From assembly GCA_021775315.1 (NCBI GenBank), contig JAJFIC010000111.1, positions 1 through 36,844 on the forward strand: a stretch of DNA of 36,844 nt. The letters run 5' to 3'. The notes under the pieces are model-generated. The model worked only from the letters and a program-made list of their open reading frames with translations. It ran no database searches and was not told the DNA's origin. How positions within the stretch are numbered: the stretch's first letter is position 1; the number at the start of each line of letters is the position of its first letter. Shown here in pieces: positions 1 to 36,844 of this stretch. The translations under genes were made by a program, and so were the position numbers. The DNA is from Paracoccaceae bacterium (GTDB lineage: Bacteria > Pseudomonadota > Alphaproteobacteria > Rhodobacterales > Rhodobacteraceae).

Positions 1-1469
1 CCCGGCACCAATATCCGCGCGCCTTTAGGCCAATCCACTGCGACGGCCTCCTGACCTGTATTGTACTTGCTCAACCCCTCTTTTATCAGTCGCGCCCGCA
101 GCCGCGCAGCCCGCCCCAGATCAGCCGCCGACAAATCGCCCGAGGCGTTCAACAACCGTTCCAACCGGCTTTCGCGACCGGGATCGTAATAAATCCCAAG
201 GTCATCAACCACCAGTGACAGCGGCGGCACCAGATCGGCCCCCAAACCGTTTGAGCGTAAAAAACCATCCTCCAGCCGCAGCAACGGGTTCTTCGCCTTT
301 GCGAAAACCTTGCGCACCTCGTCAGTCTCTAGCCCGGCCCAGATCAACCCGCGCCGCGCCAGACGCATCGCCTGATGCACCTCTTTTTCAAACGACAACA
401 GCGATCCGGCACCCTTAAAAAACTGCCGCAAATGCCGACGTTTCCACAGGCGCATGCCAAGGGTCGCATAGCCGTGGCAATCCTCGCGCCACGCCCGCGC
501 CTGTGCCGCAAGGTTATCCACCGCCGTTTCAAAGTCGCACAAGGCGTCCCGATATGGGTCGTAATACGTCGGATAAAGCAGCATCGCCGCGGCAAAAATC
601 TGATCGCGCGACAGGCTGCGCCTGCGCCGCTCAAAACTCTGCTCGTCATCACTCAACCCCCAGCCGCCATAAAATGGCCGCCCGAAAACGCGGGGGCGAT
701 GGCCTGCCAAAATGGCCTCGAACCCCATCAGGGATGACACGCAATATACTTTGGTGGCATTTTCCAACAGGCGATGCGGCGATATCGGTTCGCGCACCAG
801 CCGCATGTCAGCGTCCATATCTGACTGCGAAAAATGACCACGCCGATAGCGCGAGACAACCTCGGGATGGGATTTCACCAAAATCCGCGCCTTGGGATTT
901 TCGCGACGCGCCGTTGCCAACATCTGCGCAAAACTAGCCGCATTCGCCGCACCATATTTGATCGACGCATCCCCGCGTGTCTGGTCAATCACCAGCACAT
1001 AACCCTTTTCACCGACCTCAATATCCGGGTCATAGCCATTATATTTCGACAGATCAGCGCGCTTGAGGCGGGCAATCCCTGCCTTGGCACGCGCAGCCAA
1101 ATCACCCCCATCAAGGTCGCCAAAATTCAGCAAATCCTCAAGATCACTGGCGGTGTTGCAGTCAAAATAAACGCCCTTGCGGTCGATCACCAGACTTTGC
1201 GGCGGCGCACCCGCGCGCCCGGTCTGGACTGAGCGGAAAAATCCATCCTCGACATAAAGCAAACCAGCCTTGCGCCAGCGGGCCACAAACTGCCCTCGTG
1301 CCGCGCGCCGCTTTCGACCCCAGACCGCGACCAGATCGTCGCCCACGTTCGCGGGCAAACCTGCCGAAATCCGATAACCTGCCAAAGATAAAATGCGCCG
1401 CACCTGACGACTGCCAGCTCGATTGCCCAGAAAACCACCGGTAAATGCATACGCCTTGCGCAGGCGCAT
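1..1469 (-). CDS. kpsC: KpsC-like capsular polysaccharide glycosyltransferase (partial, C-terminus beyond window edge)
   Basis: The reading frame stays open from an ATG at 1469 down to the left edge, giving 489 visible codons and no stop. It resembles KpsC, the cytoplasmic retaining beta-Kdo transferase that, with KpsS, builds the Kdo linker on the lipid anchor of group 2 capsules. The visible part holds an internal duplication typical of KpsC: EDGFFRS near residue 74 followed by SLVIDRKGVYFD and a LEDLLN, then EDGFLRS near residue 400 followed by SLVVDDLGIYYD and LERLLN. This fits the two tandem transferase modules known in the family; the second module is cut by the window edge. The start lies 3 bases after the stop of the upstream lipoprotein gene, so the two are probably co-transcribed. 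Family call is from recalled motifs; the exact sugar acceptor is not visible. Confidence 0.85.
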   Translation of the reverse strand, partial: MRLRKAYAFTGGFLGNRAGSRQVRRILSLAGYRISAGLPANVGDDLVAVWGRKRRAARGQFVARWRKAGLLYVEDGFFRSVQTGRAGAPPQSLVIDRKGVYFDCNTASDLEDLLNFGDLDGGDLAARAKAGIARLKRADLSKYNGYDPDIEVGEKGYVLVIDQTRGDASIKYGAANAASFAQMLATARRENPKARILVKSHPEVVSRYRRGHFSQSDMDADMRLVREPISPHRLLENATKVYCVSSLMGFEAILAGHRPRVFGRPFYGGWGLSDDEQSFERRRRSLSRDQIFAAAMLLYPTYYDPYRDALCDFETAVDNLAAQARAWREDCHGYATLGMRLWKRRHLRQFFKGAGSLLSFEKEVHQAMRLARRGLIWAGLETDEVRKVFAKAKNPLLRLEDGFLRSNGLGADLVPPLSLVVDDLGIYYDPGRESRLERLLNASGDLSAADLGRAARLRARLIKEGLSKYNTGQEAVAVDWPKGARILVP

Positions 1470-1472
1470 GGC

Positions 1473-2606
1473 TTAGCCCCCCGAAAGGGTCGACAGGCTG
1501 GAGCTGGTCGCCAGACCGCTGTTCAACGCGCCCAGCGTTTTGTTCCACTGCACAAACGGCGCTTCGGTCACGTAAACCGTATCACCGTCGCGGATGATGA
1601 AATCACGCCCGACGAACATGCCGCTCGGTTCCGTCAGGTCCAGCACATAGGCAAACCGCTGCGGGCCAACCAGATCGCTGCGGCCTAACAAAGCGTTGGC
1701 GATTTCCTGTGGTTCCTCGCGGAAAATGAAAATACCGGTCGGGTCAGCAAGCGAACTGCTTAACCCGCCCACTTGGGCAATCGCCTCGATCGCGTTCAGT
1801 TTCTGACTGGCAAACGGCACCCGCGTCTGGGTTCCGGTTGCACCAAGGGCTGTGAATGATCGCCGGTCCTGTTGGACAAAAATCCGATCCCCCGGACGCA
1901 AAGCAATATCGGCCTTCGGGTTGGAATAGAGATCAGCCAGCCAAACCACCCCGGTGCGCGACCCGCGCGTCACTTTGATCTGCGCCACCTCGGGTTCGAT
2001 CACAATGCCACCGGCCTTGGCCAACATCGCCGTCAGGGTGCGCGTGGCGCGTTCAATCGGATAGACCCCTTGCGAACCAACCCCGCCCATCACGGAAACC
2101 GAGCTGCCGTCGCCCGCCAAACGCCGTACCAAAACCTGTGGATCAGGGGTTTGGGCGTCAAGTTTACGGGTGATAATCTCGCGCAACTGTTCCGGCGTGT
2201 TGCCAGCGGCTTTGATCCGCCCGGCGTAAGGCACAAAAATACTGCCAGTCGCATCGACCTGAATTTCGGTCAACGAGGTCGAGTTGGTCGCAACCCCGCC
2301 CAGCAACGTATCATTGGTGTTTTCCCAAATCGTCAGCCCCAGAACATCGCCGGGCCGGATCACGTCCGAACCGATCTTACCGGCCCCTTTGAATTTGCTG
2401 TCAAAATCAATCACTGGTTCGACACTGGTATATTGAATAACCCGGTCGTTCACCGTGATGATAAAGGCGTCGCCTTTACGCTGTACGGAACTTGCAAAAA
2501 TCTCGCGCTTATTTGGACCCGAACGCGGCAAGCCGCACGAGCCGACTGCGATAAGCAGCAGGAAAAGGGCCGCAAGGCGGACCCCATTTGAAATCTTAAA
2601 TGACAC
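1473..2606 (-). CDS. Wza/KpsD-like polysaccharide export outer-membrane lipoprotein
   Basis: A 377-residue protein of the polysaccharide biosynthesis/export (Poly_export plus SLBB) family, which forms the outer-membrane channel for capsule or exopolysaccharide. Residues 1-23 are a lipoprotein signal peptide with hydrophobic core LAALFLLLIA and lipobox VGSC, so the mature protein would begin at Cys24. The Poly_export domain follows (VIRPGDVLGLTIWENT, then a VDATGSIFVPYAGRIKAAG stretch) and then SLBB-like repeats (VSVMGGVGSQGVYPI and the later LNAIEAIAQVGGL). The start is GTG at 2606, supported by AAGGGG placed 8 bases upstream; no ATG fits better. It lies between kpsS and kpsC and is likely part of the same capsule operon. 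It could equally be called KpsD, Wza or GumB-like; the sequence does not decide. Confidence 0.88.
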   Translation of the reverse strand: MSFKISNGVRLAALFLLLIAVGSCGLPRSGPNKREIFASSVQRKGDAFIITVNDRVIQYTSVEPVIDFDSKFKGAGKIGSDVIRPGDVLGLTIWENTNDTLLGGVATNSTSLTEIQVDATGSIFVPYAGRIKAAGNTPEQLREIITRKLDAQTPDPQVLVRRLAGDGSSVSVMGGVGSQGVYPIERATRTLTAMLAKAGGIVIEPEVAQIKVTRGSRTGVVWLADLYSNPKADIALRPGDRIFVQQDRRSFTALGATGTQTRVPFASQKLNAIEAIAQVGGLSSSLADPTGIFIFREEPQEIANALLGRSDLVGPQRFAYVLDLTEPSGMFVGRDFIIRDGDTVYVTEAPFVQWNKTLGALNSGLATSSSLSTLSGG

Positions 2607-2699
2607 GGGATTTGCCCCTTGTTGCCAACTCTGCCTCTAGCTTTTTGTTAACCGTATACAAGAAAAGGGTAAATTGCCAAGAAAAAGCTGCTTTGTTTC

Positions 2700-3992
2700 C
2701 TATTTCACAACGCGCAACTGTTGCTTGGGGGCCGCGTTTTCCTTTTGCAGCGAATCGTAAGGGTCTTGTGCGGCCAAAACCTGATCGACCACACCCCGGA
2801 TCAAACGCCGCCGTGACTTGGCAGAATAGAACCCGCCCATCACTTGCGAGGTTTCCAGCAAATAATGCCGATAATCACGATAAGCCCGCGCATCCGGCTT
2901 CCACGGGTCGGCGAAAAATTCTTCCAATGTTTGCTCTGACACAAATTCCGGCTTGCGATAAACCGAATTGCCCAAGGCCTTCAGCGGCAACCCCCGCCAA
3001 AGCGCCTGTTGCGCGGCTGTTGAATTAACAGTCACCACGCTGCGGGCGAAATTCATCAACCCCGCCAGCTTGCCACCGCGCACAAAATGCACCCGGTCAG
3101 ACACGCCAAATTCCAGCGCCGTGTCCATCGTCACCCGCCGCAGCGGCAGACGCCCGTCTTCCAGCGGATGGGCCTTGATGACCAAATGATGATGCATCGG
3201 CGCACCAGCGGCAAAACCCTCGATCGTCAGGCGGATGAATTCCGGCATAGAACGCAGCGGGCTGTGGGTCTGGATCGAACTGTCATGACTAAGTTGCAAC
3301 AGCGCCAGATGATAGACATAGCCATCACGCCGAATACGCAAAGAGGCCGCCCGACGCTGCGCCGCATGCAGCGGAATCGCCATTAACCGCCTGAAATGCA
3401 GTCGAAATTCTTCGCGCACCGAAATATCGCGGTGGGTTCTGTAATTCTTGTAACGCCGATTTCGAAACAGGATAAACCCGTGATAAAGCGCGCCGTAAAA
3501 CGCATGATGCCGCATGTCGCCCCACCGGGCTGGCGCGTCCGGCAATTCAAGATCACGATCCCGGATTTCCGCCTGCATATCAGCCACTGACATATCGACC
3601 AGCCGCGAATACCCGTTCACGCCGCCGCGCTCATACGTCACCCAATAGGGGCGCAAATAGCCTTCTTCAAAGCAATGAACCGTAATTCCCAAATCACGCG
3701 CCGCCTTGATCGCCTCGGCGTGGACATGGCGGGTGTCACCGTAAAGCACAATGTCAGTGACGCCCATATCGTCCAGAACTTCGCGCACCTCGGTGGCCCA
3801 GTTTTCCGGTTTACCGGTGAACGGCAGATAGGTATCATCCTCGCGCCAGAAAGCCCGATCACCCTGATTAAACCCGAATTTGAAAACCTCAGCCCCCGCG
3901 GCCACCAGGACCCGGGACAACTGATAAAAGAAGGGGCCATGTGGACCTTGCAGGAACACAATAACCTTACCTTCGCCTGACGCTTTACCCAT
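2700..3992 (-). CDS. kpsS: KpsS-like capsule polysaccharide export/Kdo transferase protein
   Basis: About 430 residues. The start region reads MGKASGEGKVIVFLQG, and the family signature VFLQGPHGPFF follows the start almost at once, as in KpsS/LipB proteins. Other landmarks are FEEGYLRPYW near residues 110-120 and VIKAHPLEDGR in the second half, typical of the capsule-synthesis Kdo transferase fold. KpsS adds the first Kdo to lysophosphatidylglycerol and KpsC extends it; that role is known for the family and inferred here. The ATG at 3992 is preferred over an in-frame start 48 bases further upstream because AAGGCGAG sits just ahead of it and the family starts close to the VFLQG motif. The 93-base gap to the next gene may carry its own promoter. 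The ABC exporter genes (kpsM, kpsT, kpsE) that usually accompany it are not in the window. Confidence 0.85.
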   Translation of the reverse strand: MGKASGEGKVIVFLQGPHGPFFYQLSRVLVAAGAEVFKFGFNQGDRAFWREDDTYLPFTGKPENWATEVREVLDDMGVTDIVLYGDTRHVHAEAIKAARDLGITVHCFEEGYLRPYWVTYERGGVNGYSRLVDMSVADMQAEIRDRDLELPDAPARWGDMRHHAFYGALYHGFILFRNRRYKNYRTHRDISVREEFRLHFRRLMAIPLHAAQRRAASLRIRRDGYVYHLALLQLSHDSSIQTHSPLRSMPEFIRLTIEGFAAGAPMHHHLVIKAHPLEDGRLPLRRVTMDTALEFGVSDRVHFVRGGKLAGLMNFARSVVTVNSTAAQQALWRGLPLKALGNSVYRKPEFVSEQTLEEFFADPWKPDARAYRDYRHYLLETSQVMGGFYSAKSRRRLIRGVVDQVLAAQDPYDSLQKENAAPKQQLRVVK

Positions 3993-4254
3993 TGACTGCT
4001 CGCCTTTGGCCACGCACCCACACACAAGCGCAGGATACAAATCGCTGCTTGCTTGTCACTTTAAATCCCTGCCCGATCATTTTTCGCAATTGGTTGTGAC
4101 CAGATAGACTCCATTCACTTAAGAATGCCCTAAAATCCTACCGCGTCATAGGGGTTTGCAGCCTGTAACACCGCGTCAATTTGAACAAACCGCTCTTGCC
4201 CTGATGGCCCCGGCGGTCTAGGACTCTGGACGGTTGCGAAATAGGGCGAGAACC
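3993..4254. other. divergent intergenic region between kpsS and ribE
   Basis: The 262 bases must hold the promoters for the capsule genes (leftward) and the riboflavin operon (rightward). I could not place -35/-10 boxes with confidence. I looked for the conserved FMN riboswitch core and did not find it. No coding sequence is apparent. Confidence 0.5.
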
Positions 4255-4857
4255 ATGTTTACAGGGATCATTACAGATATCGGCGACGTGATAAGCGTTG
4301 AACAACAGGGCGATCTTCTTGCGCGGATCGGCACGTCTTTTGACGTCAACAGGATCGACATCGGGGCATCAATTGCCTGCGACGGCGTTTGTCTGACGGT
4401 TGTGGCGTTAGGTTCTGCGCCGAAAAACTGGTTCGATGTGCAAATTTCCGCAGAAAGCGTGTCGAAAACCAACCTCAGCGGTTGGAATGCAGGCAAACGT
4501 GTCAATCTTGAACGCGCGCTTAAGGTCGGTGACGAGCTTGGCGGCCATATCGTGTCGGGCCATGTGGACGGCGTCGCGGAAATCATCGACATGCAGACCG
4601 AAGGCGACAGCACCCGCGTTACCCTGCGCGCACCGGAGCATCTGGCGAAATTCATCGCCCCCAAAGGCTCGGTCGCACTGAACGGCACCTCATTGACCGT
4701 CAACGACGTCAACGGCGTTGATTTTGGCATCAATTTCATCCCCCACACCAAGGCCGTGACCACATGGGGCGACGCAAAAACCGGCGATCCGGTCAATCTG
4801 GAAATAGACACATTGGCGCGCTATGTCGCCCGATTGCACGATTGGGCCCCGACATGA
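4255..4857 (+). CDS. ribE: riboflavin synthase alpha chain
   Basis: A 200-residue riboflavin synthase, which dismutates two molecules of 6,7-dimethyl-8-ribityllumazine to riboflavin and the pyrimidinedione that RibH reuses. The family N-terminus MFTGII is present, and this fixes the start at 4255 rather than an in-frame ATG 21 bases upstream. The two lumazine-binding barrels are visible: the first with IACDGVCLTVV near residue 45, the second with GGHIVSGHVDG near residues 97-107 and ALNGTSLTVNDV near 142-153. The length is normal for the family. Its stop overlaps the start of the next gene in an ATGA, indicating translational coupling. A ribD gene, often found immediately upstream in related operons, is absent here: the next gene upstream is kpsS on the other strand. 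Confidence 0.96.
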   Translation: MFTGIITDIGDVISVEQQGDLLARIGTSFDVNRIDIGASIACDGVCLTVVALGSAPKNWFDVQISAESVSKTNLSGWNAGKRVNLERALKVGDELGGHIVSGHVDGVAEIIDMQTEGDSTRVTLRAPEHLAKFIAPKGSVALNGTSLTVNDVNGVDFGINFIPHTKAVTTWGDAKTGDPVNLEIDTLARYVARLHDWAPT

Positions 4858-5444
4858 GCCGGATCGGCCATAACCAAGGCTCGACGATTGAGCCTGGCCA
4901 CACATGGCGCAAAACCTGCTGGTCAAAATCCCGCCGCGCCCTGCTGCCAAAAATGCCGCTGGAAATCATCCGCACACGCCTCAAACGGGCGCGCGAAATC
5001 GGGTTGGATTACAAAACCTACGCCAATGTCCGCGCCGCCACCGGGCGTGACATCTATGCGTTCTTATTTTCCTCAAACGCCTTGCGCCTGCATCTCGCTG
5101 CCGCCGACCTGCCCGCCGATCGCGCTGACGTCTTGCGCAAAGTCACAGCCTGCGCCAACCTGATTGCCGCGCACCGACCCCTGACGCCCCGCACTCTGCC
5201 GCGCGATTTCGCTGAACAACACGCCATTGCCATCCGCAGCGCCCATGCCGCCCCTCTGTTCACCGAAAGCTGGAGCGACATTCGCACCCGTATGACCCAC
5301 CTGATCCAAAGCGAAAAGATCCCCGCCGACGCCATCGTCCTGATCGGCGACACCGCCTTTGAACGCGAATGGCTGGCGGCTGGCAAATTCGCCGCCTACC
5401 TTCCCGCCGATACCTTCTTTCCAGAGCAAAGCAGCGCCCAATGA
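4854..5444 (+). CDS. conserved hypothetical protein embedded in the riboflavin operon
   Basis: A 196-residue protein starting MSRIGHNQGSTIEPG at the ATG at 4854, which overlaps the ribE stop (ATGA). Its own stop overlaps the ribBX start in the same way. I recall similar proteins between ribE and ribB in other Rhodobacterales, but know of no assigned function. There is no signal peptide, membrane segment or recognisable catalytic motif. The N-terminal third is basic and aromatic (HTWRKTCWSKSRRALL), followed by a helical region with YKTYANVRAATGRDIYAFLFSSNALRL. The double overlap means it is made in step with the flavin enzymes, so a role in flavin production, assembly or regulation is plausible but unproven. 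A nucleic-acid-binding role, suggested by the basic N-terminus, is an alternative. Confidence 0.85.
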   Translation: MSRIGHNQGSTIEPGHTWRKTCWSKSRRALLPKMPLEIIRTRLKRAREIGLDYKTYANVRAATGRDIYAFLFSSNALRLHLAAADLPADRADVLRKVTACANLIAAHRPLTPRTLPRDFAEQHAIAIRSAHAAPLFTESWSDIRTRMTHLIQSEKIPADAIVLIGDTAFEREWLAAGKFAAYLPADTFFPEQSSAQ

Positions 5445-6547
5445 CCAGCAAAACCGAAAACGCTTATCGCGACGTGATTTCCCCGGTTGAGGACATCATC
5501 GAAGACGCCCGCAACGGGCGCATGTTCATCCTTGTCGATCACGAGGACCGCGAAAACGAAGGCGATCTGGTGATCCCCGCGCAAATGGCCACGCCGGATG
5601 CGGTCAATTTCATGGCGACGCATGGCCGTGGGCTGATTTGCCTGACACTGACCTCCGAACGGATTGACGCGCTGGGCCTGCCCCTGATGGCATCTTACAA
5701 TTCTTCGCGCCACGAAACCGCGTTCACCATCTCGATCGAAGCCCGCGAAGGCGTCACCACCGGCATCTCCGCCCATGACCGCGCCCACACGGTTGCGACG
5801 GCCATCGCATCGGATGCCACAGCCGCCGACATTGCCACACCGGGGCATGTGTTCCCGCTGCGCGCCCGCGACGGCGGCGTGTTGATCCGCGCGGGTCATA
5901 CCGAAGCCGCGGTTGATATTTCGCGGCTTGCCGGGCTGAACCCATCGGGCGTGATCTGCGAGATTATGAACGATGACGGCACTATGGCGCGCCTGCCTGA
6001 CCTGATTGGCTTTGCCCAGAAACACGGCCTTAAAATCGGCACGATCTCGGATCTGATCGCTTATCGCCACCGCCACGACAATCTGGTACGCGAAACCGCC
6101 AAACAGCGCGTCACTTCGGCCCATGGCGGCGACTGGACCATGCGGGTGTTCACCGATCAGACCGACGGCACCGAACATATAACCCTGTCCAAGGGCGACA
6201 TCACAACTGATGCGCCGGTTCTGGTACGCACCCACGCGCTCAACCCGCTCGAAGACCTGTTGGGCCTTGGCCCGTCAGCGGTGGACGAGTTGCCCCGCGC
6301 CATGCAGATCATCGCAGACGAAGGCCGCGGCGTTGTAATCCTGTTTCGCGAACCGGGCCGGAAACTGGCCCTGTCAGGCGAGGTTTCACCGCAAACCCTG
6401 CGCCATACCGGGCTTGGCGCCCAAATCCTGTCAGCCCTTAACATCCACCAACTGATCCTGCTGACCGATAGCCCCATGCCCAAGGTCATCGGGCTGCAAG
6501 CCTATGATCTGACAATCACCGGCACCCGCCGCATCACGGACGCATAA
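5441..6547 (+). CDS. ribB: RibBX-type 3,4-dihydroxy-2-butanone-4-phosphate synthase with degenerate GTP cyclohydrolase II domain
   Basis: A 368-residue two-domain protein. The N-terminal half (about residues 10-205) is a DHBP synthase, converting ribulose 5-phosphate to formate and the four-carbon riboflavin precursor. It keeps the acidic loop [12 protein letters not shown], the block [10 protein letters not shown], the catalytic loop [14 protein letters not shown] and the GHTEAAVD segment. The C-terminal half aligns with GTP cyclohydrolase II ([45 protein letters not shown]) but lacks the three zinc-binding cysteines and the QEGRG signature. GCHII activity is therefore very unlikely. This matches the RibBX variant known from Proteobacteria, whose C-terminal half has no assigned function. 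A genuine ribA should exist elsewhere in the genome. The start at 5441 is set by the ATGA overlap with the gene before it. Confidence 0.92.
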
Positions 6548-6548
6548 A

Positions 6549-7082
6549 ATGGCCGCCAACGAACCGCATTACACGCTGCCCGCCCCCCGCTTTGACGAAC
6601 CGACAAAATTGCTGATCGTGATCGCGCCTTATTACAAGGACATCGCCGATCAACTGGTCAAAGGCGCGCAAAACGCCGCCACCGCCGCAGGGGCGACCTT
6701 TGAAACGGTCGAAGTTCCCGGCGCGCTAGAGGTACCAACGGCCATCCGGCTGGCCACCAATAACGGCGATTTTGACGGCTTCGTCGCCCTTGGCTGCGTC
6801 ATCCGGGGCGAAACCACGCATTACGACACGGTCTGCAACGACAGCTCGCGCGCCCTGCAATTGATGGGCCTCAGCGGCATTTGCATCGGCAACGGCATCC
6901 TGACGGTGGAAAACCACCAACAAGCCGCCGTTCGAGCCGAGGCAGCAGGCCAGAACAAAGGCGGCGGCGCGGCAGATGCAGCCATGCACCTGATTGCCCT
7001 GTCGCGTAAATTCAACAGCAAAACCAAGGGGATCGGGTTCAAACCGGCCTCAGAACATATCCTGATGGCGGGAAACGACTGA
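6549..7082 (+). CDS. ribH: 6,7-dimethyl-8-ribityllumazine synthase
   Basis: A 177-residue lumazine synthase, the penultimate enzyme of riboflavin synthesis, condensing the DHBP synthase product with the ribitylamino-pyrimidinedione. Diagnostic blocks are VEVPGALEVPTAIRLA near residue 58, GCVIRGETTHYDTVCNDSSR near residue 85 (containing the catalytic histidine region ETTHYD) and GNGILTVENHQQAAVRAE near residue 116. The N-terminus is about 15-20 residues longer than minimal forms. The start is one base after the ribBX stop, so the genes are co-transcribed and probably translationally coupled. Family members form pentamers or 60-mers around RibE; nothing here tells which. Confidence 0.96.
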   Translation: MAANEPHYTLPAPRFDEPTKLLIVIAPYYKDIADQLVKGAQNAATAAGATFETVEVPGALEVPTAIRLATNNGDFDGFVALGCVIRGETTHYDTVCNDSSRALQLMGLSGICIGNGILTVENHQQAAVRAEAAGQNKGGGAADAAMHLIALSRKFNSKTKGIGFKPASEHILMAGND

Positions 7083-7083
7083 A

Positions 7084-7557
7084 ATGACCAAACCAACCCG
7101 CGACCAAAAGCGCCAGATGAAATCAGCGGCGCGGCTATTCGCCGTGCAAGCCCTGTTTCAGATGGAGGCCACCGACAGCGATCTGGCCGAGATCCGCGAA
7201 GAATTTGAAACCCACCGTTTTGGCGCCACCATCGAAGGCGATGAATTTGCCGAAGGCAATGTCGATCTGTTTCGCGGCCTGTTAAACGGCGCGATTGAAA
7301 ACCAGCGCCCGATTGACCAAATGACCGACCGCGCCTTGGTGGCCAAATGGCCCATCGACCGGATCGACCCCACCCTGCGCGCCCTGTTTCGCGCCGCAGG
7401 GGCCGAAATGCTGGCCGGTGGCACGCCGCCCAAAGTCGTGATTAACGAATTCGTCGATGTGGCCAAAGCCTTCTTTCCCGACGGCAAAGAGGCCAGTTTC
7501 GTCAATGCCGTACTGGATCACATGGCACGCGAGGCAGTGCCGGACGCGTTTGGCTGA
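7084..7557 (+). CDS. nusB: transcription antitermination factor NusB
   Basis: A 157-residue all-helical NusB protein, which binds boxA RNA with NusE (S10) and supports rRNA antitermination. The family pattern is clear: SAARLFAVQALFQME at residues 12-26, LFRGLLNGAIENQRPID in the middle, KWPIDRIDPTLRALFRAAGAEML, and the C-terminal PPKVVINEFVDVAKAF followed by FVNAVLDHMAREA. It is the last gene of the riboflavin operon, one base after the ribH stop. The ribH-nusB pairing is common in bacteria. The gene faces ogt tail to tail with only 24 bases between stops. Confidence 0.95.
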   Translation: MTKPTRDQKRQMKSAARLFAVQALFQMEATDSDLAEIREEFETHRFGATIEGDEFAEGNVDLFRGLLNGAIENQRPIDQMTDRALVAKWPIDRIDPTLRALFRAAGAEMLAGGTPPKVVINEFVDVAKAFFPDGKEASFVNAVLDHMAREAVPDAFG

Positions 7558-7581
7558 CAGGCATAACAGGCGGCGTGGCGC

Positions 7582-8040
7582 TTAAATCAAAAGCCCCGCC
7601 GCGCCTTCCAGCCGCAACAAAAACACCTTGCTTTCCACGCCACCATTGCCGGAAAAACCACCCAGCGTGGTCGCGCCCAAAACCCGGTGGCAGGGGATCA
7701 ATATCGGCAGCGGATTGGCCCCACAGGCCCGACCAACCGCTTGGGCTGAGCCTTGCACGTAATTCGCGATTTCGCCATATGTCTTTGTTTTTCCGTAAGG
7801 AATCGACATCATAGATTCCAGAACGCCATGCAGAAACGGCGTTGACGGGCAAGACATCGGCAGATCAAACATCTGCAACCGCCCGTCAAAATACGCCGCC
7901 AATTGCACGCCAGCATCCGCAAGCAGCGCACTCGGCTCATCCAAAACACGCGCCTCGCCCCAACTTAACGAGGTGATCAGATCCCCCTCTTCGGTCAGGG
8001 TCACCCAGCCAAGCGGCGAGGTAAAAGAGGCGCGTTTCAT
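7582..8040 (-). CDS. ogt: methylated-DNA--protein-cysteine S-methyltransferase
   Basis: A 152-residue O6-alkylguanine-DNA alkyltransferase that removes alkyl groups from guanine (and thymine) by irreversible transfer to its own cysteine. The active-site motif IPCHRV is at residues 115-120 with Cys117 as the acceptor. The preceding helix GRACGANP (103-110) and the IPYGKTKTYGEIA helix (80-92) complete the DNA-binding domain. It lacks the Ada N-terminal zinc domain, so it is an Ogt/MGMT-type single enzyme, not the adaptive-response regulator. It starts only 8 bases after the ileS stop on the same strand, so it may be co-transcribed with ileS. Confidence 0.94.
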   Translation of the reverse strand: MKRASFTSPLGWVTLTEEGDLITSLSWGEARVLDEPSALLADAGVQLAAYFDGRLQMFDLPMSCPSTPFLHGVLESMMSIPYGKTKTYGEIANYVQGSAQAVGRACGANPLPILIPCHRVLGATTLGGFSGNGGVESKVFLLRLEGAAGLLI

Positions 8041-8048
8041 TTTGTCAC

Positions 8049-10985
8049 CTATCCAAGGGCCGCATCACACCGGCCACAAACACCGGCATGCGCATGGCGA
8101 CCGACATCCGGCAGAATTTTCCAACAGCGACCGCATTTTTCGCCCATCGCACGCTCAAACACAACGCCGATGCCCTCAGTTTCCGGCAGACGAAACGCCT
8201 CTGCCGGAATAGGATCGCCCGTCAGAACCACAGAAGAGGTAATGCACATATCGGCAAATGGCACGGATTTCACCGCCGCCAAAACCTCAGCATCGCGCAC
8301 ATGCACAACCGGTGCCGCCTCAAGCGAAGCACCGATAACCTTGTCCTGCCGCTGAATTTCCAGCGCCGCTGTTACCACACGACGAACACGGCGAATGGAT
8401 TCCCACTTGGCCGCCAACGCCTCATCACGCCAACTGGTCGGCGTGTCCGGGAAATCCACCAAATGGACCGAGCTGTCATCGCCCGGGAACCGTTCCAGCC
8501 AGACATCTTCCATGGTGAACACCAGAATTGGCGCAAGCCAAGTGGTCAGGCGGTGAAACAACAGATCGAGCACGGTCTGCGCCGCACGGCGCGTCTGGCT
8601 GTCATCGCCATCACAATACAAAACGTCCTTGCGGATATCAAAAAACACAGACGATAAATCAACCGTGCAGAACTGAAACAACGCCTGAAACACGCCCTGA
8701 AAATCATAAGAGCCATAGCCGTCACGCACCACCTGATCCAACTCAGACATGCGGTGCAGCACCCAGCGTTCCAGCTCCGGCATGTCCGCCGCCGCAACCG
8801 CATTTGCGGCGTCATACCCATTCAGATTGCCCAACATAAACCGCAGCGTATTGCGCAGACGACGGTATGAATCCGCCACCCCTTTCAGGATTTCCGGCCC
8901 GATCCGCTGGTCATTGGTGAAATCCACCTGCGCCACCCAAAGCCGCAGAATATCCGCGCCATATTGCTTGGTCACAGCCGCCGGCACGATAGTATTGCCC
9001 AGGGATTTGGACATTTTCATGCCCTTTTCATCCAGCGTAAACCCGTGTGTCAGAACACCTTTGTAAGGCGCGCGGCCCTTGGTGCCACAGGCCTGCAACA
9101 TCGACGAATGGAACCAACCGCGATGCTGATCGGTGCCTTCCAGATAAAGGTCAGCAATCCCATCCGGCGTGCCATCGGCGCGGTCGCGCAAAACGAACGC
9201 ATGGGTGGAACCACTGTCAAACCAAACATCCAGAATGTCATCGACTTTTTCCCAATCGGCAGGATCATGCAGCCCGTCAAGGAAACGCGCCTTGGCGCCA
9301 TCCTCATACCACGCATCTGCACCGCTTTCGCGAAACGCCGCCGAAATCCGGTCATTCACCACAGTATCGCGCAGGATATCCACCTGCCCGTTGCCGGCGT
9401 CCCTGATAAAACAGGTCAGCGGCACGCCCCAGGCGCGCTGGCGGGACATCACCCAATCAGGCCGCGCCTCGATCATTGAAAACAGCCGGTTGCGCCCGGT
9501 CTGCGGCGTCCATGTCACCAGATTGTCGATGCTGGCCAACGCCCGTTCCCGGATCGTCTTGCCGTTCTCATCCATCCCGTCATTCAGCGGCTTATCAATA
9601 GCGGTAAACCATTGCGGCGTATTGCGGAAAATCACCGGCGCTTTGGACCGCCACGAATGCGGATAGCTGTGCTTAACCCGCCCCCGTGCAATCAACGCCC
9701 CGCTTTCCACCAGCTTGGCAATCACCGCGGTGTTGGCCTTGCCTTCTTTACCCTTGCGATCAAACACCTCAAGACCCGCAAAAAACGGCACGAAATCCTC
9801 AAACGCGCTGCTTTCGTTGACATTATGCGTCATCCGGTCGGTCCAGCCGCGCTTCACAAAGCATTCATAATCGTCAGCACCGTGGCTCGGTGCGGTGTGC
9901 ACAAACCCCGTCCCGGCCTCATCCGTCACATGATCGCCGTCGATCATCGGAACGCTTTCGGCGTAATCCCAGAACGGATCAAGATCGGCAAACGGGTGCT
10001 TCATCACCAACCCGTCCAGATCATCCGCCGTCACATCCTTGACCCGCGTAAATTCTGTAACCCGCGATTTCTCCAAAACATCCGCCGCAAGCGCATCGGC
10101 CAGCAGGAACAAATCACCTAGCGCGGTCCAGCTTTCTTCTTGCGTTTCCTCAACCCGGTAAAGCCCATAGGCAATCTTTGGATTATAGGCCACGGCCTTG
10201 TTTGACGGGATCGTCCAGGGCGTTGTCGTCCAGATCACAACCGACACATCGGCTTCTTTATTGCCAAAAATACTCAAATCCGACGCCGGAACTAACTCGC
10301 CATCTACAGACTTGCCAACCACCGGAAACTTCACCCAGATCGTATGGCTCTGATGATCGTGATACTCGATCTCAGCCTCAGCCAGCGCGGTCTTTTCAAC
10401 CGGGCTCCACATCACCGGCTTTGACCCACGATAAAGCGCGCCGTTCATTACGAACTTCATGAACTCCTCAGCAATCACCGCCTCAGAACTAAAATCCATC
10501 GTCTTATAGGGATCAGCCCAGTTGCCGGTGATCCCCAGCCGCTTGAACTCGTCGCGCTGGATATCGACCCAACCCTCGGCAAACTTGCGGCACTCGCCGC
10601 GCAGCTCGTTGATCGGCACGTCGTCCTTGTTCTTGCCCTTAGCGCGGTACTGCTCTTCGATTTTCCACTCAATCGGCAGGCCGTGGCAATCCCAGCCCGG
10701 CACATACCGGCTGTCTTTGCCCATCATCTGCTGGCTGCGCACAACCATATCTTTCAGCGTCTTGTTCAGCGCGTGCCCGATATGCAGATGCCCGTTGGCA
10801 TAGGGCGGGCCGTCATGCAGCACAAAACTTTCGCGCCCGGTCTTTTCGCGCAGCCGGTCATAAATGCCGATCTGCTCCCACCGCGCCAGCCATTCAGGTT
10901 CACGTTTCGGCAATCCCGCCCGCATCGGAAAATCGGTGACAGGCAGGTTCAGAGTATCTTTGTAGTCAGGGGTATCGGCGCACAT
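8049..10985 (-). CDS. ileS: isoleucine--tRNA ligase
   Basis: A 978-residue class I aminoacyl-tRNA synthetase charging tRNA-Ile. The HIGH motif is in HLHIGH (residues 66-71) and KMSKS is at 657-661. The editing (CP1) domain between them contains ADVSVVIWTTTPWTIPSNKA. The C-terminal zinc ribbon is intact, with cysteines at 951, 954, 970 and 973, which is the bacterial IleS1 arrangement and typical of mupirocin-sensitive enzymes. The length is normal for alphaproteobacteria. The ATG at 10985 is preceded by GGAG at a 10-base spacing. The leader upstream (10986-11159) contains a hairpin described separately. Confidence 0.97.
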   Translation of the reverse strand: MCADTPDYKDTLNLPVTDFPMRAGLPKREPEWLARWEQIGIYDRLREKTGRESFVLHDGPPYANGHLHIGHALNKTLKDMVVRSQQMMGKDSRYVPGWDCHGLPIEWKIEEQYRAKGKNKDDVPINELRGECRKFAEGWVDIQRDEFKRLGITGNWADPYKTMDFSSEAVIAEEFMKFVMNGALYRGSKPVMWSPVEKTALAEAEIEYHDHQSHTIWVKFPVVGKSVDGELVPASDLSIFGNKEADVSVVIWTTTPWTIPSNKAVAYNPKIAYGLYRVEETQEESWTALGDLFLLADALAADVLEKSRVTEFTRVKDVTADDLDGLVMKHPFADLDPFWDYAESVPMIDGDHVTDEAGTGFVHTAPSHGADDYECFVKRGWTDRMTHNVNESSAFEDFVPFFAGLEVFDRKGKEGKANTAVIAKLVESGALIARGRVKHSYPHSWRSKAPVIFRNTPQWFTAIDKPLNDGMDENGKTIRERALASIDNLVTWTPQTGRNRLFSMIEARPDWVMSRQRAWGVPLTCFIRDAGNGQVDILRDTVVNDRISAAFRESGADAWYEDGAKARFLDGLHDPADWEKVDDILDVWFDSGSTHAFVLRDRADGTPDGIADLYLEGTDQHRGWFHSSMLQACGTKGRAPYKGVLTHGFTLDEKGMKMSKSLGNTIVPAAVTKQYGADILRLWVAQVDFTNDQRIGPEILKGVADSYRRLRNTLRFMLGNLNGYDAANAVAAADMPELERWVLHRMSELDQVVRDGYGSYDFQGVFQALFQFCTVDLSSVFFDIRKDVLYCDGDDSQTRRAAQTVLDLLFHRLTTWLAPILVFTMEDVWLERFPGDDSSVHLVDFPDTPTSWRDEALAAKWESIRRVRRVVTAALEIQRQDKVIGASLEAAPVVHVRDAEVLAAVKSVPFADMCITSSVVLTGDPIPAEAFRLPETEGIGVVFERAMGEKCGRCWKILPDVGRHAHAGVCGRCDAALG

Positions 10986-11053
10986 GATGTGTCGGCTCCG
11001 CTTTTAATGTCAAATCTGGATGAGGTGCGGCGCGAGATTTCATACGCCAAGCT

Positions 11054-11081
11054 CCCGGCTACTCAGGCTCTGAGCGCCGGG
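11054..11081 (-). other. hairpin in the leader region of ileS
   Basis: CCCGGC pairs with GCCGGG and, inside that, CTCAG pairs with CTGAG around a GCT loop, separated by a small asymmetric internal loop. It lies between the orphan gene ending at 11160 and the ileS start at 10985. No T-run follows on either strand, so it is not a convincing intrinsic terminator. It may be leader structure or chance. Confidence 0.35.
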
Positions 11082-11159
11082 TCTGTAATTCGCAGGATAA
11101 TGCCGAATATACGTCCCATGCGGGCGTTATAGACCGATGATCCGGCCCCGTCCAGACGG

Positions 11160-11873
11160 TCAATCGCTGACGGTTACCTCTGCGGAACGCACATCAGCGC
11201 CGCTCAGCACAACAATCACCGTCTGGTCGGAAACGAATGCCCGAACACGGGCCTTAATCCATTTAGCGGGATCGTCTTTATGCCAGATTATCACATCAAT
11301 CGGATTGCGGCCTTGCCGAATCTGAAGCACCGCAGGGGCCTCGATCGCCTCGGTCATTGGCGGTAAGGTCACGTAATGGGCCTGCGCCAGATAACCGCTT
11401 TGCGCGTCGCCATTTGAGTTTATCACTGATACACTGATTTTTCGGCAACCAAGCTTGGTATCCTCAGGATCAAAGCCGCGATGGCTTGGGGTTTCCTCAT
11501 CAACGTTTCCGATTTCTTCAGCAGAAGGGGCTGAGATGCAGGCATCTTCCGGGTGATACCCTTTTATGGCCGGACAACTCGCCATTTCATAGTTTAAGCA
11601 AAGATCCTCCAACAGATAGGGCGCGACATAGTGCGAGAAATTCACAATTCTGTGGGCAGATTGTACAATTGGCCCAAGCAAGCTGACTTTGACGACTCGC
11701 CGCATCTTTTCCATCTGGACCGGCCATGGTGAACCATCTTCCGGGACGGCGAATTCATGCAAAAGTATCGCTCGCTCTCCGGCGGCTGGCCATAGGTGAA
11801 TCATACACGTGAATCCCTTGAGTCCGCAGTTTTGGTGATCCTTCAAACTAACGGTGAAAGTAACTTTATCCAT
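11160..11873 (-). CDS. hypothetical protein, low-GC orphan
   Basis: A 237-residue protein I do not recognise. The start is ATG at 11873 with GGGAG just upstream. There is no signal peptide or transmembrane segment. Eight cysteines are scattered (residues 16, 23, 92, 100, 112 and 143 among them) without a metal-site spacing I know. The C-terminal 70 residues (VLQIRQGRNPIDVIIWHKDD, then ARVRAFVSDQTVIVVLSGAD) look like a beta-rich domain, and the middle is acidic and loop-like. GC content, counted by hand over 11401-11700, is about 49 percent, clearly below the neighbouring ileS and DUF2339 genes. This suggests a recent arrival or a lineage-specific gene. Neighbours give no functional hint. Confidence 0.75.
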   Translation of the reverse strand: MDKVTFTVSLKDHQNCGLKGFTCMIHLWPAAGERAILLHEFAVPEDGSPWPVQMEKMRRVVKVSLLGPIVQSAHRIVNFSHYVAPYLLEDLCLNYEMASCPAIKGYHPEDACISAPSAEEIGNVDEETPSHRGFDPEDTKLGCRKISVSVINSNGDAQSGYLAQAHYVTLPPMTEAIEAPAVLQIRQGRNPIDVIIWHKDDPAKWIKARVRAFVSDQTVIVVLSGADVRSAEVTVSD

Positions 11874-11945
11874 AAACTTGCTCCCTGACTATTTGTATCA
11901 AATATTCTCCAAGACTATCACAATTTCCGATCACCCGGCAATATC

Positions 11946-14747
11946 TCACGCGGATGGAGGTTTATCACCTGCCTCAGTGTCTTTGCCGCTCACGCGCGTC
12001 CCAAACCACCGATCCAGCCACGCCAAACCGGCCAGCGCCAGTCCCAGCACCAGAAACGAGAAGACCCGCGTCAACCCGGTCAGCCCGGAAACGTCAATCA
12101 GGAATACTTTGGCCACCGTCAGGCCGATGCCCGCCAATGCCAGTTTGCGCAACAAATCGGAATGGCGGTAAAACGCGAAGAACAGCAATCCGGTTGCCGC
12201 CAGCAGCATCGCAACCGTGTAGGTGTAAAGCTCGGGGTCCGTGGTCCCGGCAACCGACAAGTCATCACCACGCCAAAACCGCCGGATTTCCAGCGCCACA
12301 TAAAGCCCACTGTAAAACACCCCAAGCCCCCCGATGATGTAACGCAGCCAGTTCGGCAAATGGCTGAACCAAGCCGCGACCAGCAGGAACAGCAACGCTG
12401 GCAAAGCGTAGGCCACAAACAGCGAATCCAGCACATAAGGCCCGTATACCGGCTCCCAGGCATTAAACAGCGGATTAACGTCAGTCGTCGCCACCGCCAG
12501 CGCACCAAGCCCAACAAGGGCATAAAAGCCCGCCAGCCCAATCCTGATCCAACGCCGCAGTTCATCATACTGCAACCGCCACAACTGATTTGCGGCCGAC
12601 ACCAACCAGACAATCCCCATCATCGAAACCACCGCATGGCTCAGGCCCTTCATTGGCCAGTATAGATCGGCAACCCGCAAGATCAGGATCGAGCCAAACA
12701 CCGCTGCAAGGCTCCAGAACGCGCCATCGGCAACCGCAAAACTGATCCGTCGCCCGCTTTGCGCCAGCAACAAACGCGACGCCCACAGCAACAACAGCAC
12801 CGCCACAAAGATCGCCACAAACTCCCAAAGCGGCGCATCCCATGCCCAAAATACCCCCGGATCAAGCACCAGCCGCCACATCATCACCCCTACGCCGACA
12901 TTGATGAAAACCGGCACCGCAGGCAGCGCGTACCGCCGATCCAGAACCGTGGCCACCAAGACCATCACCGCCAGCGCCAGCGTTAGCGCCGCGGCTGACA
13001 GCATCAAAATCAACGCCAGCGAAATCATCGTCAGCGCCGCCAGCGTGAAATAGGCCGCGGCGGTGTGATCGGCACCATCCTTGCGGCCAAACCGTTCGGC
13101 CAGCAGCACCATCAGGGCCGCCACGACCATCACATGCAAGGCCCAGACATCCGCGCCGATAACCCGCGATGGCTGCCAAAACAGTTCCAGAACGATCGCC
13201 ACCAACGGCGCCAGAACCGCCGCTGCCAAAGCCCAGATCGCGCGATAAGGCGCGCCTGTATAGCTGCGCCAAGCGGCCACCAGCGACATCACCAGACCCG
13301 CACCCAGCAGGATCATCACGCTCCAAGGTGCCGCTTCTTCGTCCAGCGGAACCGCCGCGATGTCCCAGGCCTTGATCACCGGACCCCAAATGGCCACCTC
13401 CAGCCAGATCAGACCGGGCAAGGCCAGCATCGGCAGCACCACCAGATCGCCAAGGGCGCGGGCCGAACGCATCCAGATTGCCGACAGGCCAAACAGGATC
13501 ATCAGCACGCTCAGCACCAGCCAGAAACTGCCCCCCTCAGTGCTGGCAACCCAAAACCCGGCACCTGTTGTTGCGGCAAAGACCCCCGCCACCAGACGCG
13601 TCGGAAACCCGGTTTCACCCTCAAATTGAAACTTGCTGCTAAGCAGCGAAACAAGCTGTTCCAGAACCATCGTGCCGGATTGCTGCGGCGTCAAACGCCG
13701 CTCTGGAATGACCGCAGCGGCCAGCGTGACTACCAAACCAAAGGCCAGAAAATGCAGCCCGCCACCAGCGACGGCAAAGATATTTGCGGCCCCGGCAAAG
13801 GCCAGCAAAACCGCATAACCCGACAACCAGGCCCAGCGTTTGAACGTATCCACCGCCATTGCCGTCAAGGTAATGACTGCGAAATAGTAATAAAGCAGGT
13901 TCGCAGAGCCCGGATCGCCACCAACCAGAAACGGCGCCAGCACAGCACCCAGAATGCCGATCCCGGCCAACAATGCCCCATAAAACCAGCCGATCAGAAC
14001 GGCCAAAACACCGATCAATGCCAAGCCAAACAAGGCCGCCTCAGGCCCGATCAGATCATATAAAACCCGCGCCGACAGCACGGCGGCAAACAACGACAGC
14101 AAACCACCTGCGGCAAAGGTCGACGGCAAATAGGCAAATAAATCATCCGCTCGATCACCACCTTTACGGCGCAAATATTCGCCAAACGCGATCAGAACCG
14201 CGCCCAGCACCAAGGCCGATGCCACACGCATGGCCGGTGACAGGACGCCAGTTTCGACGCCATATTGCACCAAAAACACCCCCGCCAACCCAAGCGAGGC
14301 CGCCGCAACCAGATAGAACCAATTAAGCCGCGCCCAGTTCAGTGCAGCCCCAATCACATCCGCGTCAAACAAGTAACGCTTTGACGGCACAGCCCGCTTG
14401 GGTGCCTTTTCGACCCCGGACCGGGCCAAAAGTGCGGCGTTTTCCTGCGCGGAATTTTGCGCCGCAACCTTCCACGGCTCAGTTGGTGTGCTAACGCCTT
14501 CGGTAATGGATTGGGGTTTGGTGGCCTCTGCGGCGGCTGGATTCGGTTTGGGTTCAACCGGTGCTGCTGTGACCGGGGGCTTGTAGGTCTGGTACGCCGC
14601 GGCCTCTGATGTTCGTTGCGCCTGACGCAGTTGATCCAGGTTTTTTTCCAGCTTGTCTTCTAACGCCGAAACCCGCTTTTGCAGCCGGATAAACACCACC
14701 AGCAAAAACCCGATCGCTGCCACCAGCAAAATGGTAAAATCAATCAA
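11946..14747 (-). CDS. DUF2339 family multi-pass membrane protein
   Basis: A very large inner-membrane protein of about 933 residues. It opens with one transmembrane helix (FTILLVAAIGFLLVVFI), then a coiled coil (RLQKRVSALEDKLEKNLDQL), then a Pro/Ala-rich linker of roughly 100 residues. The rest is a long run of hydrophobic segments, probably more than 20 helices, to near the C-terminus. This is the layout of the DUF2339 predicted membrane protein family, whose function is unknown. I favour a TTG start at 14747 because GGAG lies 7 bases ahead of it and the transmembrane helix then begins at once. An upstream TTG at 14774 has no ribosome binding site. It is divergent from the FAD monooxygenase gene. 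Confidence 0.88.
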   Translation of the reverse strand: MIDFTILLVAAIGFLLVVFIRLQKRVSALEDKLEKNLDQLRQAQRTSEAAAYQTYKPPVTAAPVEPKPNPAAAEATKPQSITEGVSTPTEPWKVAAQNSAQENAALLARSGVEKAPKRAVPSKRYLFDADVIGAALNWARLNWFYLVAAASLGLAGVFLVQYGVETGVLSPAMRVASALVLGAVLIAFGEYLRRKGGDRADDLFAYLPSTFAAGGLLSLFAAVLSARVLYDLIGPEAALFGLALIGVLAVLIGWFYGALLAGIGILGAVLAPFLVGGDPGSANLLYYYFAVITLTAMAVDTFKRWAWLSGYAVLLAFAGAANIFAVAGGGLHFLAFGLVVTLAAAVIPERRLTPQQSGTMVLEQLVSLLSSKFQFEGETGFPTRLVAGVFAATTGAGFWVASTEGGSFWLVLSVLMILFGLSAIWMRSARALGDLVVLPMLALPGLIWLEVAIWGPVIKAWDIAAVPLDEEAAPWSVMILLGAGLVMSLVAAWRSYTGAPYRAIWALAAAVLAPLVAIVLELFWQPSRVIGADVWALHVMVVAALMVLLAERFGRKDGADHTAAAYFTLAALTMISLALILMLSAAALTLALAVMVLVATVLDRRYALPAVPVFINVGVGVMMWRLVLDPGVFWAWDAPLWEFVAIFVAVLLLLWASRLLLAQSGRRISFAVADGAFWSLAAVFGSILILRVADLYWPMKGLSHAVVSMMGIVWLVSAANQLWRLQYDELRRWIRIGLAGFYALVGLGALAVATTDVNPLFNAWEPVYGPYVLDSLFVAYALPALLFLLVAAWFSHLPNWLRYIIGGLGVFYSGLYVALEIRRFWRGDDLSVAGTTDPELYTYTVAMLLAATGLLFFAFYRHSDLLRKLALAGIGLTVAKVFLIDVSGLTGLTRVFSFLVLGLALAGLAWLDRWFGTRVSGKDTEAGDKPPSA

Positions 14748-14754
14748 ATCACCG

Positions 14755-14758
14755 CTCC
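14755..14758 (-). promoter_or_regulatory. ribosome binding site deciding the TTG start of the DUF2339 gene
   Basis: GGAG on the minus strand, 7 bases before a TTG at 14747. No comparable site precedes the alternative TTG at 14774, and no in-frame ATG exists near either. Confidence 0.6.
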
Positions 14759-14888
14759 GAATACCTCTGGTCAAATTTGGCAGAACCGTAACCGACAGTG
14801 TTTAATCTGTCCACTTTGCATAGCGATCAGCAGGCCCAAAAGGCCGCACCGCCCTGTACAGAGCTTTGGCAAAACGCTAGGCAACATC

Positions 14889-16100
14889 ATGCAGACCAAG
14901 CTTAACATCGCCATCGCCGGTTGCGGCATCGCCGGGTTGGCCGCCGCCGCTTTGCTGGCGCAGCAGGGCCATAACATCCACCTTTATGATCAGTTCGACC
15001 AGCCGGAGCCGGTCGGCTCGGGTCTGGTGATCCAACCCGTCGGACAAGTCGTCATGCAGGTCGCAGGCGCGCTGCCCGAAGCACTTGCCCACGGCAACAA
15101 AATCAAACACCTGACCGGCCATACCAGCCCGGCCAATAAACTGGTGCTGAAGGCAGGCTATGGCGATGGCTTTGGGCTGGCCATTCATCGCGCCAGTCTG
15201 TTTGCGGCCCTGTTTCGCGCCGCCGAACAGGCAGGTGTGACCGTGATCCCGAACGCGCGCATTCGCGCCACCAGACTGGCAGGCAATGGCCGCCACCTGC
15301 ACACCCAATCCGGCGAAAACGAAGATCCGTTTGACCTGATTATTGACGCGACCGGGGCGCATTCCCCCCTGTCACCGATTGTGAACCAGCCGCTGCCGTT
15401 CGGCGCACTTTGGGCCACCGTGGACTGGCCGCAAGACAGCCCGTTGCCCATGAATGCCCTTAGCCAGAAATACCGGGGCTCGGCGATCATGGCCGGGGTT
15501 TTGCCGATTGGGCGACTGCTGGATGGGCCGGGTTCTAAGGCGGCGATCTTTTGGTCGCTTAGGCATAGCGACCTGCCGAACTGGCAACAAACCCCGCTTG
15601 ATCACTGGCGCGATAGTGTTCACAGGCTTTGGCCGGAATTTGCGCCTTTCATCAATCAGGTAGGCCAACATTCCGATTTCACCATGGCTCGCTACAGCCA
15701 CGGCACCCTAACAAACCCGGTCAGTTCGCGGCTGGTGCATATCGGCGACGCCGCCCACACGGCCAGCCCGCAACTGGGTCAGGGCGCGAACATGGCCCTG
15801 CTGGATGCCTTTGCCCTTGCCAGCGCCATTGCCGCGCGCGCAGATCTGGTGAACGCGCTTGAAACCTACCGGATGGCGCGGCGCAATCACATCCGGACCT
15901 ATCAGGCGATCAGCCGCCTATTTACACCGCTATACCAGTCAGACAGCCGGGTTCTGCCGATCTTGCGCGATCACGTGCTGGCCCCAATCAGCGGTCTTGG
16001 ACCAATGCAAAAACTGCTGTCGCGACTGGTCAGCGGCGATCTTGTGCCCCCGGTTCAGGCTGGATTGCGCTGGCCCGGATCAGGGGGTTCAGGGGTTTGA
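14889..16100 (+). CDS. FAD-dependent monooxygenase (PHBH/UbiH-like fold)
   Basis: A 403-residue flavoprotein of the group A aromatic hydroxylase fold. The dinucleotide-binding motif GCGIAG is at residues 11-16, with the ribose-binding acid at the end of strand 2 (LYDQ, Asp34). The second FAD motif, IGDAAHTASPQLGQGANMAL, starts near residue 285. The mid-region DG-type motif appears as LIIDATGAHS near residues 152-161. These place it with salicylate hydroxylase, UbiH and VisC-like enzymes, which use NAD(P)H and O2 to hydroxylate an aromatic or related ring. The substrate cannot be told from the sequence. The start is the ATG directly ahead of the Rossmann strand. It stands alone, divergent from the DUF2339 gene, and is followed by a strong hairpin. 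Confidence 0.88.
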   Translation: MQTKLNIAIAGCGIAGLAAAALLAQQGHNIHLYDQFDQPEPVGSGLVIQPVGQVVMQVAGALPEALAHGNKIKHLTGHTSPANKLVLKAGYGDGFGLAIHRASLFAALFRAAEQAGVTVIPNARIRATRLAGNGRHLHTQSGENEDPFDLIIDATGAHSPLSPIVNQPLPFGALWATVDWPQDSPLPMNALSQKYRGSAIMAGVLPIGRLLDGPGSKAAIFWSLRHSDLPNWQQTPLDHWRDSVHRLWPEFAPFINQVGQHSDFTMARYSHGTLTNPVSSRLVHIGDAAHTASPQLGQGANMALLDAFALASAIAARADLVNALETYRMARRNHIRTYQAISRLFTPLYQSDSRVLPILRDHVLAPISGLGPMQKLLSRLVSGDLVPPVQAGLRWPGSGGSGV

Positions 16101-16134
16101 TAATGCGGCCTGATGCTTTGCATTCAGGCGATGG

Positions 16135-16190
16135 CCGGAGGGGGCTGTCTGCCCCCTCCGGACCTCCCCCGAGGATATTTTGAAAAAGAA
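16135..16190 (+). terminator. GC-rich hairpin plus conserved tail (recurrent element, copy 1)
   Basis: A perfect 11-bp stem, CCGGAGGGGGC with GCCCCCTCCGG, closes on a 5-base loop at 16146-16150. It is followed by CCCCCGAGGATATTTTGA and an A/G-rich run. It sits between the convergent FAD monooxygenase and TIGR01620 genes and probably ends transcription there. The tail is not a classic T-run but matches those of two other intergenic elements in the window. Confidence 0.65.
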
Positions 16191-16204
16191 GAAGGGTGGG
16201 CAGG

Positions 16205-17203
16205 TTAGCTGCGGGTAAACAAACCCGTCAGGGCGTTTTTGACCAACAACGTCACACGCGGTCGCGGCAAGGCGCGAAACGGCATCGGGCGACAGACCTC
16301 CATTGCGGCAACACCAACCCGTGCGGTCAGCGCACCATTGACCACGCCTTCGCCAAAACGGCGCGACAGTTTTGACACCAGACCACCGCCAAGCACCGAG
16401 CCGATCAGATCATCGCCCACGGCCACAGCACCCGTGGCCGCCAGATGCACCAAAACGGTTTTCAGCAAACGCCACGAGCCGAACGAGCCCGCCCTGCCGC
16501 CATAAATCTCAGCAATCCGGCGCACCATGCGCAGGTTCGCCGTCAACGCGACAACCACATCGGCAAGCGCCAGCGGCACGATCGCGGTGATGCTGGCCAC
16601 CTGACGCGCGGCGGCCTCGACCTCGCGCTTAGCGGCAGCGTCAAGCGGGGTCATCAGGTCGCGCTCGGTCACGGCCAGCAACGCGTCGCCATCCAGCACT
16701 TCGTCGCGGCGTGTGGTCAGGTTTTCGCGCGCCCAGCGCATATCTTCGCGGCCTCGGTAAAAGGCGGCCAACTGGTCTGACATCGCCCTGGCCTGCGCAA
16801 GTTCGCCCAGCACCAATGCCTCGTCCACCGCGCTGCGCAACCGATCAACCCGGCGCAATCTGGCCAGCGACAGATATTCGCGCAGCGAAAGGCCAAGGCC
16901 CGCGAACAGAAACAGCCCAACCCCTGCCAGCACCGCCCGCCCAAGCCAGATATTGCGCCCCAGCATATCGGCGGCGAAATCCCAGGCGGCGATGGAAATC
17001 ACGGTGGTCAACAGCGCCAGCAAAGTACCAACAAATAACCGCCACAGGAACGAGGGCTTACGCGCCGCCAGCAGGGCAAGTGTCTGAACCGCCTGACCTT
17101 TTGGCAGATCGTCATGCAGGTCAGGCACCAAAGGCGCCGTCGCCGGGGTGATTTCGTCTAGCCCATCCATTTCGATCACAACCGGGCCGTTTTTCATACT
17201 CAT
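16205..17203 (-). CDS. TIGR01620/YcjF-like inner-membrane protein (DUF697)
   Basis: A 332-residue membrane protein of the TIGR01620/YcjF family. After a hydrophilic N-terminus of about 65 residues there are two adjacent transmembrane helices (LFVGTLLALLTTVISIAAWDF and the segment around AVLAGVGLFLFAGLGLSL). A long helical cytoplasmic region follows, then the DUF697 domain (SITAIVPLALADVVVALTANLRMVRRIAEIYGG and VGDDLIGSVLGGGLVSKLS). It overlaps the stop of the ycjX-like gene in an ATGA and so is coupled to it. The pair is widely conserved and in enterobacteria belongs to the phage-shock regulon, but the biochemical role is unknown. No sigma-54 or PspF site was recognised here. Confidence 0.9.
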   Translation of the reverse strand: MSMKNGPVVIEMDGLDEITPATAPLVPDLHDDLPKGQAVQTLALLAARKPSFLWRLFVGTLLALLTTVISIAAWDFAADMLGRNIWLGRAVLAGVGLFLFAGLGLSLREYLSLARLRRVDRLRSAVDEALVLGELAQARAMSDQLAAFYRGREDMRWARENLTTRRDEVLDGDALLAVTERDLMTPLDAAAKREVEAAARQVASITAIVPLALADVVVALTANLRMVRRIAEIYGGRAGSFGSWRLLKTVLVHLAATGAVAVGDDLIGSVLGGGLVSKLSRRFGEGVVNGALTARVGVAAMEVCRPMPFRALPRPRVTLLVKNALTGLFTRS

Positions 17204-18624
17204 CGCAACCGATCCCCAAATAAAAACTCTGCCGCCTTGTCCAGACGGATATGCGGTGGCCCCTCGCCCGGCTTAAGGTTCAGCCGCGCCGGTTGAAACC
17301 GCATCACTTTATAATCGGCCTCAAGCCATACCGCCGCCCCCTGCCGTGCGGGTGTTAACAATTGCGCCGGGTCCGTTGGCAAAGCGCCGGGATACAACGC
17401 CGTCATCTTGCCGGTATCGGCCAAGACACCGCGCACACAATCAAGCTTGCGTTCCTCATGGTCCAACACCTCTTCCACCGTGGCGCGCAAACTGGCGATC
17501 GACATGGCCGCCGTCCCGGCCCCGGCGTAATCCGCCCGGTCTTTGGCCTCGCGCAGCAATGCCTGCATGATCGCGGTCAGTTGTGGGTGCTGGCTGTGAT
17601 GCAAATGATCGGCCTTGGTGGCGGCAAACAAGATACGCTCGATCTTTTTGCCCATCAGAAAGGACAGCCAGGAATTGCGGCCCGGGCGGAAAGCGCGCAA
17701 AACATCACTCATCGCGCCCCGCAAATCCTCGACCGCCTGCGGCCCATTGCTGATCGCCCCGAGTGCGTCAACCAGCACGATCTGACGGTCGATCTTTGCG
17801 AAATGATCGCGGAAGAACGGTTTAACGACGCGGGATTTATAGGCCTCAAACCGCCGCTCCATTTCGCGCCAAAGCGTGCCGCGTGGTGGACGATCCGGCT
17901 TTGGAAGGGGCGCAAATGTCAATGCGGGCGAGCCTTCCATTTCACCGGGCATCAAAAATCGCCCCGGTGCGCAGGCGGAAAATCCAGCCTCGCGCGCCTC
18001 TGACAGATAGGCGGTGAACGTCTCGGCCAGCGTCTGCGCCTCCGCTTCGTCAAAGGCTGCTGTGCCATCCGCCCCTGCCGCCAGCAGGTTCCAGTCGCGC
18101 GCAATATCCGCCCGCGCCGTGCCTTGCGCCAATTCCAGCGCGCTGGCCGACCATTCGGCATAGCTCTGATCCATCAAAGGCAGATCAAGCAACCATTCGC
18201 CGGGGTAATCCACAATATCCAGATGCACCAGACGCGCGCCGGTTAATCCCGCCAGCAATCCGGCGGGCTGCACCTTCAGCGACAAACGCAACTGGCTGAC
18301 CGCGCGGGTGGATTGCGGCCAGAAAGGCTTGGGGCCGGTCAAAGCCGCAAGGTGGTTTTCAAACTCAAAACGCGGCACCGTATCATCCGGCTGCGGCTGC
18401 AAATAGGCCGCAACAATCGCCCCGCCCGAAGCAGCCAATAATTGCGGCATCCGCCCGCGATCCAGCAGATTGGCCACAAGCGACGTGATAAACACCGTCT
18501 TGCCTGCCCGCGACAGGCCGGTCACGCCCAACCGTATCACAGGCTCAAACAAGGCCCCACTGGCGCGCGCCGCTGCATCCTCGATGCTGCGCGCCAAACC
18601 GTCTGCAATATCACTCAACCCCAA
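17200..18624 (-). CDS. ycjX: YcjX-like predicted P-loop GTPase
   Basis: A 474-residue YcjX family protein. The P-loop GLSRAGKT is at residues 36-43. The LVHLDIVDYPGEWLLDLPLM segment near residue 130 is a Walker B/switch-like region and IVLVDALGAISNGPQAVEDL a later conserved block; FAATKADHLHH looks like the guanine-specificity motif (TKAD). The start is TTG at 18624, backed by AAAGGTG about 8 bases upstream; no ATG fits. It precedes and overlaps the TIGR01620 partner, as in most proteobacteria. It is cytosolic and probably works at the membrane with that partner. The precise activity is unknown. Confidence 0.92.
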   Translation of the reverse strand: MGLSDIADGLARSIEDAAARASGALFEPVIRLGVTGLSRAGKTVFITSLVANLLDRGRMPQLLAASGGAIVAAYLQPQPDDTVPRFEFENHLAALTGPKPFWPQSTRAVSQLRLSLKVQPAGLLAGLTGARLVHLDIVDYPGEWLLDLPLMDQSYAEWSASALELAQGTARADIARDWNLLAAGADGTAAFDEAEAQTLAETFTAYLSEAREAGFSACAPGRFLMPGEMEGSPALTFAPLPKPDRPPRGTLWREMERRFEAYKSRVVKPFFRDHFAKIDRQIVLVDALGAISNGPQAVEDLRGAMSDVLRAFRPGRNSWLSFLMGKKIERILFAATKADHLHHSQHPQLTAIMQALLREAKDRADYAGAGTAAMSIASLRATVEEVLDHEERKLDCVRGVLADTGKMTALYPGALPTDPAQLLTPARQGAAVWLEADYKVMRFQPARLNLKPGEGPPHIRLDKAAEFLFGDRLR

Positions 18625-18908
18625 AATCTTTCACCTTTCGCTGGTGTTGACCCAGAAATAGGGATTTTTGCGCGGAATGATAACCCCAAGATCACTTTCC
18701 GCTCCCTGCATCATTGTTCCTCAAACACTCCGGGGGTGAGGCGCCATGTGCCGAGGGGGCCGCGCCCCCTCCCTGCCAACAAGCGTTCAGCGATGTTGGC
18801 CCGGTCCGCGGCACATTTCTTTTTGGCACACAATACCCACCGGAAAACCCACCACGAAAACCAATCGCAGGGATTGGCAAAATGCACCACAACCTATATC
18901 GCATCCCC
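18625..18908. other. divergent intergenic region between ycjX and truA
   Basis: The 284 bases should carry promoters for both genes. The only clear structure is a minus-oriented copy of the recurrent hairpin-and-tail element (18711-18771). The open frame that extends truA upstream through this region is rejected as coding because TruA homologues begin at the [12 protein letters not shown] site. Confidence 0.5.
18711..18771 (-). repeat. recurrent hairpin-and-tail element, copy 2
   Basis: Read on the minus strand: an 8-bp stem GAGGGGGC/GCCCCCTC with a 3-base loop (18753-18771), a short spacer, then CCCCCGGAGTGTTTGAGG and AACAATGA. The order hairpin, CCCCCGRAG, T-rich, GA-rich is the same as copy 1 at 16135-16190 and the tail resembles copy 3 at 26842-26871. 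Unlike copy 1 it is not downstream of a gene read in its own direction. Confidence 0.55.
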
Positions 18909-19688
18909 ATGCCCAGATTTGCCCTGAAAATAGAATATGACGGCGCACCGTTTTGCGGCTGGCAACGCCAGAAATCGCAACCGAGCGTGCAGCAAACCGT
19001 GGAACAGGCCCTGCGCAAGCTTGAACCCGACATGCCCGGCATTTTTGCCGCCGGGCGCACGGACACAGGCGTTCACGCAACAGGTCAGGTGGCGCATTGC
19101 GAAATGGCGCGCGACTGGTCACCGTTTCGCCTGTCCGAGGCGCTGAACCATCACCTAAAACCCGCACCCGTGGCGATCCTGCAAGTCGCCGCTGCACCGC
19201 CGGATTTTCATGCGAGGTTTTCCGCCCTCGGGCGACGCTATCTGTTTCGCCTGCAAGCGCGACGTGCCCCCCTGACCCATGACAAAGGATATGTCTGGCG
19301 GGTCGGCCGTCCTTTGGACCTTAACGCCATGCAACAGGCCGCCAGCCATTTGATCGGCAAGCATGATTTCACCACCTTCCGCTCAACGCATTGTCAGGCA
19401 ACCTCGCCGCTAAAAACCCTCGATCAGATCACGATCACCGCCCATGTCATCCCGCATGGCACCGAATATCGGTTTGACATCCGGGCGCGTTCGTTTTTGC
19501 ATAATCAAGTGCGCAGCATTGTTGGTTCGTTAGAGCATGTCGGCGCTGGTTCTTGGCAGCCTGACGATATGAAAACCGCGCTTGAGGCCCGCAATCGCGC
19601 CGCTTGCGGCACGGTCTGCCCGCCCTACGGCCTTTATCTGGCGGGGGTGGACTATGCCGTTGATCCCTTTGCGAACGCGGCGGCCTAA
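18909..19688 (+). CDS. truA: tRNA pseudouridine(38-40) synthase TruA
   Basis: A 259-residue TruA, which isomerises uridines 38-40 in the anticodon arm of tRNAs. The catalytic aspartate is Asp52 in [15 protein letters not shown]. The N-terminal [14 protein letters not shown], the central [16 protein letters not shown] and the C-terminal [17 protein letters not shown] are all family hallmarks. The ATG at 18909 is chosen because the homologous N-terminus (M-x-RFAL-x-IEYDG) begins there, although the frame is open for 195 bases upstream. The length is normal. In many related genomes truA follows def and fmt; here those are not adjacent. Confidence 0.96.
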
Positions 19689-19753
19689 AGTGTTAATGCC
19701 GCGTTAGGAGTTTGTTAATAAACGATTTTAATGGGGTAACAGGATACCGAAAA

Positions 19754-19771
19754 TGTTTCGCGCGCGAAACA
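19754..19771. other. 18-bp perfect palindrome with parS-like half-sites
   Basis: TGTTTCGCG followed directly by its reverse complement CGCGAAACA. It lies in the 167-base gap between the convergent stops of truA and the DUF1185 gene, where no promoter is expected. The outer half-sites TGTTTC/GAAACA are those of the chromosomal ParB site TGTTTCACGTGAAACA, but the spacing is 2 bp longer. The inner 16 bases also fit GTT-N4-GC-N4-AAC, which I recall as the RepABC partition-site consensus. Function is unproven. Confidence 0.5.
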
Positions 19772-19855
19772 AATTCCGGCTAAGTCCTTGATCTTTGTCC
19801 TACGCCTCAAAACCGCCACACACCTGCGGTCCCGCTTAGGTTAACAGCCCACGTT

Positions 19856-20437
19856 CTAACGCAGCCCGTCCTGCCCAATCACATCTTCAACCCCAAGTCC
19901 ACCCATCCGGGCGTGGATACGGCCGCCCTTGCTCATGGCCAGCGCGAACAACAACTCGCCCGCCTTTGGCCCATCCGGCACACCCACTTCCATCGCATCA
20001 AAATGGCTGCGGACGTAGGCGGCATTAATATGGCCCAGCGGAATGTCGATGCGCGTACCGACCCCGCCGATTTTCATCGCACTTGGCACAATCGCCCGCG
20101 CCTCGCCCAGACGGGCGCGCATGGCATAGCCCCCCGGCACGTGCCACAGCGCGGTATGTTCCAGCTCGCCACCTTCACCGACCAGCCCGGCTTTGCCGTA
20201 ACCGTCAATGCCATCCACCCCGCCCAAGGCTTCAATCAGATGATCCGTCATCATCAGGCCCAGCGGTTTCAGATCGTCCATCGCCGATTGCAAATCCTCG
20301 ACATAGCCGCCCGCCATCGGGTTGCTGACCAACGCCACCATCGCCGCGCGTTGCCGCACATTTTTACCAACAGGGCCGCCATCATGGTGAATATCTTCGA
20401 TAAACAGCATGGTTTTACGCAATTTGAAGTCTGGCAT
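19856..20437 (-). CDS. DUF1185 'amino acid synthesis' family protein
   Basis: A 193-residue protein of the DUF1185 family, often labelled amino-acid synthesis protein from structural-genomics work, with no established reaction. Recognisable blocks are IEDIHHDGGPVGKNVRQRAAMVALVSNPMAGG (residues 13-44, here given as a span), GYGKAGLVGEGGELEHTALWH, and IDIPLGHINAAYVRSHFD. It has no signal peptide or membrane helix. It is the last gene of the molybdenum-hydroxylase/Hnr operon, and its start overlaps the end of the UPF0280 gene by 23 bases. It is therefore translated with it. The glycine-rich GEGGELEH segment may bind a ligand. Its constant company with Hnr-like and UPF0280 genes suggests a step, or an accessory function, in the same pathway. 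Confidence 0.87.
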   Translation of the reverse strand: MPDFKLRKTMLFIEDIHHDGGPVGKNVRQRAAMVALVSNPMAGGYVEDLQSAMDDLKPLGLMMTDHLIEALGGVDGIDGYGKAGLVGEGGELEHTALWHVPGGYAMRARLGEARAIVPSAMKIGGVGTRIDIPLGHINAAYVRSHFDAMEVGVPDGPKAGELLFALAMSKGGRIHARMGGLGVEDVIGQDGLR

Positions 20438-21263
20438 CTTTCTCGTTCCTTATTAGTTCGCCCGGGAAGTCCCCGACGGTCATGTTCTGCTCCCCCAAAA
20501 ACAAAGCCGCCGCCGAAATCCGCCCGGCGGCCCGCATCCGTAGGGCCACATCGTGACCCGCAGACAACGCCTTGGCAATCTCGCCATCCGTCAGCGCGCC
20601 AACAGCCACCGTCACCAACCGCCCGCCCAGATCACTGTCTGGCAACAAATCAACCGCCGCCCGGCGCGAAATCACGCCATGTCCCGGCAGATCAACCGCA
20701 TTGGCAATCAGCGTCGCCGCCACATCCGCCGCCGCCGCGTCGCGCGCCACCACGCTGACGGCATCGGCAATACCGAACGAGTGTGACCGCCCCCGCCAGC
20801 CCGAGGTTGCAAGCCCGCGCCCGTTTTGTGCCGCGTTCAATGTCACCGCGCCAAACCCCGGCACGGCGGCGCGCAATTGCTGACCCGACGCAAGATAACA
20901 GGCAATATCACCGCCGTTATTGACATAAGCCCGGCGCAAATCATGCCCGGCCACCAGTGCCGCCAAAACCTCGTCCGCCACCGCGCCGGCAACCGCTGCC
21001 ATGGGCGTGACAAACACCTCAAACGGCGCCACCGCGCGCGCCATGCGCCCCGCAATGACACCCTGTGGCCACTGTGGCCCCAAAGGCGCGCGCAGCAGAT
21101 CAAGCTCGTCCACCAACTCAACCAGCACCGTCTGAAACCGCACCTCAGCGGCAGCCAAAGCCGCCTGCCAATCTCGGCCCCAGACCCGGATAATCAGATC
21201 AATCGGGCCGTGACGCAGATGCAGCCGCCGCCCGTCCAACATATGCGCTTGTGGTTGCTCCAC
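20415..21263 (-). CDS. UPF0280 family protein, ApbE-like
   Basis: A 282-residue UPF0280 protein, a family structurally related to ApbE flavin transferases. Landmarks are GVIAGRMARAVAPFEVFVTPMAAVAGAVADEV in the first half, then the glycine/aspartate block AYVNNGGDIACYL near residue 118 and TSGWRGRSHSFGIADAVSVVA near 158. The latter two parallel the conserved DxGG-D and S/T-G regions of ApbE. The GTG at 21263 directly follows the hnr stop; an ATG at 21242 is an alternative start. ApbE attaches FMN covalently to threonine or serine of target proteins. Since the gene sits immediately after the Hnr-like enzyme, whose characterised homologue is reported (from memory) to hold covalent flavin, a flavinylation role is an attractive inference, not a demonstrated one. 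Confidence 0.86.
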   Translation of the reverse strand: MEQPQAHMLDGRRLHLRHGPIDLIIRVWGRDWQAALAAAEVRFQTVLVELVDELDLLRAPLGPQWPQGVIAGRMARAVAPFEVFVTPMAAVAGAVADEVLAALVAGHDLRRAYVNNGGDIACYLASGQQLRAAVPGFGAVTLNAAQNGRGLATSGWRGRSHSFGIADAVSVVARDAAAADVAATLIANAVDLPGHGVISRRAAVDLLPDSDLGGRLVTVAVGALTDGEIAKALSAGHDVALRMRAAGRISAAALFLGEQNMTVGDFPGELIRNEKDARLQIA

Positions 21264-22739
21264 TTAACGCCGCCGCCAAGGCAGATCGCCCTGTTCCGGC
21301 GCAATGCCGCGCGTATCGCCGCCATATTCCCCACCGTGAAGCAACACATCCTTAACCGAGCGTATCGACCCCATATGTCCGCCCAGCCGTGCATATTCCA
21401 CTTGCGGCATGGTAAACTCCAAGGGCGCGACAATCGCAGGCGTCGGCACATAGCCAAAAGCGTTTTCCGGCATGGCCAGCACGTCCACCATCACCGTAAT
21501 CCCGCCACCGGGCCAGACATAAACCGGCGCACCGCCACAGGTCACCGACGTGTCACGCGCCCTGACCGAACGTGTCAGTTGCACCGGGTTTTCCGTAACC
21601 CCTGAGCGCAATGAGCCACCAGCGCCCCCCATAAACAACACCGAACACAATGCCGGTTCGCAGTTTTCATCGATCAACTGGACCGAGCGCATCAGGTTTT
21701 GCGGCAAATCCATCTTTACCGGTTCCAAAACCGCATCAAGTTCATAATAGGCAAACTGTTCGCCCGTGGTGGACACCATCATCACCCGCAGCCCCGGTCG
21801 CGCGCCCTTTTTGGCGTTCCACGGGCCAAGGATCGACAACGGATCACTGATATCGGTGCCGCCCCAGCCAAGGCCGGGTTCAGCCACTTGAAAATACCGC
21901 CCCGGCGTTGAGCGCCGCCCAAGGATCTTGATGCCGGTGCCTTCCCAGCCCAGAACCTTGCCCGCCTGATGCTCGGAAACCACGCCAGTGATATGGTCAT
22001 CAACCACCACCACCTCGTCCACCAGCCCGTGCCATTGCGACGCGAACATCCCGATCGTGGCCGAGCCGCAACCGACCCGCATCCGCTGTTCCTTATGCCC
22101 ATCGACCTCGGGCGGCTGTCCTGCCTCAACGATGACGGTCGCGCCGTCATCCACCGACATTTCAACCGCTTGCCGATTGCACAATTGCATCAGCGCGTCA
22201 CACGTCACCCGCCCTTCGGACTTGGTGCCACCCGTCAGGTGATCGACCCCGCCAAGCGACAACATCTGGCTGCCATATTCGCTGGTCATCACATGGCCCA
22301 CGGCCTCGTCCCTGACCCGCACAACCGCGCCTTCATGGCCCAGATGCCGGTCGGTGTCGATTTTGACTTTAGCGCCGCAATAGGAAAAAATCGCCTCGGT
22401 CACGACCGTGATCATGTCAACGCCGTCGATCTGCTGGCTGACGATGAAAGGCGCGGGTTTGTAATCGGGATAGGTGGTGCCGGAACCAATAGCGGTGACA
22501 AATGTCTGGCCATCGTCCACCAGACCACCATCCCAATCCCCCGCCAAAAATGGTTTCACCTGATCGCCTGCGGCAATTCTTGCATTGAGCAAAGTCAGCG
22601 GATCAACCCGGATGATCGCGCCGTTTTCGTTGGCGTAACGGTCGCAAGCCCCGGCCCGCCCTTCGGCCACGTAACACATCACCGGGCAGGCATCGCAGCG
22701 GATTTTTTCACCGGGTTTCGCAGTATCTGATTCAGCCAT
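21264..22739 (-). CDS. hnr: 6-hydroxynicotinate reductase-like iron-sulfur enzyme
   Basis: A 491-residue protein of the family annotated as 6-hydroxynicotinate reductase, the ferredoxin-dependent enzyme of anaerobic nicotinate breakdown that reduces the pyridone ring to 1,4,5,6-tetrahydro-6-oxonicotinate. Cysteines 15, 18, 22 and 32 form CxxCxxxC-x9-C, suited to a 4Fe-4S cluster. The rest is a single long domain with GSGTTYPDYKPAPFIVSQQ (85-103), RVGCGSATIGMFASQWHG (221-238) and glycine-rich MGGAGGSLRSGVTENP (370-385). Thr228 in GSATIG resembles an ApbE flavinylation site (S/G-A-T). The start overlaps the end of the upstream Mo-hydroxylase gene by 8 bases. Ring reduction of some hydroxylated N-heterocycle is the likely role; the true substrate is unknown. 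Confidence 0.85.
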   Translation of the reverse strand: MAESDTAKPGEKIRCDACPVMCYVAEGRAGACDRYANENGAIIRVDPLTLLNARIAAGDQVKPFLAGDWDGGLVDDGQTFVTAIGSGTTYPDYKPAPFIVSQQIDGVDMITVVTEAIFSYCGAKVKIDTDRHLGHEGAVVRVRDEAVGHVMTSEYGSQMLSLGGVDHLTGGTKSEGRVTCDALMQLCNRQAVEMSVDDGATVIVEAGQPPEVDGHKEQRMRVGCGSATIGMFASQWHGLVDEVVVVDDHITGVVSEHQAGKVLGWEGTGIKILGRRSTPGRYFQVAEPGLGWGGTDISDPLSILGPWNAKKGARPGLRVMMVSTTGEQFAYYELDAVLEPVKMDLPQNLMRSVQLIDENCEPALCSVLFMGGAGGSLRSGVTENPVQLTRSVRARDTSVTCGGAPVYVWPGGGITVMVDVLAMPENAFGYVPTPAIVAPLEFTMPQVEYARLGGHMGSIRSVKDVLLHGGEYGGDTRGIAPEQGDLPWRRR

Positions 22740-25398
22740 TTGCAGCCTCTTTTATTGCGTTCAGAACCCGGTAAGGCAGTGCTGGAACCTGCGTCAACCG
22801 TGCGCCGGTTGCGTGTCGGATCGCGTTCAGGATTGCAGGGGCGGTCGGGATCAGAACATGTTCGCCCAGACCGCGCGCCCCAAACGGGCCTTCGGGGTCG
22901 GGCTTTTCTATGAAGATCGAGCGGATCTGCGGCATGTCGCCAATCGTAGGTATCAGGTAATCATGCAAGTTTTCGGTGCGGCCGGGAATATATTCCTCCA
23001 TCAGGGCCATGCCTAATCCTTGGGCGACGCCGCCTTCGACCTGCCCTTCCGCCAGCATCGGGTTGATCGTCCGGCCCAGATCATGTGCTGCAACCAGTTG
23101 GCGGACTTTGACAATGCCAAGGCCAAGGTCAACCGACACCTCGGCCAGATGTGCGCCGAATCCATAGACCGCATAGGGCGAGCCCTGCCCGTTTTCATCG
23201 AGCGGCGAGGTCGGCGGATCATACGTCTCCTCAACCGAAATCGCATAGCCAAGCGGGTCTAATGGCATGTCTGCCACCCGGGTTTTCCAAGCCTCACCAA
23301 CGCCGGAATTTGACAGCTTCGCCCGCAACGCCAGCCCGGCCTTTTGCGCCGCGCGACCGGTAACAAACGTCTGGCGCGAGGCTGAGGTTTTGCCGCAATC
23401 GGGCGTTAGTGCGGTATCAGGGCCGATCAGGGTGATCTCATCCAGCCGGATCCCCGCCGCGTCGGCGAAAATCTGGGCAATCACGGTGTTGGCGCCCTGC
23501 CCGATATCAGTTGCGCCCTGATGCAGCACCACTTGGCCTGATTGTGTCACCCCGGCGCGAATGGTCGACGGGTTCGGCAGGCCGGTATTGCCGCAGCCAT
23601 ACCAGCAGGACGCAACACCAAGGCCGCGTTTCACATTTTTATGCGCCGCGTTCCAGTCTGCCACATCACGCAACCCCTGCGCCCATGCCGGGCGCAGGGC
23701 CGCAAGACATTCGGCAATACCGGTCGAGGCGATCACCTGCCCAAAGGTGGCTTTGTCGCCATCCCTTAGCGCGTTTTTGAAACGAAATTCCAAAGGGTCA
23801 ATGCCGGTGGCGAGCGCCAGATCCTCGTATAACACTTCCTGCGCGATGGCCGCTTGCGGCACACCAAAGCCGCGAAATGCGCCCGAGATGGGACCGTTTG
23901 TATGCACCGCGCGGGCCTCAGCATCATAATTTGGCGTACGATACGGCCCAGAGGCATGCACCGGCACCCGCCCGGCCACGGTCGGGCCCCAACTGGCATA
24001 GGCCCCGGTGTTGAAATCGCCGCGATACCAAAGGGCGGTCACATTACCATCGGCGTCGCAACCGGCGCGGGCCAGCGCGGTTGACGGGTGCCGTTTGGTC
24101 GTGGACATCATGCTTTCAGCGCGTGAATACACCATCCGGCAGGGTCGCCCGGTGACCATCGCCGCCAGCCCGATCAAAGGTTGCAGCGATACATCAAGTT
24201 TGGAGCCGAATCCGCCGCCCGTGGCTGACGGAATGATCCGCATTTTATCGCGTGGCAGGCCCAGAACTTTGGCAGTTTCTTCAAGATCCATCACCGGGGC
24301 CTGTGTGCAGGCCTGCACTACAAGCGTGTCGCCCTCCATCCATGCGATCCCGGCCTCGGGTTCGATATAGGCGTGTTCGACATAAGCGCTTTGCACCGAA
24401 ACCTCAGCAGTGAATTCAGCGGCTTTCAGGGCTTTTTCAGCATTGCCACAGCGGACGCGGCCAGTGGTCAACACATTGCCGGGGCGGTGGTCATGCAGTT
24501 GCGGGGCATTTGGTTTGAGGGCCGCAGCGGTTTCAAGGCTATGGGGAAGTTCCTGCCATGTGACCGGGAAATCCTGCGGTATCATTGCATGCACGGCGTC
24601 AGGTTCGCCGACCACCAGCGCCACTGCCTCGCCCCGGAACCGGGTGTGGTTTTCTGCCAGCGCCGGTTGATCGACGAAGGGCGGAATGGTGCCAAAACAA
24701 TTGATGCCCGGAATGTCAGCGGCGGTTAGTACGGCCACAATACCGGGATGGGCGGCCTGCCACCCTGCCAGATCACCAAGGGTGAACAAGGCGTGAAAAT
24801 AGGGCGACCGGATGGCGCGCACCAGCAAAGTCCCGGCGCGATTGATGTCTGCGCCAAACGCTTCGGTCCCGGCGACTTTGGTGACACCATCCAAACGCTC
24901 AACCGCCGCGCCGACCGCTTGGCCGATGGGTGCCTGCACCTGATCAGGCAGCGGATCATTGGCGTGCATCACCGCCGCGATGATCTTGGTGTACCCGGTG
25001 CAACGGCAAAGGACGCCGCCAAGAGCGTCTTTAACCTGCCGCTCGGTCGGATGCGGCGCGTGCGCCAGCAAGGCGGTCGCGACCATCAGCATGCCGGGGG
25101 TGCAGATACCGCATTGCGCCGCGCCGTATCGCAGAAAGTGGCGTTTTAAGGTGGTGTGATTGTCCTCAACCAACCCCTCAACCGTGGTCACCTCTGCTGT
25201 ACTGGCCTGCGCCAGACTGGTCAAACAGGCACAGACCGGCGCGCCATCCAGCAGCACGGTGCAGGCGCCACAATCCCCGGCGTCACAACCGACTTTGGTA
25301 CCCGTAAGGCCAATGTCATCGCGCAGTACGTCGCTTAGCCGTCGGCCCATGGGGGCTGTGACTTGGTGGGTTTTGCCGTTAACAGTCAGGTTGGTCAT
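22732..25398 (-). CDS. xanthine dehydrogenase-family molybdenum hydroxylase, 2Fe-2S and molybdopterin domains fused
   Basis: An 888-residue fusion. Residues 1-150 are the two 2Fe-2S domains: the plant-type cluster with Cys38, 43, 46 and 58, and the second with Cys96, 99, 131 and 133 (CGICTPGM and CRCTGY). The rest is the molybdopterin-cytosine-dinucleotide-binding large subunit, with GGGFGSKLD, AFRGFGVPQAAIAQE, GATDIGQGANT and the catalytic glutamate in GARGLGEH (Glu846). Order 2Fe-2S then Mo without an inserted FAD domain is that of the Desulfovibrio aldehyde oxidoreductase. Here, however, a separate FAD subunit gene precedes it in an ATGA overlap, so the enzyme is probably a two-polypeptide hydroxylase that can feed NAD or another acceptor. 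It would hydroxylate a carbon next to ring nitrogen or oxidise an aldehyde; gene context favours the former. Confidence 0.92.
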   Translation of the reverse strand: MTNLTVNGKTHQVTAPMGRRLSDVLRDDIGLTGTKVGCDAGDCGACTVLLDGAPVCACLTSLAQASTAEVTTVEGLVEDNHTTLKRHFLRYGAAQCGICTPGMLMVATALLAHAPHPTERQVKDALGGVLCRCTGYTKIIAAVMHANDPLPDQVQAPIGQAVGAAVERLDGVTKVAGTEAFGADINRAGTLLVRAIRSPYFHALFTLGDLAGWQAAHPGIVAVLTAADIPGINCFGTIPPFVDQPALAENHTRFRGEAVALVVGEPDAVHAMIPQDFPVTWQELPHSLETAAALKPNAPQLHDHRPGNVLTTGRVRCGNAEKALKAAEFTAEVSVQSAYVEHAYIEPEAGIAWMEGDTLVVQACTQAPVMDLEETAKVLGLPRDKMRIIPSATGGGFGSKLDVSLQPLIGLAAMVTGRPCRMVYSRAESMMSTTKRHPSTALARAGCDADGNVTALWYRGDFNTGAYASWGPTVAGRVPVHASGPYRTPNYDAEARAVHTNGPISGAFRGFGVPQAAIAQEVLYEDLALATGIDPLEFRFKNALRDGDKATFGQVIASTGIAECLAALRPAWAQGLRDVADWNAAHKNVKRGLGVASCWYGCGNTGLPNPSTIRAGVTQSGQVVLHQGATDIGQGANTVIAQIFADAAGIRLDEITLIGPDTALTPDCGKTSASRQTFVTGRAAQKAGLALRAKLSNSGVGEAWKTRVADMPLDPLGYAISVEETYDPPTSPLDENGQGSPYAVYGFGAHLAEVSVDLGLGIVKVRQLVAAHDLGRTINPMLAEGQVEGGVAQGLGMALMEEYIPGRTENLHDYLIPTIGDMPQIRSIFIEKPDPEGPFGARGLGEHVLIPTAPAILNAIRHATGARLTQVPALPYRVLNAIKEAANG

Positions 25399-26240
25399 GC
25401 CACACCCGCCTGTGCAATCGCTTGATTGAGCAGTCGCGCAACGGCGTGACGGCGGTAGGCCGCGTCGGCCCTGATGTCATCTATCGGCGAAAGACGCTGC
25501 GAGATGTCGGCCTGCATTGCGTCCTGCCAAGTATCCGGTGCGTTGACGGATTGGCCGGTCAACGCGGCTTCCAAACCGGGCAAGCGTTGCGCCACAGGGC
25601 TGCAGGCCCCGACGGCGATTGCGGCTTTTGTGATTTTGTCACCTGACAGTTCCAACCGGACCGCCACCATGGCGATGGAAATCACGAGGTATTCCCGCGC
25701 CCCAAGTTTGACAAAGGCGGACTGGCCGCGACAAGCAGTATCCGGGATATGTATTGCCGAGACGATTTCGCCTTGGCCAAGGGCCGTCTGGCGCACGCCT
25801 GTCAGAAATGATGTCAGCGGCAGGCGGCGGGTGCCGGTTTGCGCGGCAAGTTCAACCTCGGCCTCCAGCACCAGCAGAGGCGGCACACCGTCCGCGGCGG
25901 GTGAGGCGTTGCACAGGTTGCCAGCCACCGTGCCGGCGTTTTGGATTTGGAGCGAGCCTACCTCGCGTGCGGCTTGTTTCAGCGCGTCAAAACCGGGCGG
26001 AAGGTCGGCTTGCGCCACCTCGGACCAGCGGGTCGTTGCGCCAATACGCCAGCCCTGATCGGTTTTTGTGATGCCGGACAGCGCGTCTATTGCAGTCAGG
26101 TCCAGCGTTTCGGCGGGCAGATCGCGGCCTTGCTGGGCGGGATACACATCGGTGCCCCCGGCCAGCACATGAACATCCGGGCGAGCGGATATCTGCAAAG
26201 CCTGATCCAGCGTATCGGGGCGATGATAGGTCATGGGCAT
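25395..26240 (-). CDS. FAD-binding subunit of molybdenum hydroxylase (CoxM/XdhB-like)
   Basis: A 281-residue subunit carrying FAD between the 2Fe-2S clusters and the final acceptor. The pyrophosphate-binding motif AGGTD is at residues 27-31, and the second FAD motif reads GTVAGNLCNASPAADG near residue 105. The C-terminal CO-dehydrogenase flavoprotein domain includes FVKLGAREYLVISIAMVAVRL. The start at 26240 (MPMTYHRPDT) is chosen over a longer in-frame extension because GAGCGG precedes it and the family begins with this Y-x-RP segment. The longer form would run over the operator. It is the first gene of the leftward operon and overlaps the hydroxylase gene by 4 bases. A palindromic operator lies 23 bases upstream. 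Confidence 0.92.
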   Translation of the reverse strand: MPMTYHRPDTLDQALQISARPDVHVLAGGTDVYPAQQGRDLPAETLDLTAIDALSGITKTDQGWRIGATTRWSEVAQADLPPGFDALKQAAREVGSLQIQNAGTVAGNLCNASPAADGVPPLLVLEAEVELAAQTGTRRLPLTSFLTGVRQTALGQGEIVSAIHIPDTACRGQSAFVKLGAREYLVISIAMVAVRLELSGDKITKAAIAVGACSPVAQRLPGLEAALTGQSVNAPDTWQDAMQADISQRLSPIDDIRADAAYRRHAVARLLNQAIAQAGVA

Positions 26241-26262
26241 GGTCCGCTCGTGGTAAAATTCA

Positions 26263-26274
26263 TTCGTATACAAA
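26263..26274. promoter_or_regulatory. putative GntR-type operator upstream of the Mo-hydroxylase operon
   Basis: TTCGTATACAAA, one base off a perfect palindrome. It lies 23 bases before the FAD-subunit start and within the divergent promoter region shared with the MarR gene. Extended to ATTCGTATACAAAC, it matches 13 of 14 bases of the site at 34665-34678 upstream of hyuA. TTGTATACAA-like palindromes are typical of FCD-family GntR regulators, and one is encoded at 26883-27545. Confidence 0.65.
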
Positions 26275-26332
26275 CGGATTTTGCGGGGAAGGTTCTTTAC
26301 TGTCAATTCATTTTCCGTCACCTTTGTTGGTG

Positions 26333-26776
26333 ATGACAAATTCAAGCCCCGATAAGGATCAGGATCTGAAACCTTACCATCTGGACAGCCAGGTCGGGTT
26401 CATTCTGCGCCGGGCCAGCCAGCGGCATCTGTCGATCTTTTCTGAGGCGGTCACTGAATTGACGGCGACGCAATTTGCGGTGCTGGCCAAGCTTTGCGAA
26501 CGCGGCACACTTTCCCAGAACGCATTGGGGCGGGAAACCGCCATGGATGCGGCCACAATCAAGGGTGTGGTGGATCGTTTGGTGATACGCAACCTGCTGA
26601 CAACAAAGCGGGATCAGTTCGACAAGCGGCGCACCAATGTTGATCTTAGCCCGATGGGGCGCGCGTTGTTTGCGCGCTTGGAAAGTCAGGCGAAAGCGAT
26701 CACCGAACAGACGCTGGCGCCTTTGTCGACAGCGGAACAGGCGGTGTTTCTGGAATTGCTGGGTAAGCTGGTTTGA
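26333..26776 (+). CDS. MarR family transcriptional regulator
   Basis: A 147-residue winged-helix regulator. The dimerisation N-terminus YHLDSQVGFILRRASQRHLS is followed by the HTH (LTATQFAVLAKLCERGTLSQNALGRETAMDAATIKGVVDRLV) and the wing with RDQFDKRRTNVDLSPMGRAL. The DQFDKRR wing is the MarR hallmark. The N-terminal and recognition-helix pattern reminds me of NicR-like repressors of nicotinate catabolism, an inference from memory only. It is transcribed away from the FAD subunit gene, with 92 bases between the two starts. It is therefore the natural local repressor of the hydroxylase operon, probably answering to substrate or a hydroxylated intermediate. A short hairpin with a T-rich run follows the stop. 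Confidence 0.92.
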   Translation: MTNSSPDKDQDLKPYHLDSQVGFILRRASQRHLSIFSEAVTELTATQFAVLAKLCERGTLSQNALGRETAMDAATIKGVVDRLVIRNLLTTKRDQFDKRRTNVDLSPMGRALFARLESQAKAITEQTLAPLSTAEQAVFLELLGKLV

Positions 26777-26790
26777 TTTAGGGCGGCGGA

Positions 26791-26812
26791 GGCCCTGCGG
26801 GCCATTTCTTTT
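26791..26812 (+). terminator. rho-independent terminator after the MarR gene
   Basis: GGCCC, TGC loop, GGGCC, then ATTTCTTTT. It lies 14 bases after the MarR stop. A second small hairpin, GCCCC-TTC-GGGGC, follows at 26814-26826. Confidence 0.7.
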
Positions 26813-26841
26813 AGCCCCTTCGGGGCGTGCGTGCGCTGCGC

Positions 26842-26871
26842 GGCGAGTATTTTTGGAACGCTGATAGGCAA
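26842..26871 (+). repeat. recurrent hairpin-and-tail element, copy 3 (tail)
   Basis: GGCGAGTATTTTTGGAACG then CTGATAGG, preceded by two small GC hairpins at 26791-26826. It resembles the tails at 16165-16190 and, in reverse, 18711-18738. It sits in the convergent gap between the MarR and GntR genes. Confidence 0.5.
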
Positions 26872-26882
26872 GTGCAGGTGTT

Positions 26883-27545
26883 TCAGGATTTCAGCAGGCT
26901 GAGCACGTCAAGCAGGGTGTCGCTGGCTATTTCGGCATGTCGGCGCATGGCTTGTCTGGCATCATCAGCGCGGCCTTCGGTGATGGCGTTCAGGATTTCT
27001 GCGTGTTCTGAACTGGCAGCCGGTTGTCCGGTGGGTCTGAGGCCTTCCTGGGTTCGAAAATACGACACCAGACGCACCCCGGTCAGGTCCAGTTCCCGTT
27101 GCAACACGCTGTTATTGCAGCATTCAAATACTGCGAGGTGGAAGGCGAGGTTCAGGTCGTAGGCGTTTGACGTGCCGTTTTGAGGTGCTGTGAAACTTGC
27201 GTCATAGGCTATTGCGGCGTCTTTCAATGCCGCCAATTGCGGCCCGGTTGCCCGGCGGGCTGCGTGATAGGCGGCGGCGCCTTCCAGTTCTGAATGAAGC
27301 TCGATCAATTCGATCAGTTCCGCCAGTTCCAGTCGCGCCACCCGCGCCCCGGCGCGCGCGCGTTTTTCCACCACTCCGTTGGCTTCGAGTTGCAGGATCG
27401 CCTCGCGGATCGGGGTTTTTGAGACGTCGAAATCGCGCCCAAGGGCGGCCTCGTCGATGACATCGCCCGGGCGCAAATGGCCCTGCACGATTTGGCGCAT
27501 GATAAAGGCGTGGATGTCGGATTTATGGGCAGGCATGGCGTCCAT
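26883..27545 (-). CDS. GntR family transcriptional regulator, FCD subfamily
   Basis: About 220 residues. The N-terminal winged helix is classic GntR: IMRQIVQGHLRPGDVIDEAALGRDFDVSKTPIREAILQLEANGVVEK with the recognition helix in SKTPIREAI. The C-terminal FCD ligand domain carries AYDLNLAFHLAVFECCNN, the histidine in SSEHAEILNAI and RADDARQAMRRHAE, which together supply the usual Asp/His metal-binding set. FCD regulators commonly sense carboxylic acids. The start at 27545 is a choice among several; 27536 is equally possible. An imperfect half-operator (TATACGAAC) lies at 27566-27574, suggesting autoregulation. It is the best candidate to bind the TTTGTATACAAA sites at 26263-26274 and 34666-34677. 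Confidence 0.9.
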   Translation of the reverse strand: MDAMPAHKSDIHAFIMRQIVQGHLRPGDVIDEAALGRDFDVSKTPIREAILQLEANGVVEKRARAGARVARLELAELIELIELHSELEGAAAYHAARRATGPQLAALKDAAIAYDASFTAPQNGTSNAYDLNLAFHLAVFECCNNSVLQRELDLTGVRLVSYFRTQEGLRPTGQPAASSEHAEILNAITEGRADDARQAMRRHAEIASDTLLDVLSLLKS

Positions 27546-27561
27546 ATATTTTAAGTTCGCG

Positions 27562-27574
27562 CAAATATACGAAC
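27562..27574. promoter_or_regulatory. possible weak GntR autoregulatory site
   Basis: CAAATATACGAAC lies 17 bases upstream of the GntR start. The right half, TATACGAAC, differs by one base from the TATACAAAC of the two stronger sites; the left half does not match. Confidence 0.3.
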
Positions 27575-27621
27575 AGCACGCCAAAGGTGCAACCGATGCC
27601 TTTCAGTCAAGCGCAATTGGG

Positions 27622-29058
27622 TCAGGGCAGCACTTTGCCGGGGTTCATGATATTGTCAGGATCGAGCGCCGCTTTGATCGCGCGCATGACCATCAGCGCG
27701 CCTGTGTCTTTGCGCCGCTGCATCGAGCCGAGTTTTGAGATGCCGATGCCGTGTTCGGCGGAAAAAGAACCGTTGAGTTCGTCAACCACGTCCTCGACCA
27801 TTGTGTATATCTCGGTCTGCAAGGCCTTGTCGGCGGGGGCCGGGTTTTCGGGATCGACCCACAGGCTGTAATGCAGGTTGCCATCCCCCAGATGGGCGAT
27901 TTCAATCAGTTCAGCCTTTGGTGCGATCTTGGCCAGGCGGCCGTTGGCCATTTCAAGGAATTCAGCCACGCGATCAAGCGGCACGGCCACATCGGTGGTG
28001 ATCGGCACGCCAAGATGGTTGGCCACCTCAAAGGCCATTTCGCGCTGGCGCCACATTTCGCTGCGCTGTGCGGCATTCTGGGCGATGGTGGCATCCAGCA
28101 CGGCGCCGTCTTCCATCAGTTCGCCCAGCGTTTCTGTCAGCACCTCTTGCACCGGGATTGTGCCGTCGTCATTGGGCCGCGCGTCGCGTTCAGCGGTGGC
28201 TGCAACCTCGATCAGAATACCGACTTTGGCCGGTTCGGCAAAAGGCATGGGCGCGTTGGGATCGATCTGTTTGAGATGACGAAAATAGCCTTCTGGCATG
28301 TATTCAAAGGCTTCGACACCGCCTCCGCTGGCGGACTGAAGCTTGTGCAACAAGGTCAGCGCGCCTGAGATATCCGGCACAGATACCATGGCGGTTGCAT
28401 AGGCTTTGGGTTTTGGGAACAGTTTCACCACCGCCGCTGTGATGACGCCAAGCGTGCCTTCGGCCCCGATGAACAAATCCTTAAGATCGTAACCGGTGTT
28501 GTCTTTGTGCAATTCCGACATCAGGTTGACGATTGTACCGTCTGCCGTGACCACCTCAAGCCCCAGACAAAGGGCGCGGGTGTTGCCGTAGCGCACGACG
28601 TTTGAGCCACCTGCGTTGGTCGAAAGATTGCCGCCGACCATGCAGGACCCTCGCGCGCCAAACAGCAACGGGTATACCAGATCATGGGCTTCAACCGCTT
28701 CGTGCAGATTGGCAAGGATCACCCCCGCCTCGACCTTGGCGACGCGGCTTTTGACGTTGATTTCGCGGATGGCGTTCATGCGGTCGGTTGACAGGATGAT
28801 CTTGTCGCCGGCATCACCGACAAAGCCGCCACCGGCCAGACCGGTATTGCCTGACAAGGGCACGACCGGGGTTTTGGTTTCGCTGGCAAGCGCCAGAATT
28901 TGCGATACTTCTGCGGTAGATGCGGGGCGGACCACGGCCAGCGACCGGCCTGCATATTCGCCGGTGACGTCATGGTCGTATTTTTGCCGTTCGTCCTGTT
29001 CTGAAAGGCAATACTGATCGCCGACGATGGATTTCAATTTGTCGACGATCTGGGACAT
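27622..29058 (-). CDS. FAD-linked oxidase, D-2-hydroxyglutarate/D-lactate dehydrogenase-like
   Basis: A 478-residue flavoenzyme of the GlcD/Dld/D2HGDH group. The N-terminal FAD-binding type 4 domain shows TPVVPLSGNTGLAGGG and GNLSTNAGGSNVVRYGNTR. The C-terminal FAD-oxidase domain carries the metal-binding histidines in IAHLGDGNLHYSLW and EHGIG near the end. These enzymes oxidise D-2-hydroxyacids and hand electrons to quinone, cytochrome or electron-transfer flavoprotein. D-2-hydroxyglutarate is a typical substrate of the closest-looking group, but the substrate is inferred. The start at 29058 is supported by AGAGG upstream and by the family N-terminus. It lies 76 bases downstream of argE and 76 bases upstream of the GntR gene on the same strand. 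Confidence 0.9.
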   Translation of the reverse strand: MSQIVDKLKSIVGDQYCLSEQDERQKYDHDVTGEYAGRSLAVVRPASTAEVSQILALASETKTPVVPLSGNTGLAGGGFVGDAGDKIILSTDRMNAIREINVKSRVAKVEAGVILANLHEAVEAHDLVYPLLFGARGSCMVGGNLSTNAGGSNVVRYGNTRALCLGLEVVTADGTIVNLMSELHKDNTGYDLKDLFIGAEGTLGVITAAVVKLFPKPKAYATAMVSVPDISGALTLLHKLQSASGGGVEAFEYMPEGYFRHLKQIDPNAPMPFAEPAKVGILIEVAATAERDARPNDDGTIPVQEVLTETLGELMEDGAVLDATIAQNAAQRSEMWRQREMAFEVANHLGVPITTDVAVPLDRVAEFLEMANGRLAKIAPKAELIEIAHLGDGNLHYSLWVDPENPAPADKALQTEIYTMVEDVVDELNGSFSAEHGIGISKLGSMQRRKDTGALMVMRAIKAALDPDNIMNPGKVLP

Positions 29059-29134
29059 GGGGGGGCCTCTTGTTGGTTGATGCACGATCAGGCTAGCCAA
29101 GGGTTGCGGGTTTGGCCAGCGGCATTTTTCGCCG

Positions 29135-30289
29135 TCATCGGCTGAGTTTTACCAGTAGGGCCTGAAGCATTTTCAGGCATTCTGCCATTTGCGGCAGCGA
29201 CACGAACTCGTCTGGTTTGTGGGCCTGTGCGATGTGGCCGGGGCCGCAGACCACGGTGGAAATGCCAAGTTGCTGGAACAGGCCTGCCTCGGTGCCGAAG
29301 GGGACGAGGCCGACGGAATTACCGCCGGTCAGTTCCTGCGCCAAGGCCACGGCTTGGCTGTTTTCCATCGGCATCAGGCCGTCGACATCGCCGACGATTT
29401 CGGTTTCAAGCGTTGCTTGGGGCCACACCGATTGCATTTCCGGCAGCAAAGTTTCGGCGGCGAAGGTGTCAATGCGCTGGCGCACGAAACTTTTGTCGGC
29501 TGCGTTGATCGGGCGGAATTCCCAGTCGACTTCGCAGGTATTTGGGATGACGTTATGGGCCACGCCACCGCGGATTGCGCCGACGTTTATGGTGGTCCAT
29601 GGCGGGTCAAACCGGCTGGAGGCCGGGGCGCGGGGTTTCAGGTCTTGGCCGATGCGCAAAAGTTCCGTGATGTAGCGCGCGGCGTATTCGACCGCGTTGA
29701 CGCCTGCGGAGGGCATGGAGCCGTGGCCTTCTAACCCGCCAAAGTGCGTGGTATTTTCACAGCAACCTTTGTGGCCTTCGATCACGCGCATGCCGGTGGG
29801 TTCGCCGATGATGCAGGTCGCCGGTTTGCGGCCCGATGCTTTGAGTGCCTCCAGCAGCACCCGCGCGCCAAGGCAGCCGGTTTCCTCGTCATAGGTAAAG
29901 GCGAAATGCAGCGGTTTTTTCAGGTTTGCCTGCGCGAATTGTGGCGCAAATGCCAGCGTGCAGGCGATAAAGCCTTTCATGTCGCAGGTGCCGCGCCCGA
30001 ACAGTTTTTCGTCTTCTTGGCGCAGAATAAACGGATCACTGGTCCAGTCCTGCCCTTCGACCGGGACCACGTCTGTGTGGCCCGACAAAACCACGCCGCC
30101 ATCAACATCCGGGCCGATGGTAGCGAACAGATTGGCCTTGGTTCCGGTTTCGTCATGGCTGAGTTCTGTGGTCGCGCCCAAGCCCTGCAAATAGGTTTGA
30201 AGGAATTTTATCAGCGTCAGATTGCTGTCGGAAGATATGGTCGGCATTTCGACCAGTTTTCGGGTCAGGTCGATGGCGGTTTGCAGCAT
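29135..30289 (-). CDS. argE: M20 family deacylase, ArgE-like (acetylornithine deacetylase)
   Basis: A 384-residue M20A metallo-amidohydrolase. Zinc ligands and catalytic residues are visible: His71 and Asp73 in LSGHTDVVP, the bridging Asp103 in GRGTCDMKGF, and the Glu135-Glu136 pair in YDEETGC. The dimerisation domain holds GLEGHGSMPSAGVNAVEYAA. The sequence conforms well to ArgE, which hydrolyses N-acetyl-L-ornithine. Rhodobacterales often have several ArgE-like paralogues used in catabolism of N-acyl or N-carbamoyl compounds. Here the neighbours are catabolic (HyuAB, hydroxyacid oxidase, GntR), so a role in cleaving an N-acyl intermediate is as likely as arginine synthesis. Confidence 0.85.
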   Translation of the reverse strand: MLQTAIDLTRKLVEMPTISSDSNLTLIKFLQTYLQGLGATTELSHDETGTKANLFATIGPDVDGGVVLSGHTDVVPVEGQDWTSDPFILRQEDEKLFGRGTCDMKGFIACTLAFAPQFAQANLKKPLHFAFTYDEETGCLGARVLLEALKASGRKPATCIIGEPTGMRVIEGHKGCCENTTHFGGLEGHGSMPSAGVNAVEYAARYITELLRIGQDLKPRAPASSRFDPPWTTINVGAIRGGVAHNVIPNTCEVDWEFRPINAADKSFVRQRIDTFAAETLLPEMQSVWPQATLETEIVGDVDGLMPMENSQAVALAQELTGGNSVGLVPFGTEAGLFQQLGISTVVCGPGHIAQAHKPDEFVSLPQMAECLKMLQALLVKLSR

Positions 30290-30399
30290 TGTGTGTCTTT
30301 CGCAGTTGATCGCCCGAGGCTAGTCGCGCGGTTTGCTGCGCGCAAGGTCGGTGCTGTTGGTGCTTGCCAAAAACCTGCTTGGCGGGCACATCTGTCGGC

Positions 30400-30915
30400 A
30401 TGGATGATGTTTCGCTGAAATCAGATTGCGCTGCGTGTTCAGCGCTGTGTTGTGTGGCGCTGGCTTTTGATAAATCCAAACTGTTTGCCATTGATAAGGC
30501 GGCTGGGGTGGCTTGCGCCCACCTTGGGTCCGGGCATGGCTGTACTATCCACGCACGGTTGCAATCTGCGGGCTTTCAGGGATGTATCAATTATGATTGC
30601 AATGGCGCGGGTCAGCGGGTGACGCAGGTTTTGTTTCAGGGGCAATCATGGCAGCAAAATCCGGCCCTGTTGGCCCCGATGCTGGCGGCATTCGCGGGCA
30701 TGCGACAGGTGCATGAGCGTCTGCTGCTGCTGGCCACGGCGCAAAACCTGCCGCTGTCAGAGGCGCAAAAACGCCGGGTTTATGACCTGCAGGCGGCGAT
30801 GGCAGCGCCTGAGGATTGGTCGGCCAAGGATTTGGCGGGCTTTGGCCAAAGCGAAACCGCGCGTGCGGTTCAGGCGTTTTTGAAATCCCTTGCGCCTTTG
30901 CTGAACCGATCCTGA
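30400..30915 (+). CDS. conserved cysteine-rich hypothetical protein
   Basis: A 171-residue protein starting at the ATG at 30400. The N-terminal 70 residues contain eight cysteines at 10, 13, 17, 18, 39, 48, 62 and 67 in the order CxxCxxxCC, then single cysteines, ending GCINYDCNGAGQRV. This resembles YkgJ-type or other small zinc/iron-sulfur cysteine-cluster proteins, and I recall similar alphaproteobacterial proteins without known function. The C-terminal 100 residues look helical and have no motif I recognise. It stands alone on the plus strand, dividing hyuB from argE, and meets the hyuB stop with only 2 bases between. It is divergent from argE, so the 110-base gap 30290-30399 should hold both promoters. 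Confidence 0.85.
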   Translation: MDDVSLKSDCAACSALCCVALAFDKSKLFAIDKAAGVACAHLGSGHGCTIHARLQSAGFQGCINYDCNGAGQRVTQVLFQGQSWQQNPALLAPMLAAFAGMRQVHERLLLLATAQNLPLSEAQKRRVYDLQAAMAAPEDWSAKDLAGFGQSETARAVQAFLKSLAPLLNRS

Positions 30916-30917
30916 TC

Positions 30918-32567
30918 CTAGGCTTTGACGCGCCCCAGACGGATATCTTCGGCCAGCAGTTTCGGGTCGCGTTTGGCGGGGTCGCCATAGCCACCACCAC
31001 CGGGGGTTTTGACGCGCACCCTATCGCCGGGGGCCAGATCAATGTCTTGTTCCTTGGACAGATGTTCCGGCACGTGGCGATGGCCTGATTGCCAGACTTC
31101 GACCTCGTTCACCGCGCCGTCTTGTCCGCCCAGCGCGCCTTGCGGGCCGAACCGCCCGTGATCCATCACAAAGCTGGCTTTGGCGTTGCCGCGCAGCAAT
31201 TCCAGTTCGTAATCCAGACCAAAACCGCCGCGATGTTCGCCTGCCCCGCCGGAATTTTCGCGCAGGGCGTAGCGGTGGTAAAGCACGGGAAATGCCTGTT
31301 CCATAATCTCAACCGGCGGTGCTTTGGAAATGCCGATGGTGGAGCAGCCATTGGTCAGGCCGTCATGCTGCGCGTTGCCGCCATAGCCGCCGCCGGACAG
31401 TTGGTACATCACGAAATTCCGGTCCTTTTCAGGATCATACCCGCCAAGCGCGAAATTGCCGCTGGTGCCTGCGGGGGCGGCGGTGACGCGCTCTGGCAGG
31501 GCGTGCACGAGGGCGGCAAAAACCGCCTCGGCGATGCGCTGGCTGACTTCGGCGGCGCAACCTGACACGGGGCGCGGGTAATGCGCGTCAAGGAAGGTGT
31601 CGGTCGGGCGAATGACATTGAGCGGCTCAAACGCCCCGGCGGAAATCGGCACTTCGGGGAAAATGTGGCGCATGGCGAGGTAGACCGAGCTGAGCGTGGT
31701 GGCCAGCACCGAATTCATCGGCCCCAGACAGGGCGGGCTGGAGCCAGCGAAATCAAAGGTCAGTGTGGTGTCGGCCTTGGTGATCGTCAGATTGATCACC
31801 AGCGGTTCATTCACCACGCCGTCGCTGTCGACATAGGCCACACCGTGATAGGTGCCGTCGTCAATTTCCGAAATCCGGGCGCGCATCTGATCGGCGGCGC
31901 GGCTGCGCAAATCCGCAATGGCGGCACTGACTGTGTCATCGCCATAGCGATCCAGCAATTGGTTCAGCCGATCCTCGCCCACTTTAAGGGCGGCGGCCTG
32001 CGCTTTGACATCGCCGATGCGTTGGTCAGCGACGCGGATGTTGGAACAGATGATGGCATAAATCTCGGTATCCAGAACGCCTTGTTTGAACAAGCGCACG
32101 GGCGGCAGGCGCAGCCCTTCTTGCTCAACAGCGGTGGCTGAGGCGGAAAAGCCGCCGGGGACTGACCCGCCTGTGTCGGGCCAATGGCCGGTATTGGACA
32201 GCCAGCAGTAAATCTGCCCATTGCGATAAAATGGCCGGGCAAAACGCACATCCATCAGGTGGGTGCCGCCAAGGTAAGGGTCGTTGACGATATAGATGTC
32301 ATCAGGCTGCGGGGCCGCGACCGTGCCTTCGGCGATCATTTCGATCAGGGTGCGGGTGGAATATTGCATCGTGCCGACAAAAACCGGCAAACCGCCCGCG
32401 CCTTGGGCAATCAATGCGCCATCTTCGGCGGAATATATCCCGTCGGAGCGATCATTGGCTTCGGCGATCACGGGCGAAAATGCGGCGCGTGAAAAGGTCA
32501 GGTCCATTTCATCGCAGACCTGTTGCAGCCCGGCCTGAATGACGGCCAAAGTGATCGGGTCAATCAT
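30918..32567 (-). CDS. hyuB: hydantoinase/oxoprolinase B subunit
   Basis: A 549-residue HyuB family subunit of ATP-dependent N-methylhydantoinase, 5-oxoprolinase and the related acetone/acetophenone carboxylases. The N-terminal block is DPITLAVIQAGLQQVCDEMD, followed by the family signature IVNDPYLGGTHLMDV near residue 90. The glycine-rich C-terminus PGGGGYGDPAKRDP is typical. The start overlaps the hyuA stop in an ATGA, so the two subunits are made together. HyuAB enzymes open cyclic amides or lactams with ATP hydrolysis, or phosphorylate and carboxylate ketones; the gene context favours lactam or hydantoin opening. Confidence 0.93.
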   Translation of the reverse strand: MIDPITLAVIQAGLQQVCDEMDLTFSRAAFSPVIAEANDRSDGIYSAEDGALIAQGAGGLPVFVGTMQYSTRTLIEMIAEGTVAAPQPDDIYIVNDPYLGGTHLMDVRFARPFYRNGQIYCWLSNTGHWPDTGGSVPGGFSASATAVEQEGLRLPPVRLFKQGVLDTEIYAIICSNIRVADQRIGDVKAQAAALKVGEDRLNQLLDRYGDDTVSAAIADLRSRAADQMRARISEIDDGTYHGVAYVDSDGVVNEPLVINLTITKADTTLTFDFAGSSPPCLGPMNSVLATTLSSVYLAMRHIFPEVPISAGAFEPLNVIRPTDTFLDAHYPRPVSGCAAEVSQRIAEAVFAALVHALPERVTAAPAGTSGNFALGGYDPEKDRNFVMYQLSGGGYGGNAQHDGLTNGCSTIGISKAPPVEIMEQAFPVLYHRYALRENSGGAGEHRGGFGLDYELELLRGNAKASFVMDHGRFGPQGALGGQDGAVNEVEVWQSGHRHVPEHLSKEQDIDLAPGDRVRVKTPGGGGYGDPAKRDPKLLAEDIRLGRVKA

Positions 32568-34624
32568 TGGATGGCCCCCAGACTTATCAGAATATTGCCC
32601 TCACCGTCCCCATGGGCGGTGTCACCCGGTTCGATCAGCGTGGTGGTGTCCATCTGTTCGATATTCGCGGGGCCCTGGATTTCAGCGTCAAGCGGCAGGT
32701 GATCGCGCCAGTAGATCGGCGTGTCATGCCATTGGCCGTCAAACAGCACGCGGCGGGTGTCGGTTTGGGCATCGGTGACGGTGTTTTTGCGGCCCGTCGG
32801 GTCGATCAGCTTTGACAGGTCAAGCGGCGGTCGCGCGCCGATGACCGAGGTGTTGACGTTGACCAGATTGACCCGGATGTCATCCAGCTCGACCTGAAAA
32901 CGGTCAAAATAAGCAGCCTCGAACAACCGTTGCAGCGTGGCGCGGTCCGGGGTCGGGCTGTCGAGCGCGACCCTAAGCAGATGGGTCTGGCCGATGAATT
33001 GCATATCAACGGAAAAAAGGTGGCGAATACCGGTTAGGGTGATCGGTTCCTTGTCAATCAAGGCGCTGCCGGTGGCGATTTGTTCGGCGAAAGCGGCGTG
33101 AATTTCGCCCTCAATCAGGGTATCAAGCGGGCGGTTGACGGTGCGCACGAAATCATGGCGCAGGTCGGCCACGACACAGCCAAGCGCGTTGGTGATACCG
33201 GGGCGACAGGGCACCAGCACCTTCGGCACGCCAAGTTCACGCGCCAATGCGCTGGCATGCAGCGGCCCCGCACCGCCAAAAGCGAACAGGGCAAAATCAC
33301 GCGGATCGGCCCCAAGCGAGATCGAAACCATACGGATCGCGCCGGCCATTTTGGCGTTGGCGATACGCAAAACCGCCTCGGCGGCGGCGGTGGCATCTAG
33401 GCCGAGGGGCTGGCCGAGCTTTTCGGTGAAAATCGCGCTGACGCGGGCCTTCATCTGGTCCGGGCTTTCGCCGCCGGATTTAACCGGAGGGTTCAGGCGA
33501 CCCAGCAACAGATTGGCGTCTGAAATTGTCGGCGTGGTGCCGCCTTTGCCGTAACAGATCGGGCCGGGATCGGCACCCGCACTTTGAGGCCCGACCTCAA
33601 GCAGCCCCGCCGCGTTGACATGTGCGATTGAGCCGCCACCAGCACCAACGGTGCGCACATCGACCATCGGCACATGGATCGGCATGGCGTATTCCAGCTC
33701 GATCTCGTGGCTGACAGCGGGCTGTGCGTCACGGATCAGCGCCACATCGGTTGAGGTGCCGCCCATATCATAGGTCAAAAGGTTGGGATATCCGGCGCGT
33801 TGGCCGGTATAGGCTGCGGCCATCACGCCAGAGGCCGGGCCGGACATCACGGTTTTCGCCGCTTCGCGCGCCACGCTCTGGGCTGAGACCATGCCGCCAT
33901 TGCCGTTCATCACCAAGACGTCGTGTTTATAACCTTTGGCGGCCAGTTCGACCGCCAGTTTATCAACGTAACGCTGCAACAAAGGCTGGACCGAGGCGTT
34001 GACGGCGGCTGTGACGCCGCGTTCAAACTCGCGACTTTCAGACAGCAGCGCGTGGCCCATGGTGATGTACTCGTTCGGCCAATTTTCAGCGATAATCTCT
34101 GCGGCGCGGATTTCATGGTCGGGATTGGCGTAAGCGTGCAGAAAATGGATGACGACGCTTTCACAACCCATGTCGCGCAAGGTCCGGGCGGCATCACGCA
34201 CCGCCTGTTCGTCAAGCTTGGAGTGGACAGTGCCATTGGCCAACATACGCTCGCCGACCTCAAGACGCAGATCGCGCGGGATGATCGGCTGGAATTCCCC
34301 AAACATGCCGTAGGCCTGCGGCCTTGTACGGCGACCGAGCTCCAACACATCGCGGAACCCCTGCGTGGTGATCAGCCCGGTTTTACAAAGCTTGCGTTCC
34401 AGCACGGCGTTGGTGGTTGTGGTGGTGCCATGCACGATCAGGGACACATTCGGCAGATCGGCCTTGGCATCCGCCAGCGCGTTCAGCACACCGAAAGCCT
34501 GATTATCCAGCGTCGAGGGGGTTTTGGCCAAGCGGACCTGCCCGTCAGGCGACAGCAAAACCAGATCGGTGAACGTACCGCCGACATCAACGCCGATAAT
34601 TGATCCTGTGTCTGTTGCGGTCAT
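32564..34624 (-). CDS. hyuA: hydantoinase/oxoprolinase A subunit
   Basis: A 686-residue HyuA subunit with the acetate/sugar-kinase/Hsp70/actin ATPase fold. The N-terminal phosphate-binding segment is IIGVDVGGTFTDLVLLSPDG; VHGTTTTTNAVLERK, TYDMGGTSTDVALIRD and RTVGAGGGSIAHVNAAG further along are all family hallmarks. The start at 34624 (MTATDTG) puts the phosphate-binding strand near residue 8, as expected, so the upstream in-frame start is discarded. It is the first gene of the hyuAB operon and has a perfect palindromic operator about 42 bases upstream. Subtype (N-methylhydantoinase, 5-oxoprolinase or other) cannot be set from sequence inspection. Confidence 0.93.
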   Translation of the reverse strand: MTATDTGSIIGVDVGGTFTDLVLLSPDGQVRLAKTPSTLDNQAFGVLNALADAKADLPNVSLIVHGTTTTTNAVLERKLCKTGLITTQGFRDVLELGRRTRPQAYGMFGEFQPIIPRDLRLEVGERMLANGTVHSKLDEQAVRDAARTLRDMGCESVVIHFLHAYANPDHEIRAAEIIAENWPNEYITMGHALLSESREFERGVTAAVNASVQPLLQRYVDKLAVELAAKGYKHDVLVMNGNGGMVSAQSVAREAAKTVMSGPASGVMAAAYTGQRAGYPNLLTYDMGGTSTDVALIRDAQPAVSHEIELEYAMPIHVPMVDVRTVGAGGGSIAHVNAAGLLEVGPQSAGADPGPICYGKGGTTPTISDANLLLGRLNPPVKSGGESPDQMKARVSAIFTEKLGQPLGLDATAAAEAVLRIANAKMAGAIRMVSISLGADPRDFALFAFGGAGPLHASALARELGVPKVLVPCRPGITNALGCVVADLRHDFVRTVNRPLDTLIEGEIHAAFAEQIATGSALIDKEPITLTGIRHLFSVDMQFIGQTHLLRVALDSPTPDRATLQRLFEAAYFDRFQVELDDIRVNLVNVNTSVIGARPPLDLSKLIDPTGRKNTVTDAQTDTRRVLFDGQWHDTPIYWRDHLPLDAEIQGPANIEQMDTTTLIEPGDTAHGDGEGNILISLGAIQ

Positions 34625-34876
34625 AGAATGTACATCCCCCGGGCTGAAACATTGCCGAATTATCATTTGTATACAAACTAATTTATGCGGGTCCAGTGAT
34701 TCTGATTATGCGGGTGCGGATTGGGTGTTTTGAAGCCAATAGCTGTGGAATACATGAAGGGCCGATATTTTGGCACCCGCGCCAGCCGTCGCTTGCCATG
34801 AACAATAAACTGGTGCAGCCGCCAAACTTGTTTCAAGATCGACCCAACTGTGGGTTTTTGGCTAGAGGTTTTGCGA
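34625..34876. other. intergenic region upstream of hyuA and the low-GC orphan
   Basis: The 252 bases hold the hyuA promoter and the operator at 34666-34677. They also carry a 10-base direct repeat TTATGCGGGT (34683-34692 and 34706-34715). A 68-codon open frame here on the minus strand has no recognisable family and no good ribosome binding site, so I do not call it a gene. Confidence 0.5.
34666..34677. promoter_or_regulatory. putative GntR-type operator upstream of hyuAB
   Basis: TTTGTATACAAA, a perfect 12-bp palindrome, 42 bases before the hyuA start. It is nearly identical to the site at 26263-26274 ahead of the Mo-hydroxylase operon. Confidence 0.68.
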
Positions 34877-35335
34877 ATGATCAACCTTAGTTGGGAAAAG
34901 TGCCATGAGGCGTTCTATATCGACGGCAGCCTTAGAGACATCTATGTTACCGGCACAACATTTGCTGATTGGGATGAGATGTTAAACTTCGCGTCCACGC
35001 AATCTGCGCGCCTAATTATTGGCGGTGATCAGGTTAACCTTCCCGTTCAGGCACAAGGTTTGTTGGAGGATGAGCATGTGAGCCTACTCGAGATCAAATT
35101 GGGGAGTGTGATCGCAAACTGCCATTTCTTTTGCGAAGAGGAAATTGAATTTGACATCGATCCAAGAAAAGTAAAATCACAGACCGATCTCAACTGTCTC
35201 GTCAACTTCATATGCGGCTTGGGCGAAGCTTTGGGGAAAGACGTAGTATTAACTAGTGAAAACGCAAAGGACTCTGTTTGGTACCGATATGTAGCGCAAA
35301 GCGGAGAGTTATTGCATTTGAACCCACAATCTTAG
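34877..35335 (+). CDS. hypothetical protein, low-GC orphan
   Basis: A 152-residue acidic cytosolic protein beginning MINLSWEKCHEAFYIDGSLR, with AGAGG 8 bases before the ATG at 34877. No signal peptide or membrane helix is seen. The order is alternating strand and helix, with a short conserved-looking stretch IANCHFFCEEEIEFDIDPR in the middle and FICGLGEALGKDVVLTSEN near the end. I do not recognise a characterised family. Size, acidity and isolation resemble small immunity-type proteins linked to contact-dependent toxins, but no toxin lies nearby, so this is a guess. GC over 34921-35280 is about 46 percent by hand count, well below its neighbours, which suggests recent acquisition. Confidence 0.78.
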   Translation: MINLSWEKCHEAFYIDGSLRDIYVTGTTFADWDEMLNFASTQSARLIIGGDQVNLPVQAQGLLEDEHVSLLEIKLGSVIANCHFFCEEEIEFDIDPRKVKSQTDLNCLVNFICGLGEALGKDVVLTSENAKDSVWYRYVAQSGELLHLNPQS

Positions 35336-35528
35336 TTTGCCTATAACGGGCTTATCTCGGAGTTTCGGGCTCGAACCGGTTCATCAATTTTTAGACCCAC
35401 ATTTGTTTTGGGGGCTCGTTTCGCGTGTTGGAATGATCCTTTCATCCCTCAAAAGGGAAGCACTGGATGCCCGGAGGGGCAATTGAACGGGGTTCATGGC
35501 GACTTTCCTAGGCTGATGTAGCTATGGA

Positions 35529-36239
35529 TCAGGTCCGTGGCAGGTCGATGAAGTTCCGCATCCACTGGCCGAATAAGGCCCCTTGCGCTGGCGTCTTGAT
35601 CGACTGTCGGGCTTGGGCAGCGGTTTCCGGGCCAAGATATTCGGCGTATTCATCCAACAGGGCGGCGATGAAATCGTCATTCATTTCCGGATGGAATTGG
35701 GTAGTGAAAATGTGCTGATCCAGTGCAGTTATCGCGATTGGGCAGTTTGGCGTGCTGCCAAGCCGTTCAAACCCTTGTGGCAATTGGCTGACCTGCGCCT
35801 TGTTTGCCGCGTAAAGTTTGATGTTTTGTGCCTGTGGCTGCATCCAGTCGCGGTGGTGACTTACCGTGGTTTCAGCACCACCAAAAATCCAGAAATCCTT
35901 GCGGCTGACCGTTCCGCCCAAAGCGGCCATGATCGCCTGATGGCCAAAGCACAGGCCAATCATTGGGGTTTTGGCAGCGGCCAGCTTGCGGATATCGGTT
36001 TGCAGATGGGCAATCCAGTCGTCGCCGTCATCCAGATAGGCCGGACTGCCGGTTATGATCACCGCGTCATAGAGCGTCGGATCGGGCGGAAACACGCCTT
36101 CGGTCACGTCAAAGATGGTGAAATCGTAATCGGACCCGACCTCTTCTAGGCGTTCCATGACCTTCACAGCGTCGCTTGAATGACGCGCCGCGAATGCGCT
36201 GCGGTCGGTGTTGGTCAGGTATATGGCTATCTTTTTCAT
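35529..36239 (-). CDS. class I glutamine amidotransferase-like protein
   Basis: A 236-residue stand-alone GATase1 domain resembling the amidotransferase domain of GMP synthase and the YfeJ/GuaA-related group. The nucleophile elbow is GLCFGHQ with Cys97, and the rest of the triad is His183 and Glu185 in QFHPEMND. The oxyanion strand segment IITGSPAYLDDGDDWI is also present. No synthase domain is attached, so the ammonia acceptor or the hydrolysed gamma-glutamyl compound is unknown. Related stand-alone enzymes are used in gamma-glutamyl amine or polyamine breakdown. It starts with ATG at 36239 and is divergent from the P450 gene across an 88-base region containing a strong dyad. Confidence 0.9.
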   Translation of the reverse strand: MKKIAIYLTNTDRSAFAARHSSDAVKVMERLEEVGSDYDFTIFDVTEGVFPPDPTLYDAVIITGSPAYLDDGDDWIAHLQTDIRKLAAAKTPMIGLCFGHQAIMAALGGTVSRKDFWIFGGAETTVSHHRDWMQPQAQNIKLYAANKAQVSQLPQGFERLGSTPNCPIAITALDQHIFTTQFHPEMNDDFIAALLDEYAEYLGPETAAQARQSIKTPAQGALFGQWMRNFIDLPRT

Positions 36240-36264
36240 GGCACCATATGTAGCTGGTTAAAAT

Positions 36265-36289
36265 ATATTTACAATAGCCTTGTAAATAT
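36265..36289. promoter_or_regulatory. 25-bp hyphenated dyad, putative operator between the GATase and P450 genes
   Basis: ATATTTACAA, 5-base spacer TAGCC, TTGTAAATAT: both 10-base arms pair perfectly. It is 26 bases upstream of the GATase start and 39 bases upstream of the P450 start, so one bound dimer could control both. The TTTACAA-N5-TTGTAAA form is common for TetR- and MarR-type repressors. Confidence 0.6.
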
Positions 36290-36314
36290 TTTGCGCCACG
36301 CTATTCTAACCGCC

Positions 36315-36320
36315 AGGGAG
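36315..36320 (+). promoter_or_regulatory. ribosome binding site of the P450 gene
   Basis: AGGGAG, 7 bases before the ATG at 36328. It fixes the start of a gene that is cut by the window edge. Confidence 0.7.
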
Positions 36321-36327
36321 AACGAAA

Positions 36328-36844
36328 ATGACAGTCTGGACACCAAACGACGACGGCTATGCCGACCTCAGCGATCATGATTCCTTTGTGAACGGCGCGC
36401 CGCACAACACCTTTGCCCGGATGCGCCGGGATGATCCGATGGCGTGGTGTGACTATGAACAGGGACAAGGGTTCTGGTCGGTCACAAGGTTTGACGACAT
36501 TCTTGCGCTGAACAAACAGTTCAAACTGCTGTCATCGGCACATGGCATTCGCATGGAAGACCAGAAAGCCGACGAAGTCATCGCGCGGCGCACCTTTCAG
36601 GAAACCGACCCGCCTGAACATTCCCGGTCCCGCGCGCTGATGGCCAAAGCGTTTTCCAAGAAAACCGTGGCCCAGTTCGAGGATCAGATTCGCCAGCTAA
36701 GTGCGATGATCATTGACCGCGCGCTGGAAGAAGGCGAATTCAACGGCACCCAAAAGATCGCGCGGGAACTGCCGATGCGCATCCTCGGCCAGATCATCGG
36801 CGTGCCTGAAGAAGACATGTCGTGGCTGGTCGACAAAGGCGACG
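36328..36844 (+). CDS. cytochrome P450 (partial, N-terminal 172 codons)
   Basis: The start of a soluble bacterial class I P450 running off the right edge. The visible sequence shows the substrate-access and B-to-E helix region: a short N-terminus, FARMRRDDPMAWCDYEQGQG, FWSVTRFDDILALNKQ, then the conserved TDPPEHSRSRALMAKAFSKK (helix C, whose H-S-R-x-R contacts the heme propionates) and LPMRILGQIIGVPEED. The I-helix, ExxR and heme-cysteine motifs would lie beyond the window. It looks like the CYP family that acts on fatty acids, terpenoids or steroids with a separate ferredoxin, but the substrate cannot be inferred. It is probably controlled through the dyad at 36265-36289. Confidence 0.92.
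   Translation, partial: MTVWTPNDDGYADLSDHDSFVNGAPHNTFARMRRDDPMAWCDYEQGQGFWSVTRFDDILALNKQFKLLSSAHGIRMEDQKADEVIARRTFQETDPPEHSRSRALMAKAFSKKTVAQFEDQIRQLSAMIIDRALEEGEFNGTQKIARELPMRILGQIIGVPEEDMSWLVDKGD

Follow-up and report, generated by a model that had tools for sequence, protein, structure and literature searches.

How would a bacterium apparently equipped to hydroxylate and reduce the ring of nicotinate open that ring, if no enamidase is found in its genome? The question arises from a locus in a Paracoccaceae bacterium, analyzed here within a window of 36,844 nucleotides (contig JAJFIC010000111.1). A cluster converting nicotinate via 6-hydroxynicotinate to 1,4,5,6-tetrahydro-6-oxonicotinate (THON) has been reported in aerobic Alphaproteobacteria (PMC3511419), and enamidase, according to PMC7356986, converts THON to ammonia and 2-formylglutarate. 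An enamidase query returned no match at E ≤ 0.001 in the bacterium's own whole genome (listed as 100% complete), so that the absence reported in the initial annotation extends genome-wide; the same query matched 21 of 289 genomes in an even draw of Alphaproteobacteria. The amidohydrolase of one related cluster, L116, matches PDB 2vun (enamidase) at 1e-106. We consider it quite probable that the locus forms part of an aerobic nicotinate regulon in which HyuAB opens THON with ATP in place of enamidase, with a MarR regulator over both operon and hyuAB. The nicotinate/THON cluster is the known part of this proposal; HyuAB in the place of enamidase looks new.

The five-gene operon and its substrate

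Five intact minus-strand genes make up the operon. The FAD-binding subunit of a Mo hydroxylase (25395-26240; PF00941 and PF03450; ATG at 26240) is followed by the fused 2Fe-2S/molybdopterin subunit (22732-25398; Fer2, Fer2_2 and MoCoBD_1/2), a 6-hydroxynicotinate reductase homologue (Hnr; 21264-22739; assigned from names in plasmid records and conserved cysteines), an ApbE-like UPF0280 protein (20415-21263; NF003322 and PRK04334; GTG start) and the A1 paralogue of AA_synth (PF06684, DUF1185; 19856-20437; E = 9.7e-63). The operon is real, with the overlaps of 4, 8 and 23 bases and the one direct abutment first claimed for it; the 4-base overlap lies between the stop of the FAD subunit and the fused Fe-S/Mo gene. 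A single transcription unit is plausible, because a sigma70-like promoter (TTGACA-17-CAAAAT, 26278-26306, minus strand; the best such consensus match within 19600-35000) lies just upstream and a terminator-like hairpin (19754-19771, minus strand; a consensus match only) follows AA_synth.

The initial annotation named a neighborhood survey as the test on which its operon could fail. That survey was run, and the five genes travel together: counting queried genes only, 80 named loci were fetched, 66 had enough flank, and 57 of these keep the order; the corresponding counts are 17 of 34 for the class sample (from 43 fetched), 9 of 16 for the phylum sample (from 17 fetched) and 3 of 8 for plasmids (from 26 matching records). 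This recurrent order rules out chance neighbors as an explanation. Three nearby genes were rejected as core members on the basis of the flanks retrieved for the 80 named loci: a GntR gene (26883-27584) and an ArgE-like hydrolase (29135-30289) recur in none, and a GlcD-like oxidase (27622-29100) recurs only in L002. Six of ten further window ORFs had no Pfam match.

The FAD and fused Fe-S/Mo subunits would hydroxylate nicotinate to 6-hydroxynicotinate. Pfam and NCBIfam models support both subunits, as they do PF06684 and UPF0280. The fused subunit finds its best PDB match in aldehyde oxidoreductase 1dgj, with nicotinate dehydrogenase 3hrd lower (E = 4e-73); GGGFG is present in all 121 full homologues, and a regular expression for the catalytic-Glu region, an over-strict pattern, matched 4 of the 121. 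This subunit is probably a nicotinate dehydrogenase. Hnr, matured by the UPF0280 protein, would then reduce 6-hydroxynicotinate to THON, with a ferredoxin-NADP reductase as the likely electron source. The Hnr-like protein matched no Pfam or NCBIfam model and no convincing solved relative in the PDB (best E 0.32). Its orthologue occurs in 26 plasmid records (17 named 6-hydroxynicotinate reductase, 3 hypothetical and 6 without annotation there), and C15, C18, C22 and C32 are invariant in a 48-sequence alignment, with a spacing that we take to be of iron-sulfur type.

Mo hydroxylation followed by Hnr-type reduction remains the best reading of the operon, as first proposed. The two enzymes stand together in one cluster, as they do in the aerobic nicotinate (THON) cluster, and the initial description of an uncharacterised N-heterocycle pathway was overstated, given that this cluster has been described as the nicotinate cluster of Azorhizobium caulinodans, Bradyrhizobium, Rhodopseudomonas palustris and strain SG-6C, the last with demonstrated growth on nicotinate and transient 6-hydroxynicotinate (PMC3511419). 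The clusters of A. caulinodans ORS571, Bradyrhizobium and SG-6C resemble ours in combining a Mo hydroxylase and Hnr with conserved proteins of unknown function, in an ABC transporter that lies close by in relatives, and in their aerobic alphaproteobacterial hosts; in the window itself no such transporter was seen. PMC3511419 gives the first three pathway steps, and enamidase is therefore inferred in that cluster; here the genome search yielded none, and the operon has its operator in common with hyuAB. Fermentation in Eubacterium barkeri (PMC3511419; PMC7356986) is alike in nicotinate hydroxylation, Hnr and the THON intermediate; enamidase opens THON there, whereas our locus has a fused Fe-S/Mo subunit, a UPF0280 partner and HyuAB.

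It is conceivable, though quite unlikely, that the operon instead degrades another, uncharacterised N-heterocycle, by hydroxylation next to the nitrogen and Hnr-like reduction, with HyuAB or nothing opening the ring. Such a reading would fit a Mo subunit that matches the xanthine oxidase family broadly and an Hnr that has no curated model, but it sits poorly with the NicAB-type enzymes that replace the FAD/Fe-S-Mo pair in clusters from Neorhizobium, a Comamonadaceae plasmid and six other genomes. No Mo hydroxylase was seen beside Hnr at loci L114, L118 and L197, which weighs against the favored reading.

HyuAB and the shared operator

The initial annotation was right that enamidase is missing, but it overlooked a HyuAB pair encoded a few kilobases away and the operator that hyuAB and the operon have in common, which together could account for the absence. 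HyuA, the ATP-binding subunit of the ATP-dependent lactamase/hydantoinase type (32564-34624, minus strand; PF01968 and PF05378; PDB 7hk5 and 6yra), overlaps by 4 bases HyuB, the metal-site subunit (30918-32567, minus strand; PF02538, E = 3.8e-158). The HyuA ORF reaches 34666, and the ATG at 34624, downstream of the operator, is the likelier start.

The window HyuA carries the ATP-binding motifs of ATP-dependent lactamases (DVGGTFTD, DMGGT and GADPGP), which recur among 42 HyuA proteins (DxGGTFTD in 41, DMGGT-type in 42, GxxPGP in 42). HyuB carries DRSDG, THLMD and GHWPD, corresponding by motif rather than by CapB alignment to an Asp-His-Asp-His metal site whose ligand roles are taken from PMC8453981; these patterns occur in 37, 38 and 38 of 38 HyuB proteins. 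Two-subunit organization, DxGGTFTD, DMGGT, GxxPGP and the Asp-His-Asp-His site are shared with caprolactamase, 5-oxoprolinase and N-methylhydantoinase (PMC8453981; PMC11033972), whereas the window pair is linked to Hnr and has THON as its proposed substrate. The caprolactamase cut-off NF050157 was not reached (CapB, 306 against 1000 bits), and records name the subfamily N-methylhydantoinase or acetophenone carboxylase.

HyuAB, a pair unrelated to the classical hydrolytic enamidase, would open the six-membered THON lactam with ATP in its place. We regard it as rather unlikely that the pair, while in the regulon, serves as a carboxylase or acts on some other lactam, whether later in the route or to its side, leaving THON to an unrecognised hydrolase. 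The make-up of the Hyu family, with carboxylases as well as several lactamases, speaks for this alternative. The lactamase ATP and metal motifs, which carboxylases share according to the literature, speak against it, as does the related ATP-dependent OplAB, which according to PMC11033972 opens six-membered delta-valerolactam. If HyuAB does open THON, a widespread hydantoinase/oxoprolinase subfamily would gain a precise function, and nicotinate ring opening would be explained in many marine and rhizobial bacteria lacking enamidase.

A divergent BpsR-like MarR gene (26333-26776, plus strand; PDB 6pcp, E = 3.5e-27) precedes the operon, and between the two lies a palindromic operator of the TTTGTATACGAA type (26260-26277; 0 mismatches; matrix score 30.0, in the training set). 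A second copy lies upstream of hyuA (34663-34680; 0 mismatches; 26.6). These are the two mismatch-free places in the window; the next separate place scores 10.2 with the weight matrix, which was trained on MarR-FAD sites, and base-shuffling the window 20 times produced no site of at least 20. If 3 mismatches are tolerated, the pattern has 7 window matches, a number reached by 9 of 100 shuffles and not clearly above chance. Among relatives, 35 named genomes were testable, and in 25 of them an operator (score at least 18) precedes hyuA; the matrix scan found none there in the other 10, nor in 3 of 6 class regions. We infer that MarR binds this common palindrome and, as a repressor, governs hyuAB as well as the five-gene operon through it, in which case the operator could be used for mapping the regulon.

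The MarR protein is a probable sensor of 6-hydroxynicotinate, or would sense a close relative. It shares with BpsR of Bordetella (PMC6837509) the MarR family and three of the four residues of the ligand site, Y15, R26 and H32, at the same spacing; it differs in having F rather than H at position 23 and in its proposed control of the Hnr/Hyu branch, not nicC/nicE. Across 110 MarR proteins, two of the four 6-hydroxynicotinate-sensor residues are invariant and 92 of the proteins also have a third, which argues against another N-heterocycle; the difference at position 23 points the other way. H32 is kept in 11 of 21 MarR proteins from enamidase loci. Some relatives within the MarR family, PcaV among them, have other ring carboxylates as ligands.

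Enamidase and HyuB across genomes

The even draw of 289 Alphaproteobacteria contained 44 Hnr-positive genomes (46 matches minus two at E ~7e-4). Close enamidase alone was found in 17 and close HyuB alone in 27; none had both and none had neither, at cuts (enamidase at least 64% identity, HyuB at least 65%) that were set after seeing the lists. This partition counts against a later or side role for HyuAB. The class searches used E limits of 1e-60 and 1e-180, and truncated or weaker copies could therefore be missed, as the HyuB of G064 was at first; one of the 27 HyuB-only genomes was picked up only in a later search. HyuB at the 65% cut was found in none of the 245 Hnr-negative genomes (seven have HyuB at 57-63%), and distant enamidase-like proteins occur in two Hyu-type genomes (G104 at 41%, G064 at 37%). 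Where named genomes lacked Hyu in the flank, HyuB at 79-84% was present elsewhere in all 38 searched.

Exclusivity between the two enzymes is strong but not absolute, because 11 of 55 further Hnr-positive genomes, each of which has at least one of them, hold both. These 11 disprove absolute exclusivity, and they lend some support to the alternative in which HyuAB acts elsewhere in the pathway; one of them, L171, contains an additional, complete cluster of the enamidase type.

Mapped onto the Hnr tree, the enamidase/Hyu label switches repeatedly: 10 changes are required, and well-supported branches force at least 5 of them. The sister Hnr proteins of G210 and G104 differ in this label, and the exchange around so close an Hnr of HyuAB for an enamidase that acts on THON (PMC7356986) is further evidence against a different N-heterocycle as substrate. 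In a tree-corrected sign test, all four independent pairs on starred branches run in the expected direction, four being too few for significance to be reached.

UPF0280 and AA_synth

UPF0280 accompanies Hnr closely: it was found in 43 of the 44 Hnr-positive genomes, the 44th having a partial copy at the edge of a contig, and in none of the 245 Hnr-negative genomes of the class draw. Its likeness to the flavin transferase ApbE consists of weak matches to PF02424 in 7 of 21 members (best E 0.0023, below the gathering score; none for the window member) and of NNGGD and ATSG...AD..AT-like stretches, which we take to resemble ApbE motifs. The PDB yielded no convincing solved relative. UPF0280 is probably a flavin-maturation or flavin-transfer factor of Hnr. 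In Hnr, our guess at a candidate site for covalent flavin is the CGSAT stretch at residues 224-228, whose first four residues are invariant in the alignment and whose T is nearly so.

The window AA_synth protein scores 211 bits against PF06684 (gathering score 27) and matches PDB 3byq and 2qtp; as first stated, DUF1185 is still without a known reaction. Membership in the operon, and its pairing with enamidase or enamidase-like genes, might suggest AA_synth as the ring opener replacing enamidase, but we consider this highly improbable. All 17 enamidase genomes have AA_synth, and 27 Hyu-type genomes include 11 in which none was found at 43% identity or more, a distribution that is the opposite of replacement; L001, the closest kept relative, has none between UPF0280 and truA. 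Our guess is that AA_synth is a helper after ring opening, for example in enamine deamination or 2-formylglutarate handling.

A broader reading, offered tentatively, is that enamidase with AA_synth-A2 and HyuAB form two interchangeable ring-opening modules, with UPF0280 flavinylating Hnr and PF06684 proteins processing the enamine or 2-formylglutarate. If so, Alphaproteobacteria would have exchanged one module for the other on many occasions, with the ATP module common in marine and plant-associated lineages; Hnr would represent a novel type of reductase carrying covalent flavin, with UPF0280 as its dedicated flavin transferase, and PF06684 proteins would not be amino-acid-synthesis proteins. 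Already under the main reading, two uncharacterised families, UPF0280 and PF06684, would be tied to one pathway with testable roles.

In eight Mesorhizobium among the 11 genomes with both ring-opening enzymes, the enamidase (60-63%) lies in an AA_synth island with no Hnr within ~10 kb. Considered as a possible nicotinamidase, an isochorismatase-family gene in this island has RutB and carbamoylsarcosine amidase among its best PDB matches, with nicotinamidases ranking lower.

Operon conservation and a probable link to nicotinate

The five minus-strand genes of the initial annotation, which overlap by 4, 8 and 23 bases and abut directly at one junction, are borne out by the window's ORFs at 19856-26240; their products are a Mo hydroxylase (an FAD subunit and a fused 2Fe-2S/Mo subunit), a 6-hydroxynicotinate reductase-like protein (Hnr), the ApbE-like UPF0280 and AA_synth (DUF1185). 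By consensus matching only, a good sigma70-like promoter match lies 5' of the operon and a terminator-like hairpin 3' of it; the divergent marR begins at 26333. Hnr-like relatives in named genomes number at least 587, the best 80 loci of which were used here. Counting queried genes only, in loci with sufficient flank, the operon's five-gene order is kept in 57/66 named, 17/34 class-sample, 3/8 plasmid and 9/16 phylum-sample loci, and the next queried gene after Hnr is UPF0280 in 66/66, 34/34, 7/8 and 15/16, respectively. Because this order and the UPF0280 adjacency recur across the locus sets, the five genes are not rare companions, as the neighborhood survey proposed in the initial annotation might have found. 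The closest of the best 80 among at least 587 relatives (L001:3249-4040) has truA/ycjX neighbors in common with the window and no AA_synth between UPF0280 and truA. At another locus (L161, genome G028), the Hnr gene lies in two reading frames, possibly through a frameshift or assembly error.

PMC3511419 describes an Hnr with 42% identity to the E. barkeri protein, within a cluster that is conserved in A. caulinodans and further putative degraders of nicotinate. The orthologue is annotated as 6-hydroxynicotinate reductase in 17 of 26 plasmid records. NicAB-type subunits adjoin Hnr in six genomes of genus g234; on Neorhizobium and Comamonadaceae plasmids their distance to Hnr is ~8 kb, and the 25 kb examined holds no FAD/Fe-S-Mo pair. 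The nicA/nicB naming follows the Neorhizobium record, and the subunits have no NCBIfam match above cut-off. The presence of this nicotinate-type dehydrogenase in the place of the Mo hydroxylase argues that the substrate of the operon's pathway would be nicotinate. Three loci (L114, L118, L197) have no Mo hydroxylase near Hnr in the stretches examined.

HyuAB and enamidase across Hnr genomes

The enamidase of the classical route had been reported as absent, and a whole-genome search agrees: a query with the amidohydrolase of the Sulfitobacter pontiacus cluster, itself a match at 1e-106 to PDB 2vun, the enamidase of E. barkeri, finds nothing in that genome. HyuA and HyuB, an ATP-dependent lactamase-family pair proposed to open tetrahydro-6-oxonicotinate in place of enamidase, are encoded at 30918-34666, outside the interval 19856-26240 covered by the initial annotation. 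They carry the ATP and metal-site motifs that PMC8453981 describes for caprolactamase; the HyuB score is far under the caprolactamase cut-off. According to PMC11033972, OplAB, related to HyuAB, uses ATP to open the six-membered delta-valerolactam.

An even draw of 289 alphaproteobacterial genomes (the class sample) was searched with Hnr, enamidase, HyuB, UPF0280 and AA_synth, and the tables were crossed; the limits were E <= 1e-60 for enamidase and E <= 1e-180 for HyuB, so that weaker or truncated copies could be missed. The 46 Hnr matches, minus G095 and G181 (E about 7e-4), leave 44 Hnr-positive genomes. Enamidase at >=64% identity occurs in 18 of the 289 (17 Hnr-positive, and the Hnr-negative G082), and HyuB at >=65% in 26, all Hnr-positive; G064, with a truncated HyuB (68%) found at a looser limit, is the 27th. 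At these identity cuts, chosen after the lists were seen, the 44 divide into 17 with enamidase only and 27 with HyuB only, with none having both or neither. HyuB at 57-63% identity occurs in seven Hnr-negative genomes, and distant enamidase-like proteins in two Hyu-type genomes (G104, 41%; G064, 37%). These distant proteins, together with the E limits of the searches, slightly weaken our trust in the proposed reading.

Among the named loci, 39 of the best 80 (of at least 587 relatives) have long flanks without Hyu; HyuB lies elsewhere, at 79-84%, in all 38 of these 39 genomes that were searched. Nine of the 38 also have enamidase (60-85%): G295 has a second complete Hnr cluster of the enamidase type (L171) besides its HyuAB-type cluster (L013), and in the other eight, all Mesorhizobium, a 60-63% enamidase adjoins a pair of AA_synth genes, and Hnr is not found within ~10 kb. 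The phylum sample (299 genomes) holds 21 Hnr-positive genomes, of which 17 are new (enamidase only 7, HyuB only 8, both 2). Across all 99 Hnr-positive genomes, 24 have enamidase only, 64 HyuB only, 11 both and none neither, and the two are together in 0 of 124 single loci with sufficient flank. The exclusivity is strong, not absolute.

In an IQ-TREE phylogeny built from 52 Hnr sequences, 10 changes of label (enamidase or Hyu) are required, at least five of them imposed by branches with good support; the enamidase genome G210 is sister to the Hyu genome G104. Limited to the 44 genomes, the tree requires seven changes. Independent pairs on well supported branches follow the expected direction in 4/4 cases, too few for significance. 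No report of HyuAB in this nicotinate pathway was found among the papers listed in searches of the open-licence literature, where most subscription papers are missing.

The Mesorhizobium enamidase loci (L172-L179; e.g., L172:1234-11996) form an island of the 60-63% enamidase, both AA_synth paralogues (A1 and A2) and a MarR gene. By Pfam at one of these loci, L172, the genes next to the island encode a nucleoside ABC transporter of the Bmp type, two nucleoside hydrolases and an amidase of the isochorismatase family, and the island perhaps feeds nicotinamide riboside into the nicotinate route. In three genomes (L180, L181, L182), an AA_synth gene neighbors an enamidase-like gene (41-44%) and the stretch examined holds no Hnr, which hints at a sister pathway; the genome of L180 (G210) has Hnr elsewhere.

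The MarR regulator and a probable shared operator

The window's MarR protein matches PDB 6pcp (E=3.5e-27), a structure of BpsR whose entry names only the MarR family; the top PDB match is 2nnn, an unnamed probable regulator. PMC6837509 reports that 6-hydroxynicotinate inactivates BpsR and is contacted by Tyr15, His23, Arg26 and His32. At these positions, where the alignment is ungapped, the window protein has Y15, F23, R26 and H32. Y15 and R26 are invariant among 110 MarR proteins from Hnr loci at >=36% identity, and 92 of the 110 also keep H32 (11 of the 21 from enamidase loci); at position 23, 84 have F, 17 have H and 9 have Y. The ligand is likely a ring carboxylate, most simply 6-hydroxynicotinate.

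A TTTGTATACGAA-like site (at least 9 of 12 matches) is found in 29 of 32 MarR-FAD intergenic regions; the commonest 7-mers recur in as many as 24 of these 32 regions and, after shuffling, in no more than seven. The pattern TTYGTATACRAAYRA occurs without mismatch at two window places, 26260-26277 and 34663-34680, the latter directly upstream of the probable hyuA start (34624); with up to three mismatches it has seven window matches, a number reached in 9 of 100 shuffles. A weight matrix trained on the 29 MarR-FAD sites scores 30.0 at 26260-26277, a training site, and 26.6 at 34663-34680, which lay outside the training set; the best score at any other separate place in the window is 10.2, and 20 base shuffles of the window give no score >=20.

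Across annotated loci, many of them near relatives, sites scoring >=20 lie upstream of FAD in 84/123 cases (training sites included), ferredoxin-NADP reductase in 25/29, hyuA in 20/43, enamidase in 7/33, the transporter binding protein in 10/63, Hnr in 10/147 and LivF in 2/267, and never upstream of UPF0280 (0/141), the Mo subunit (0/125), AA_synth (0/154), hyuB (0/39) or NicB (0/7). In a further test on hyuA upstream regions outside training, 7 of 48 of which were unusable, 25 of 35 testable regions in named genomes score >=18 (23 of them >=20), the remainder of each region never exceeding 9.2; in class genomes, 3 of 6 testable regions score >=18.

UPF0280, AA_synth and other features

UPF0280 (E <= 1e-20) occurs in 43 of 44 Hnr-positive and 0 of 245 Hnr-negative genomes of the class sample, the copy in G064 being interrupted by a contig end; this tie to Hnr suggests a maturation role for UPF0280. 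In 21 sequences, NNGGD is invariant and ATSG nearly so, motifs reminiscent of ApbE; a Pfam ApbE match is found in only seven of the 21 (best E 0.0023).

By similarity to two references, AA_synth comprises two paralogues, A1 (the window's form) and A2, assigned from search identities, the assignment being checked for those copies that lie in the loci examined. A2 is present in 17/17 enamidase and 2/27 Hyu-type genomes, and A1 in 13/17 and 16/27. That DUF1185 has no known reaction, as initially stated, agrees with PMC2954203, which gives the PF06684 fold as chorismate-mutase-like. The "amino acid synthesis" name derives from this fold and from gene neighbors, branched-chain transporters among them. 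Such transporters flank Hnr too (LivM in 56/66 named loci). That AA_synth acts on the enamine or on 2-formylglutarate is only a guess.

At three loci (L111:14900-16273, L113:4737-6200, L117:6143-7552), a conserved protein of ~460 residues lies next to a LIV-type transporter; Pfam gives no match for the copies in L111 and L113. In the window, an ORF truncated at the end (36328-36843, plus strand) has the look of a cytochrome P450 by eye and no Pfam match, and riboflavin genes (ribBA-like, lumazine synthase) followed by nusB form an ordinary housekeeping cluster at 5369-7557 (plus strand).
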